Origin: Talaromyces rugulosus
Lineage: Eukaryota; Ascomycota; Eurotiomycetes; Eurotiales; Trichocomaceae
NCBI RefSeq assembly: GCF_013368755.1
Contig: NC_049565.1
Span: 930,001-994,000 of the forward strand
Direction: 5' to 3'
DNA length: 64,000 nt
Both the position numbers and the translations under genes were made by a program. The notes below the pieces were generated by a model. It did no database searches, was not told the origin of the DNA, and saw nothing but the letters and a program-made list of their open reading frames with translations. This document shows, piece after piece, positions 1 to 64,000 of the stretch (within the stretch, counting starts at the first letter, position 1; each line of letters begins with the position of its first letter).

Positions 1-80
1 TCACTTCTGGCAAATGTGATGAATATCTCGCTATAATAATATCGCGCGTTTTTTACTAACAATAGTTTGTCATATTTTAG

Positions 81-1266
81 GCAATTCGATACCGAAACTT
101 GTCACTTCCTGCGTCAGGAGAAGGTGGTTTATTAAACGAGTGGCAAGCCTGGATTGAATACGAAAGTATTGTGCGGTACGTTAAGAAGCCAAGCATGGCT
201 GTGCCTCCACCTCGCTTTCAAAGTGGCTGATAGTACTTGCAGGACAAATTACGCCATCTATGTATTTCTGTGCACACTAAGCGTTAATTTTGAAGTACCT
301 AATGCTCTCTTGGACTCAGATATGAAGGACTGCCACTTGCCGTGCAACGAAGACATCTGGCTAAGTCCAACACCCCAAACGTGGTTGGCAGTACGCCAGT
401 ATGACTCCAATCCGCCAATCCGCTTCTCTGATGCCATGAGAGAACTCAATTCTCCTCAAACCCAGCCAACCGTGGCATTCACTGCTTTTGGTGGGTATGT
501 GACGTTTCACGCACTAGTCAAACAGCTAGGAAATCTTAATCAGGGGCCGGTATGGCTTGCAATTGTCGCGCCAACCCTTTTGAATTCGCTGGAGCTTGCA
601 CTAGAAAAGTGGAGGATGTCCTTTGAGAAAGATTTCGAATACCCTTTCTTTCCGCGGTATCCCCAAGGAGTGCTCGTCATTAATTCAATTTCACTCTATC
701 GCCAGGCGCATGTGCGGCTATGTGGAGATTTCGGACCACTTCGCTCGGCCATGGCAACTCGAGATGTGCAGGAGATCGTACGAGGTATGAATTCAATAAA
801 TGTTCCCATTACGCGAACAAAAACCTGTTTGAAGGCTGCTCGATGCGCCATTGATGCTCTACGAACACCCATCAGGGTGGGTATGGCGCTTTTAGGCCGG
901 GTGCCGGGATAGTACCAAAAGCTCCTGTTCAACTTGTATTCAATAGAATGCTGTAAGCTTCCTCTTTTGCGGTGCTTCTGTACGTTTATGTGAAGCTGAC
1001 TCTACATAATTTTAGGTATTTTTTCAAGCCTTTGGATGCGTGAGGTGACAGGTTATACTGACATTATTAGCACGCCCGAGGAGCAAGAATCGGTTAAACT
1101 GACCCTGGAGACCCGGGGAGAACTGAATCTGGCTCCGGTTCACGCACAGAAACCGTTTGCGACACAATTGGTCTATGCCTGGGCCTTGATATTTGAACGT
1201 TGCAATGCTACAAAGGTTCAGGGGATTCTCGCCGAGGCACTGAATATATACGCTAGCACGTTATGA
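81..1266 (+). pseudogene. C-terminal part of a C2H2-type fungal transcription factor, with an internal stop
   Basis: The left end is cut by the window. Three exons can be joined: 81-175, 243-952 and 1016-1266 (introns with GT..AG, phases match). The protein reads through LPASGEGG, EWQAWIEYESIVR and TNYAIYVFLCTL into FEVPNALL, then ends with a helix-rich tail containing TPEEQ and AWALIFER. This resembles the 'Fungal_trans' middle/C-terminal region of C2H2-type fungal regulators. In that reading frame there is a TAG at 910-912, directly before conserved-looking sequence (YQKLLFNLYSIEC). It could be removed only by an unusually short 36-nt intron (GT at 877, AG at 911-912). I therefore call it a probable pseudogene; a sequencing error or micro-intron is the alternative. 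The zinc fingers would lie off the window. Confidence 0.6.
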
Positions 1267-1801
1267 TGGACCGTGTTCCCATTTTTATTCTAATATCATG
1301 ATCGTTTTTATTCCTTAAGCGAATAAAGTCATACAGCTGCCATTACTTTCGGCTTCCCCCAAGTCTCACAATCGAAGTCGGATAATGTCCTACTTGAGTC
1401 CTGATCTTGCGCCTGATATCCACCGATTGATAGAATATACTGATTTCTTCAAAGAACAATTAGGCTATTCCAGTATAAGTGATCAAGACGCCTTGTCACT
1501 TAGGAAACAAAAATCTATGACTGTACTAGCTTGCATTCATTCCACGGGCCGCTGGGTGGAGAAGATCGTCCCTGTATGTATCAATAATTTCGATTGCGTT
1601 TGCACGTCGCTCCGGGCCGGGTACATGTACCCGGTAAAAAAAATACCTGGTGAAAATTGTTTCTGAAACTGAGGTCAATAACAGCCACCATTCTATTGAG
1701 GTATCACATCTAGTCGATCGTTTGCTCTTAAGCGATTTCTTGGTGGACATTCACTTCCGGTGCGTGTGGACGAACTTGTTTCCCACAAAATAATATCCGC
1801 A
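1267..1801. other. Intergenic: upstream region of the TatD-family gene
   Basis: An open frame at 1385-1666 (93 codons) has no recognisable family and no splice support, so I do not call it a gene. The notable content is a perfect 18-bp palindrome at 1617-1634, listed separately. Confidence 0.5.
1617..1634. promoter_or_regulatory. Cluster palindrome site 1 (perfect)
   Basis: CCGGGTACATGTACCCGG is a perfect inverted repeat. It lies 168 bp upstream of the TatD-family start codon at 1802. It has the CGG-N10-CCG form typical of some Zn2Cys6 dimers and matches the seven sites inside the catabolic cluster. Confidence 0.65.
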
Positions 1802-2812
1802 ATGGCGCACTCAACGAGAGCGTCAACGATGCGTTTCTTCGATGTAAGTGCAAATCTTACCGGCTCTTCTCTTGCATTTGATATTAATAACTGTCAATAG
1901 GTTGCGGTGACTTTCACCGCCGATCAATTTCGTGGTATCTACCGGGGCAAGACATACCATGAACCTGATTTTGGAGAGGTTCTGAAACGAGCTGAAGATT
2001 ACGGGTGTGGAAGGGTCATGCTCACCACCATGTCACTGAGTGGAGCAGAGCAAAATCTTCAGTTAGTGAGGGAATATCCCAAGGTGTGCAGAATGACACT
2101 TGGCGTTCATCCATATCATGCGGGTGAGATCTACGCGAGTGAAAAATCTAAAGACGGCCAGAACGAATATCTCGAATCTATCAAGATGTTGGCGAGAGGC
2201 TTACTTGCAGAGATCCCTTCTCCATTGGCAGCCTTTGGAGAAATCGGGCTCGATTACGTCTACCTGGATCGGGCAGACAAAGGCACACAACAACGCGCAT
2301 TCCGAGACCAATTAGAATTAGCTACACAGCTACGATTACCCCTATTTCTGCACGTTCGTGAGTCAACCACAGACTTCGTTTCCATAATCAAGCCCTACCT
2401 GCCAAGACTACCTCGCGGTGGACTAGTACATTCCTTCGCAGGCACCAAGGAGGAAATGCTTCAGCTGGTGGAACTAGGTTTGGACATCAGCGTAAATGGT
2501 GTCTCATTCCGTACACATGAACAAATTGAGATGGTAAAACATATCCCATTGGATAGATTGCAACTCGAAACAGATGCTCCGTGGTGTGAACTTTCGAGCA
2601 ACGATCCCAAAATCGAACAGTATCTGGAGGCTGCGAGGCCCTTGCCTCCTAGTCGAAAACACAATAAGTTTATCTTGGGACAGATGGTCAAAACAAGAAA
2701 TGAAAGCTGCACTATTGAACGAGTTGGGTTAGTGGTGGCGGGGCTGAAAGGAGTGACTATGGAGGAGGTGGTTGAAGCAGCATGGAGGAATAGTTGCCGG
2801 ATGTTTTGGTGA
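1802..2812 (+). CDS. TatD-family metal-dependent hydrolase / deoxyribonuclease
   Basis: Two exons, 1802-1843 and 1901-2812, joined in phase 0 (intron GTAAGT..AATAG), give 317 residues if the first ATG is used; an in-frame ATG at 1829 (MRFFD) is a plausible shorter start. Family signatures are clear: RGIYRGK near the start, LGVHPYHA, EIGLDY, LFLHVRES, HSFAGT and LETDAPWC, which supply the usual metal ligands of the TatD TIM barrel. Known members are Mg-dependent 3'-5' exonucleases or related phosphodiesterases and hydrolases. The perfect palindrome 168 bp upstream is shared with the neighbouring catabolic cluster, so this copy may be a cluster hydrolase rather than the housekeeping nuclease. 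That role is inference; the family call is firm. Confidence 0.85.
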
Positions 2813-4136
2813 AACAATGCACATTCCTAAAGGATGATTGCAAGAACAGGAGTAAATATCTGCCTCTTTGGGCTTTGACACTTAGGTGGATCGCACACCA
2901 ATTATTTGTTCTGAAGCGGCTGGTAGTGGCCTTGCAGACACTTTCTGTCGGTCCTCTAGTGTAGCCTTGCACCCGTACCGCCTCTTAGTCCGGTAGGCTT
3001 TACCCTGGCCCGGGTTTATAGAGTTGTTTGCAGGATGTGCCAGGTAGAGCGCCAAGTAAATCAGTACCGGGAGTAGCTCTCCTACTCGTAGGGTGGCCCC
3101 AAACGTAAACAGTCAATACAATAGGCAAGGTAGAAGTCCAAGTAACAATGTAGGATTGATCGCGAATGACTAAACCAAGTACAGGAGTGAACGCCCTGTA
3201 ATGTCCTCTTCCTCCGGGTGGTAGCGTGATAGATGGATAGGTGGGTAGAAGGTGCCAAAACCCTCCCACTCATCTACTCTCGATCGGCGCTATCATGGCA
3301 TAGCCACCTGGGTTCTCACGGATCCTGGAGTTTGTGACGTAAGGTCGGGAAGAATGAAAAGGTGGCCATAAATGACAATTGATGATGCGTCGTAGGTTGA
3401 ATAACACCTCAAATAGTTGGCTGTTATAAGGGTCATAGCACTTTTTTTTTGGTTATTCAGAGTGCCCACCAGTTACAGATAAAACTGGCGTTTCTTGGGT
3501 GCGTGAAGTACAACGGTTGGTGAAACCGCACGCAACCCCGAGATGGGTACTCGGACTAACTGATAGCCATCGCCAACCATTTCGCTCTAGCTATCGCCGG
3601 ATACTAGAATTCAGGAATCTGGTCTTGATATCACGATAACATATATTCCCTGTCCATGCAAAAGTCTAACTAGATCTAAGATGTCGTTTTGATGCCATTC
3701 TAGGATTTAAATCGTTCCTAGCGAGTTGCTTGGCCAAATTTGACATAAGGGATGTTTGCCTTAATGTGATGGAACGGGTATTGTTGAATAAATTGGTCAT
3801 GCTTCTTTTTTAAAGTCTCGTTTCTTGGTATCAGCAGCGGTTTTCTTGTCTTAATTGGTGATGTTGTGCACGGAGACAGTTGGCGAGGTGTACTCGTATC
3901 TGTATGGTCGGTGTTTCTACTATCTTTCTTCTGTGCCTTTATGGGCTGTTGAGCTCATATATGTAGTTTGTTATTTTTCCCTTGCATGTTTGTCTAGCTT
4001 GGCGTTTCATTCCCTCCCATTCCCATTTTCTTTGCTTCTTATTCCTACGTCTCCTGTGTGATCCATTTTCTCCAATAGTGATAATGCTTAATTGCCGATT
4101 TTAATTTCTACTTAGGACAACCTTCACCTCGTTTTG
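2813..4136. other. Intergenic region between convergent genes
   Basis: This holds the 3' sides of the TatD-family gene and the MFS gene. Several short frames are present but show no protein-like composition or family match. No palindrome of the cluster type was seen here. Confidence 0.5.
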
Positions 4137-5737
4137 TCAATACGTATAACGGAACGAAGCCTTCTGGTAGTCTGTCAAGTCGGAAAATGGATCCGTCACC
4201 TCCGGTAATTCCTCGATACCCCTCTCCTTACCCCGTCGTGTGTTCTCCAATGAACATAGTATTCCATAAAGACAAATGCTTACACTTGCGACGATTAAGC
4301 TGGCGAGCAGGCCGATATAGCCTTTAGGATGGTTGGGAGCGTCGGAACCTTGGAAAACCTGGGGCCCAATGATATTACCAAGGCAATAGGCAAGAAAGAA
4401 AACGGCGTTCGTCGTGAGTTTCTTCGTATGGCCCGAGGTATTCGCCATGGGCAAGGTTGTCGACATGACATATGGACCCCAGTATGTATAGAAGACATAA
4501 TATGCAGCAAGGCGACCATGCCTATTCTCATCAGGTATTTGCCATAATAGAATGGCGCTGATTGTAGGAATGATATTCCCCAGTGCGATGGTGATACAGC
4601 GTCGATTTTTCAATCTGGAGGTAGGCAGCGACAGCACCAACTGCCATATGGTGGCTATGACACCTGTTGGGATTCCCAGAACTGTGGTGAGAAGGGGCGA
4701 ATAGTTCAGCCCGGAAACAATGAGCGCGGAAAAGGTCACCAGGCATCCGTTGGGGATATTTTGTGCGCATACAAAGATCGCCAATAGCCAGGTCTTTGGG
4801 TCTGAGAGGCACTCTCTCAGCTGGTACCACTTGAATGTTCGGTCCTCGATACCCGTGTTGTTTGCGCGGATGCGTCGGATGGCGATATATTTCTCTCGAT
4901 CCGACAGCCACCAACACTTTACTGGACTATCGGGAAGTAAAACCCATATTAGGATCGCCCACAGTGCTGAAAAGGCCGCCAAGGCAATGAAGAGAAGGCG
5001 CCATGGTGCAAGGGTGGAATTCGTATGGCCAATTCCGTACGAGACTAGGCCTGAGAACACCGACGAGAGCTGATGAGCTCCAAGGCATTAGTAATTGCTT
5101 GAAGGGGGACAAGCGATCTACCCACCTGATTATACCAGAATGCCACACGGACCGGCTGTTCGGACTTGGTATACCACATGACGGTCACTATAGCGGCGAT
5201 GGGATTGCATGTGGCCTCTGACATCCCCATAATAAAGCGGACCGCCATCAAGCCGGCGAAGTTCTGAGTGGCTGCAGTGCAGCCCATCAGAAAAGCCCAC
5301 AAAAACACTGTGAAGGCCAGTAACTTGGCGACGGGCAGACGTTGAATCAGGAGTGCCGAAGGATATTCGAATAGAAGATAGCCAAAGTAGAAGATGCTTC
5401 CTACCCAGGAGAACATGCTGCTCGTCAGACGGGTATCGGTCATCATGCCGTAGATGGCGGCGTTGGAGATTATGATTTTGTCGACGGCGCTGAGAATGAT
5501 AGTCCCTGAGATCAGGGGGATAATGACTAGGTCAATCTTCCATAGCACCCGTCGAGCCTCTGCCGGGTCAATGGGCTCCGAATTGGTGTCTGAGTTTCGG
5601 ATGAAGTTATCTTCTTGACTCTCTGGGAGATCACCTTTATAATCGAGTACTTCTCCGGTCTTATCTTCGTCCGGCTCCAGGGGGTTGTCGGGCACCCCAG
5701 ACTGAGAGGGAGTTGAAGAGTATTTGATATCTGACAT
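4137..5737 (-). CDS. MFS transporter, anion:cation symporter (Dal5/Fen2/Tna1-like) family
   Basis: Two exons, 5126-5737 and 4137-5069 (phase 0; intron GTGGG..CATCAG), give 514 residues. After a hydrophilic acidic N-terminus of about 60 residues the protein has WKIDLVIIPL, the loop motif YPSALLIQRLP and twelve probable membrane helices. These are hallmarks of the ACS family, which contains yeast allantoate (Dal5), nicotinate (Tna1) and pantothenate (Fen2) permeases. It should import a small organic anion at the plasma membrane. It is divergent from the amidohydrolase and shares its promoter region, with a cluster palindrome 286 bp upstream. The substrate cannot be read from sequence. Confidence 0.85.
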
Positions 5738-6344
5738 GACTGTCAGAGAAGCTGCGATTATGACCTTTCAACAAAGCAATATTTTATAAAAGAATGGATA
5801 GCAATCGCGCTATTCGAATTCATTTTACCAAGTACTAGAACTACTTTAACATGGCTACCCTTTTATACCTAGAACTTTTATGTGTTCCATAAGTTTTGAC
5901 GACATTGAGTATGCTGCTTATCTAGCCGACTCGATCCGTAGGTCCCTTACCCCACAGATAGTCAGAATAATATATGGGGTACAGTGATAACTTGGAAAAG
6001 GCTAAATGGCCATTTGGTCCGCCCGGGAGCCTGTACCCGGGCTCATGGCATGTACTGGTCTTAGGACGGATACTTCAGCCGCGCACTCGATCCGAGTGGA
6101 ATTGCCAGGCCCTACCATACAGGCGCTTGTGACCCTCATATGCTTCGGAAACATGGAAATCATGCCTGTGAACCTATCAAAGTCAATGAAGCTATCTAAT
6201 GCTAGCTATATATTCTTTCCGGCAGCTAGCACGTGGCAGGTATTCCCTCCATTTATTGTCATTCAGGATATATGTGTCATTGCACACGTCTGACACTTCT
6301 TGTCACCTCTAAATCAATTCATCTTATCAATTTGAACAACCACA
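5738..6344. promoter_or_regulatory. Divergent promoter region of transporter and amidohydrolase
   Basis: This 607-bp region separates two divergent start codons. It contains palindrome site 2 at 6023-6040 roughly midway, so one element could control both genes. No coding sequence was recognised. Confidence 0.6.
6023..6040. promoter_or_regulatory. Cluster palindrome site 2
   Basis: CCGGGAGCCTGTACCCGG keeps both CGG and CCG half-sites at N10 spacing, with two differences from the perfect palindrome. It is 286 bp from the transporter start and 305 bp from the amidohydrolase start. Confidence 0.6.
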
Positions 6345-7670
6345 ATGTCACTCTCTCCAGCATTTGTGAAGCCATGGCTACCCAAAAACGAGCACCCCTC
6401 TATCTTATTCACCGGTGCTCAGTTGGTTGATCCGGTAGACGGGCAGGTGCATCCAAATGCCTCCGTACATATCAATCAGGGCATTATTCGGGCCGTCTCG
6501 ATAATTGGGGAGCCCATTGAAACTCCAGGAAACACCATCAATGTCAATCTTGGGGGCCAATACCTCTGCCCTGGCTTGATTGACGCCCATGTCCACATTT
6601 CTGCCGTGCCAGGAGAGATGGACTTCCGCCACATCATGGCAATGCCGGAGTCTGAGGCTCTGTTGCGGATGACCTACGTCTGTAGAGACATGCTATACAG
6701 GGGGTTTACTTCGGTCCGGGACTGCGGTGGAGCGCCTGGTTCGTTGAAACAATCATGCTCAGAATGGCTTGTCCCAGGACCGCGCCTCTTTATAAGTGGT
6801 CATGCCATCAGTCAAACAGGCGGCCATGGCGATTTCCGTCATCAGCACGACCATTCACACTGCTCTTCAAGCTTCGTCTCTGGTTTGGGTCGCGTATGTG
6901 ATGGAGTGGCGGCTTGTATTGCTGTTTCCCGGGACGAGCTCCGTCGAGGTGCAGACTTCATCAAGATCATGGGTAGCGGGGGAGTGGTCAGCCCGACAGA
7001 TAAACTGGAGAACCACCAGTTCTCCCCAGAAGAGATCCAGGCCATGGTCATGGTGGCCAATAACGCGCACACATACGTGACATGCCACGCCTACAGCCCC
7101 CAGTCGATTCGAATCGCTATTGAGAACGGAGTGCGCGGAATTGAGCACGGCAACCTTATAGATAGTGACACTGCCCTATTGATGGCAGAGAAAGACTGCT
7201 ATCTGACACCGACGCTCGTGACATTCTTCTCAATGGGTGATCCAGCGGTGGCGCATTTTTTACCTCCGGACTCGCGCACAAAGAACATTGACGTAATGAA
7301 AATGGGGCTCGATGCGCTTCGGATTGCCAAGGAGTGCAATGTTACTATGTGTTATGGTTCGGATCTTCTGGGTCCGCTGGGTAAGTATCAGAACCGGGAA
7401 TTTGGATTACGTTCACAAGTGTTGTCGGCTTTGGATATTTTGCAAAGTGCGACCATCAACCCAGCTAAGATGATGGGTCAACCTCAATTGGGCCAGATCA
7501 AGCCCGGTTTCTTTGCGGACCTACTCATTCTCAAAAACAACCCGCTAGACGACATCACCGTTTTTGAGCGCTCTGATGAGGAAATCCAGCTCGTGATGAA
7601 GGAGGGTCGGGTATGCCGTAGTAGCATTGAGGCCTTGCCTGGCCTTTTAGATGAGATCATGCATTTTTAG
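6345..7670 (+). CDS. Metal-dependent amidohydrolase (imidazolonepropionase / Xaa-Pro dipeptidase-like)
   Basis: Single exon, 441 residues. The amidohydrolase-superfamily ligands are all visible: HVH at residues 82-84 after GLID, a lysine at 207 (FIKIMGSGG, the position that is carbamylated in binuclear enzymes), histidines at 248 (VTCHAY) and 268 (IEHGN), and Asp340 in CYGSD. The C-terminus returns to the small beta-sandwich (KPGFFADLLIL). Relatives hydrolyse cyclic or linear amide bonds, including N-acyl amino acids and imidazolonepropionate. Within this cluster it is the natural candidate for the first step, cleaving an amide to release an amino acid that feeds the aminotransferase. The exact substrate is unknown. 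Confidence 0.85.
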   Translation: MSLSPAFVKPWLPKNEHPSILFTGAQLVDPVDGQVHPNASVHINQGIIRAVSIIGEPIETPGNTINVNLGGQYLCPGLIDAHVHISAVPGEMDFRHIMAMPESEALLRMTYVCRDMLYRGFTSVRDCGGAPGSLKQSCSEWLVPGPRLFISGHAISQTGGHGDFRHQHDHSHCSSSFVSGLGRVCDGVAACIAVSRDELRRGADFIKIMGSGGVVSPTDKLENHQFSPEEIQAMVMVANNAHTYVTCHAYSPQSIRIAIENGVRGIEHGNLIDSDTALLMAEKDCYLTPTLVTFFSMGDPAVAHFLPPDSRTKNIDVMKMGLDALRIAKECNVTMCYGSDLLGPLGKYQNREFGLRSQVLSALDILQSATINPAKMMGQPQLGQIKPGFFADLLILKNNPLDDITVFERSDEEIQLVMKEGRVCRSSIEALPGLLDEIMHF

Positions 7671-7900
7671 GTAGATTTTCAAACGAAATCTCTTGATCAA
7701 GTCTATACAATTGATTTCAAACGCGTATTTCATGATGCAACGTAAAACATTCACATGAATGAGAATCTTGGAAAGATCATGGTAATATAAATGTGCTAAT
7801 TTGGGATAGGAATAGTATTACAATCTTGTCTTCCTACGCTGTGGTGCTATGAATTATATTTTTGGCATAAGAACAAAGTTTTATTCTTCTTTTGCTGGAT

Positions 7901-9476
7901 TTATGACAACTGCGAAAAAGCAGTCTCAAACGCTGCCAAGAGAGGAGCAACATGAGATTCCTCGAAGATCAGCATGGGGCGCAGCCGAATGGTTTGCACG
8001 CCGCAGCTACCGATATTGATGCCCAACTCGCGCATCTTCTTCAGTAGGCTGCTTGAGTCAGGCGTGTCAAAGGCAATATAGGTGCCCTTGTCCTTGCCAC
8101 GGAGACTCTGCATCCTGTTGGGATACTTGGCTGCCAGAGTAGCCAGGCTGTCGTAGAGTACTGCGCCAACTTGAGCCTGTCAGGAAAGAGATCTTGTTAG
8201 CTATTGAGTTTCATCGGATAGGAAGGTGAGGTTTACCGTCTTTTCGACCAGCTTCTTGCTCAGAATCTCGTCAATGACGGCATTGCAGATGATAATTCGG
8301 GCGGCATCTCCCATCCATCTGGTTAATGTGGTCAGTTCATTTAATTCAACAGAAGAATCATGAAATTTCCGAATTCAGGATCTCTCACGTGTTGAATTGC
8401 CGATAGGCCTTGTCGGGGCGAAGGCTACCATCGCTGAAGAAGTATCCAGCAGTTTGGGCCTTCTTAGAGAATGTAACAATATCCGCCGGGGAAGGCAGCT
8501 CCCAGTGCTCATGCGCCCAGAATTTGCCTGTTGCTCCGAAGCCGGTCTGGACCTCGTCGACAATCAAGGTGATACCGTGTTTCTTAGTGATAGCCTGAAG
8601 CTTCTGGAAAAAGTCTGGTGAGGCATGGTTGTCGCCTCCTTCGCTTTGAATGGGCTCAACAATGATACCAGCCACAGGGCAGTGCCATGAAGAAATGATG
8701 TTCTCAACCTCTTGTAGGCAGCGCTCCTCTTCCCGTGCATTCTCCTGAACGTAGTCTTCCAAGGGATATCTAAGCTGGGGGAAAGTGGCGTGGGGCCACT
8801 TGAAAGCGGGAATATCTACCTTGTGGATGGGCTTAGAACGGGTGGTGGACAAACTGCCAAAGCTGCGACCATGGAAGGAGTTCCGGAAGCTGAGAATAGC
8901 CAGATCTGGAGAGCCAGGAGCCTGATTTTTCATTGCTGTCGCCTGCTCATACTCGGTCCAAGGGCTGCCGGCGCGTTGCTGCCGACGATAGGCCATGAAA
9001 GCCGCCTTGAAAGCGAGGTCATTGGCCTCAGACCCAGATTGCGCTGGGAACACCTGTGTGCATCCAGGAGGCGCTGCCCGCATCAAACCATCGCGCAATA
9101 GAGCAAGCCATTGGCGGGAAGGGAAATTTCCAACAGCCGGGCGGTTGACCAGGGCAGAGACAATATCTGATGACTGTGCGGCCTTTATCAAAGTAGTGTT
9201 GTTGTATCCGACAGGAATAGAGGCAATTTGCGCATATACGTCAAGATAGGTGTTGCCATCAACGTCGGTGATGCTAGGGGGACCGTCAGGAAATGAGCCT
9301 GGAGGCCAAATTAGGTTGATAACTTACTAGTTTCCGAAGCTTTGGTCATAATTGATGACCATTTGCACAGTGCGGGCATCAATAACAGCATCTAAATCCT
9401 CTTTGATTCTGTGCGTATCAGGTCCAGGGATCGCTGTGCGGATTGAGGGCGCGGCTGGTTCAGATACAGAAGACAT
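7901..9476 (-). CDS. Class III PLP aminotransferase, 4-aminobutyrate (GABA) aminotransferase type
   Basis: Four exons (9328-9476, 8389-9273, 8237-8318, 7901-8176) join with consistent phases to 463 residues, starting MSSVSEPAAP. Eukaryotic GABA-transaminase signatures are present: SGSEANDLAFKAAF, SFHGRSFGSLS, VEPIQSEGGD, IVDEVQTGFGATGKFWAHE and the PLP-lysine region TFSKKAQTAGYFF. The enzyme transfers the amino group of an omega-amino acid (GABA, beta-alanine or similar) to 2-oxoglutarate, giving a semialdehyde. No obvious mitochondrial presequence is seen. It is divergent from the ketopantoate-reductase-like gene, with palindrome site 3 between them. Beta-alanine versus GABA preference cannot be decided from sequence. 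Confidence 0.9.
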
Positions 9477-9898
9477 GACGAAAATGAAATAGAAAGAAGG
9501 GAAGTGATCAAAAAAAGACAACAGAGATCCGTTATCGGGTTGTGTGGAAATGAAAGCCCCGAAGGTAGTGACTCGGTGCACTTATATGAGACTCCAGGCA
9601 CATAGTTTGCCGACTCGGACCGGGTAGACAACCTGAAACCTGGCGAGAACGAAAGAAAGAGAAATAAAACCAGAGACTGTACAGGAATTCACAAATTCCA
9701 AGTAATTAAAATGCTTGTTGACGGGCGAAACTTGCCGATCTAACTTTTTTTTAATGGATTGTGTGTATATAGAAGGCCGGGTGACGGTACCCAGGAAATT
9801 TATTTTTTGTTCCGCAATATCATAACCTGAGATATTTCTTTTCTCTGGTATGACTCGAGATATTACATGCTCTTTAAATTTATTCGTCTTCTTTATCA
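9477..9898. promoter_or_regulatory. Divergent promoter region of aminotransferase and ketopantoate-reductase-like genes
   Basis: A 422-bp divergent spacer holding palindrome site 3 (9777-9794). A possible further half-site, CCGGGTAG, lies near 9620. No coding content was recognised. Confidence 0.55.
9777..9794. promoter_or_regulatory. Cluster palindrome site 3
   Basis: CCGGGTGACGGTACCCAG matches the 18-bp consensus with the same spacing and three differences. It is 105 bp upstream of the ketopantoate-reductase-like start and 301 bp upstream of the aminotransferase start. Confidence 0.55.
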
Positions 9899-11018
9899 AT
9901 GTCATCAAAGGCCCGGGTTCTTTTGGTTGGAAGTGGTGGAATCGGCACCATCGCCGCCCTGAATCTTGAGCAGGGGAAGCTCGCCGAAGTTTCCTGCGTA
10001 TTACGTTCAAATTATACCACGGTTGTTAAGAGAGGATTCCAAATAAATTCATACGAGCACGGTAAAATTCAAAATTGGCGTCCAACGGAAAGTAAGTGAT
10101 GGTATATACGATGGAGGTCGTTTCCTATCGCTGATAAATTTAGTTGCTTCTAGTTCTGAACACTGTCCCCCACGTCACTGAAAGTAATAGACCATTTGAA
10201 TATATTGTGTGCTGCACCAAAAATGTACCTGACGCTGGACCCTCATTATGGGAAATCATAGCCCCCGGGACCACTGCTGGTCATACGGTGATTGTTTTGA
10301 TCCAAAACGGGTTAAACATTGAGAGACAGTTCCTATCGCGTTTCCCCGAAAACATCATCTTATCCGGAGTGAGCCGGATTGATGCCCACGAGGTCACACC
10401 GGGTGTGATCGAACAGAAACAGAAAGACAACTTGCACATTGGCGCCTTTGACAATGCGCGACTACATATTGATGACCAAAGACGAGCTGCGGAACGATTT
10501 GTCAGACTTTACAATGCAGGCGAGCATACTACTTGCCTTTACGAGCCTGACGTGGCTCACGATCGCTGGAGCAAGCTGGTCTACAACGCGACCCTAAATC
10601 CCATATGTGCGTTGACCGGAGTGAACTCAGGGGATCTGCACTTAACAGAGGGCACTTTTGATGCCCTTGTGATTCCTGCCATGAAGGAAGTGACACAAGT
10701 ATCTGAAGCCAAAGGATACCAACTTCCCGAAAACATTATACTAGAGACTATTCTCAGCAATCCTACTGATGAAAAGATCTCTCCCAGCATGCAAATTGAT
10801 TTGGAGAAGGTTCGTGAAGAAAACCTTAAATCATGTGTTGCAAGAATAGTTGCTGATAAAACAATGTGCAGGGCAACTTGATCGAGCACGAGAACATCCT
10901 AGGAGAAGTGATTCGAGAAGCGCAATTAGTGGGCGTGGCCACCCCAATTCTGTGCACATTGTACGCACTTTGCTCCATAGTGCAAGGAAAAACAAAAAGA
11001 TCCAAGGGCCTAGAGTGA
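9899..11018 (+). CDS. 2-dehydropantoate 2-reductase (ketopantoate reductase, ApbA/PanE) family protein
   Basis: Three exons, 9899-10091, 10154-10809 and 10872-11018, give 331 residues. The N-terminal Rossmann motif is LLVGSGGIGTIAALNL; then CCTKNVPD, IQNGLNIE and the C-terminal helical domain with DRWSKLVYNATLNP (catalytic Lys/Asn region) and a final GNLIEHENILGEV. Canonical members reduce 2-ketopantoate to pantoate with NADPH in coenzyme A synthesis. This copy sits in a catabolic cluster and under the cluster palindrome, so it probably acts on a 2-oxo/2-hydroxy acid intermediate and may run in the oxidative direction. The second intron was placed so that EKG joins NLIEHEN; the alternative read-through ends early. 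Confidence 0.85.
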
Positions 11019-11231
11019 TGCAAAAGGTTGTCGAGACAACATTGGACGATATAGTAGAGTTTAAAATCTGCACGCGGTAGCGTGTATAAATAAAAATACC
11101 AATCGCATTCTGTTACGCTCCCCATAAAATTAATGGACCCTTTGAGAATGGAAGAAAACTGGCGATGGGTACTTTCAATGTTTCTTGCTTTTAGTAAAGG
11201 CTCAGCGGCCTCCGGAGTTTCTCAACACGAC

Positions 11232-11249
11232 ATGGGTACGCGTACCCGG
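11232..11249. promoter_or_regulatory. Cluster palindrome site 4
   Basis: ATGGGTACGCGTACCCGG has a perfect inner 14-bp palindrome (GGGTACGCGTACCC) and differs only in the outer left bases. It is 263 bp upstream of the dehydrogenase start. Confidence 0.65.
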
Positions 11250-11363
11250 CTCCGCCTATCCTACTAGAGCCTGGTAACCATAAAGCCTCGGCGTATGTTG
11301 CCAGTGAAAAATAGGATAACAGTCTGGTCCTGGTGGCAATGAACCAACTGCACGCCGGCAACT

Positions 11364-11381
11364 TCAAGTACATGTACCCGG
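11364..11381. promoter_or_regulatory. Cluster palindrome site 5 (one strong half)
   Basis: TCAAGTACATGTACCCGG retains GTACATGTAC and the right half-site but has lost the left CGG. It lies 131 bp upstream of the dehydrogenase start. Confidence 0.5.
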
Positions 11382-11511
11382 GAACCTCACTTCACCCGTA
11401 GTATACAGAACAGGCTGACCACTTTCAGGCCCTCCATTCGGTCCTTAAAGAGTAGAGAGATCGCATGCTATTTTTCTCAAAACGATCCAAAAATATGACC
11501 TATCAGCACAA

Positions 11512-12651
11512 ATGACAGTGCCATCCTATCGTATTGGATCTATTCCTGGAGATGGGATTGGCCTTGAGGTCATCTCAGCTGCCATCGAGGTAGTTAGGAA
11601 GCTTTCCTCGACGTTGAAGACGTTCTCGATTGAATTCACCGATCTTCCATGGGGATCTGATTACTGGAAGAAGACTGGCTCCTACGTACCTGAGGATTAT
11701 CTGGAAACTTACCGGAAGTTCGACGCCAGCCTATTTGGATCTGTGGGCGCACCCGGTAAGTGAATCTATATATGCCTTCTGCAACATGGTCAGCCAGTTA
11801 ACGAATACACAGATGTTCCAGATCATGTTTCCCTTTGGGGTCTTCTTCTTGCCATTCGGAGTCCTTTGCAGCTGTTCGCCAATGTCCGTCCAGTGCGAAC
11901 GTTCCCCGGAACTAAAAGCCCTCTCGCGAATCCACCCCCCGAAGGAATCGACTGGGTCCTTGTGCGAGAGAATTCCGAAGGTGAATATTCGGGGCATGGC
12001 GGTCGCTCTCATGTTGGTCAGCCTTGGGAAGTAGCGACTGAAGTGGCCATATTTACACGTGTGGGAGTGGTTCGCATTCTTCGATTTGCATTCGAGACTG
12101 CGCAATCCCGGCCACGAAAGCACTTGACGGTCGTTAGTAAAAGCAATTCCCTACGCAACGGACTTGTTCTTTGGGATGAGGTGGCAGCAGAAGTTGCCCG
12201 GGACTTCCCTGATGTAACTTGGGACAAGACTTTGGTGGATGCCATGACCATTCGCATGGTCAACAACCCCCATACTATTGACACTATTGTGGGCACAAAT
12301 CTCCATATGGATATTCTGTCTGACCTGGCCGCTTCGCTTGCGGGATCAATTGGCATTGCTGCTTCCAGTAACTTAGATCCTACTCGAAAAAATCCCTCAA
12401 TGTTCGAGCCGGTCCACGGTAGTGCGTTTGATATCACCGGGAAGGGACTTGCCAACCCCCTTGGAGCTATCTGGTCAGCGGCTGACATGCTGACATGGCT
12501 GGGTGAAGCGCCGGCAGCTGATCACCTAATGGAATGCGTGAAGGCCGTCTGTCGAGCAGGTATCTTGACGGCGGATCTTGGGGGAAATGCGAAGACACAG
12601 GATGTTGTGAATGCAATTTGCGAAGAGATTGAGCATCGGGGTCTGGGATAG
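11512..12651 (+). CDS. Tartrate / D-malate / 3-isopropylmalate-type decarboxylating dehydrogenase
   Basis: Two exons, 11512-11755 and 11813-12651 (phase 1 joins ..GAPG to DVPDHVSLWG), give 360 residues. The beta-hydroxyacid decarboxylating dehydrogenase fold is obvious: SIPGDGIGLEV at the N-terminus, LFGSVGAP, FANVRPVRTFPG, VRENSEGEYSGHGG, the metal-binding stretch NLHMDILSDLAASL, and FEPVHGSAFDI near the NAD site. The VRENSEGEYSG region is more like tartrate/D-malate dehydrogenase (TtuC/DmlA) than leucine-pathway isopropylmalate dehydrogenase. The reaction is oxidation of a 2-hydroxyacid with a 3-carboxylate and loss of CO2. Within the cluster a substituted malate is the likely substrate; dimethylmalate is one idea. 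Confidence 0.87.
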
Positions 12652-13175
12652 TGCGCATTTTCTTTGCCAGTGTATATGAATTGGTATAGAAATTGAAATT
12701 CATCAAATCTCAATACCTAGAGATCATCCCTTATACTGACTTTGGATGGTTACTGCTGAGAATTCTCTGCCGTGCTTAATGTTTCAGGCCTTTAGTACAC
12801 GCTCAGAAACTGAATAGGTAGCATTGCTGGTACCAGTTTCCATAGAAATATCAACCGTTGTTCGTTGCTCTCGTCAGTTATAATCAAGCGGATTAATTAT
12901 TATTTTTTACTACCTGGCGAAACAGAAGCAGCTAAATGCTTCTACGTGCTGAAAGATCAGAGAGCAGGCGTCGACTCCTTTCGGGGAATTTTACAATTTA
13001 GCCGACTAAGCATTATAGTCCGAGTGCAGAAAATATGGAATGTTTTGCGTAGGAGAAGGTTTGTTATCATGCAAATTCGCCTTGAATTTTCAACAGAATA
13101 TAGGTTTAACCCGGCCGTTAAACCACTTCGACGGATCCTCCATACACCCCATGTTAGAAGCCACGTTTATTTAAC
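12652..13175. other. Intergenic region between convergent genes
   Basis: The region between the 3' ends of the decarboxylating dehydrogenase and the aldehyde dehydrogenase. An open frame at 12865-13179 has no recognisable family. I see no element of interest. Confidence 0.5.
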
Positions 13176-14832
13176 TTAAAAGATTCCACCCAGGGTGATA
13201 GTCTTGATATTCACAAATTCCTCAATTCCATACTTGCTTCCCTCGCGGCCAAATCCACTCTCTTTCACTCCACCAAATCTGCAAGATAAATAGTCATGTT
13301 AGGCAGCAATTCAAGAATGTGTATTGGGGGGAGATGATGCTTACGGGGCAGCAACGTCACTGACAGAGCCGGTGTTGGCACCGACCATACCGACCTCGAG
13401 AGCTTCCGCTACACGGAAGACTCTTCTGATGTTATCACTGAAGATATACGCCGCCAGGCCAACCTCGCAGCGGTTGGCTAGCTGGATCACCTCGTCCTCA
13501 GTGTCGAAGGGGAACAGGGCCGCCACGGGTCCGAACGTTTCTTCAGAGGCAATGCGCATATCATGGGTCATATCAGCCAGGACCGTAGGTTGAAAGAATG
13601 TCGGTCCTAGTTCTCGGATAGGGTTTCCTCCCAGAAGAACACGAGCACCTTTGGATTTGGCGTCCACAACGTGGTCAGCAACTTTTTGTGCAGCTGCGGG
13701 ATGGATGAGAGGCCCTAGGGTGACACCTTGCGCGAATCCATGTCCGACCTTCAAGTCCCTAATGCGCTTGACAAGTCGCTCCGCGAAAGCTTCATAGTGG
13801 AATCGGTGAATGTAGATTCGATTAGCGCAGACGCAGGTCTGTCCAGTACCTCGAAACTTCGACGCAAGAGCACCAGTTACCGCGGCATCGATATCCTCCA
13901 CGTCATCAAAGACGATGAACGGAGCATTACCACCAAGCTCCCAAGAAACTCTTTTGACGCTAGAAGAAGCTTGTCCCATAAGGAGCTTACCCACACGAGT
14001 CGAGCCAGTAAACGAGACCTTCTTGATATCCGAATGAGTGGTAAGAATTTGGCCGACCTCAGCGGTATTTTCCAGAGCAGTGACGATGTTTACCGCGCCT
14101 TTAGGAATACCCGCTCGAAGGGCTAGTTCTGCGAGAGCATTGGCAGTAAATGGAGTCTCCCCAGGGCTTTTCGCGACGACTGTACAGCCAGCCGCCAATG
14201 CCGGGCCAATCTTACGGGTGATCATAGCGGCAGGGAAGTTCCATGGAGTGATCAAGCCGCAGACACCCACGGGCTCTTTGACAGTTAGGACTCGGTTCCC
14301 CGGGATGGATACAGGAATCGTATCGGCGTACAGCCGGGGGGCTTCCTCGCTGAACCATTCAATGAAGGCTGCGGCGTACTTGATCTCGTCTTGGGCCTCG
14401 GCAAACGGTTTTCCATTCTCCCAGGTTATTAAGGTCGCCAAGTCGTCCGCATTTTGCAGGATGAGGTCATTCCAACGCCTCAGCAATCGAGACCTTTCAC
14501 GTACTGACGTCTTGCGAAAGACTGGAAATGCATCCGAAGCTGCCTTGATGGCTCTCTCGGTATCTTTTGCGCTGAATTCTGGGCATGTTCCGATGACTTT
14601 ATTGGTGGCTGGATCTATTCATCCGTCGTCAGCAGCGTAGCGACAGACTATTGGAAATTTCCTTACCAGTGACCTCAAATGTTTTGCCCGATTGTGCCCC
14701 AACCCATTCACCGTTGATCTGGCATTTTTCAATGAACAAAGACTTGTCTTTTAACTAAATCTAAACGTCAACCGTAGTTTACACCAATAGAACACGCATT
14801 TCTAGACTTACTTGTGGCACGGTATGAGTCAT
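13176..14832 (-). CDS. NAD(P)-dependent aldehyde dehydrogenase, succinate-semialdehyde dehydrogenase type
   Basis: Four exons (14812-14832, 14667-14754, 13345-14614, 13176-13278) give 493 residues; the first exon is only 21 nt (MTHTVPQ) and joins [11 protein letters not shown]. Typical motifs are [61 protein letters not shown], the catalytic cysteine in [26 protein letters not shown] and the C-terminal [13 protein letters not shown]. It is closest to the GabD/Uga2 class that oxidises succinate or other short semialdehydes. It is the expected partner of the omega-aminotransferase in the same cluster, converting the semialdehyde to an acid. Palindrome site 6 is 345 bp upstream. Confidence 0.9.
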
Positions 14833-15833
14833 GGTGAATGCTCGTATTCTTGTTTGGCGAAGTGAAAGTCGTAGAAAGCCAAAGCCGATGAGACACATGG
14901 AGTATCAACGATGTGCGTGTTGCCTTGATTGTGATCAGAAGGCCACATATGTTTAGTTTGTATTTATTATTTACAATACAACATATTTATTCTGTTCCTA
15001 CTTGCCGGCTTCTTTGACGATACCAGTGGACCCGGGCCGGGATTAGATACAGAGCAATTGACGGCGATATATTCGTCTATCGTTCGCGTGGGAATCACCA
15101 GCTTAAGGTGGGACATTTCAAGCTGGTTAGGCACCCAGAGTCTCGATTTTGCCCCACGGCCGATAATGCGATGTCCTCGGGTGCATGTACCCTAGGTGGT
15201 GATATCACCGTGCAAGACACCTTGCAGATATAAATCGGTTTGTGTAATTGTCGGCGAGTAGAATACATTATGGAATTTGAAGAACTGCTCACGTGCATTT
15301 GTTCTGGGATAAATTATTAACCTTTCCGTCTAAATTCGTAATCGACAGTTCCCGCGCAGGAGTTTACCAGGAGCTTTCGGGCTCACAACCTATTCGGTAG
15401 AACGCTGAGGGCTATCTAAAATAAACAATTAGCTAAAGCAACACTGAATAGTAGTGCAAGCAATGTATTGGTTGGGTGAGCAAACCTTTAGGTATGGAAA
15501 GACTATCTATGGAGATTTGGAAGCATATGGAATGAGGCACCCAAGCCACCACCCTTTGAACAGTTTAATAACACCAAATATAACAGTGTAGGTAGCTCTT
15601 CATTCGATCTACAAGATTAAGCTCTCTAGCTGATGAATAAGAATCTTATGAGCAAATTGGTGAAAATTGCCTGGCAAAGCAGAACCTATATATAGATAGA
15701 CTCCTCGGGGCGAGCTTGATCAACGCGAAATTCAACTTTGAGAAATAAATAATTTACATGCAAATGAAGACAGGAAAAATTGCCGTGTTGGAACACCACG
15801 TAGCTAGAGAGATATTAATTCATGCATCAACAT
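14833..15833. other. Intergenic: ALDH promoter side and 3' side of the HAD gene
   Basis: About 1 kb without a supported gene. The ALDH-proximal part holds palindrome site 6 and a separate CCCGGG-containing stretch near 15030-15041 that may be a half-site. The rest shows nothing recognisable. Confidence 0.5.
15177..15194. promoter_or_regulatory. Cluster palindrome site 6
   Basis: TCGGGTGCATGTACCCTA has GGGTGC-AT-GTACCC at the consensus spacing. It is 345 bp upstream of the aldehyde dehydrogenase start. Confidence 0.5.
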
Positions 15834-16547
15834 CTACTGTCCGGCCCCAATTGCTTTAGCCATATCGCCCATAGTGTCAAACCGCCAATCATAAATATTA
15901 TCCGACAGATTTCCCATACTGGCGCCGGGTCGCTCAATCCAGGCGGACTTGATTCCAATCTTGCTGGCAGGGTGATGGTCATGGAACTGGCTCTGGGCGG
16001 TTTGCAGGACCCGCGAGGGTTCAATATCGAAGGTCGATTTTACCGCTTTGAGCATGTATTCAAAGTTGCGGAGATCAGGCTTATAGGAGCCCACATCTTG
16101 AGCAGTGATGATCAAATCGAAGGGGAAGCCCTCGAGGCTGCCTGCGTTGGTCTTGGCGAAAGATGCACGATCAACATTCGATAGAACGACCAACTTGTAG
16201 TGCTTTGAGAGGCACTTGAGAGCATCAACAGTGTCCGGGAAGGCAGGCCAGCTGCCGACTGACTCCCCGAACTGGTTGCATTCTTCCTGCGAGGGGGCCG
16301 CCAGGCCCAGGCGACTGGCGAACTGCGGGAGTAAAGTGGTCAACAACTGGTGGTAGGGCATCTCGGGTGTCTTGGTCTGCTGCTCTCGCTCCAGCTCGTG
16401 ATAAATGGTAAGGAGGTGTTTGCGCGAGAATTGGGCATTATTTTTGTCTAGAGTGGGCTGAATAGCAGCCAGGATGCCTCCCTCCCAGTCCACAAGGGTG
16501 CCGTAGACATCAAAGGACAACACGCGGTAGTCGGAAAGTTGAGTCAT
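15834..16547 (-). CDS. Haloacid dehalogenase (HAD) type II-like hydrolase
   Basis: Single exon, 237 residues, close to the 220-240 of type II 2-haloacid dehalogenases. HAD motif I is SFDVYGTLVDWEGG with the nucleophile Asp13; motif II is VVLSNVDRASF; motif III lysine is in DVGSYKPDLRNFEYML; the C-terminal part has HHPASKIGIKSAWIERPG. Family members hydrolyse 2-haloacids, but many fungal homologues of this size have unknown substrates and may be phosphatases. Its start is 96 bp from palindrome site 7, so it is probably co-regulated with the cluster. Its step in the pathway is unclear. Confidence 0.85.
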   Translation of the reverse strand: MTQLSDYRVLSFDVYGTLVDWEGGILAAIQPTLDKNNAQFSRKHLLTIYHELEREQQTKTPEMPYHQLLTTLLPQFASRLGLAAPSQEECNQFGESVGSWPAFPDTVDALKCLSKHYKLVVLSNVDRASFAKTNAGSLEGFPFDLIITAQDVGSYKPDLRNFEYMLKAVKSTFDIEPSRVLQTAQSQFHDHHPASKIGIKSAWIERPGASMGNLSDNIYDWRFDTMGDMAKAIGAGQ

Positions 16548-16935
16548 TGCGAATAGCTGATTGTAGTTGTGATAAAATCAATGGCACGACAAGTGAACAG
16601 ATTGAAGATCGAAGAGCGGCATAGCCTTTTAATCGCACCCGTCCGGGTACTGAGACCCGAGATCAAGACCTTCATTGGATGTAGCGCTATCAAACCACGA
16701 TAACAGTACTCTTATTGTCACTAGAAACTTGAAAAAAAATCAGTCCCGAACCCTTTCATGCATTATCTCTTGTGTGTATACCGCAATCCCACAAGCCGGG
16801 CTCTCCTTCATGACTCATTACTTTTGATAGACATAGCACGTTTTGTTAAACGATATTGGCAACAAGTCTACTGAATCGGAATTCGAGAATAAAATGATAT
16901 TCGCAGGAGCCATTCAGTAATTCTACCTAGTAAAT
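16548..16935. other. Intergenic: HAD promoter
   Basis: This 388-bp spacer between two genes on the minus strand holds palindrome site 7 close to the HAD start. Nothing else was recognised. Confidence 0.5.
16643..16660. promoter_or_regulatory. Cluster palindrome site 7
   Basis: CCGGGTACTGAGACCCGA keeps CGG and CCG at N10 spacing. It is 96 bp upstream of the HAD-type gene, the shortest distance of the set. Confidence 0.6.
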
Positions 16936-18349
16936 CTACCCCAACGCTGCTAATTTTTCTACCTCGCCCTTGAGAGCCCTTTTGACCCGTTCAATCATGT
17001 CGGCTTCAATAACCCCTTCTTGCCAGGTAAATCCCAATGCCAACCTTCCATCCGGGCCTGTCACAGCACTGACCTTGATCGCGGCGCTGCAAGCACTAGA
17101 GCTCTGGCTGAACAACATACTCTCAATCTCGAAGTTCGAACCTCCTCGTAAAGTAGAACTTGCCCCGACGTTGGATAGCTCAAAGGCACTCATTCTCTTT
17201 CGGCCCAGCTTTTGTAACATCCAGTGATGCTGGTTTTGGATAAATGCCAAGTATCCAACGGGCATGTCACCCCCTTTCTGTGCCATGGTATGTTCAATGG
17301 CAATCTTGGTGCGGCGGGCTTCATCCCAATCAAAAGATGGCATCCTGAGGTACGTGGTGGATGAAGATCCGACGTAGCAGCCCAAAGTGGTAGCAGTGAC
17401 TGGCTCAGGAAGGAACCTTCGTAGTGATACTGCACAGTCGCCCTGGAGTGTACGATATGTTGATGGAAGAACAGAGAAAATGCAGGTAGCAATGAGGGCT
17501 TGAAGCGCCGCCGTGACGGAGGTCTGCTCCTTCTTACTCAGTGTCATCAGCATTTTTGTGTCAACATCAGACAGCCATAAAGAAGAAAAGCGAGTCTTCA
17601 TGGGCGTGAACTGGGGAGCAGCCGTCCAGCTATCATGAGATGGCTCGGTATACTTCTCTTGAGATCGTAAGAAATCTTGCGAAACAGGGAGAGTATATAA
17701 CCCCTCTAGTGGGGGGACAAGGGGACCAGGAAAGCCATAGACCACGTCACTTGGCTCAACGCCGGCATATTGCGCCATGTGTCCTTCCATTTCATCGTGG
17801 AACGAAAGAGCACTTTTGGTGTCCATGAGAGAATGGTGAAATATGAACACAAGCGTAAAGCTTCCGGGGACATTGTTGCTCTCTAGAACAAATATTCTCC
17901 AGAATGGAAGCGTCCTGTTAGACTGAACCTCGAAGGGGCAATTGTGTTGCTCCTCGAGGACTTTGTCGACGATCTCTTGCCAATCAGGGCTCGGAGGATT
18001 CGCATCTTCTTCCACGAAAGTCACAACCTCACTCAGTGCAATCTTAGGAAGACGGATAAAATATGGATCTGGTGTTTCAACGGCAAGTGGAATAGCCGAA
18101 AGTATAGGGTGCTTCGAGATGAGCGCCGAGAGAGCGTGAAAGAGTGCCGGTTTCACGGGTACTCCGCTTGGCCGCTTGTAGCGGGCTGTCAGGCCCACGT
18201 TGAGATAGATCCCCAAGTGACTCCGTGTCGTCGAATACTTTTCCGCATGTCCTAATGACTGTCAGCAATTGTAAGATTCAAAGGACGTAGACATGATAAC
18301 CCAACAGCCGCAATGACGTAAACCTTGCTTCACGGAACAAGTCCTCCAT
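16936..18349 (-). CDS. HHxxxD acyltransferase (alcohol/amine acetyltransferase, condensation-domain fold)
   Basis: Two exons, 18334-18349 and 16936-18251, give 443 residues. The first exon is only 16 nt (MEDLF plus one base) and was chosen because it yields MEDLFRHAEKYSTTRSHLG, the usual N-terminus of fungal alcohol-acetyltransferase-like (PapA5/AATase) proteins. The acyl-transfer motif is FHHSLMD, about a third of the way in; a second region around ELSNVGAS matches the C-terminal subdomain. Such enzymes move an acyl group from CoA to an alcohol or amine. In a catabolic cluster it could protect or detoxify an intermediate; that is speculative. Palindrome site 8 is 133 bp upstream. Confidence 0.8.
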
Positions 18350-18932
18350 GGTGACTGACAAAGAGCTATTAAGGTCCGACTAGGAATCTCTGTTGCGATT
18401 TTCCTAAAGCCAGGTAGGTGGTGTCGTTTGCTTTCTGGCTATTGTTTCGCAATACCAGCAACACTTTTTCATACTTCCGGTCCGGGTACGCGTACCCGCC
18501 TGGGCTCAACATAATCTTTGAATTTTTATAGCTGAGACGCGATAGAAAATTGCCTGATAACATTGTGATACTATTGGTTTATCTTTCTGCGTTTTCTAGG
18601 ATAGTGAGTTGACAAGGAAGAGAATCTATTTTGATCCTGCATACGAGCTGGGCAAAATCTGGCCAGCATGAGTTCCAACCCATGCCAGCATACTATCAGA
18701 TGCAAACAAATCCGACCTAAATTGTAGCCTCGGGCATTCCTCTCCAATGAGCTAATCTCGCTGATGGAAGATCATTTTGGTCCATCAAGTTGTGCATTTC
18801 TTTCGTCGCTAGGCGTTCTATGTCTATCTCTTATCAAGAAGTCGCTTACGTCATTTGTGTCAGACACATAACGTTCTTCCCCGCGATCTTCATCTTTTCT
18901 TTGGAACATAGAGACTCTTGCCCTGTGTTACA
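18350..18932. promoter_or_regulatory. Divergent promoter region of acyltransferase and regulator
   Basis: A 583-bp spacer containing palindrome site 8, which is nearer the acyltransferase. If the regulator binds here it may also control itself. Confidence 0.55.
18482..18499. promoter_or_regulatory. Cluster palindrome site 8
   Basis: CCGGGTACGCGTACCCGC differs from the perfect palindrome only in the last base. It is 133 bp upstream of the acyltransferase and 434 bp upstream of the Zn2Cys6 regulator. Confidence 0.65.
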
Positions 18933-21494
18933 ATGACCGAGCCAAGCACCAAGATACATAAGGGTAGACAAAGGCGACCCCGTGTACCGGAGTCGCTGCG
19001 GAAGAGGACGGCACAAGCGTAAGTAACGCCATATGCTGGTAGTAGGGACATCAAAGTTCTAAGGGTGCTAACTGCCTGTGACTCAGCTGCTTGCCTTGTC
19101 GCCAGCATAAGGAGAAATGTACTTCAAGACCCATTTCATTGCTGCCATTTCTTAATACCGGCTGACTCATTTCACTTGAAAGGCGGAGGCGGCAATCCTT
19201 GTACTCGTTGCGAACAGCATCAAAGGACATGTCGTTTTGAGAGTGCCGGCCACCGACTATCAGCAGGAGCCAGGACTGGCCCATCAGGGTGATTTTTTAT
19301 CAAGAATATTGCTGGGACCAAAAACTCATTTTTGCAGCAGTGACCGGCACGCCAACGAACTTCAAATGAAGCGAATCATCACTCACTTTTTGGGTGATAT
19401 CTCTTTCGAGACCAGTACCCTGCAGGAGATTGCAGACTCCCTAAATCAGGGTCAAGATCAGGAACGGTCGGATAGTGATTCTTCAATCAAATCACACGAT
19501 GCCACCCCCACCAATGACTACTCTATGGATCCTCTTTCAACCAGCACAATGCGTACGTTCGCTATCTTGATTTTGATGTTTACCAAGTTAACATGTCTGC
19601 AAAGATTATTCAGGGGAGTTGTCGCATTGGAACTTCTCCAGAATGCTCGAACGGCGACTGCGAAGTCTTGGGGACAGGACAGGGCAAACCAAGGTTCGTC
19701 GAGTGAACTCTGCTACCAACTTGCAAGGGTATCGGTCGAACTTGTGCTAATGAAGGAAATTCAGAGCCTTGACCACGCCGAGGGTTTCTTTCGGGCCACT
19801 GCTCTACAATCATCTGACTCTTGCGTCGCCCTTGCAAAGTCATATTTTCCACCAAAACATATCGCGGAATTCTTGACAAGTGCGTTCCTGAAATTCAGTC
19901 AGACGAATTATTTTTATTTCCACGAAGCAACCTTTCGCGAGAAACTAGATTTCTACTATGCCACTAAGCACCAGCTGTCGATCAATGACGCTGGTTGGAT
20001 ATGCACTCTTCTCATGACTTTCGCAATTGGTACACAGTTTGCCCATATGCAGACCGCACCGACACCTGGTAGTAGTGCCTCTGCTACTGAAAATACTCCC
20101 GATGATGTAATCGGGTTGGAACTCTATCGGTTTTCATGTCGACTCATTCCGGATCTTATTACGGTTGCAAGTGTGGAGACTGTCCAGGCATTTTTACTTC
20201 TGGGTGTGTATACCCTACCGATCGACACAGCAGGTTTGGCATACATATACTACGGCCTGGCCATTAAGACGGCAATCCAAAATGGCATGCACCGCAAGCT
20301 ATTTGACGGTAAAGTTGCCCCAGGCATTATTGAGGTGCGAAATCGCCTTTGGTGGTCTGCATATTCACTGGAAAGGTAAGAATGCTTCAGCTAGACCAGC
20401 ATCTCCAAATATCAAAGTTCAAAAAAATCCTTACTTCGTCGGACAGTCGCATCGGTATTCTTCATGGCCGCCCTATAACTATCTCTCCTGCCGAAATCGA
20501 TGCTCCAATGCCACTCGACCTGCCGGCTCTACGACCGGTTGGCCAATCATCCAATCTATCCAACTTCACCGCTGCAATCATCTTGACGAATCATTTGACA
20601 AAGGCTTCGGAGGCGATGAGATCTTTGAGGCGTTGCCAGAGGTCCAAAAAAAAGAAATATCTTCGGCAACTTGCCGCCACCTGCGATCGACTAAGCTCAT
20701 GGTGGGACAGTCTTCCCACTGAGACTCACTGTCGAGATCTCGCTCCTGACGGACCGTTCTTTCGTTGCAATGTGCACCTTGAAATCTATTACACAACAAC
20801 TTTGATCTACATGGGCCGCCCTTTCATCATATCTCTAGCATCATCTGGGTCACTCAACCCAGACTCAGGTTTAACCATTCATGAACTCCCAGATATTGTG
20901 AACACTCTCCGCCGCGACTCACTTCATGCGGCACTTAGAGTGATCGAGCTGTGTCAGCTCCTACAAGACTATGTCGGCCTCGCGCGTGTCTCATACACCG
21001 AATTCAGTGGGTGTCGCGTTGCTTTATTGGCGCTTATCGCCCACAGCATCAACGAACCAGCAAGCAGGATATCCAGTGCATTGGCTCAAGGTATGGGGCT
21101 TATCCGCCAGATGTGCTCCGGGCTGGAATCTGCGCGATCTGAAGTAGCTGTCATCGAAGCACTTGAACGGGCAAGGCAGCGGTTGCATAGTCACACCGTG
21201 GCAGAGCAGAGAGGCACGAGGGAGGCTACAACAGGCTATGATCAATTCAAAGAATGGGCGAAACTTTGGCAAGGGGATGGTAGCGATATCGTCTCGACAA
21301 ACTTGGATGCGCCGTTTGAGCAGCGCTCTCCCAACTCTGTCCCTTCTTTTGATGGATTTTTTTCGTCTTTTCCCAATGAACTGGGGGAATTTACTGCCAT
21401 CCCGGGCTTAAATTACGATCTTTCACTAGGCCAGGAATGGCTGGGTGGCTCTCAACCCGAAGGCAGTGAATGGATCATAGATCAACCACTCTGA
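18933..21494 (+). CDS. Zn2Cys6 fungal-specific transcription factor, likely cluster regulator
   Basis: The zinc cluster is assembled over short exons: 18933-19018, 19087-19118 and 19183-19288, then 19338-20375 and 20447-21494. The cysteines read ACLPCRQHKEKC, then GGGNPCTRCEQHQRTC, i.e. C-x2-C-x6-C-x5-C-x2-C-x6-C, preceded by a basic stretch. The middle homology region (SYFPPKHIAEFL, NYFYFHEATF, AIGTQFAH, QAFLLLGVYTLP, GLAIKTAIQNGMH, RLWWSAYSLE, then SRIGILHGRPITI) is the Fungal_trans domain. Splices at 19289-19337 and 20376-20446 are well supported. A further intron near 19552-19609 is possible, so the exon between is uncertain. Lying at the cluster edge next to CGG-N10-CCG palindromes, it is the obvious candidate to bind them. 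Confidence 0.85.
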
Positions 21495-22658
21495 TGACAG
21501 AGTGACTGAGGAGTTGTCTGCTTGATCACACAGCACGAATCCTTAGCTGACCCAATGGCAGAGGCTCTACCTTCAGGGGTCGGTGGACACGACCTGGTGC
21601 CCAAGGCGTTTCCGTATCTCAGGTGTGCGGGCGTCACCCACTTGTCCAGAAGATTTTTGATCAACACCCAAACTCTCATACAACACGCAAACCACGTAGC
21701 GGTGAATTCGAAGGCATCAATCATATCTTCGTGAAAATCCCCAACTTCTTCGCCGCATGATGATCGTAACCCTTACTAAAGCAAAAGTCAAGATACCGTC
21801 ACTCGAAAACCGAATTACTTTTTATTAGAAAATATTACGAAATTACATTTAGGTTACATAGTAATACAGGTTGTAAAATATAGTTATTACATTAAAGTGG
21901 CATGAATTTGGGTTATTTTTGGATGAGACACTATTTTAGTTTTGTATCCAAATATTTGGCGCTCCACTGTACTATTCGTCTTCTTTCTTTCTTGGTTCAT
22001 AGGGTTAGAGTTATTCTCATGTTTCCTCCAACAACAGGGGTAAGTAAGCGCCACGTAACAAACCGGACAATATAGGCTTCGTATTGGTGGACCCAAAGCT
22101 TGGACTGGTCCACAATGGTTTTCTTCGGGTGATGTCCGGAGTATTTTCAGTAGTGTTTGATTTGTACCACCATGCCATTTAGGGGAATAAGTACGAGTAC
22201 GACCTGGTAAGTAGATGCCCTAGCTTTGGAATTCAAATAATTGACATCTGGGTGCACCTAGCATCAAGGATCATGATACCGAAAATAAAAGGAAAATAAT
22301 TCGTAGACTTAATTGGGCTGTGTATCAATATTAGTCATTTGCCTCTCTCCACCCCTGGGCTGCTTATTCCTCTCTTGGTCTGTTTGTTTACCTAGTCATT
22401 GTATTATTTATAATCTGATTTTCTTAGTTTAATTTTCATTTTCATCTCTTCCGTCTCCATGGTCTTCATCTTCAGTCCCTTCTATTTTGCTTTCCTCATT
22501 TCGTGCCTACTTGAACAATTAGATGTCGTTGCTTTCCGCACATTCGTTCCAAATAATCCATATTGGATCTACATACGGAGTACAGTCAAAGAAAACCACT
22601 CGCAGGGCTAAGCACTACAACGCTCTCTACCCACTGCGAGATATACAGGATATTCACG
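21495..22658. other. Intergenic region
   Basis: About 1.16 kb, AT-rich toward its middle (21780-22000). Short open frames only; no protein family, repeat or palindrome recognised. Confidence 0.5.
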
Positions 22659-23719
22659 ATGTCGAGTGGATATAAATTGTATGATTATAATCCCAGCGAG
22701 GCAGCGGCCATCGTCTTTGCCGCGATTTTTGCGGTAACCACACTCGCACACATTTTCCAAATGATATCGAGACGCACATGGTATTTCACACCATTTATCA
22801 TAGGCGGGCTGTGTGAGTTTCTCTGTTTATTCTATCAATTACTTTCTCCCCCCTTCTTTTGTTGTATCCCATTCTTATGCGCTTGTTGCTTACTCGTCCG
22901 AAATATAACATCTAGTTGAGACTTGCGGATATGCAGCGAGATATTACAGTGCAAGACAAACACCAAATTGGGCCGTCCTTCCATATGTGATACAAAGCCT
23001 GTTGCTCCTGTTGGCTCCATCTCTTTTTTCGGCTTCAATTTACATGATTCTCGGGCGTATAATTCGACTCCTAAAGGGGGGACATCATTCCATGATTCGA
23101 CCTACATGGCTCACTAAGATATTTGTGACTGGGGATGTCTTATCTTTCTTTATTCAGAGTGGAGGTACGTTGCGCTGCCTCTTTCCTTGCCCTTGTCTCT
23201 TTGTCCTCTGCTGTGACGACTCAAAGAAAACATTCGCAAAGAAGCAGAACATAATTAACGTCATTTTCCTTGAATGCAGGTGGCGGAATGCTTTCTAATG
23301 CAAAAAGCCAAAATACCGTCAAGCTCGGAAACTGCATTATCGTGATCGGTCTTTGCGTGCAATTGATCTTCTTCGGGTTCTTCGTAGTTGTTTCGGTGGT
23401 ATTTCACCGACGGATAAACTCGTCTCCAACAGACGCATCATTGACGACGAGTGTGCTATGGTCGCGCTATTTGAAGGTTCTGTACACCGTCAGTGTGCTA
23501 ATTATGGTCCGTTCTATTTATCGTGTTATAGAGTACGTGCAAGGCACCTCTGGCGTGCTCCAGGAGCATGAATATTTTCTGTACATTCTTGACGCTACCC
23601 TGATGCTCCTCTGCTGCGTCATCATGAATATCTTCCATCCGAGCCAGATCATTCATGGTGGGCAAGTCTATGATAAGGTGGACGAGGATCTGGAGTTGTT
23701 GAACAACCGTGGCCATTAG
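22659..23719 (+). CDS. RTA1-like membrane protein (lipid-translocating exporter family)
   Basis: Three exons, 22659-22812, 22916-23164 and 23280-23719, give 280 residues with about seven hydrophobic segments. RTA1 signatures include YNPSEAAAIVFAAIF, the FETCGYAAR turn, SASIYMILGRIIR, FVTGDVLSFFIQSGGGG, MVRSIYRVIEYVQG and EYFLYILDATLM. Yeast relatives (Rta1, Rsb1) confer resistance to lipophilic compounds or export sphingoid bases; fungal genomes carry many copies. No link to the upstream cluster is evident, since its promoter shows no palindrome. Confidence 0.87.
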
Positions 23720-24216
23720 CAGGAAAGGGCCTATCCCAAGTATCTATACATAGATAAATATATATAAATAAGCCACAACACTGTCTAGCGTTTGAGTTTT
23801 TAATACATACACGGTTTGTAAATATACGTTTGAATAAGTATAATCAATATCAATGATCAACTTATTACATGAAATCATGGTGGCGCCTTTTTTTGCACTT
23901 CTCTTTCGCAGAGAGTCTTCATTTGCGGGTTTAGGCCCAGGTTTTTCGCCATAAAACCCCTGAGGCTTCATTTAATCAAAAACCCAAAAGTTGAATTTGT
24001 ATAGTCCAAGAGAATATTGAAATAAAGAGTATAATTAACATGTCATATGTAATAAACTCCAAAGGACCCCGCAAACGCCGCCATAAATACTATTCCCATA
24101 TGGAAATAGTTTTAAAATGTCACACTTGCATGATTAATAAACGTATATAGTACCTCAAGACAACAAAGAGAAAAAAAAAGAAAAAAAAAACTAACAAAGG
24201 AAAGAACAATCGCTGT
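23720..24216. other. AT-rich intergenic region
   Basis: Nearly 500 bp of A/T-rich sequence between the RTA1 gene and an RTA1 relic on the other strand. No gene or repeat recognised. Confidence 0.5.
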
Positions 24217-24423
24217 TCAATTCTTGGGGTTAACATCACCAATTTCTACACACGAAGAGGCAGCTAACGTGCGCACCTTGAATCCATGCTCGAAATACTT
24301 GGTTCCTCGACCCAGGAGACAATTGATCTCACTAGGTTGGTAATAAGACATAAATACCATAACGACAAACATGGGAAGGGCATCAAAGACGTAAATGAAG
24401 ACATGGGCCATCAAATACCAACA
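24217..24423 (-). pseudogene. Relic exon of a second RTA1-like gene
   Basis: On the minus strand this exon encodes WYLMAHVFIYVFDALPMFVV followed by FMSYYQPSEI, the last transmembrane segment and tail of an RTA1 protein. It is bounded upstream by a plausible 3' splice site (TATAG at 24424-24428). I could not find the upstream exons of the seven-helix protein in the following 500 bp; at most a short stretch before a GTAGTT donor near 24495 remains. It is probably a decayed paralogue of the intact gene at 22659. Confidence 0.55.
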
Positions 24424-26455
24424 CTATATTGAGGCAAATCCAACAAAAAAAAGGATTTCGAATGTTTAAATAATCCTTAGACCCTAACTACCTGTTTATA
24501 ATGCCAAGTTTCCTGAGTACGCTAGTAAATCAGTCAAATTGGCCTCATTGCAGGGTTTTTGCAAACTTTCAGCATGGCCAGATTACAGAAATTTTATTAG
24601 CTTCTATACATGCAAGGGAGATTTATTCCAAAAAGGAAATCTTAAAAAGAACTAGATATATAAGAAGAGACCTCGAGAAAAATAAGAATATACAACCATG
24701 CCCGCTTCTAAGCCCTTGTTCGATGAGCAGGACACTCCATCACAGCCGGCCTTTCTTGCTGCAGTAGATATTGCTCCGCGCTCTCTGTAATTGCTTCGAC
24801 CAGAATTGGGAACCAGCACGCTGCAGGTACCACTGGATTTTCGTCCAGGTCGAAAGAGCCGGCGGGGAACATGACCCTGGCAAGCAATAGTAGTGGCGAT
24901 AGCTCGACGGAATCAGACCGAGATTCTAAAAATGTGTCTCGGAAGCTGTATAGGTTTGTGCCATTGGATAGTTGGAAGAGGAGATACTAAAATCTATCAT
25001 CATACTAGTCTTTCTAGGGCGATGTTTTGGTATAAACTGGGGAGCTTGTCACCTAGTAGTCGGTCAGGAGGAATACCATGTAGCATATGGATGGTACGAT
25101 CCTTTGACCACTTCAACCTTTTCGAGATTGACTTCAATTTCATCCACCTTATTTCCAGCTCTTACTAGACCTAAAACGAATTAACAGCAACAGACCCATA
25201 CTGTTGTCATCACCATAACGAAAGCCATCTGGTAACGTCTAATCCTAATAACATGAACAGGAGCTACATTCCTACCAGAAAATAACTTTATCTATCAGTC
25301 AAAACAAAATCTAAGACACCCATCCTCTATATTCCCACCCGTCTTGAATTAATTGTAAATGCGTGGACTATCCTCGCTTCAAGATTTTAATACGATGACA
25401 AGTATAAAAACATGGATGGGATGGCGAGGAATGCTGATCCCATTTGGGTTAATATTGAGATGTGGTTGAAACCATTAAGGGAGTGGATGTGGTTTAATAG
25501 GAATGGCCAGTGTTTTGGCACTGTTCTCACGACGGAAAAAGATTCAAAGTTGAGATAGCCAAAGTTGCCTGTTTGCTAGTGTTATAGCTCTCTCTCTCCT
25601 TTACAAAAACTTTACATTTATATCCAGTATGTATTTAAAAAGTAGCATTTAAAAACTTTTATGTTCTTTTATTTTATTAATTCTACTGGAGTAGGCTTAT
25701 GTTGTCTTTGAAGACACTAAAAGGGGTTTAAATAGAACTTTGTTCGAGTCACAGTTACATGTAGTTTTAAATTTAATACTATATTAATAATACATAGTAT
25801 ACTACATTTACCCATGAATCAATTGATTACTTTTACATTCAAATATTGTTAATTGATGTCCTGGACCTGCAACTTGAAATTGGTCAACCGGTATGTATCA
25901 AGATTAATGTGATTAGCAGCCAATCTACGCGTAGGACTAGAAATTCAAAAGTTGTCCTTTTCAACTCTCAACTGAGCGAAAATCCTACCACACTACTCTC
26001 CGTAAAATCCGATGAATCAAACTATCAACACTTTCAATGTCGCGTTAGGTGGAATCGGTGGAGTCGGTGGGGTAGGCAAGAAACAACGCGTGCCAAGTCT
26101 CCCAAGTCTCTTGTATACACATTATTTAGAGAGGATTCTCATTTCTCCTTTACTAGTAGAGATTTGGACTCTTGGGTTTACAATTTATACAAATGTTAAG
26201 ATATGCAGTGGTTTGATGTTAAATATAGGTAAATTTCTTTGCTACAAATGAATTATCAAGCGTCAAAATATTGCAAGCATTACAACAACTCCAGTGGCCC
26301 TTCATTTTCCAGGACTCTTTTTCCTTTTTCTTCTTTTTTTTGTATCTGCTCACCGAAATTGTTGAATAATAGTACATATTGATAAATTAAACCCCATTCC
26401 TATCCTATCCCTTGCAATGCATGTTCCATGTATATCAAAACACAATTAAGTTTGT
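24424..26455. other. AT-rich gene-free tract
   Basis: About 2 kb of A/T-rich sequence with only short, compositionally random open frames. The richness in TA/AT would fit an old repeat-induced point mutation target, but no repeat partner is visible in the window. Confidence 0.5.
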
Positions 26456-29400
26456 TTACGCCTCAATCATAGCCAATTTCTTTTCCAGCAGCTTATCTTG
26501 GTCGTATGCAATCCCGTTCGCATGTGTGTGGCCACTCCTACTACTGATCTCTTGAGTCCACATGCTCGCAACAGTCTCCACGGCGCGCTCTAGCACGACG
26601 CGGATGCGATCCCGCAGTACTGCATTGCCGCATTCGACCTCGAGGTCTTCTAGGTATACGCGCGCAACATGGGTGTCGACTTTGATTTCGACGCCGGGGA
26701 AGGGAATGCCGAGTGCGTGTAAACGTGCAAGCTCGGCGGCCTCGGCTTTGACGCGTTCGTCTTCGGATAGCGGCTCTTCTTCTGCTTCTGTAGCGGCTGG
26801 CTCTGTGGCAGAGTCATTTGCAGCAGCTTGGGTGCTTACTCGTGGGCGTTCAATAGGGGTGACGGTCTCGCCGAATTGGGCTTCAAGGATCATAAGAAGC
26901 TGGGCGAACCGTTCGTGGGGGTTGAAATTCCTATGCGTCGATTCAACCTGGCTGTCATCGTGGGAGTGATCATGGTGGTGATGTTTGCACGATTCTTGGA
27001 TAGCTCAGTCAGTATATTCATGTTATTCTGGGACAGTTTAGAATAAAACTTACGTTTCACTGATGCAGGGCTGCTCTCCACGGTCAAGAGCACTGCCATG
27101 ACTGCATCGGCAACCCCGTCATTCATCATGTTGCCCTCCCATTCCAGTTCAACTTCGCGCGTACGAGCCATGTATCTAACGACCACGCTGCCCATAACCA
27201 AGTATGCTTCATTTTCGGCATATTCGATCTCTTCGTCTGCTTCTTCTAATAACTTGCCATTTGTCCCGTTCTCTTTCTTAGATTCCTTCGCGCTAGAACC
27301 AAACTGTTCGATAGCGCCAAACGAGCTTTCGAGAGCCCATTTGATCAAGTCCATGGTGGCAGAGTTCAAGGTCAAGTGCTGTCTGCAAGTGATTGTCGTC
27401 GTCGTGAGGCCGGCATATTCTCGTAAGTCAGCCGGTGCCATCAAAGACAGATCAAAGCCGTTTTGGACGAGCACGCCAGCCATGAGCTCACTCTCATCCA
27501 AGTCTGTTGGCTGAGTTTCTTCGGCAAGCTTGCCAACAACCTTGGCGATCTTGTCTTTCTTGAAAGGGATACGAATCTCATCGCAGTTGGCCGGCGTGTA
27601 GACCTTTACCTTGACTGTCTTTTCGGCGTTCAAACTGAGCAGTTTCGACTTTAAGCGCATCATCTGATGCTTCTCCCCGTGGACGAGAATCTAGATTGTA
27701 AGTTAGGGTTTTGTTGTCCAATTGGATTTTGCAATACATACCACAACAGGTGCCCCGACTTCCTCGATGAAGTTCCGATTCTCCACACCATCCACATGGG
27801 CAGCAAAACTGACTTCATCGATAGTGCAGCGCCGAGGAATCATAACCTTTTGGTCTTCGTCGGGATTTGCACGGCTGCCGGGACCGCCTGAGCCCTTGGA
27901 CATTGTAGCTGGGATTTGCTCTGGCTCGTTGAGCAATTGCTTGGCCATTGTTCCCTCCACGCTGTATCCCGTCATAACCACGCCGTTCCGTTCGCTTGGT
28001 GCCCATCGTTCCAAAAGCTCTCGACTGGTGCCAGTTTGAAGCATACCGGGCGAAGCGAGTATCACACAACCGCCCACATCGTCGAATCGTTCCAGGCTTC
28101 TCAAGCTTCGCACAAACTTAAAGTCCCAAGGGCCTGCACTGACGTTCTTGCTACCGCTAGCCTCGGCTTCGGCCATTCGTTGGCGGAAAAGCCGCTTGAT
28201 ATTGTCATTCATGGCTCCGATATAGGTCTGGTAGACAACCATGCAACGGCGAGCCATGTTACCAATGTAGTATATGGGTGCCTTTTGGTATTCGGGATGT
28301 CGCTCCCAGTATTCATCCAGAATTAAAAGGAGTTCCTGAGCTCGGCCCAAGGCGAAAACTGGCATCAAAACGCGACCGCCGCGATTAAGAACTCCCGTGA
28401 TGGACTTCATGAGAGCGGCTTCTCGTTCTAACCGAGGAGGGTTCGACGAAATACCAAATGTGGATTCGGTGATGAGGACATCAATCTTGACGCCTCTTGG
28501 TACCTCGGCAGGGATCAAATGCCGATCCTCCTCTCTAGAATAGTCGCCCGTAAAGAGGATATTCAGCCCTGCGATGGAAACAAGGAACATGGCCGCCCCC
28601 AGAACGTGCCCAGCAGGATACGGAGTGATTCGGATGCTGTTGATAGTATGGGTGGTATAAAAGTCGACTGTTTCAATAAGAGGAAGGGTAGAAAGGTGGT
28701 CGTGTTCGGTGTAGAGAGTTGTCCGCTGGTCAGATGAAGATGCGGTGTTGCTAACTCGGACATTATCTTGGATCAGCCATTTATAGATGGCTTTCGTAGC
28801 GTGTGTCGTCAAAACTCGACCTTTGAAATTGGTCTTGCTGAGCACGTATGGGAGAGCAGATGAGTGATCGACGTGGAAACTGCAAAAGGTGGAATCAACG
28901 TTAGCTTCTATTTGACACGGGCGGATACAAGTGACAGAGGCTGCGCATGAGATGTTCTCTGGTTGGAAATATACAAAATGTACGAATCTGGAAGCCGGAG
29001 CAAGGCTCATATAAAATGCATTCATTTCTGATATACACCAAGGAGACATGCGCGTGGTTGCGCGACCGAGAGAAATGGATACAATCAATAGCAGATCCCC
29101 TTGCTCCAAAACAGATACTTTTTCTTGCTTGTCTATGAAAAAAAAAGGAAAGGAAAATGCGAAAGAACATGGAGCGAGTGGCGAGAAGATGCAAAAAGAC
29201 GTACTGGCTGAGAAGGAGTATATCCACCGTACTCAAATCGAACTCATCGAAAAAGGGCAGAGCTGCGAACCCCTCTTTCGCGGGGTGCATACCAGCGTCC
29301 AGCTGTTATCGAGACCATATAGTCAGCAACAAAGAACAATTGCAAAGGACAGAGACATGCAAGCTTACCATGACGGTCTTTCCCTTATATTGAATGATGT

Positions 29401-29521
29401 GACATGAGCGCCCGACCTCATTGCCGCCTCCTAAGCAATAGAAGGCCAACTCGTCTGACGGGTCAACAGGCTCGTCATCCACGGTCGCCGCCATGGCTGA
29501 CGCTTTGCGCTTTGAAGCCAT
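26456..29521 (-). CDS. ysh1: CPSF-73 / Ysh1, mRNA 3'-end-processing endonuclease
   Basis: Five exons (29369-29521, 29205-29302, 27742-28879, 27054-27690, 26456-26994) join to 854 residues. The metallo-beta-lactamase/beta-CASP nuclease is complete: [10 protein letters not shown], the LDAGMHP Asp, [13 protein letters not shown] (zinc HxHxDH), [29 protein letters not shown], the beta-CASP core [17 protein letters not shown] and, further on, AAHVDG. A C-terminal domain with a low-complexity acidic stretch and a [10 protein letters not shown] run follows. This subunit of the cleavage and polyadenylation factor cuts pre-mRNA in the nucleus. It is divergent from TAF4. Conserved across fungi, so it marks a core block. 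Confidence 0.95.
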
Positions 29522-30091
29522 CGTGGTCCTGTTTTCTGCGGGTTGGCAAGCCGGAGTGATCGATTAGTATGGGGACGTCGGCGAGACAGTACGCCTAGAC
29601 AGCCATCATATGTCAGTAAAGGGATGGCTGCGCCAGTGCCACAGAAATGCAGTGCACGACAGGCAGATGAAGCGATTGAAACGTGCTGGCGGTACACAAG
29701 GTCTGCTTTGTCTGCCTGGCTGCTTGTTTGCGCGGCTCGAGCGAGACTACCGCGGCGCAGTCACGTGACGGTCGCCACGAACGCGCTTGGCCGAGCCGAT
29801 CGGCAGCCCGTTCTCTCTCGCAGCTTCCCGTTTCACACGCCAGTCGAAAGAACAGCAGCACGCTTCATCTGCGGCCTCATCTTTGTTGTGTGCAGTCGAC
29901 CTCCAGCATCCTCCTGTCCAAATGCATTCGAACCGGAAGTGAGCCCCCTTGAGATGATTACGCCTCATCTAAGACTCAGGCCAGAGCACTTTGCTCGGAA
30001 TCGAAGACTGGTCGCTGAGGCATCCTCGACCGCCTAAACGTGTGCCTTTCTCGTGCTTTCTCTTGGGCGCCTCCATCCTCTACCCGGCAAG
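29522..30091. promoter_or_regulatory. Divergent promoter of ysh1 and TAF4 with TCACGTGA
   Basis: The 570-bp bidirectional spacer contains TCACGTGA at 29761-29768, the palindromic core recognised by Cbf1-type bHLH factors. This is the only clear element I noticed. Confidence 0.45.
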
Positions 30092-31817
30092 ATGGCGCAA
30101 ACTCAGCCTCAGAATCCCTCTCAGTACCCCTCACAGTCCTTTTCGCCGCCCGTCTCAACGCCCTCGCCAGGCGCCGCATCGCCAGCCAACATTGGAGCCA
30201 TTCCTCCTCCAAACAAACGGCAGCGACTCTCACCTCTCCCACAGTCGCAATCGCCTTACGAATCGCCTGTTTTTGGCACCTTACAGTTGCCTCAGAATCC
30301 GTCTCCGATCATGAATGGAACCAATATGAATGGCATTTCGACACCCGGTCGAGGACCAGTTGTTCCATCCCCTGTGTCAGTGGCGCCGGCGCCTCCAGGC
30401 TCTATGGGCCCACCATCTCGACCAGCTGAGAAGCCTACCGATGCCGCTGATCTTACAGACGTTTTGGCGCAATCTGGAATCGATGTGAAGGAAGAAGAGG
30501 CCTACCTCACGCAGAGCTATTCAGCGCCTCAGGTAACCCCACGGCCACAACCTCCCGGGCTGAATACTTCCTTTACGTCAACTCCATCTACTCCCGGGAC
30601 AGCATCAGCCGGGGGCAGCTTTGATTTATCTCAGGGACGACTTCCAGCTACGCAAGAGCAACAAGTTTACCCTCCTTACTCTGACAACGCTCCTTACAAC
30701 CAGCCGACGTTCGAAGAAACTCGAGCGGCGCGAAGATCTCAGTTTCATCTACAGGAGCCTTTTCTTTTCACCAAGGTGCTTGAACAAAAGATGCAGACGC
30801 GTGTTTACGAGCTAGGCGTGCGTCTGCCTACGGAGGGTCTGTATCACCCGATGCCTGGTTCTCGACAGCCAATCGAAGTCACGGGCCCAGATGGGTCCTC
30901 AAGCGTGCGGCGGGGACACACTATCATTAACCAAGAGGGCGCTCCCCTCGTGGATATAATGTCACTCATGTCGCTGTGTTGTGAAGAACGGTTAAGAGGC
31001 ATAGTGGAATACTCGGCGAGTTTATCAAAGAGCCGGCGCGCACATTCTCACGGTGTCGTTCCCCTAGAGTGGAAGGATTTGGCTGCACCAGCCCCCAGTT
31101 CCTCGGCTGCTGAGGGTTCCTCAAAGCGTAATGCCCCTTGTACATACCTTACCACTAAGTTCTATGGCTCATGATTCATTAGGTCCGCGTGCTTCAGATA
31201 ACGAACCCATTACCAACCCGTTGACTGACAAGTATTTTACTTTGTCTTCAAAAGACCTCTCAACCGAGGAAGCCCGTGCAGCGAAACGGGCTAAACGAAG
31301 CGCCGATGCTATCATCAACGAGACCAGCAACAGCCGAGCGCCTTCTTTGGACTTGGCTTCTGGCGCAGCGACTCCTACGCCCCAGACTCCGGCCGGGTCT
31401 GATAGAAAGGGAATGACTAAGAAAGAGGCGAGGAAGCAAATAGATGCCCGCGCAAGCGAGGCTCAACAGCACCAGCAGTCCGTAGAGACGGCTCGAAAAG
31501 CATTGTCGAGCACGCTATTTGGCGGCTCAAAGAAGCGGCAATACTCGTGGCTAAACAAAGGTGCTTCTGCAAGCGCAGCCTCATCGCCTCGACCTCATTC
31601 TCCTGCAGTTGGCGCTACCGGGGCTGACAAGACGGAGAAGTCGCGCAGTGATAGCGTTGCAACCCCAGCCGTAGCCCGGTTAGGCAATTGGCGAGAAGAC
31701 AAAGCGGCGGGCATCCAGGTCCGAGACATCCTGTTCGTGCTGGAACAAGACGGGAGGGGATCACGACACGTCCAAAAGGCGTACAGTAGGGACCTGAAGG
31801 AGGAGCGGCTCGAGTAA
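30092..31817 (+). CDS. taf4: Transcription initiation factor TFIID subunit 4 (TAF4)
   Basis: Two exons, 30092-31127 and 31183-31817, give 556 residues from the ATG in AAGATGGCG. A proline/serine/glutamine-rich N-terminus with a basic NKRQRL motif precedes the conserved TAF4 region: DAADLTDVLAQSGIDVKEEE, then RRSQFHLQEPFLFTKVLEQK, the histone-fold-like segment LVDIMSLMSLCCEERLRGIV and the C-terminal KKEARKQIDARA and RDILFVLEQD. Length fits fungal TAF4, which is shorter than the animal protein. It heterodimerises with TAF12 in TFIID in the nucleus. Confidence 0.9.
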
Positions 31818-33226
31818 GAACAACAAACGCACTTTGATTCTTCAATACGTTGCTTGTCTTTTGTACTATCATGATGACATTTTTATGCCATAATTGCTTG
31901 CCTTTTTTTTTCTGCTTCTTTTTCGTGACTTAGCATTTATATCGGGGGCATTGTGTTTCTTTTCGGCGCTATAATTTATTTACCGGATGGATGGGACTGC
32001 GCGAGGAATTGGAAATCGTTCTCGCCGGCTTCTTCTACACTAATTTAAACAAAACACTGAACATAAACCTGAATATGAATATGAATACGAATATGGAAAC
32101 TGGAAAGAAATTGCACAGTGGCTTATGATGTATGACTGGCAGCAGGGTGGGGAGTGATCGGCCGCGAACATGCATACTACGCTGTTAGTTAGTTCACCAT
32201 GGTGACGTCGCCACCCCAGGCGCCGGTCGCGAGCCGAAAATCCTTGCGGTGCCTGGCTTGAAGAGTAAATCTGTCTTGAAGTAAATTTGTCTTGAAAGTA
32301 AAAATGTGTCTTGGAAGAAACGAAAAGCGGTGTGCTGAGGTAATCTTGTGTGTACTAAATAATATATGAAACAAACGGTCGCAAGCAGCCATGTAATAAA
32401 GCCCTGTTTGTACACCAGCTGCGAGAGCAATCAAATCGGCGGGAAATGACGGGGAGTACAATGAATTAAGGACCTAATTAATTAATCCATGTTCAATAAT
32501 CAACCAGTACTAGAAAGTAGCCCGCTGTCTTGTTCTTGTTGTCTGTCCAGCGAGGCGAAGCCCGGAGAAACAGATATTGCCTCGAGTCTGAGTCTCGCCC
32601 AGTCAGCAAGAAGAAAGCAGCCGGCCAATTCCTGGCTTAATGCATCTCACCTCGCTCATAATACGACCCCAGATAATCATAGCAGACTAAAGCGTGCTTG
32701 GCCGTGCGTGTTAGTGAAATAAGTTGATTCCCGTGACGGCCACTATCGTTGTTCCGGCCGGCGCTCTTGCCTCAATCAACCTTGCCCGTCCAACCCTGAG
32801 CGAACAGCCTCACCTTTTCTCTCCCTCACCATCGACCCCCCCATCGTCTGTCGTTTTGAAGCCCCCCGATGGCTTGCCCTCGTCAGTCTCTGCTCTAGAA
32901 TCCAGTCGTCCCCGGCGCTGCCTCTCCTGTGACCCTGCCAATCGCCCGCCGTCTGGTTGTCCGACCGACCACGCCTCGAGTCGTCATTTCATTTCCGGCC
33001 CTTCCACAGCGCCGAAAAAACACCACATTTTCCTTCCCTCGCAGGCAAAAGGGCTGCACCTGTTCTCCCTCTCGTCAAGTCGCCTATATCGAACAAACAA
33101 ACACACTCCCCGGCCGTGAAACACGTCCTCGTCCTCCATCTCTGATCCATCCCTTCGCGGGTTTGCTTTGCCGTGTGCCACCAGCCTGAGAACGGCCTCC
33201 AGCCCGGCGCTCGCGTCCATTCCACC
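31818..33226. other. Intergenic: TAF4 3' side and long leader of the kinase gene
   Basis: About 1.4 kb. The distal half (32730-33226) is C/T-rich, as in the promoter and long 5' leader of many fungal kinases. Frames there are proline/serine-rich by composition only; no gene is supported. Confidence 0.5.
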
Positions 33227-35486
33227 ATGTCGACCCCTTCGACAGCCACAGCAACGCACCCGTCTCACCATCCACACTATGGCTATTCACACCACCAAGT
33301 CGCATACCAGTCCTCCAACGGCACGTATCCCGCGGGCTCGTCGGCGCCTTCTCGTCTAGCGAATAACTACACCTATTCCGCCAGCACCCCTACGGCTGTG
33401 GCCGCAACCGCACAGTCTCATCCTTTGCCCTCCGCCACCGCCAAGCCCAGTTCGTCGTCCAGCAACGTGCCTCCCTACGTCAACAACAATTCCAACAGCG
33501 TCTCCATGTCGTCCGCCGCCTCTGCTCGTCGGAAAAAGCCGAATTGGCAGGAGTTTTACAAGAATGGCCTGCCGAAGGAGGTCATCGTCATCGACGACAC
33601 CCCTCCCCCGGACCAGACCACGGCCTCCTCTCGCGCCGTCGTGGCTGCCGGCGTCAATGGCCAGCAGCCAGCTGGGAAAAAGAGGAGAACCGGCGTGGAG
33701 ACGGCGTACGACTTGAGCTATCACGATCGCCCCTCGTATTCGATGAATCCGCAACAATACGGCGACCACCATTCCTCTGCAGGGTCACTCTCGACCGATC
33801 GCACCACCTCCCTTCACACCACCGCTCCAACATCGCTGGGGTCGGCCGGGAGTGTTGGCACCAGCAATGGTGTCTATTTCGAAGATGCCAACATTGGCCA
33901 AAAGCGAAAACGCAACACTCGAACCTCGACCCGGCAGGAAGCCAAGCGTCGAGAACTCGAGACTGTGGGAGATGCCTTTCTCAGCTATGTTCCGCCGCCA
34001 CAGCCCCCGATAAAGGCAAAGGATGTGCCTGTCCCGGTTATTCGTGATGTGGGTGTTTTCTTTCACTTACTGTAAAGATGTACATTGCTAATCATATCAT
34101 AGTACTCGTATACGAGACACGAAAAGGTAGACGACGACGATGGACACTATATAGTCAACAACGACACCCCTCTTACTGATCGATGTAAGTTTATTTTTTT
34201 TTTTCCGATGTGTTCAACTCCCTCTAATTCGAGATTAGACTCGGTAGTCCGGTTACTCGGCCAAGGGACATTCGGTAAAGTAGTGGAAGCATTCGATAAG
34301 CAACGCAAAGTGCGATGCGCTGTCAAGATCATCCGCTCGGTGCAAAAGTACCGCGATGCATCGAAGATTGAATTACGAGTGCTGTCAACGCTCGCTTCAA
34401 ATGACAAAACGAACAGAAATAGGTGTATTCACCTGCGTGACTGTTTTGACTTTCGCAACCACATTTGCATTGTTACAGACCTTCTTGGTCAAAGTGTCTT
34501 TGACTTTCTCAAAAGCAACTCGTTTGTGCCATTTCCAAGCAGTCAGATTCAAAATTTTGCTCGCCAGCTCTTTACGAGTGTAGCATGTGAGTGCTAACAA
34601 CTTTTCGCACAACTTAACCGATGATACTGACTGATTATGCAGTCCTCCACGATCTTAACCTCATCCACACCGACCTCAAGCCAGAGAACATTCTTTTGGT
34701 TAACAACAACTACCAAACCTTCACCTACAACCGCACCATCCCCTCATCCTCGCACACGTCAGCACGGAACGCTCGTCATCGTCGAGTCTTGCTCGACAGT
34801 GAAATCCGGCTAATCGATTTTGGCTCGGCCACGTTTGATGACGAGTACCACTCTTCTGTGGTTTCGACTCGGCATTACCGGGCGCCCGAAATCATTTTGA
34901 ACTTGGGGTGGAGTTTTCCATGTGATATCTGGAGTATTGGTTGCATCCTCGTCGAGTTCTTCACGGGAGATGCCCTGTTCCAAACGCACGATAACCTTGA
35001 GCATCTAGCAATGATGGAAAGTGTCATTGGCGGCCGAATTGACCCCAAGCTAGTCAGACAGGCAGTCCAGGGTCGTGGAAACAGTCAGAACCAGGCTGCA
35101 AAGTACGTTTTCTTTTTTTGTAAAAGAGTGGTTCATTTGCTAATTCTGTGCAGGTATTTCAATCGAACAAAACTCGACTATCCGAATGCAGAGACGACAA
35201 GGGCGTCTCGTAAATACGTCAAGGCGATGAAGCAATTACATGTACGTATACCACGATATCATTTGGCACGGCCACTAACATAAAGCAGGAATTTATAATC
35301 CCCCTCACCCCGTTCAACAAACTCTTTCTCGATCTTCTTCAGAAAATCTTTGTCTATGACCCCAAGCAGCGGTTGACAGCCAAGCAAGCGCTTAAGCATC
35401 CGTGGTTCAAAGAGAGTACAGTCGATGATGGGACTGAGGCTGTACGGCTTGCCAATCTCCATAGTCGTTCGCAATCGCGAAACTGA
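33227..35486 (+). CDS. LAMMER (CLK/Kns1/Lkh1) dual-specificity protein kinase
   Basis: Six exons (33227-34048, 34103-34184, 34239-34586, 34643-35102, 35154-35241, 35289-35486) give 665 residues. A serine/histidine-rich, unstructured N-terminus of about 270 residues precedes the kinase: [16 protein letters not shown]-type lysine in [39 protein letters not shown] and the signature [11 protein letters not shown], which defines the LAMMER subfamily. Relatives phosphorylate SR-like splicing factors and repress growth-to-development switches. HTDLKP instead of HRDLKP is normal for this family. The exon 1 donor was set at GAT|GTGGGT to keep frame. Confidence 0.92.
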
Positions 35487-36385
35487 ACCTATACTAGATG
35501 AAACACCGTCGGTAGCGGCACGTCAACATACAAGTTGGCTCGCTAATCGTGACCACGATAACGACGATAGTCAACCGCCAGGTGTCATCGCCATATATAT
35601 GCATGGGATCTAAAAAATAGTGGTCTACTGCGTGATTTACAGTGATCGAGATTTTCCTAGGAGTTGGGGTTGGTCGACTCGGGGTACAGGGTGTGATCTT
35701 TTTATAATCATCGTTATATACTCTCCTCGTTTTATATTGTTTTATCTCTTTTTTTTGGATATCATTGGCGTTACGTTGTCAGCAGATTTTCTGTAGATCA
35801 TGACATGATTGATTTGCTTCTCGGTGGGGAATGAACTGGACAGTAATTTGCATTGCATTCGATTTTATGAGGGACGACTATTTATTGTTTATTTATGCTA
35901 TTGCTATTGCTATCAACCGATATTGATTTCTGGATCGAGCGTGTACATATGTAACAATATATACGATGCTAAGACTTTTTTCTCACTTCAAATCGCCAAC
36001 ATTGAACTATTCCGTAATTGAGACTTGATCGTTCTGGCTCACCCAATATCTCTAGCAAACATATCCCCGTCCACGCACATAAGAGGCCTCAAACACAGCC
36101 GCCAACATTAAATTCGTATCTCAAGGTCGTAGATAATGATACCTTGTTGTTATTTGGAGTAAGTTCGAGGTACTTCATATGTAGTTTGTGAGAGATCAAT
36201 CGATTTGGGAGGGATCCAGCGAGGCATTTTATCATTATTGATATCTCCCTTCTGGAGACAGTCCTTTGTATGAGAGAAGCGGAATACTAATATTAAGAGT
36301 TATCATATACTGTGTGTATTGAGTTTAGTCACGTGGAGGGTGTTTTGATGTTTATAATCTTTTTATTTTTTATTTTTTTTTCAGA
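35487..36385. other. Intergenic region
   Basis: Roughly 900 bp of moderately AT-rich sequence after the kinase gene; no coding sequence, repeat or element recognised. Confidence 0.5.
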
Positions 36386-37464
36386 ATGAGCGAATTATGT
36401 GGTCACTGGCCAACCTTGATGCTATCTGCTGAAAGAAATCAAACCCCTTCAATGTTCCACACCCACGTCTCATGCCCGCTCCAACTTCACTTTTTCTTAG
36501 AGAAAACTCCCTTTAGAAAATCTATAGCAATCTTTGAAAGCTATTACAAACATCAAAAGCTTCTGAATACGAAGATGAAGTTTCTCGGACCTGACGTTTG
36601 GCAAGGAAAAGAGATCGTTTTTCCTAGCGATCCAAATATCATCTGGGTTCTCGACCAAAAGCTTAGTGAGAAATCATCTCAGAGTATCAGAGAAGAGGGC
36701 ATTGCTCCTGATTCACCCTTTTTCATGCAAGCGAAAAGATAATCTGGGAGATAAGCACGTCATAAAAATTTACATGCAGTAAGGCTTCATACAACAAATA
36801 TCCTTCGTTTTTATTGAAGTGCTTGGTTTCTTAATATATTGAATCACCTAGGGTTCCCTGGATCGATACTGAGTTTATGAGTAGTGCTGCCAGAAAAGCA
36901 CAAGCTGATACCAACCGGTCACAGGATATGGCATCTGAGATCAAGGCTCTGCGTAAATTTGCAGAAAATACAGCCAAGCATGCTCCGCACTTGGTTGCAG
37001 AATGGCATACAAAACAAGGGGATGATGGTATTGTGCCCACTGGCTTCATCTCTTATCTTCTTATGACATGGTGTCCTGGAGTCCCACTTGGTGAAGGGCG
37101 CTACGAAAGCATGCCTCAAGCTAAAAAGAAAAAGGTTTTTAAAGCGTTCAAAGAAGCACTCGAGTAAGTAGCGCTTTTCTTTTTTATGGCAAAAGAAAGT
37201 GATCGTTCTATCTATATACTAACCGACTTGCACATAGGGATACCAAACGATGTGGAGTAGTGAGTAAGGGTGACAACCCAACTCTCCTATGGGATGCTGA
37301 GAATGATGAAAAATGGTAAGCTGAGAGTACAGTATGTGGACAAGTCTATTAACATATCTCGAAGCTATATGGTCGACTTTAAATTTTCGGGACGACCACA
37401 CTATATCGATGTTGCCGAACGAATTTGGCAACGGTGGGGATTGCAGCCTGGTCCTCCTGAATAA
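36386..37464 (+). pseudogene. Fungal kinase-like hypothetical protein, apparently frameshifted
   Basis: The 3' half is well defined by exons 36852-37163, 37238-37315 and 37365-37464: VPWIDTEF, GIVPTGFISYLLMTWCPGVP, then GDNPTLLWDAENDEKCYMVD. This resembles the small phosphotransferase-like proteins common in filamentous fungi. The upstream exon should end RKDNLGDKHVIKIYMQ (donor near 36777), whose phase fits exactly. However, the protein-like frame before it (36386-36742, ending DSPFFMQAKR) is offset by one base from that segment and stops at 36740-36742. A one-base indel near 36735, real or a sequence error, explains this. Function unknown. Confidence 0.5.
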
Positions 37465-37695
37465 ACACGTACCCAGAATGCACTAGTGATTCAAATGTCA
37501 TATATAAGGCAATGGAAACTCAGGCTGGCTCTCCCTTGTAATTTACTTTAATTCTGAGTTACTTGTCACGACTTTATAGATGGAGCAACCCATACTTGAT
37601 CCTTTGACTAAAAAAGGGAACTGATCAAAATGGCCTACCCAATCGATATACCGCTTCCTCGAAGCAGGTCTTCTCTGTGCGCGAGAATAATAATG

Positions 37696-39143
37696 CTACA
37701 TGGGGCTCTCCCATTGATGCCGAGTCAACAAAACACTTCGCGTGACTCCCATTTCATGGCCCATAAACAGCCATGAGTGTTTAGGAGAAGGCTGCTTCTG
37801 CAAATCAAGCAGTGACTGAGCGAGGGCTTGCACTTCTGCCTCGATGGCTAGCGATTCGTCAGTGTAGATTATGGTTTCCAGGAGCCGTTTGACTACGATT
37901 AGACATTCTATGGCTGTGCCGTATAGCTCTCGCCGGAGAGCTAGCTCCTGAGGAGACGGTGAGACGGGTGACATGCGTGTGCAGTATGACTGGTACTCTT
38001 CAATCCAGTCCAGGAATTGCTGGCGGGCATTGAAACATCGAAATAATAGGCTTACTTGCCCTTCCTCATTAAACAAATCGGATCCTCTTATAGTACGGTT
38101 CAGGTCATGCCACAGATCAGGAAGTCTGACTCTTGGTTAGAACGCCAAGTTTGAAACAGGACCGTACTTACTTGATCATTTGAGACCTCATGGAGGTCGC
38201 TAATAGACTCCTCTCAGTCAACGTATTTAAGTCACAAACCAATGAGTGATATATTTCCATCCATTGTGGCTCCGCGAGATAACATGGTCTGTGATCAAGA
38301 AGACAATCGAATACAATCGGTCCTATATGCGCCACAAATAGCGCCTTGTCAAAGTCGCTGTCGAAGCGCCTGGGAGTCCTATGCTTGATCAGGTTGATTG
38401 AACCAAGAGTATGGTGCGACCATATAGCGCCGTCAGAACAAGTCAAAAGCTGCATCAGTTGGAAACTTGAAATTAGCTGCTATCGCAAAAAGTCTTCAAA
38501 AAGGGTGTTGACTTACCGCATGAAGACCAAGCAGCTGCGATGCACAGAGGGTCTCGGGGGCCACATTGGCACAAGTCTCAGCTCAGCAGCTTCGTTCTTC
38601 TTATCCGGCATCAACATGCCCCTCATTTTAGCAAGCAGGCAATTAGTGGCGGTGGTCAGGTAGTGACTTAGTCCATAGCGACTTGGAATAAGATCTTTCA
38701 TGTGAAATTATTAGTTTTGAAGACGTGCAAAGGTCAAGGCATGTATACCATTGCGAGTTGCCTAATATGGACAGTAGTCGATCGGGATCTGCTGACAAGA
38801 CAGAGATCGTTCCCCGCCTAACGTTGAAATTGGTCAACAGAGATAGGTCTTTCAAGTCAACCTGGAACTGAGCACGCACTGCCTCGTACTCGGTGGAGAG
38901 ATGAGGACCTATGAGGAGACATAAAGAGGCTCCTGTGGCGCCTGCAAGCTCCGTGTGATCGGATTCCACGAGGATATCACCTTTTGAATCTTCATTGGGT
39001 TCGCTGGAACTGCATCCCGAGCTGGCTGCATTCCCAACAGGGATAGTAATTGAACCTAGCCAAGTGCTTGATCTAGAATTCGCACAGAGCTGTTCGATTA
39101 TGTGATCTCTGCGCCTTTTCCGCGTCATTGCAGCATTTTTCAT
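37696..39143 (-). pseudogene. Fungal-specific transcription-factor-like protein lacking a DNA-binding domain
   Basis: On the minus strand several exons encode the C-terminal 'Fungal_trans' type region: SADPDRLLSILGNSQW, LIPSRYGLSHYL, HHTLGSINLIKHR and DFDKALFVAHIGPIVFD, then DLWHDLNRTIRGSDLF. Starting from MKNAAMTRKRRRDH no Zn2Cys6 motif is visible, nor in the sequence upstream. In the exon around 38515-38600 the frame that fits the flanking splice phases reads VPMWPPRPSVHRS, whereas another frame reads the family-like PETLCASQLLGLHA, suggesting a frameshift. I call it a probable pseudogene; a truncated regulator with no DNA contact is the alternative. Confidence 0.45.
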
Positions 39144-39733
39144 AACATGTTTCGAACTGTAGTTTGGTTGTGATCGTGATCAGTGTAATTATTCTTCTGT
39201 CGTCATACCAACACTTACTTAATGCTCTGACTCGCGGGTCATTGGGCAATTTGGGTCCTCCCGATACTACGAAATTCAGAGTATTTTCTGGCGTTGTTCA
39301 ATTTGTATTTCCTGATACTCGCAGGGGGGAGAGGGAAATTCATGATCCCATCAATTGATGAAGGCGACAGTATCCCGGTAACGGATGCCAATAGTAATAC
39401 GTACGTAGTGTAGGATCTGGCTCCACTTGCGGCCCCAGACCCACTTACTACTTCCTTAATGCGGGTTAGCGTGAACTTAAACATTATCCTCAATTCTTCA
39501 TAGCTTTGAACATTACATGCGCTCAACATTGGAAAGTCTGAAGTTCGAAGAATGCTAGTACGTACTCCGTACTCGTTATCTCAGACCTCGCCAGAGGATC
39601 TGAGAACCTAACGTCAGGATTTGTAAGACCTCATGGCTAAAACAAGGTTAATACTATGATACTTAAGAAACAGATCAGAATGAATTTGGTATAGCAAGCT
39701 AGGAAATATTCGGTGACAAGACAGCCAGCAAAG
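39144..39733. other. Intergenic region
   Basis: About 590 bp; an open frame at 39239-39529 on the minus strand has no recognisable family and no start context. Nothing else seen. Confidence 0.45.
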
Positions 39734-40344
39734 CTAAGATGACGTCTGATTAACTGCCAACAACAGCCCATCAATGGCCTCACAGCCATGGAAAACAGAG
39801 CCTAATGTGACAGTTCCCGGTAAATACCATGCATCGCCGACGTCGTCGGAATCGGGGCACCATGCCCAGGTCAGGTTGCCAGGCGCAGTGAGCCAGCCGT
39901 TTTTGAGCGTGAATGGGGGAAAGGAGACATTGAGACCGGCATTATTCTCCATGGTGTCGAAACGGAGACTGCTAGTATAGTTGGAATAGGCGGTATAGGC
40001 AAAGCGCTGAATTCCGGTGAGTAGGGAGTTGGTGCAGAGAGTACCTGTTGCTGCATCTGTATAGAAGACTGATGCCACGGCTGGACCGGTCCCTGGGTCT
40101 GGATCTTCATTAACGGGCATGAGGAGCCCCATGGAATCGACTTCGTAGGCGTTAGTCGCAATGAGAGAAGAGCCATTAATACTTGAGTCAGAGGCAATCA
40201 AGATGAGGTTGAAGGCGTTTTGCTCCTCGTGGACTGATAGAGCTAGATGACAGTTTAGCACTAGTAGGGCAATCAAACCAAGGAAAAATTAGTACCTGTT
40301 GCGCAGCTGGCTATCAAAGCCATGGATGATGGAATGCTCTTCAT
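39734..40344 (-). CDS. Small secreted protein, cell-wall (PhiA-like) type
   Basis: Two exons, 40296-40344 and 39734-40242, give 185 residues. The first exon supplies a signal peptide (MKSIPSSMALIASCATALS) that the single-exon reading would lack; the intron starts GTACTA and ends ATCTAG. The mature protein has no membrane segment, several N-glycosylation sequons (NGS, NYT, NVS, NLT, NQT), two probable disulphide cysteines late in the chain (WAWCPDSDD, FHGCEAIDG) and ends at NQTSS. The layout resembles the phialide cell-wall protein PhiA and similar small fungal wall proteins, but similarity is weak. Likely extracellular. Confidence 0.65.
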
Positions 40345-41393
40345 TTTGCCTAATTTGTGTGTTTTTCCATGCCATCCAACACACGTCGGTGTGCAGTTAT
40401 TATATAGTTCTGGTACTGTAATCATAATGCAACCACCAGAGGTACTGCCCCAATCTCAGCAGGAACATACGACCATAAGCCTGACAGGCCGACAGAGCCT
40501 GCAGATCATCTCAGTGGCTACTATTTCAATGTTGGTGGTTGGCTGCACTCCCCGTCATTTCTATGTTTTAACCATGTTTTACCTAGTGTGCTCCGAAGAG
40601 CATACCGGAGACGGTTAGCACCTTGGCTACTAGGAATAATAATAAGATTCAGCTCTATCTCTCAGCCCTGTGATAGTTAGCGTTTGCGTGCTTTGGGGTC
40701 GGAGGTAAATCTGCTTTCCGGGCTTTGAACTGTCAGCTGTCAATTGTTGATGGTTACATCCGCTGTTCAGTAAGATAATAGTACTTTATAAATAATTTAT
40801 TTCACTAGCGAGGGGCCAGAAAAACTTGTATAAGAGGAGGAATTAATTTTTAGTGGTGGTGAAAAAAAAAAAAAAAAGGAAAGCCATCAAGTGGTGTAAT
40901 CTAGGCCACCTACTACTCTGGTCAAAGGATGCCAAGAGTATTATTGTATACACAGGGCTTGATATGATTAGTAAATATATTAAGGCGCTGAATAATAAGA
41001 TCTACAGTGCTTACCGAGCACTCACTGAGCTATTTTAATCCCCCGGCACGTTTCAGCCTCAAAGCGGCCAATTCGGCTAAGTATAAAGTGGTACCATGCT
41101 GAGCGCCTTAGCACCACAGATCGTAGGTACGGATACAGCGGGGCCATCATTAAGCCTTATGATAGCCCGCCCTACATGTAGAGTCTCAGACATGGGGTGG
41201 TTCGACCATTTCATACACGAACTTCACGCAACCAATTAACCAAAATGAATTCGCAATGAGGCCGACTGATCTCAGCCTTGGGCAGCAATCGGCGCCTGAT
41301 GAGGCTGAGAAAGAGACAAATATACTGACCAGAAAACCATCAAGACTTTGACCGGTAAGTAGTCTGTAAAATCATTCATTTGATCAACACGAA
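40345..41393. other. Intergenic region with one copy of a diverged direct repeat
   Basis: Contains an A15-rich tract near 40861 and, at 41189-41260, one copy of a 72-bp repeat also found at 43650-43721. No gene supported. Confidence 0.5.
41189..41260 (+). repeat. Diverged direct repeat, copy 1 (72 bp)
   Basis: Begins GACATGGGGTGG and ends ATTCGCAATGAG. It aligns without gaps to 43650-43721 with eight mismatches (about 89% identity), six of them transitions. It lies 133 bp upstream of the membrane-protein gene at 41394. Confidence 0.75.
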
Positions 41394-42688
41394 ATGTCCG
41401 TCTCCAATACATTTCTAGACATTGAGAATAATGTTGCATCTCAAAGACCCCTAGGGGACGAATCTCGATGGAGCGCTTTGTTAAAAAGTGGGATAGAACG
41501 AGTTGTCGTTATCTTTGGCCACTCACTATTACAAGCAGTGGTTAAAGAAAGGAAGGAAAAAGCGGGTTATTCTTTAAGTGAGCTGCTTGATATCGCCAGA
41601 AATATAACTTGCTAACAGACTATAACCTTATTCAGGTATGTTCAACCAACGAGGACAGTGCCTGTTCCTCTGCCTCAGAAGCCAGGGCGATCATTACGCG
41701 CTTCAAGTACCCTGTATGCGGCCGGCTCCCCGCAAATCTATAGGCCATTCACTCAAGGAAATTGATGGGATGCTTGAGATGGCTCCCGGTGGGGAGATTT
41801 ATGCACCGCTTACTGCCAAAGAAGTAGCACTTGAAAGCGATACTGTCATATGGCATAGAATAAGAGAGACTTATTTCAGCAACAAGGGCAAGTGGAAAAG
41901 GTGGCTTCCTTTTTATGGACCTACAACAGTGAGAGAAGTGGAGGTACGTATGAAACTGACTACCAAGATTTCTGTTGCTGATTTTGTTGTACAGTTTCAA
42001 TTTGTTGGGGTAGTAGATCCCGGCGACCGATATAAGGTCTTTGGCGTTACTCCTGTCGACATAGAGAAAGTCCGAGAGAGAGCAGACAGCAGAATCGCAT
42101 TGGAACCGAATGATGTTGACATTGAATATGGTTATTCGGGTTGCGGTCAATGCTTTACCAAAAACTGTCCAGCGTTTATAGATCGCTCCCGACCATGTAA
42201 TTTGGACCTGATAAACGAGGCGAAGCAGCAGAAGAAAAAGCTGTGCCTGCTCGGGCAGCTGAAAGACTGTGCCAATAGCCCATCGGTGGCTAATGGGCTG
42301 AATACTTTAGGAGGCATGGCACAGAACAGTTGCATTTATGATCTTGAGTGTGTTCAAACCCCTTAACCCTCCTCCCCGGGCTACAACTACATATCTAACT
42401 GTATTCTTTACATGTAGGGGTGAGAACAAAGTCGTTATACCAAAGCTCAACCAACCTTACGATCAGACTGATACTGTGAGGGGTATAGAAATGGTCATGG
42501 GATGGCAAATTGATCGCATGAAATTGAAAGTACCAAAATTCATCGCTTGGGCTTGGTTTAGCCTAGCTTTAATCTGGGTATGTGTGATAGCCTGGGGAGG
42601 CCGAACAAGTGATTGGAGTACTGCAATGGCATTTGGACAGCTCTTAGCTGCATTTTTCGGTCTTGTTATTATGTACGCAAAAGATTGA
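41394..42688 (+). CDS. Unnamed fungal protein with C-terminal membrane segments
   Basis: Four exons, 41394-41577, 41636-41943, 41995-42347 and 42418-42688, give 371 residues with matching phases. The N-terminal two thirds are soluble, with a cysteine-rich patch (GYSGCGQCFTKNCPAFIDR) that could bind metal or form disulphides. The C-terminus has two strong hydrophobic helices, FIAWAWFSLALIWVCVIAW and MAFGQLLAAFFGLVIMYA. I recognise the architecture from uncharacterised fungal proteins but know no function. It lies between the two copies of a direct repeat. Confidence 0.7.
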
Positions 42689-42774
42689 TGTAGGGGGTGC
42701 CACTGTTCACGGTAGTGGGTGGCTTTCATCTTACTGATGTCCAGCCACATATCGTGTTAGTCCGCCGCTCTTCT

Positions 42775-43482
42775 TCAAAAATCACTATTATCGTCAGTAC
42801 CATACTCATGCTCGCTAGAGTCATTATAATAATTATCATCTCCAAAGCCACTGAACCCATCGTGGTCCCATACTATCTCTTCCTCACGTTCTACTACATT
42901 GATTGTCCACCCCTGGCTCTCTATTCTCTCCCTTATGTCGAGGATCGGCGCGTCTTCGTAAACCTCGAGGATGACTTCTTTAAGGGAGGCAATTCCCCTA
43001 AAGCGAGCATCTATCATCGATAATGCCTTTGTGACTATTTCAGGGCTTTCGATTGCATCAAGCTCGAGCCCCATGGTATGTGTGTTGAACGGTGTAAACA
43101 TTAGCGTCTTCAATGCAGTGCAGTCGCTTTGGATCTTTGTGAGGATCTGGGAGCTATCATCCTCAAAGGTGAGTTCATCTTCGATATCGCGGAGACAAGG
43201 AAAGCCAAGCCAGATACACTGAATATAAGATGCATTATTGCGACCAATCTGATTGAGAAACCGGGCTAATAGCTCAAAATCGTACCCGGCGAGGTCGAAG
43301 GAGTTATGGCCATAGAGCACCGAGACCGATTCGTGATAGATTTGCTTATTTGTGTAAAGAAGCTCAGTATGTAACAATAATTGTTTGGATCCAGACAGTG
43401 GATCTATTGGATCTTCAAGCACTAATAGCTGCTTATATATGATATTGCGAAGTTCTCCGGGGATGCTGAGGAAGCCATCCAT
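42775..43482 (-). CDS. F-box/DUF7730-like hypothetical protein
   Basis: Single exon, 235 residues. The N-terminus FLSIPGELRNIIYKQLL, then LLHTELLYTNKQIYHESVSVLYGHNSF, is the pattern found at the start of many fungal proteins related to F-box or DUF7730 families (LPxELRNxIY...CKQIYxEax..lY). The tail is acidic (DNYYNDSSEHEYGTDDNSDF). Such proteins may be substrate adaptors, but function is unknown. Confidence 0.7.
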   Translation of the reverse strand: MDGFLSIPGELRNIIYKQLLVLEDPIDPLSGSKQLLLHTELLYTNKQIYHESVSVLYGHNSFDLAGYDFELLARFLNQIGRNNASYIQCIWLGFPCLRDIEDELTFEDDSSQILTKIQSDCTALKTLMFTPFNTHTMGLELDAIESPEIVTKALSMIDARFRGIASLKEVILEVYEDAPILDIRERIESQGWTINVVEREEEIVWDHDGFSGFGDDNYYNDSSEHEYGTDDNSDF

Positions 43483-44344
43483 GTCATTAACGGCGAAATC
43501 GCTGGCCTTTGCGGTATATGGGAGTATTTAATGTTCATTCCAATTTTGTGGAATTCCAGAAATCGGGCGTTGCTCCGATCTAGGTGTTGACTCGGATTCT
43601 GGCAATCAGGCATCTATACATGTATGACAGCCCCGCATCTAAAGGCTTGGACATGGGGTGGATCAACCATTTCATGCACGAACTTCTCATAACCAACTAA
43701 CCGAAATGAATTCGCAATGAGATCCATGCTTAAGCAGTCGTTGCTGGGCCTGTTCAAGTTGGTCGTGACTGAGATATCCTTCCTCCGCGATGCTCCATAG
43801 AAGATGTGTTGTTTAGCGTTTCACGGAGCTGGACGATTTTCATGGCAATCTGTTTTCCTTCTCTTATTTCCTTTTTATTTCTCATTTCGAGGGACTTGAT
43901 AATTATTTATCATCATCTTTCTGGTCCGCTTCAATACCGGTACCGGTATTGAAGTATATCGTCCCTGTATAAGCATTCTGTATGCATATTGTGCTGCGAC
44001 TTGCCGATTTGGTCACAATTGCATTCTTTTTCAATTTTTTAATAGAAAACCCAGCGAGATTTCAAACCACAGTGTCCATGTAGAATAACTGACGGATGAC
44101 TTGTCGCGTATAACGAATGTTGCTTACCCTAAAGCCGAGCGGTGACAAATCTTCTCGGCCTGGATTAATAATGGCATGGATCATGATATCGTCATTCTAC
44201 CAGACATATCTATATTGACTGCAATATTGTTATATAAATAGGCATTGCCACCCAGTTCATAAGTCAGTTCAAAAAACAAACATTTGAATTAACATTTTAA
44301 TTAAAAAAAGGAATAAATTACTTCACAGGAATCGCCTCAAAAAA
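43483..44344. other. Intergenic region with second copy of the direct repeat
   Basis: Contains repeat copy 2 (43650-43721) and a small palindrome ACCGGTACCGGT at 43936-43947. No coding sequence supported. Confidence 0.5.
43650..43721 (+). repeat. Diverged direct repeat, copy 2 (72 bp)
   Basis: Same orientation as copy 1 at 41189-41260; weaker similarity seems to continue to about 43750. The two copies bracket the membrane-protein and F-box-like genes. Confidence 0.75.
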
Positions 44345-44910
44345 ATGGTCTATATATCCTCCTCAACCACGGCCGCCGTGAACCCTATAGCCTCTGAACC
44401 AAAACTCAACATCAAAGAGCTCTATTCCGCTCTCGTTTACAAAGCGCGCCACCCTGAAGGGTTTGTCGCGGCTATTGAAAGTTCTACGATAGAGCATGAA
44501 CATGCCACTGGGTTAACGCGGCGTGTTGTGTTCAAGCCGGGGTTTATGGGGAAGGTTGAGAAGCAGGTGGTCGAAGAGGTTGTGGAATTTTTTCCGCCAA
44601 CGAGAGTGTGTACTTTCCTTTTTTTTCATCTTTCTTGAATAGTTTTTTATGTTCTGACAAAAAATAGGTTGATTTCAAAGTCCCCGCTACAGGCATGCAG
44701 GTGTCGAATGTGATTTCGCACGAGGCCGACAAGGAAGACGAGCTATACCTAACCTTTTCGTTTGATTTCCCACATCCAGGGATCACGGATAGGGAAGCAC
44801 AGAAAGACGAGGTTGAAGCACATCAGGCAGAGGCAAGAAAGGGCGGATCGAAGGTGGTGCCGCATACGATTGAGGTTGCGAGGCAAATGAAGATTGATGG
44901 AGAATTGTAA
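44345..44910 (+). CDS. AtaL-like / DUF1857 family protein
   Basis: Two exons, 44345-44605 and 44668-44910, give 167 residues. The pattern of an N-terminal LYSALVYKARHPEGFV, a central TRRVVFKPG, VVEEVVEFFPPTRVDFKV and LTFSFDFPHP fits the DUF1857 (AtaL-like) START-like fold, normally about 150-170 residues. Members are small, single-domain, presumed ligand-binding proteins of unclear role; some sit in secondary-metabolite clusters, but none is visible here. Confidence 0.82.
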
Positions 44911-45036
44911 ACTGATTATGCACATTGATGCATGAAACCCTGTATATAAATTGATGCCGAATATATACCATATAGAACAATACCCAGTAATGTCAAATGC
45001 CAAATGCTAAGTACATTGCAATGTCTAAACGCTCGC

Positions 45037-46218
45037 TCACATGCCCCGGTTAAACTCCAGTTTCCCTCCCTCACCCCCCTTGTCCCAAAACTCCTCCTCT
45101 AGACTGCTGGCACTGATCGCCTGTCGCGACGGAAACGCGCCGAGTGCCAACGGTAGCGCAAAGACCGACGTGGTCAGGATCAAGCCCAGGTTGACAGGCG
45201 TGACGAGCCGCGGTCGCGCCTTGAGCCAGTCCATCTTCTCCAGTCGTACGAGGATCAGCGGTGGCAGCACCATGATCGGCGTGGCGTTGAGTACACGGCT
45301 GATAGCCGTCTCGCCGACGGCGATCTTGGCGGCTGCTTTGCTCTTTCCCAGGCTTTCAATGGGCTCGCCGGTGATTTCGCGCTTCTTCTTTTCCTCCTCG
45401 GACAGCACTGGATAAACGTCGATGCCGCTGCGGATTTCCTCGCCGCGCATCAAGAACACATTCAAGGCTGTCGCGCTGGACACGGCAGCAAAAGGGACGA
45501 GACGGCCGAGGATGAGTTTGGTGTTGGGCGAGATGTTCTTGATACGAGGCACAATCGCATTGAGTCCGAGGGCGACAGAGCAGGAGGCCGACACGGCCAT
45601 GAGGTACGATTTCACCATCATCGACGTTGTCAGAGGCGTGGACTTGTTTGCGTTGGACGCGTTGATGGCGACATTGAGCGATTGATTGGTGATTTGCCAG
45701 AGCAATGTTCCCGTTGTCTACTCGGTCAGAATTGGACACAACATCGGGTCATATCAGATCATACCTTTAATCCCGGTGTAAGCATGCCCGCCGTGACGAT
45801 GAGATTCGAGAAGACAAAGCTGGACATTCGGAACGGGAGGAAAACTGGCTGGCCGGTGTCTGTGTGGACTACATTAGCCATGTCTATGACGAAGAACAAG
45901 AACGAAGAACAAGTAACGTACCAGGATGCAGCGTCGAGTCCACGATTTGCTTTGCCCGCCATAGTTCCGGAGACATCTCATTCACATGGCCGTTTTTGTA
46001 AGCAGTGATGGCTTTTTTGGCATTCTCAAGGCCGGACGACGAGACAAACAGCATTCTACCACAGTCAGCTTAATCAATTCTATAGACAATCTAGCCTTCA
46101 AAGTCAAAACTCACCGGGGATCAGAAATGCCGGCGGCCTCGCGTACGCGGCCCAAATACGTCGTCAAGTCATACTGCGAGCGGGGGAGCTCTCTGCTGCC
46201 AGGAAGAGACGAAGACAT
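45037..46218 (-). CDS. fsf1: Sideroflexin (mitochondrial carrier, Fsf1-like)
   Basis: Four exons (46115-46218, 45922-46055, 45765-45859, 45037-45717) give 337 residues, the usual sideroflexin length. Signatures include MSSSLPGSRELPRSQYDL, TTYLGRVREAAGISDPR, the family motif DSTLHPDTGQPVFLPFRMS, GTLLWQITNQSLNVAINASN with a following NANKSTP, and several hydrophobic helices. The third exon was started at ACACCGG rather than the earlier AG because that gives HPDTG. Sideroflexins sit in the inner mitochondrial membrane; human SFXN1 transports serine. Confidence 0.93.
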
Positions 46219-46494
46219 GGCACCAGCGACGAAGACAGGCCGGCCGCGAGACTACACAGGCGAAATGAAAGTCTCCCACGAGGAAGAGTGAGTCAGTCAG
46301 GCCAGGGAAAAAAGGCGGGCGGGAACAATGATAAGAGAAGAGATTATCGGGGGCGGTGAGCTGATAAGCTGCGATAACGGACTGGCGCCCGTTCTCCGCG
46401 GGTAAGCGCGACCATGTTCATTCCTTCCTCCTCGAGCTCAGTTCACGAGTTTCTATCCCTATGGTTACATCTTGTGTCTATACCAGTATGTACG

Positions 46495-47214
46495 CTACCC
46501 CTCAACCTTGCGCAATGCTTCGCCGCCAGTCCCCAGCGTGGCCTCGCTAAAATCCTCGTTGTCCGCCAACTCCAGATCAAACTCGTTCAGCACCGCCGCC
46601 TGCACGCCGATCTCGCGCGTCGACTTCAACTCCAGGATATGGCCTCCAAACTGCTTGTCCTCTGACAGAAAGTGCATGTGCAGCCCGCTAACAGACACGC
46701 CGTCCATGTACTTGGGCGACCAGAACCCGACGATGCTCCCCGCGACGTCCTGATAAGTGTTCACCTTTTGCGCGTCGCCGAGCTCGGACAATGGCTGGCG
46801 CGGATACTGTTGACCGCGGACAACGCGCGCCTTGAGATGGTCTAGACGCACGCGGGGTATCACAAAGCAGACGAATCGGTTCGGCGTGCCGTGATGCAGA
46901 CTCTGGAGGTGCTGCAGTAATGATTCTTTGTCGGGCAGGTTCGGAAAGGTGGCCTGCTTCTTCGTGACGCAGTCATTGAACGCGGTGATCATGGCAAAAG
47001 GAAGTTCTTCGTGCGCGTCCACCACTCGCACTGTGCCTGTTGGTTGTAGATGGTACGTGATCGAGTCGATGATCACAACTTCACCATTGATCGAGGCCAT
47101 AGTCCCCAGACCATGGGTGCCGTGCGATAGCAGCTCTGAGAGCCGGATGCCGCGCGACGCGACGCCTGCCATGAGGGCCGACGCCGTGGAATATTGATAC
47201 AGCTTGTCTGGCAT
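46495..47214 (-). CDS. alsD: Alpha-acetolactate decarboxylase (bacterial type)
   Basis: Intronless, 239 residues from MPDKLYQYST, the start that matches bacterial enzymes (the frame extends upstream to 47271 but those codons lack similarity). ALDC signatures: YQYSTASALMAGV, GTHGLGTMASINGEVVIID, LPFAMITAF, and the zinc site HMHFLSEDKQFGGHILEL with HxH and a third His. It converts acetolactate to acetoin with loss of CO2. It is divergent from catabolic acetolactate synthase across 293 bp, so both probably share regulation. ALDC is typical of bacteria; this suggests horizontal acquisition, possibly old. No signal or organelle presequence is seen, so a cytosolic location is likely. Confidence 0.92.
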   Translation of the reverse strand: MPDKLYQYSTASALMAGVASRGIRLSELLSHGTHGLGTMASINGEVVIIDSITYHLQPTGTVRVVDAHEELPFAMITAFNDCVTKKQATFPNLPDKESLLQHLQSLHHGTPNRFVCFVIPRVRLDHLKARVVRGQQYPRQPLSELGDAQKVNTYQDVAGSIVGFWSPKYMDGVSVSGLHMHFLSEDKQFGGHILELKSTREIGVQAAVLNEFDLELADNEDFSEATLGTGGEALRKVEG

Positions 47215-47507
47215 AATTATTTTTTGTGTTTTGCGAAACGACAGCAGTTGCATTGATGTCGAGTGCCGCAAAATATGGCGGTCATTGACGTCAGCGCATC
47301 TCTACCCACCCCGCGGGACGGATCCGGCTCCAATCACCTTACCATGAGTGATAGCTTACTCTCTTTTAAAGCTTGTGATGTAATACGGCTGTTTCTTGTT
47401 TCTTCGTTGTCACACATATATATTGTGCTCGCCATTTGAGCCTTGACAACCTTCGACGATCTCGCCGTTGACCCCGCAGTCAACAGTCAATACAGTGTTA
47501 AGCCAAC

Positions 47508-49202
47508 ATGTCGACGCGCAATCTTGCCAACGTGACAGTCGAGTCTCTCGCCAACGCCGGCGTGAACCTCGTCTTTGGAATTCCCGGAGCCAAAGTCGAT
47601 GGCATCTTTGATGCCCTGATCGACCACCCCACGATCCGGCTGATCGTCTGTCGCCATGAGCAAAACGCCGCGTTTATGGCTGCCGCCGTCGGCCGCTTGA
47701 CCGGCTTGCCAGGCGTGTGTCTTGTCACTTCGGGGCCTGGCACAAGCAATCTCGTCACAGGCCTGGCGACAGCAACTTCAGAAGGCGATCCTGTCATCGC
47801 CATTGCCGGCACCGTCTCCAGAGTGCAAGCCGGGCGACACACACACCAAGCCCTCGACGTCAACAAGGTGCTCGAAGGTGTGTGCAAGTCGGTCACACAG
47901 GTCGGCGTTGAGGACCAAGTCAGCGAAGTCATCGCGAATGCGTTCCGGCGCGCGCGCAGATACCCGCGCGGCGCAACGGCCGTGGCTTTCCCCATCGACC
48001 TGATCAAAAGCACTTCTGTGGCTATCTCGCCCTTTCCCAGTCTGAGCTTCGAGCCGCCCAGCTACGGCGGCGGCAATACAAAGCTGCGCAAGATCGCGGT
48101 CGACCGGCTCATGGCGGCCAAGTACCCGGTAATTCTCATGGGCATGCGGTCCGCGAACAAGGCGATTGTCGCTTCCACCCAGCGCCTCATCAAAGACTAC
48201 ACCATCCCCGTTGTCGAGACCTTCCAGGCCGCAGGTGCCATCAGCGAGGATCTCCTGCACCGCTTCTATGGCCGTGTCGGCCTGTTTCGCAATCAGCCCG
48301 GCGACAAAGTGCTCGCCCGTGCCGATATTATTATTGCCATTGGTTACGACCCCTTCGAGTACGACGCCGAGGTCTGGAACGTCGACCCTTCGCGCCACAG
48401 CATCATCCACATCGACTACACCGACACCAAGGTCTCGCAGCACTACCTCCCGCAGATCGAGCTCATCGGCAACCCAGCCGATATCATCGACGAGCTGACC
48501 TCAAGCATCCGCGCCTCCAAGCCAAACTACTGGACCGGCGCCGAAGACCGACTCGAAAACATCCGCCAGGAACTCGACAGCTGGCAAGCAACCGCCACCG
48601 CAGGCTTGTCGACCGAAGACCCCGTCCAACCCATCCACTTTGTGCACTTGCTCCGCAGCCTGCTGCCCAAAGAAACCGTCGTTGCCGTCGACGTGGGCAC
48701 CGTATACATCTACATGATGCGCTATTTCCGCACTTATCTGCCACACCACCTCCTCTGCTCCAATGGGCAACAAACCCTGGGAGTCGGCCTCCCCTGGGCC
48801 ATCGCCGCAAGCCTAATCCAACAGCCACCTTGTTCTGAAAAAGTCGTCAGCATCAGCGGCGATGGCGGGTTCATGTTTAGTTCGCAGGAGCTCGCGACCG
48901 CTGTGCAACAGGGCTGCAATATCACGCATTTCATCTGGAATGATTCCGCGTACAACATGGTCGAGTTCCAGGAAGAGGCCAAGTACGGCCGCAGTTCCGG
49001 TATTAAACTAGGCGGCGTGGATTTTGTCAAGTTTGCCGACGCTTTTAATGCAAAAGGTTTCCGAGTTTCGACGGCGGGTGAGTTGAAGACGGTTATGCAG
49101 GAGGCGCTTGCTTACAAGGGGGTGGCTATTGTGGAGATTGTTATTGATTATAGTAAGAGTAGTGACTTGATGAGGAATGTTATTCCAAATGATTATAAGT
49201 AG
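47508..49202 (+). CDS. alsS: Catabolic acetolactate synthase (bacterial AlsS/BudB type)
   Basis: Intronless, 564 residues, the length of bacterial catabolic enzymes. ThDP-enzyme features: LVFGIPGAKVDGIFDAL with the catalytic glutamate in CRHEQNAAFMAAA, GVCLVTSGPGTSNLVTGLA, and the ThDP/Mg motif GDGGFMFSSQELATAVQ followed by WNDSAYNMVEFQEEAKYGR. The VEFQEEAKYGRSSG region and lack of a mitochondrial presequence distinguish it from the anabolic Ilv2. It condenses two pyruvate molecules to acetolactate, the substrate of the divergent decarboxylase. Together they form a pyruvate-to-acetoin route. Confidence 0.93.
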   Translation: MSTRNLANVTVESLANAGVNLVFGIPGAKVDGIFDALIDHPTIRLIVCRHEQNAAFMAAAVGRLTGLPGVCLVTSGPGTSNLVTGLATATSEGDPVIAIAGTVSRVQAGRHTHQALDVNKVLEGVCKSVTQVGVEDQVSEVIANAFRRARRYPRGATAVAFPIDLIKSTSVAISPFPSLSFEPPSYGGGNTKLRKIAVDRLMAAKYPVILMGMRSANKAIVASTQRLIKDYTIPVVETFQAAGAISEDLLHRFYGRVGLFRNQPGDKVLARADIIIAIGYDPFEYDAEVWNVDPSRHSIIHIDYTDTKVSQHYLPQIELIGNPADIIDELTSSIRASKPNYWTGAEDRLENIRQELDSWQATATAGLSTEDPVQPIHFVHLLRSLLPKETVVAVDVGTVYIYMMRYFRTYLPHHLLCSNGQQTLGVGLPWAIAASLIQQPPCSEKVVSISGDGGFMFSSQELATAVQQGCNITHFIWNDSAYNMVEFQEEAKYGRSSGIKLGGVDFVKFADAFNAKGFRVSTAGELKTVMQEALAYKGVAIVEIVIDYSKSSDLMRNVIPNDYK

Positions 49203-49523
49203 ATAAAAATTATTATTCTTTTTCTTTTTGTGAAGGGCAATGACTATACACATGAATGTTTCATATTTGGCCACGAATTAGTGACATGAAAATGGGGTTT
49301 GTTTTGGTATACACCATAGGAGGATACTTGATACAGCCCCGAGCTAATTTGCTCAGATATCTAGACATGTAATTACAAATGAAATTTCACTGTCGTTAAA
49401 ACAAACAGCAAGTTTGGGGTGGGTATCCTGTAATGAGACAGATGGACCATGTCCAGAAGGAAAAAAAGAGGAAAAGGAAAAGGAAAAAAACACTGATCCA
49501 AGAAAACGAATGACGAGCTTGGA
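49203..49523. other. Intergenic between convergent genes
   Basis: About 320 bp between the 3' ends of the acetolactate synthase and PHD-finger genes; nothing recognised. Confidence 0.5.
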
Positions 49524-51862
49524 TCAGCGGTGTCGGAAGGATTTGCGTGCAAGAGGCGATGAAGCAGCATGAGGTGCTCCAACCACGGGGTCGCGTAGCC
49601 GGCCACCGCGCATAGGAGTCGCACAGCAATATACACAGATGTAGACTGGAGGGAGGTTGGCTCTGTTTAAGCCGACGCATTTGGTATGCAGCCAGTGACT
49701 GCAGGATTCACTAAACTGAAGTCAGCAGGGGAAAGAAATAAAAATAAAAAACGAGACAACGGGGGAAAAACCTACCATTGAATCATCAAGTGACCTCCGT
49801 TTTCCATCGACTTGCACACACATCTGGTGCCATTGCTCGGGTTGCTGCGTCTATCTGTGCTTGGGGTTCCCACATCAGGATCTGTAATTGTAGTCGGAGA
49901 TGTAGCCGGGTCGCCTGGGCCCAGGTCGAATCGTCCCAGTCCAGGAGGCGAAGATGGAAGATGGTTCATGGATTGAGAGATAGGCATCCGTCCACCCGCA
50001 TATCGTCCTATAGTGTGTCTTCCTCGCCCCTGCAGGACCTGTCGTAGTGCATGCTGGGCGTCGCCCGAGTCTTCGTCAGGGTCTGGCAGAGTGCTGTCAG
50101 TCGAGGACGAATGGCGAGTGAAGTTGGGGTTGGCTGGGATGGAGAATCGTCGAGGCGTGTTGATCCATTCGGGTGGTATAACGGCCGATTGAGGTCTTCT
50201 GGTCCGCGAATCTGCCCAGGGAGAACGCCGCCCTGAATGAGAGGAAGCATGGGAACTCTTGGAATTTGGCCTAGATATAGAGCCTGTTCGCCCAACTAGC
50301 GAAGCCGAGCCCTGATACGCAAATGAATTCCTGCCACTGTGTACAGCAGGATAATCCGAAAAATCAGCAGAGTCGCTTTCACTCTCCGTGGCAGATCCAT
50401 CAATTTCCATTTCTAAAATAGGGTCTGTGAGTCCGGTAAATTGGGTACCGGTAGGTTGGAATTCCGTCTTTGCTCTACCATCCTTGTCGATTTTCAAGAT
50501 CAACGACTGGGAACGGGAGGGAAGACTGGAGGAATTCGACCGGGGCAATGGCTGCCGCATGGTCTTGACCGGAGAAATACGTCCCTTGGGAGGCGCCTTC
50601 TTGACACCGCTAGTTGACGCGAGCGAGCCGGCAGAAGACTGCTGGCTCTGCTGGCGAGAATGTGCAAGTGACGACGGTATCGCAGTTGTCGTTTGACTTC
50701 TCGTCAAGCCTGGCTTAAAAGCTTGAGCCCGCGGTGTAAAGTCGTCATCCTCATCATCAAATGACCAGGCCCCAGACAACGGCCGGCTCTGCACTTGGCT
50801 AGTACGACGAAGTGACTCTCGCTTCGCCTCCTCTGTTTGGTGATGATATGGCTGTCGGGTCGGTCGTGGAGCGGTCCTCGGTTCGGGGACCGGTTGGGAA
50901 GGACCAAAACGCCGAGCTGGCGAACTGAGAAAAAGACTAGGGTCGTCGGCCTTGGGGATGAGCACCCGCGGAGAAGTAGAGAAAGGCGCTGGAAATAAAG
51001 CGGCATCTGCTGGTGCAGGAGCACCAAATGCAAAGGTGTTGTTGTGGCTGAACTCGGGTAGATCCAACGAGCCCTGCATAGTAGGCAAGGGCGGCACTTC
51101 AAGCGTCTGCGATTGGGATGCTACGTTGGGAGTAGCAGCCGAGGCATTGCCTGAGTGGCCGAACGGATGGGTGGGAAGGCTGGAAAAGTCATTGCCTTCT
51201 TGATCCAGGAAGAGTTTTTGCTGAGGGTAAAAAGGTGAGGCGGAAGGGTCAATGGTGGAGAATCGAAACAGGTCTGGCGAGTTTTCCAAGTTGGCAAAGA
51301 GCTGGGGTGAAGCTCCAATCAACCGACTAGGTGTTTCTAGGTGGCCGTCGGTGGCAGCAGTCAGCCTCCTGACGCTCTCCAGGAACCCCTGGTCTGCATC
51401 TCCCGAGTCTCCTGCTCTCCTCCGAGATGTGCTTGTTGGCGGCGGGGTCTGGATAGTGGCTGCCGAGCGAGTTGAATTGACAGTGCCTGGTCCTTCGTCG
51501 CCAAAGTTTGTAGTTGGCCTCGAGCCTCGCTTCCGCTTGATGGTGTCTGTATCGACAGGCCCCTTGGCGGCGATATTAGGTGATATATGCTGTCCGAAAG
51601 AGCCGTCCAGCGCTTGCAACGAGTTCCCCGGAGTGCCAAATATGAATTTCTGAGGGGTCTTGAGCAGCTCCGGGCTCGAGGCATATGGATCCGCAGTGTC
51701 CCAGGTCACACGAGGGTCGTAAAAACTCGACTCGAACTTGGGGGTCTGGAAGCAGGCGTCACCGAATGCCTCGGACGCAGTCGGGGTCCTCGTGGGCGTC
51801 TGGGGTTCGCCATTGGGGTAGCTGAAGCTGAAGGCACTCATAGCATCCATTAGCGTTGTCAT
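49524..51862 (-). CDS. PHD-finger protein
   Basis: Two exons, 49776-51862 and 49524-49710, give 757 residues from MTTLMDAM; the frame is open to 52021 if an earlier ATG is used. Most of the protein is serine/proline-rich and probably disordered. The C-terminus holds a single PHD finger completed only by splicing: CVCKSMENGGHLMIQ joins CESCSHWLHTKCVGL, then YICVYC, giving the Cys4-His-Cys3 order. The acceptor TTTAG was chosen over a later CAG because it restores the missing ESC. PHD fingers read methylated histone tails, so a chromatin role in the nucleus is likely. Confidence 0.85.
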
Positions 51863-54396
51863 TGTCGGCACAGTAGCATAGCTAGAGAGGAAACAGGGCA
51901 AGATGGGGGTAGAGCTATAGCATATAGCAAATGAATCTGTCGAGACTCGGGTTTTCTCCCTTCTTGTCTCTTCTCGGAGGATATCAAGGACATACCTATG
52001 GACCGGACGATCCCAACTCATGTCCGCAGCGATAAGTCAGAACCCAGCAACCATTAAAGTTTATCTGCAGCACGGCGACAAATGAGACAGCCCGAGAGCA
52101 CGATCGGGTGGACTGGCGAGAGCAACTGGAATGCTGTTGGCAGGGCAGAAGTATCTCGTGCGGAGAACGGTGCCGACGGCAGCAGCAGGAACAGCAGGAA
52201 CAGCAGGAACAAGGCAGGCAGCAGGCGGCTCACGGACCTCGAACAAGGCGGTAGTGCACGATGCAGCGACTGTTAAGGCATAGTTCGCTTGGAACGGGGA
52301 TATTCAGAAATCGGTGAAGCCTGCTGGAGAGAGAGACGAGACTGGTGAGCGAGAGGAGTGGACGACGAGGGGCGGTGGTCAAGGAAGGGGAAAGGCAAGA
52401 ATGCTCCTCCCTGGCGGCGCCCTCGCTCGGCAGCCTTCGAGCTGGAGTAGGGCTGAGTCTAGCTTGCTAGTCGTAGTTAATCCTATGGCTGGTGGTCTCA
52501 TGTATGAAGTGGAATAAATAAATGGGACAAAGACGGGGCGGTGGAGGTGGAAATGCTAAACGGAAGAAGAGGGAAAAAAGATGGTTTCGTTGTTGTTTGT
52601 TCTGTCTTGGGATTTGGTCCGATCTCGTCGAGGTGAACGGCGGGAAATTTTTCTTTTGGGACGATCCACCGCGGGAGTATTAATTAGTTAATAGTGCAAA
52701 ATACTCTTATGGAAAAATAAAACACTACTAAGCAAATTAAAATAGAGGGCGCCCTGAACCAGTCAAGGTCATTGTTTGGTACGGACCATTATTACGTGGG
52801 GTAAATAAGCAGATCTTTGTTTGCTGCTGTTTGGATCTGCCATTTCTTTCTTTTGCAACCACTGTTCCAACGGCTGTTCCAAGAATTCTTTCTCATGACC
52901 CCATTTGCGATTGATTGGCACCAACAAGGCACATGGATGCAGACACCGGCGAGCCTCGGGGCCCAGCAGGCGGCCAATCGCGGCCGGTGGAGGTGAGACG
53001 ATCGGGCTAAATCGATCTGTGCCACAGCGACTAAAGTGCATTAATATTATTATTTTCTTGACTTTGTTACGGAGTCCTCCGAAGTAGAGCTGAACATCGT
53101 GCTAGCCCTGTGGGGCGTCTGCCGTGTGGCTGCCTCAGGCTGCCAACTGCATGCGAGGGACACATTATGCAGCTTTGACGCAGGTACTAACTAGCTACTA
53201 GTACGAGCAAGATATGCTTTCAGGAGCTGGCGATCGAGGAGAGGTAACCGATTTTGCATGAGCCCTCCTTGCTGTCGCCTCCCAGCAGTACGTACCAGTT
53301 CAAAGAAACCGAACTCAAAATCGATCCGATGCGATGGGCTGTGTCAAGTCCTGTCAGCACGAGGGCCAGACTGAAGATTGCAAGTGCCGAGATGCCTCAT
53401 TCGTAAAAGCACGCTGCACGGACAGTCCAAGGCCAACAGTCGCATCATTTAATAATAATACGTAGTAAAGGCCGCGTAAGGGGCCAGGCTCTGACCTGAC
53501 GTCACGACTGGCGTGCAAGCTAGGGGACTTTCGGGACAGCAGCTATTATTATTATGGGGCGGCTGGAGAATGGATGGACATTAGATGCTATCAACGTTTA
53601 TTGTGCTTGAACCTTGAGCCTTGCGGTTCTACTCTGTAACGACGTATGCACCAGCAGAGTAATACAGTAATACATTCAATATTGAATATCCCTGCAGACG
53701 ATATACTACTATGTACCAAAACAGCCAATGCCAAGACCGCGCGTGCCTAATCGAGATTAGGTTTTTGGCGCCCCACACCCCGCACTTGAGCCGCCAGTCG
53801 GAGCTGCCTGCTTGTATTAGTATGGCATTACTATCGTAGTGCTGTCTCTAACTGTGGCGACAGAGAATTAATGTAACCTGCAAGAAATTACAGAGCAAAG
53901 ATAACAACAATGTGGCGGGCTGAAGCAAAGCTCCTACATACTAGCCACGCTGGCTGCTGCCGCCGCGCTCTCGCCCAGCCAATCGCCCGTCGCATCACCC
54001 TTGTCGTCACACCGGTGCTGATTATCGTCGCATTCTGGCCGCGGGCGCCTAACCTTCCCAATAATAATACAGGGGTTATAACTAGTACGTAGTCACTCGT
54101 CAAGCGAGGAGTCGAGAGCTGGCTAGAGGAAATTATGTGATTCTGGCAACTGCGCCACAGGCCCCGCTGTACCTCGGCACCGCCACACTTGCCACGTGCA
54201 CGGTGCCTGCCGAACGCGTCCTAGCGGGAATGTTCAATGTCCTCTGCCTTCCAGCAACAAACAAAGAGCTCTCTGTTGAAACCTCAAACAGGTTGAAACA
54301 ACTTTTGAGGAACGGCCATGATCCTTGGTAGCCGATTCCCCGTCGTCTCGTCTCCGCTATGTCTTAGATCACACATTCCTATTCCGTATCCGTGAA
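51863..54396. other. Long intergenic region
   Basis: About 2.5 kb. The PHD-proximal part is likely promoter and leader, with a short AGC/AAC-rich repeat near 52180-52220 (GCAGGAACA units). Between 52530 and 54390 I see only short frames, runs such as TAATAATAATA near 53451 and ATTATTATTAT near 53545, and no recognisable gene. Confidence 0.5.
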
Positions 54397-55443
54397 ATGG
54401 CCGCCACGCAGACCGGTTCGCGCAAACGAAAGCCTCCACGGCGGAGACTTCAATCAAACGCGACACGAGGTGGTCGGACGAAAAAAGTAAAGAAGAACAA
54501 GAAACCTGCGAGGTCCCCTCTCCATGGGCTACAGGATTCCGCCAAAGAGGACATCTACCGCTCTCGTTTGCCCGAGCTGAACGATCCGTATGAAGAGGTG
54601 CGTTTGAATCCCTCCGTTTGAAGCTCGGTGGATTGAAATAATGTCTGACTAACCTACCCAGCCGTGCATGGTAGCTGACCCGATGCCGGAAGGCTATATC
54701 TTTGTTGCCCGAGGCGACCCCTACGTGACAAGAAATTGCAAGATCCACAGCAAGGCCACGACCGATATGGTGTTTATTGTTTATGTGAGTGCGGGCTCCA
54801 GCTCCCGACGTTTACCAGGCTAATATCGAAGAATCTTTAGGACAGAAAGGCCAAGGACAAGCTAGGGATCCGAGTCAAAAAAGAAACGTACGAACATGTC
54901 ACCGAACTCGCGTCTCAAACTGCCGACAAACGCGCCGCCGCAGTACTTGCCCAAGATACCCGAGACGAAAAGAAAGCACAGAAGATTCTCAAACAGACAT
55001 TCCCCGATATCCCACCGAAATGCGCCAAGACAATTCTACAGCACGCATTTCTCAAAGGTTCTGGGAGAGTTGGGAGGTCTACCAAACAGCCTGATACAAT
55101 GAAGGCTAGACTAGCTGTGGAGGCACATATCAGGCACCAGCACACCTCGTACGACAGCCTTCTTGGCGATGGCACTGGCCGTGACGATGCGCGCGCTGCT
55201 GTGCGAAAAACCGTCCATGCTCTGCGAGATCAATGGGCTGGAAAGTCAAAGTCAGCAACTGTGTCAAAATCGGCGTCTGAGTCAATATCTGCGACTGAGT
55301 CAATATCTGCGACTGAGTCAATATCTGCGACTGAGTCAATATCTGAGACCGAGGAGTCTTCCGAGGAAGAAAGTCCGCGCAGAATGACTCGTCTACGTCT
55401 ACGGCCTAGACTGGCCTCTCCAGAGGTTATCGTGATCGATTGA
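54397..55443 (+). CDS. DUF2293-domain protein
   Basis: Three exons, 54397-54597, 54662-54784 and 54841-55443, give 308 residues. A basic N-terminus (GSRKRKPPRRRL, RTKKVKKNKK) suggests nuclear targeting. The middle has GYIFVARGDPYVTRNCK and the DUF2293 signature FPDIPPKCAKTILQHAFLKG, GSGRVGRST and AVEAHIRHQHTSYDSLL. The tail has four copies of an ESISAT-type hexapeptide (DNA 55279-55345) then a serine/glutamate stretch and a basic MTRLRLRPRL. The domain is widespread in ascomycetes without known function. Confidence 0.88.
55279..55345 (+). repeat. 18-bp in-frame tandem repeat in the DUF2293 gene
   Basis: Four copies of GAGTCAATATCT spaced 18 bp apart encode repeated ES-I-S-A-T hexapeptides near the C-terminus. 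It is in frame, so unit gain or loss would change protein length only. Confidence 0.75.
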
Positions 55444-55719
55444 GCTTAAGCCAACCACACCAGATCTTCTGGCTATAGAAATATTATCCAAATTAGAACC
55501 TTTTACAAGCTGTAACGTCTATTGATAAAATGTTCGAAATATTTTGTGTTACAAAAATCAGGTTATTTCTAAAGATATACATACAGTCGTGCCGTGCTAC
55601 TGGCTGAAGGTAGAGAGCGGACCCGCAGCGGAGCTTCGATGTCCCGCAAATTCAGACATCGAGACAGAATAATTTCACAACCTCACTCCAGCACAATCAT
55701 TCCCCATTAGCCGCCAACA

Positions 55720-57979
55720 ATGGAAAAAGAAGACATTGTCGAGTCGCCGCGCAAGCGCCTCAAGACCGAAGACGCCGCCACATCACAAGCCAACGAGCTG
55801 GTTTCGGTTCCTGCGCTGACCCCCAATAGCAATAATGGTAGCGGCGGTTATGCTACGGCGAAAAACACCAAGGAGGCAGACGTCGGCATCACCGAGTTTG
55901 TCAGTGCCGAGACGCCTGGTTTTGAGGGTATCTTGAAAAAGCGGTAAGGCTTGTTACGCTGAGAGAAATCTGATTGGCAGATTGACTAAGAGTTGTTCTA
56001 ATAGGTACACCGATTTCTTGGTTAATGAAATTCTTCCGTCTGGCGAAGTGCTTCATCTACGGAACACCGAAGTTCCTCTAAAAATTTCGTCGCAATTGAA
56101 TAAAACTGTTGAGAAGGAAGAGCAAAAACCGACCGAGGAGGACAAGAATCAGGATGAGCCTGCTACAGAGGAAGCTGCGCCAGAGGCCTTCCAGCTTGCC
56201 GACAACGATCTGGAGCTTCTCAAGTCGTTGTTCGGGGACGATGTTTCTCAGCAAATCATTGATTTCCACGCCCGAGTCCGTGGCGCACCGAAAGCCGCGC
56301 CTGGGAAATTCGGCCAAGTCAATGCTGGGGTTGTGGATGGGAAGGACACTCGCACCAAAATGCACATGACTCTTCGTCGCGTCTTCAACTCTCTCCTGTC
56401 GTCAGTCACAGATAAAGACAACAACATGATCATCTCGGCCACGCCAAACAGACACAAGAAAGCTCCCAAGGGATTCCGAGGCGAGACCGGAAACCGCAAT
56501 GAACGGACAAAGTGGGACGATCTGGGTGGGCCGTATCTCCATTTCACCATTTACAAAGAGAACAAGGACACCATGGAAATAATCGGTTTCCTAGCGCGTA
56601 TGCTGAGGATGAATTCCAAGTCCTTTCAATTTGCCGGGACAAAGGATCGTCGGGGCGTGACGGTACAAAGAGCATGTGTTTTTAAGGTTTTGGCAGAACG
56701 CCTCTCCAGTCTCAACAAGACTCTTCGAAATGCCGTGCTGGTCGACTTTGAATATAGCAAGCACGGACTGGAGCTTGGTGAACTCAACGGCAACGAATTC
56801 GTCATCACCCTCCGAGAATGCGAGTTTCCAGACTCCCAAGACTCTCAATCATCCCTAGACCGAGCCAAGGGGCTGGTCGAGACGGCCATGCACAATCTGC
56901 GTGATCGTGGCTACCTCAATTACTACGGGTTGCAACGATTCGGCACTTTCTCCAAGGGAACACACGAAACCGGAATTAAATTGCTACAGAGCGATTTCAA
57001 AGGCGCCGTCGACACTATACTGGACTATAGCCCTCGGGTGCTGGCAGCAGCCCAGGGCTCCGAGGCCGAAAGTGCAGGCTCGTTCATCAGCTCCGATGAC
57101 ATGGCCCGCGCTGAAGCCATTTACATCTTCAACACAACGCGAAACGTCAACAACGCGCTCGACAAATTACCAAGAAAGTTCACTGCCGAGACAAGCATCA
57201 TCCGTCACCTGGGGCGCTCCGGAAACGACTACCTCGGTGCTCTACAGGCCGTACCGAGAAATCTGCGCTTGATGTACGTGCACGCCTACCAGTCGCTAGT
57301 CTGGAACCATGCTGCGGGCGAACGCTGGCGCGTCTATGGCGACAAAGTCGTAGAAGGAGACTTGATCATCATCAACAAGCAAGAAGAACAAGCCACCGAT
57401 GAACAAACCGTCGATGCAGACGGCGAAGTCATCATCGCTCCCCAAGCCGAAGACAGCGCCACCACCGCAGACGACGCCTTCACTCGCGCTCGCCCACTGT
57501 CAGCCGACGAAGCCGCAAGTGGGAAATACACCATCTTTGACATTGTTCTCCCCACACCGGGTTTCGATATTTGTTACCCCGCAAACCAAATGACCGAGTT
57601 TTACAAAAAGTTCATGGCGAGCGAGCAAGGCGGCGGTTTGGATCCGTTTGACATGCGTCGCAAAAGGAGAGATATCGGGCTGAGTGGCAGTTATCGGACA
57701 TTGCTTAGCAGACCGGGCGCGGATTATTCGTATCAAGTCAAGGCTTATTCGCAGGATGATCAGCAGTTGGTCGAGACTGATTTGGAATCTCTCAAACAGG
57801 AAAAGACTAGCAGTAACGATGAGGAAGTGCAGCAGCCGGAATCAGCAGTCGAGGGAGACAAGATAGCAGCCGTGTTGAAATTCCAGCTGGGGGCAGGACA
57901 ATACGCAACGATGGCGCTGCGAGAGCTGATGAAATTGGGCGGTGTCAGGGAATACAAGCCGGAATTTATGGGCAGGTAG
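55720..57979 (+). CDS. pus7: tRNA pseudouridine synthase Pus7/TruD family
   Basis: Two exons, 55720-55943 and 56005-57979 (phase 2 joins LKKR to YTDFLV), give 732 residues. Pus7 features: YTDFLVNEI near the N-terminus, HFTIYKENKDTMEIIGFLAR, the catalytic region FQFAGTKDRRGVTVQRA with its Asp, GNEFVITLRECEF, NYYGLQRFGTF with the conserved Phe-Gly, and a C-terminal DICYPANQMTEFYKKF. The TruD-specific insertions and a long acidic, glutamate-rich stretch near residue 110 are present. It modifies U35 of tRNA-Tyr, U2 snRNA and many mRNAs in yeast. Confidence 0.94.
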
Positions 57980-58144
57980 AAAAGGACATTGATGTATACG
58001 AAAAAATTTGATAGCTCGTTGGTTATATTACATAGATATCTTAAATATATACACTACACTGCTAGAATACGCCTGATATATGTTTTCTTCGTACAGTATA
58101 TACAAATACGATCAAAAATCCCACTGCCTCATCTATACCTTTAT

Positions 58145-58593
58145 CTACTCGGGCGAAACAGCTTGCAGATTTCGCGCCTCGGAACTATGACTCTGGAGAT
58201 TCGCAACTTCAAATCTCCTTTGAATATTGTCGTTGTCAGTAGGCTCTTTATCTTTCTTCGCGGAACTGATATGTCTGCTTTGGTCAGCCACGTTCCTCCA
58301 AAAGTCTAGTAGTTTGGTAGCCGGGTTATTGTTCGCCACAAGGCGGTATCCTGTGCACTGCGTTCCAAGGCTTCTATCCCTGAAGCCAACGACACCGTGC
58401 GAATCTTGTCTGGTCCACCAAGACCGATCTGGACTGTTTCGAGTAAAGTTGGCCATGGCATCGTCCTGGGATTCACGAGATTGTACACTACAAGTTCCCA
58501 GTTCTCATCATCATCCTCATCATCGTCGTTTACTACCCCAAAAAGCTGGATGATAATCCTCGCCAAAATGTCGACTGGAATAGGGCCGGGCAC
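58145..58593 (-). pseudogene. Relic of the C-terminal reductase domain of an NRPS-like enzyme
   Basis: Two overlapping minus-strand frames together read like the end of a thioester-reductase (male-sterility/NAD-binding type) domain: PIPVDILARIIIQLFG and WELVVYNLVNPRTMPWPTLL in one frame, then ANNNPATKLLDFWRNVADQS and a serine/glutamate tail in another. The switch between frames near 58330 needs a one-base indel. No adenylation or carrier domain is found upstream; the adjoining DNA is AT-rich. This is a decayed fragment, perhaps left by a lost biosynthetic gene. Confidence 0.6.
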
Positions 58594-58884
58594 TCCACAA
58601 TAAATATCTCTAAGTTAACTTAATATTATATATTTTTAGTATTTATTCTACTTTAAAGTATGATGAGATTTTTTAAAAAAAATATATAAGGACCTAAACC
58701 TTAATTTACTTAGTGTCTGTGTTTGTTTTTTAGCTACTAGCGCGAAGCCCCGCGTACTTCAACACCAAATAGTTGATGTTGCATTCGGACTCTTAAGGAG
58801 GGATTTGAACCTTTTTTGTTTTTACAAAATGAAATAGAGGAAAGAGAAGGAAGGACAAATAAATTTTCGTTCTTTAGTTATATA

Positions 58885-59698
58885 TCACAGTATAATTCCC
58901 AGTTTTTGGCAGATATCCTTTGAGGCAATATGTTTGGCTTGTTTCTTATTTGGAGCTTGGCCTTCGCCTTCCAATCCCTTGAAATCCACAGTAACTTTGT
59001 ATAGCGGTGGAAATCTACGCAGCAACTCGTCGGTTACCGCTGGAACCTGGCCCGAGGACGTTCCCTCTTCCCACAAGCGTGAGGTGTATCTCCAGATTTC
59101 AATATCTGAGCGACTTGGGCTTTGCCTTTCGGGATCTTGTGGCTCGGCCTCTCTAGCAGTGCTGTATGGAGGTGGTGAACATTCGTTAAGACCAGTAGAT
59201 GAGTTGCTTTCGGCATATTGCGAACTAATATCAAACACTTCCGAAACGAGGTATTCATCCACCATATGTTTGTATTCGTCATCAGGCTTAGTGCGATGCA
59301 AGAAACCAATTGCTTGATGTAGGCTTCTTTGATGATCTTGGCCAATTTCGACATACACCTCATTATTCAAGTTTCCAAGTATTTTTCGATAATCAAGCCC
59401 TTGGAGGGCCGAGTTTATCCTAGCCTGTTGACTCTGTTTCAGTATGCTTGTATCATAAACATAAGGATTTACATGGAAATGTTAAGAGCTACGGGCTTGA
59501 TTTATTGGCTCACCTGAAACACGCTCTCCTCAATATCACGTTTGACTTGATTTGCACATGCCGCAGTAACATAGCTTGACAATAGGGTCCGTCCAACGAT
59601 TGTATCTAACCAGTTGTTAGAATCAGCAAGTTTGAGTATCGTATGGTACCCTCACCGATTGACCAGCACACGCTCGGCGAGTTTGTTAAAGCAGCCAT
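58885..59698 (-). CDS. Small protein with a C-terminal dsRNA-binding-like motif
   Basis: Three exons (59656-59698, 59514-59605, 58885-59424) give 224 residues with exact phases, starting MAALTNSPSVCWSI. The last 50 residues, LYKVTVDFKGLEGEGQAPN, KKQAKHIASKDICQKLGI, match the end of a double-stranded RNA-binding fold (the KKxAKxxAA helix). The N-terminal part is alpha-helical and unrecognised; the length and helices might be a reduced RNase III-like module, but no catalytic motif is visible. A role in small RNA or dsRNA handling is a guess. Confidence 0.6.
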
Positions 59699-60724
59699 CT
59701 TTAGAGCTAATTGAAGGTGAGAGATACTTGGAGGAAACTTTATCGAGTAGGATCAGGAGTCACGTTATGGTTGAAGAGGTAGGTACAAGAGCAGAATTTA
59801 TATCTAGAACGGAGAGAATTTCCAAACACAAGGCTGTTGGGCATCTTCATATCATGCACATTACTTTATCCTAGCGCTAGAATTGGGCAAACATTTGTCC
59901 TTGGATGTCGTCCATCCCACTTCCTCCTTTGATCTCCACTCAGGATTTGCAAGGCTGACATGAATAGTAGGTAAATGTATGGCGCCGGCTTCCCGAAAAA
60001 GCCTACCATGTATATGTATGCGTCTGGTGCTAATCACAGCCCCCAATGGCTGCATCTAGTTTGTATCCACCCAGAAATTGTTTATGACATAGTCGAGGCG
60101 GGATGTCAGGGTGGGTAAGCAATGAACAAGATGATTGGACATCTATATATTCAAGGCTGCGCTGAGCAGGATAAGCTGACCCCACAAAAACACACGAGAC
60201 AACCATCTACAATGTGGCACAGACGATGCAAAGACACGTCGAAATTCCAAGAACAAAAGCTGCGACACTTGATGTATCATTGACGGCGTCGCTAACAGCA
60301 GGGACGAGGTGGCATTCCAGTCAAGAGAGGCTGCGTTGAATGAGGCTACATTCAACAAGGCTACATTCAACAAGGCTACATTCAACAAGGCTACATTCAA
60401 CAAGGCTACATTCAACAAGGCTACATTCAACAAGACTACATTCAACAAGGCTACATTCAACAAGGCTACATTCAACAAGGCTACATTCAACAAGGCTACA
60501 TTCAACAAGGCTACATTCAACAAGGCTACATTCAACAAGGCTACATTCAACAAGGCTACATTCAACAAGGCTACATTCAACAAGGCTACATTACAGGAAT
60601 CTGCAGGAAATATATGATAAGATGTGCTGTCTAAGCCTTACGGTCATTTGAATGCAACCAGTTTGCAAACGATATGATGAGAGGCGTGTTCTAGTGGTAG
60701 CACTAGCCAAAGGCGCCTTAGTTG
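59699..60724. other. Intergenic region with minisatellite
   Basis: About 1 kb between two minus-strand genes. Its central feature is the 15-bp tandem array at 60344-60592. No gene can be supported, although the array lies in long open frames on both strands. Confidence 0.5.
60344..60592. repeat. 15-bp minisatellite, 16 full units plus a partial
   Basis: The unit GGCTACATTCAACAA recurs head to tail with almost no variation; the seventh unit (60434) has one G-to-A change. A degenerate unit with five mismatches (60329-60343) sits directly upstream. Because 15 is a multiple of 3, the array is open in several frames, coding (NKATF), (TRLHS) or, reversed, (LLNVA). Confidence 0.9.
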
Positions 60725-61794
60725 CTAAGCAGGAACAAACGCTTTGTATACCTGAAGCCCACCTTCGATCGATTGCACCACTCCAAAGAATGTAGTAAGA
60801 ACAAGAATTAAAATCGCCACCCAAAATGTATACCACTGAACGCCATTCCTCCTATCCCACCACCATTGGTTGATAGTCTTAGGATTTGTGCCATCATAAC
60901 ATTGTTTCAATATCACCAACCTGTCTCTCCAGTACAGGAAGCTATTAATATTACGATCTGGGCCACACAAGCGCCCACATCGCAGAAGTCTTGGGTCGAT
61001 CGAACAGGACTGATACTTTCGGATTGTCCTTTTTTGACATTGAGGAAAAAGGAGCGAAATGGTTCGCAATGTCTCTTTCGCCAAATCAGGCGGAAGGAGA
61101 GAGCTAATTATTGCATTAGAAGGTTCAATGAGTAATCATGAATCGAATCAGATACTCACTTTTCCTGACATTCTAGAAAAGTTACATGGTGAAATATAGC
61201 CACCTTTGTATCCCTTTCTACCAAACGAAGATGATCTGCAAGATTGTCCGTCCAGACTATTTTAATGCCTGCAATCTGCTCAATGTTGTGTCCCGTAAAG
61301 TCTTGGTCTAAGAAGACACATGCTTCAGTAGTCTCCGGTTCGTGAGAAAAGTGTTTATCGATTGAGCTTTTAACAGTACCATGAGTCCACATGATCTTTG
61401 TGGTCCCGGAAATTGCGTTCAAAGGATTTGCATCAAATTTTAGCATGAGTAAAAGCTGCGCTGCTAGGTCAATGGAACTATCTGGGCTGCATGCGGGATT
61501 ACCACGAGCCATCATATCTCGAATATTCTCCCGAGTGCGATTATTGCGTATTTGTTCCACTATCCACAAATTTTGCTGACACGTTTGAGCCCACATAGTG
61601 CCTTGCCTGTTGTGGAAACGAGCATAAGAAGAATCATAGAAACGAAAATATGCATCAAAGTTCAGTTCACGAGAACGTTCACCATTAGAAAATCTCTTAA
61701 CGATAGGCTGCGGACCCCAGAGGCTTTCGGCTATCTGCCGCTTTATAGCATCTGTTTGCGACTTAATGGCAAATCTATCGTTTGTCGAAGCCAT
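60725..61794 (-). CDS. Unnamed fungal membrane-anchored protein
   Basis: Two exons, 61160-61794 and 60725-61103, give 337 residues (the intron keeps phase 2). The N-terminal part is soluble and helical. The C-terminus reads YWRDRLVILKQCYDGTNPKT, WWWDRRNGVQWYTFWVAIL, ILVLTTFFGVVQSIEGGLQV, YKAFVPA: a single membrane helix preceded by a conserved RR/WY patch. I have met this tail in many uncharacterised Pezizomycotina proteins, but know no function. It is divergent from the protease-like gene at 62317. Confidence 0.75.
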
Positions 61795-62316
61795 GTAGTG
61801 AAAGATTGCAGTTGCAAAGAAAGGAAATACTGTTGCAGTGTCATCAGATCTTTATTGATAGATCGGGTATGTTATAGTCAACAGAGCCATATTTATTTCA
61901 GGTGCCAGCAGAGCAGCTCGTTCTCTCTCGTTCCATTCTCTTCTTCTCATTCCTTTTCTTCTTCCCACGAATGAACTTCATGGTGATTGTGAGGCTAAGA
62001 TGCATGTACTGCCCCCCAACAAGAGCGGGGCTGGCAAGCAAGCCTTGCGGCTTTCAGCCTCGAACTCAGTTTTGATGTGCATTGCCTGCTGAGACTCTCC
62101 TGTGTTGTATGAGTATCCCCACATGAAGTACACTTTGCATAAATACCGTGCCGATTTTCTTCCCTTCTTCCTTTCGGTTCGAATCGATGATTCTCAAGAG
62201 GAAGCTTTGATGGGATCTTGAACAGTTTCAGGCGCGTCTATTTACCTTTCGTGCATTTTATGACCCTTTTTTCTTCACTTTTTCCGAAATATTTCTCTCT
62301 CTCTTTTTAAGTGGAA
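61795..62316. promoter_or_regulatory. Divergent promoter region
   Basis: A 522-bp spacer between the membrane protein and the protease-like gene. It contains pyrimidine-rich stretches near 61920-61965 and 62285-62309; no specific site recognised. Confidence 0.4.
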
Positions 62317-64000
62317 ATGCGGCCACTGTCAATATCTGTGGGCTCATTGATACAATCTTCAAAAATAACCAAGAGCTACTGGGAAGCAGTCGGGCCAATG
62401 CGCATACTCTTCACAAACAAGCTCGCACCAGCTATCCAGGATTATCTCGAACAATGCTTGGAACCTTCGCTGGACGAATTGCATTGGTCATTATATATGT
62501 GCGGACATAATTTTGAGACGGCAAGGCCTTATTTGGTTTTCTCCTCGACCAACGCAAAGAAAAGGAAAACGGCCATAGAATTAGTAAGAGGTAGTGGAAT
62601 TCTTAGAGATGCCCCGACTGTGAAACTGCGACATACCTGTTATATTCCAGGTCTACACGCCCCAATGGAGCTCCTGGGTGATCATGTCCGAGTTGATGCT
62701 TCACACAATCCAGCGAGTAACGAATCATTTTACTACATGCCATCTGAAAACACACTTGGAGTGTCAGTATTTGTTGCTGGATTACCGAACGAAAGCAGAA
62801 TGAGACAAGCTACAGCCGGCGGAATTATATGTGTTGGAAGTCGGTTCTTTTATCTCACGGTATCCCATGTACTTGAGCAAGACGAAGAACTGCAATTACC
62901 GGGAGGTAAATCCCGGAATCAGAGTCAAATTTTAGACGAAGACGATAGCAGCGATGAGGAAGAAGAGGAAGGTGGAGTTTCCGAACTCCGGTCCGATGAT
63001 AGCATTTCAACTGATGGCTATGTAATATCTACGTCTTCCAGCTGTGTGAATCAATATTCAGAGGACGGTGAATCACTCAATGAAGCAAGCCATGGGATTC
63101 TCGCTATTGCCAGGCTTCATGATGAAATCGCGTTATTTCAAGTCCAGAGGCCACTGCAGTCAAGCACCGCCCAATTTGTACCATCAGGCTTCATCGAATT
63201 GGGCCCGCCTGATAGGATCAGAAGCCACAAGCTCGATTACCTATTGATTGAAATTCATGACAAGTCTTTGATAAGACCCAACATATTATCTGCGTCAAGA
63301 ACCCCTTTGAGCAGCATCAGCGTCGACAAGGTTGCTCAAATTGACAATGAAGATTGCGATGTAGCTGTCCTAACAGCGTCTAGGGGAGTTTTGAGGGGTG
63401 TTCTGATTGCTACGCCTCGTTATTTGAGCCTTCCTAAAGCTACTACTATGCGAAAGACATTTAGTCTTAGACTCGATGGCATAATACAACGTGGGGACTG
63501 TGGGTCATGGGTGGTTGATGCAACCTCTGGTCATTTCTATGGACACATATTTGGCGGTGGTGCCGGGACCAGAACGGCTTATATAATACCGGCCGCTGAT
63601 ATTTTCGATGACATACGAGCCAAATGTGCACAGCCAGTGATTCTACCTTCTGCAACAGGCGAAAACGTTCAAACTCACTCCCGGATTCCTAGCAACGAGC
63701 TACACAGTGGGTCAAAGGCTAGTCAACAACCTGACTCTTCGGGGCTGCAGGAGGCTGGAACACTGGAAGATAAAACAGTGAGCAAGGTGAATCACGAAGC
63801 CTTTAAAGAAATACTCGATGATATCATGTGCCCTGGAGACAGCAGTAACAGTACCGAAAGCCTGGCAGAGAACGCCCCTCAAAAATTCGCTGTAACAGAC
63901 AGAGATATAGAGGTCCTTAGCAGTGGCAATGTATCAGAAACGCCAAAAAACCATCAGATTTCGGAAACGTCTTGCTCTTCACCAGCGGTAAAACTCAAAC
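62317..64000 (+). CDS. Chymotrypsin-fold-like protein with Cys at the nucleophile position (partial, runs off the window)
   Basis: An uninterrupted reading frame of 561 codons starts at ATG 62317 and is still open at the right edge. Residues placed like a catalytic triad are His184 (FYLTVSHVL), Asp348 (EDCDVAVL) and Cys395 in RGDCGSWVVD, followed by GHFYGHIFGGG and AYIIPAADIFDDI. This is the layout of trypsin-like (S1) domains, with an acidic insert (DEDDSSDEEEEEG) after the His. The serine of GDSG is replaced by cysteine, as in cysteine-type chymotrypsin-fold proteases. The N-terminal about 170 residues are unrecognised; after residue 440 the chain is serine-rich. Either an active protease or a pseudoenzyme; relatives in fungi are uncharacterised. 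Confidence 0.6.
   Translation, partial: MRPLSISVGSLIQSSKITKSYWEAVGPMRILFTNKLAPAIQDYLEQCLEPSLDELHWSLYMCGHNFETARPYLVFSSTNAKKRKTAIELVRGSGILRDAPTVKLRHTCYIPGLHAPMELLGDHVRVDASHNPASNESFYYMPSENTLGVSVFVAGLPNESRMRQATAGGIICVGSRFFYLTVSHVLEQDEELQLPGGKSRNQSQILDEDDSSDEEEEEGGVSELRSDDSISTDGYVISTSSSCVNQYSEDGESLNEASHGILAIARLHDEIALFQVQRPLQSSTAQFVPSGFIELGPPDRIRSHKLDYLLIEIHDKSLIRPNILSASRTPLSSISVDKVAQIDNEDCDVAVLTASRGVLRGVLIATPRYLSLPKATTMRKTFSLRLDGIIQRGDCGSWVVDATSGHFYGHIFGGGAGTRTAYIIPAADIFDDIRAKCAQPVILPSATGENVQTHSRIPSNELHSGSKASQQPDSSGLQEAGTLEDKTVSKVNHEAFKEILDDIMCPGDSSNSTESLAENAPQKFAVTDRDIEVLSSGNVSETPKNHQISETSCSSPAVKLK

Follow-up and report, generated by a model that had tools for sequence, protein, structure and literature searches.

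A recurrent spaced palindrome in the promoters of a catabolic gene cluster of Talaromyces rugulosus: candidate operators of a Zn2Cys6 regulator

Background

Put3 of Saccharomyces cerevisiae binds CGG-N10-CCG; its solved structures are 1ajy and, with DNA, 1zme. In Aspergillus nidulans, the catabolic prn genes are clustered and have a dedicated Zn2Cys6 activator, PrnA, which binds CCGG-N-CCGG inverted repeats and CCGG-N6/7-CCGG direct repeats (excerpts of PMC5983819). The regulator of the terrein cluster of Aspergillus terreus, TerR, has a Zn2Cys6 site in every promoter of the required genes; this site, TCGGHHWYHCGGH, repeats CGG in direct orientation with 5 bp between the copies, and binding is aided by a stretch of basic character at the N terminus of TerR (excerpts of PMC4360782). 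More generally, that a common pathway-specific motif marks both the membership and the borders of a cluster is the established logic of the "islands of sites" of CASSIS (excerpts of PMC5570095), and CGG-N10-CCG has itself appeared in print, for a candidate site of the cyp51A promoter. The general arrangement, in which the genes of a cluster share a motif and have their own zinc-cluster regulator, is already familiar. The promoter tag and the cluster described here seem to be without earlier description: among the matches listed, no title pointed to a fungal GABA/amidohydrolase cluster of such kind, and for pantothenate catabolism no title among the matches listed names a fungal catabolic cluster.

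A catabolic gene cluster with a Zn2Cys6 regulator at its edge

The window, i.e. the whole 64-kb stretch of T. rugulosus DNA that was analysed, contains a small fungal catabolic set of enzymes and a transporter that occupies 17 kb and has a Zn2Cys6 regulator gene at its edge. The genes, modelled with hand-chosen GT-AG introns, are as follows:

1802..2812, plus strand: TatD-related DNase family protein; one intron; PF01026, E 1.9e-47
4137..5737, minus strand: MFS transporter; one intron; PF07690, E 6.1e-35; best NCBIfam TIGR00893, under cut-off
6345..7670, plus strand: amidohydrolase (Xaa-Pro dipeptidase / imidazolonepropionase-like); PF01979, E 2.6e-41; best solved relatives 3mkv and 3feq
7901..9476, minus strand: 4-aminobutyrate transaminase (eukaryotic type); three introns; TIGR00699, 698.4 bits (cut-off 567.15)
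9899..11018, plus strand: ketopantoate reductase-like (PanE/ApbA); two introns; TIGR00745, 156.6 bits (cut-off 141.35)
11512..12651, plus strand: tartrate / D-malate dehydrogenase-like beta-decarboxylating dehydrogenase; one intron; TIGR02089, 479.8 bits (cut-off 470.4)
13176..14832, minus strand: succinate-semialdehyde dehydrogenase-like aldehyde dehydrogenase; three introns; TIGR01780, 658.1 bits (cut-off 646.35)
15834..16547, minus strand: haloacid dehalogenase type II-like hydrolase; TIGR01428, 119.1 bits (just under the cut-off of 125.4)
16936..18349, minus strand: alcohol acetyltransferase / condensation-like acyltransferase; one intron; PF07247, E 3.7e-20; no NCBIfam match
18933..21494, plus strand: Zn2Cys6 regulator, PrnA/Put3-like; PF00172, 29.7 bits (cut-off 21), and PF04082, 89.9 bits (cut-off 23)

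The regulator gene corresponds to the annotated TRUGW13939_08863. Its zinc cluster, ACLPCRQHKEKC-GGGNPCTRCEQHQRTC, is preceded by a conserved basic arm, and the two best matches among solved structures are PUT3 chains (E 1.6e-4 and 2e-4), the match being confined to ca. 35 residues of the zinc cluster. Some of its homologues are named "PrnA-like". The gene model used for the domain and homologue searches is wrong at about residues 147-196, where the annotated protein and most homologues read HYSGELSHWNF or near it, and the zinc cluster is unaffected. Elsewhere in the window, a left-edge frame (136-912) was considered as a relic of a fungal regulator and set aside, as Pfam shows no domain in it; frame L019:9505-9861 likewise gave no Pfam domain.

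Eight palindromes with a single spacing

The initial annotation had reported eight sites with identical spacing in this region, and all were recovered at their positions, each made of an 8-bp arm, a 2-bp gap and a second 8-bp arm. They are given below without strand, with mismatches counted against the 18-mer CCGGGTACNNGTACCCGG and with the score in a matrix built from all eight:

1617..1634: site 1, CCGGGTACATGTACCCGG; 0 mismatches; 29.3; upstream of the TatD-family gene
6023..6040: site 2; 2 mismatches; 23.3; divergent promoter of MFS transporter and amidohydrolase
9777..9794: site 3; 3 mismatches; 19.9; divergent promoter of GABA transaminase and PanE-like gene
11232..11249: site 4; 2 mismatches; 22.1; tartrate dehydrogenase-like promoter, distal
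11364..11381: site 5; 3 mismatches; 20.4; tartrate dehydrogenase-like promoter, proximal
15177..15194: site 6; 4 mismatches to the 18-mer, 1 to the pattern GGGTACNNGTACCC; 21.1; succinate-semialdehyde dehydrogenase-like promoter
16643..16660: site 7; 3 mismatches; 17.9, the lowest of the eight; haloacid dehalogenase type II-like promoter
18482..18499: site 8; 1 mismatch; 25.0; divergent promoter of acyltransferase-like gene and Zn2Cys6 regulator

Only the site at 1617 is a perfect palindrome, the other seven having 1-4 mismatches, and a threshold of ≤3 mismatches takes in seven of the eight, leaving out 15177. The core common to the sites is GGGTAC-NN-GTACCC at one fixed spacing; in the 16 half-sites the four bases of GGGT occur 15, 15, 16 and 15 times, respectively, and 13 have a C before them. 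The CGG-N10-CCG form initially ascribed to the family is exact in four sites (1617, 6023, 16643 and 18482), while the other four alter a base of a triplet and keep the register. This bare form occurs 19 times in the window versus 9.7 expected, an approximately twofold excess, and 19 was reached in one of 100 shuffles. When half-site pairs were counted over bases 1-18932 for gaps of 0-12, with a half-site matrix built from the gap-2 sites, eight were found inverted at gap 2 and at most two in any other class of gap and orientation.

Distribution in the window and in the genome

At ≤3 mismatches the window holds 7 matches versus 0.09 expected, a number reached in none of 100 shuffles, and a chance origin of the site family is excluded in the window. 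The eight sites score 17.9-29.3 with the matrix, against 11.9 for the highest non-site place of the window, which lies inside the regulator coding sequence; the claim that the motif occurs nowhere else in the window thus holds both at ≤3 mismatches and at the matrix scores of the sites. Since consensus and matrix were derived from the same eight sites, each site was also scored by leave-one-out, which answers this circularity only partly: scores ranged from 11.0 to 28.0 and the held-out site stood above every non-site place of the window in 8/8 cases, with the narrowest margin at 16643 (11.0 versus 9.0). The window contains only two perfect palindromes with 8-bp arms and a 2-bp gap, at 1617 and 43933, which have six relatives and none, respectively, at ≤3 mismatches.

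A genome-wide excess, set beforehand by the initial annotation as the test of its proposal, was indeed found: in the 35.76 Mb of the genome the motif is concentrated in the 17-kb cluster, which holds both places at ≤1 mismatch, 4 of 6 at ≤2 mismatches and 7 of 66 at ≤3 mismatches, where ca. 0.03 of 66 would be expected by length. The same tendency was seen with GGGTACNNGTACCC (3 of 5 exact places and 4 of 31 at ≤1 mismatch in the cluster), GGGTRCNNGTACCC (4 of 8) and CGGGTAC-N5-CCCG (4 of 6), while widening the latter spacing by one base (CGGGTAC-N6-CCCG) gave 11 places in the genome and none in the cluster. Reversed patterns, which differ from the motif in base order, served as control and yielded 139 places versus 66 at ≤3 mismatches, 81 versus 31 for GGGTACNNGTACCC at ≤1 mismatch, 8 versus 5 forward places for CGGGTAC-N5-CCCG and 5 versus 8 forward places for GGGTRCNNGTACCC. 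With the control commoner than the pattern in some of these searches, the motif is thus dense only locally and infrequent in the genome at large. Outside the cluster, scores as high as that of its weakest site occur at five places at least (20.3, 19.8, 18.8, 18.3 and 18.0), as computed for 40 of the 41 distinct 18-mers at 43 outside places, taken from the 50 of the 66 places listed, and for the individual loci analysed; the 18-mer left out of this main scoring reached 12.2. The site alone therefore does not define the regulon.

Position of the sites relative to the genes

All eight sites lie within the seven intergenic regions of the cluster that hold a gene start (4,030 of 21,494 bp), a placement with p of ca. 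1.5e-6 by length alone, and the three tail-to-tail intergenic regions of the cluster contain none. The first region, 1266-1801, was set by treating bases 1-1265 as coding. Each of the seven regions bears the motif, with two sites upstream of the tartrate dehydrogenase-like gene, in agreement with the earlier statement that a site occurs upstream of all nine structural gene starts. The distance of 96-345 bp then reported from the start of the site agrees with the 104.5-353.5 bp measured here from its centre to the ATG of the nine structural genes; for the regulator, the ATG lies 442.5 bp from the centre of site 18482. Two divergent promoters had been counted, which is correct among the structural genes and becomes three once the regulator is included (18482). 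Overall, the initial observation stands as to sites, spacing and placement, with the divergent-promoter count corrected and the literal CGG-N10-CCG restricted to half of the sites.

A putative operator set and competing explanations

Judging from sequence, the eight repeats are likely to serve a single pathway-specific Zn2Cys6 activator as its operators, the best candidate being the product of 18933-21494. As a homodimer, it would read a CGGGTAC half-site with each of its two zinc clusters across the fixed 2-bp gap, with the CGG and CCG positions 10 bp apart. Every gene-start region would be served by one site, except for two at the tartrate dehydrogenase-like gene, and divergent pairs would share a site, so that all nine structural genes would fall under a single inducer-dependent switch, as the regulator probably would too. 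We infer that the regulator binds and activates these promoters in response to a substrate or intermediate of the pathway; the repeats are best explained as a set of homodimer sites through which the nine catabolic genes, and probably the regulator, would be co-regulated. PrnA, whose name some homologues of the regulator bear, has sites of other geometry, which speaks against this reading. The initial proposal of pathway-specific operators is supported, as a candidate, by the genome-wide test, the gene-start placement, the single spacing and orientation and the Put3-like zinc cluster. The set called complete at that time appears so within the cluster, to which completeness is limited, unlinked targets being possible.

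The sites could be true operators and yet be bound by another Zn2Cys6 protein, unlinked or paralogous. The genome does hold related regulators, with 51 matching stretches at E ≤0.001, four of which are exons of 18933 itself; its closest relatives among the other genes lie near C3:5.04 Mb and C1:1.03 Mb. This is nonetheless unlikely, given that 18933 adjoins the cluster and shares the site-bearing promoter at 18482, and that no site is present in the four loci of 3.6-3.7 kb that surround its two closest paralogues, where the matrix scores reach at best 5.4 and 7.7. Moreover, two-gene adjacency by locus tags is found in two other species, with regulator and acyltransferase consecutive in Penicillium brevicompactum (N7541_004660 / 004661) and regulator and amidohydrolase in Aspergillus nanangensis (FE257_004427 / 004426). 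It is less probable still that the sites are bound throughout the genome by a broader regulator of nitrogen or amine utilisation, of which the cluster is only the densest target. The five outside places scoring in the range of the cluster sites would fit such a regulator, as would the HGATAR motifs of the seven promoters (26 versus 14.9 in Markov controls, reached in 1/300), an excess hinting at extra AreA-type control. Against it, the strongest sites belong to the cluster, and the two outside places with identified neighbourhoods, one ca. 600 bp away on the 5' side of an alpha-L-fucosidase frame (L008) and one inside a thioesterase-family frame (L012), do not look like one pathway.

That the palindromes are small dispersed repeat remnants or chance likenesses, rather than operators, is the most improbable of these explanations. 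Its support is an unbiased seed search of the window in which the family did not come first, the 1617 seed ranking 367 of 63,983; judged by eye, most of the top 25 seeds were A/T- or pyrimidine-rich runs or matched a tandem repeat near 60 kb. This ranking keeps overlapping positions separate and is of no use as a test, yet it counts against a strong claim of uniqueness. On the other side, the 12 bases flanking each site have no common sequence as judged by eye, sites are confined to gene-start regions and genome-wide density lies in one cluster, and past the regulator gene the window has no match at ≤3 mismatches, its matrix scores nowhere exceeding 7.8.

Possible substrate and significance

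As a lead, the substrate of the cluster could be an amide from which GABA or beta-alanine is released, and may be pantothenate. Pantothenate degradation is a route of bacterial biochemistry. The joint reading of the cluster as a fungal regulon for pantothenate degradation, under one Put3-like dimer acting at an extended CGGGTAC-NN-GTACCCG site, is doubtful. If this long shot were right, an importer and an amide hydrolase might supply beta-alanine and pantoate, the class-III transaminase and the aldehyde dehydrogenase might handle beta-alanine, the PanE-like enzyme might be a pantoate oxidoreductase, and the D-malate-dehydrogenase-like enzyme might act on 3,3-dimethylmalate. The latter keeps the tartrate dehydrogenase framework with a more hydrophobic stretch (AIRSPLQLFANVRPV versus KFRREFDQYVNIRPV in 3flk) that might fit a gem-dimethyl substrate. 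This fit is only a lead, since isopropylmalate and homoisocitrate enzymes show variation in that stretch too.

The palindromes offer a precise candidate operator for an uncharacterised Zn2Cys6 regulator, suggest the borders of a catabolic cluster and, through the putatively co-regulated gene set, give a guide to its substrate. Their natural variants (eight sites and sixteen half-sites at one spacing) also form a series for studies of recognition in the Put3/PrnA family.

Comparison with known systems

The benzoxazolinone clusters FDB1/FDB2 of Fusarium, which are detoxifying gene clusters, were considered as a parallel and set aside: the main text of PMC4726666 contains no supporting wording (aminobutyrate, semialdehyde, dehalogenase, amidohydrolase or pantoate). 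CASSIS is a method for secondary-metabolite clusters. As with TerR, a basic arm precedes the zinc cluster of the regulator and a motif is shared across the cluster promoters, but the sites here are inverted with a gap of 2 instead of being direct CGG repeats. The resemblance to prn lies in a catabolic cluster having its own Zn2Cys6 regulator gene; unlike the PrnA sites described there, those found here are inverted with a gap of 2 and span 18 bp, and PrnA-type recognition was rejected on the half-site pairs (8 inverted at gap 2, ≤2 elsewhere, by a matrix that is not PrnA's own). The likeness to Put3 extends to the zinc cluster, with PUT3 as best solved relative, and, for only four of the eight sites, to inverted CGG/CCG triplets exactly 10 bp apart, while the sites here are longer than those of Put3 and carry a conserved GGGTAC...GTACCC core that reaches the dyad.

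Candidate operators and their placement relative to genes

The candidate operators of the cluster are 18-bp inverted repeats, in which 8-bp arms flank a 2-bp gap, and all eight are present at the positions given in the initial annotation. The palindromes differ from one another, as indicated by the mismatches to the 18-mer listed here with the position of each site.

1617: site 1, 0 mismatches
6023: site 2, 2 mismatches
9777: site 3, 3 mismatches
11232: site 4, 2 mismatches
11364: site 5, 3 mismatches
15177: site 6, 4 mismatches
16643: site 7, 3 mismatches
18482: site 8, 1 mismatch
18933-21494 (+): Zn2Cys6 regulator gene at the cluster edge

GGGTAC is intact in at least one arm of each site (8/8) and the commonest letters across the 16 half-sites are C (10), C (13), G (15), G (15), G (16), T (15), A (12) and C (14). 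These counts identify GGGT as the core and show more variation in the CGG triplet than is implied by the label CGG-N10-CCG under which the family had been described; this form is exact in four sites but not in the other four. When half-sites were scored separately, at gaps of 0 to 12 and in all orientations, eight inverted pairs were found at gap 2 and at most two pairs in any other class of gap and orientation, the half-site matrix of this test being itself derived from the gap-2 sites.

Between the ten genes and a left-edge frame lie ten intergenic regions. Seven of these include a gene start; each of the seven carries a site and together they contain all eight. The other three are tail-to-tail regions, in which no site occurs. 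Divergent promoters do share sites as proposed, in three such regions rather than two, the third being shared by the acyltransferase and regulator genes so that, judged by position, self-regulation of the latter is likely. Site centres are located 104.5 to 353.5 bp from the ATG of structural genes and 442.5 bp from that of the regulator.

Specificity in the window and in the genome

In the window, seven matches with up to three mismatches were observed versus 0.09 expected. With a matrix built from all eight sites, these score at least 17.9 and no other position in the 64 kb exceeds 11.9, in agreement with the previous statement that no further site occurs in the window, and a Markov model of the window predicts 0.03 places per 64 kb scoring 16 or more. 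Leave-one-out scores drop to 11.0-28.0, each held-out site (8/8) ranking above all non-site places in the window. Only two perfect palindromes with 8-bp arms and a 2-bp gap were detected in the window, at 1617 with six relatives and at 43933 with none. In an unbiased seed ranking of the window, 1617 is only at rank 367 of 63,983; among the top seeds is a tandem repeat of ca. 15 bases by which frame 60143-60637 repeats NVALL. Also outside the cluster, a single-exon frame of 566 aa (47502-49202) presumably encodes an acetolactate-synthase-like thiamine diphosphate enzyme.

The genome-wide scan suggested in the initial annotation (35.76 Mb, six contigs, with the window at C5:930001-994000) revealed an excess in the cluster, with 7 of 66 places at up to three mismatches, 4 of 6 at up to two and both places at up to one; the share of 66 random places expected within 16.9 kb is about 0.03. 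Similarly, the cluster contains 3 of 5 exact occurrences of the 14-mer core (4 of 31 with up to one mismatch), 4 of 8 places with GGGTRCNNGTACCC and 4 of 6 with CGGGTAC-N5-CCCG, and none of the 11 found when the latter is lengthened by one base. Backward-pattern controls gave 139 places versus 66 for the 18-mer (up to three mismatches) and 81 versus 31 for the 14-mer (up to one), and the motif is thus not frequent genome-wide, its excess being local. At least five outside places score within the cluster range: L008 (20.3), with no spanning frame above 94 aa and with an alpha-L-fucosidase frame starting ca. 600 bp downstream of it, L012 (19.8), inside a thioesterase-family frame, L024 (18.0) and two others (18.8 and 18.3). 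Five near-matches spaced at multiples of 126 bp in C4:2370760-2371911 evidently belong to a tandem repeat.

The regulator and its linkage to the cluster

The spliced frames of 18933-21494 match PF00172 Zn2Cys6 (29.7 bits) and PF04082 Fungal_trans (89.9 bits), and the closest match in the database is the Talaromyces rugulosus protein TRUGW13939_08863, the locus tag of which indicates strain W13939. Three Penicillium homologues display 66-76% identity over full coverage and have in common a basic arm like GRQRRPRVPESLRKRA preceding the zinc cluster. Some homologues carry the name PrnA-like. Since the best solved matches are PUT3 chains (ca. 35 residues aligned) whereas the published site geometry of PrnA (PMC5983819) differs from that of the cluster sites, a mode of action resembling that of a Put3-type dimer would be the most fitting description of the regulator, identity with Put3 or PrnA not being implied.

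The deposited protein of the regulator, P0001 (644 aa), begins at about residue 85 of the present model and lacks the zinc cluster (18933-19337), a region split by short introns. Several Penicillium homologues are likewise listed without PF00172, and automatic annotation may therefore miss the DNA-binding domain of such regulators.

In P. brevicompactum, the locus tags of the regulator and the acyltransferase are consecutive, as are those of the regulator and the amidohydrolase in A. nanangensis. The two proteins come from equal-sized contigs, and are thus probably encoded on the same one, in five further species (P. egyptiacum, P. mononematosum, P. griseofulvum, P. crustosum and A. floccosus), which for long contigs does not imply adjacency. 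These tags and probable shared contigs support a durable link between the regulator and cluster genes.

Among the best 120 matches of the regulator, the best named relatives are from Penicillium (mostly 66-81% identity over the aligned part) and other Talaromyces proteins reach only 36-39%. For the acyltransferase, the best named relatives are from Penicillium and Aspergillus (79-80%); unnamed metagenome proteins are closer (90%, and 97% for the amidohydrolase). The distribution of the regulator and acyltransferase (16936-21494) appears patchy, possibly reflecting horizontal transfer.

Predicted pathway and possible nitrogen control

Four enzymes exceed curated cut-offs, namely a eukaryotic GABA transaminase, a succinate-semialdehyde dehydrogenase, a tartrate dehydrogenase and a member of the PanE subfamily. 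Together with the amidohydrolase and the transporter, they point to degradation of an amide that would yield GABA or beta-alanine. Pantothenate is the boldest substrate candidate, a reading that does not account for the TatD, dehalogenase-like and acyltransferase genes. In the tartrate dehydrogenase-like protein, a conserved stretch (11851-11895) is more hydrophobic than in 3flk. HGATAR occurs 26 times in the seven gene-start regions (1266-18932) versus 14.9 expected (sd 3.8), a count reached by one of 300 Markov controls; this excess is compatible with AreA nitrogen control.

Comparison with known systems

No publication on this motif or cluster was found in a literature search that covered mostly top-ranked results. 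That promoters of one fungal cluster share a Zn2Cys6 site is already well established: CASSIS sets cluster borders from such a shared promoter site (PMC5570095) and TerR is a worked example of one Zn2Cys6 site across cluster promoters (PMC4360782). The motif and cluster described here represent a convincing new example of this established arrangement.
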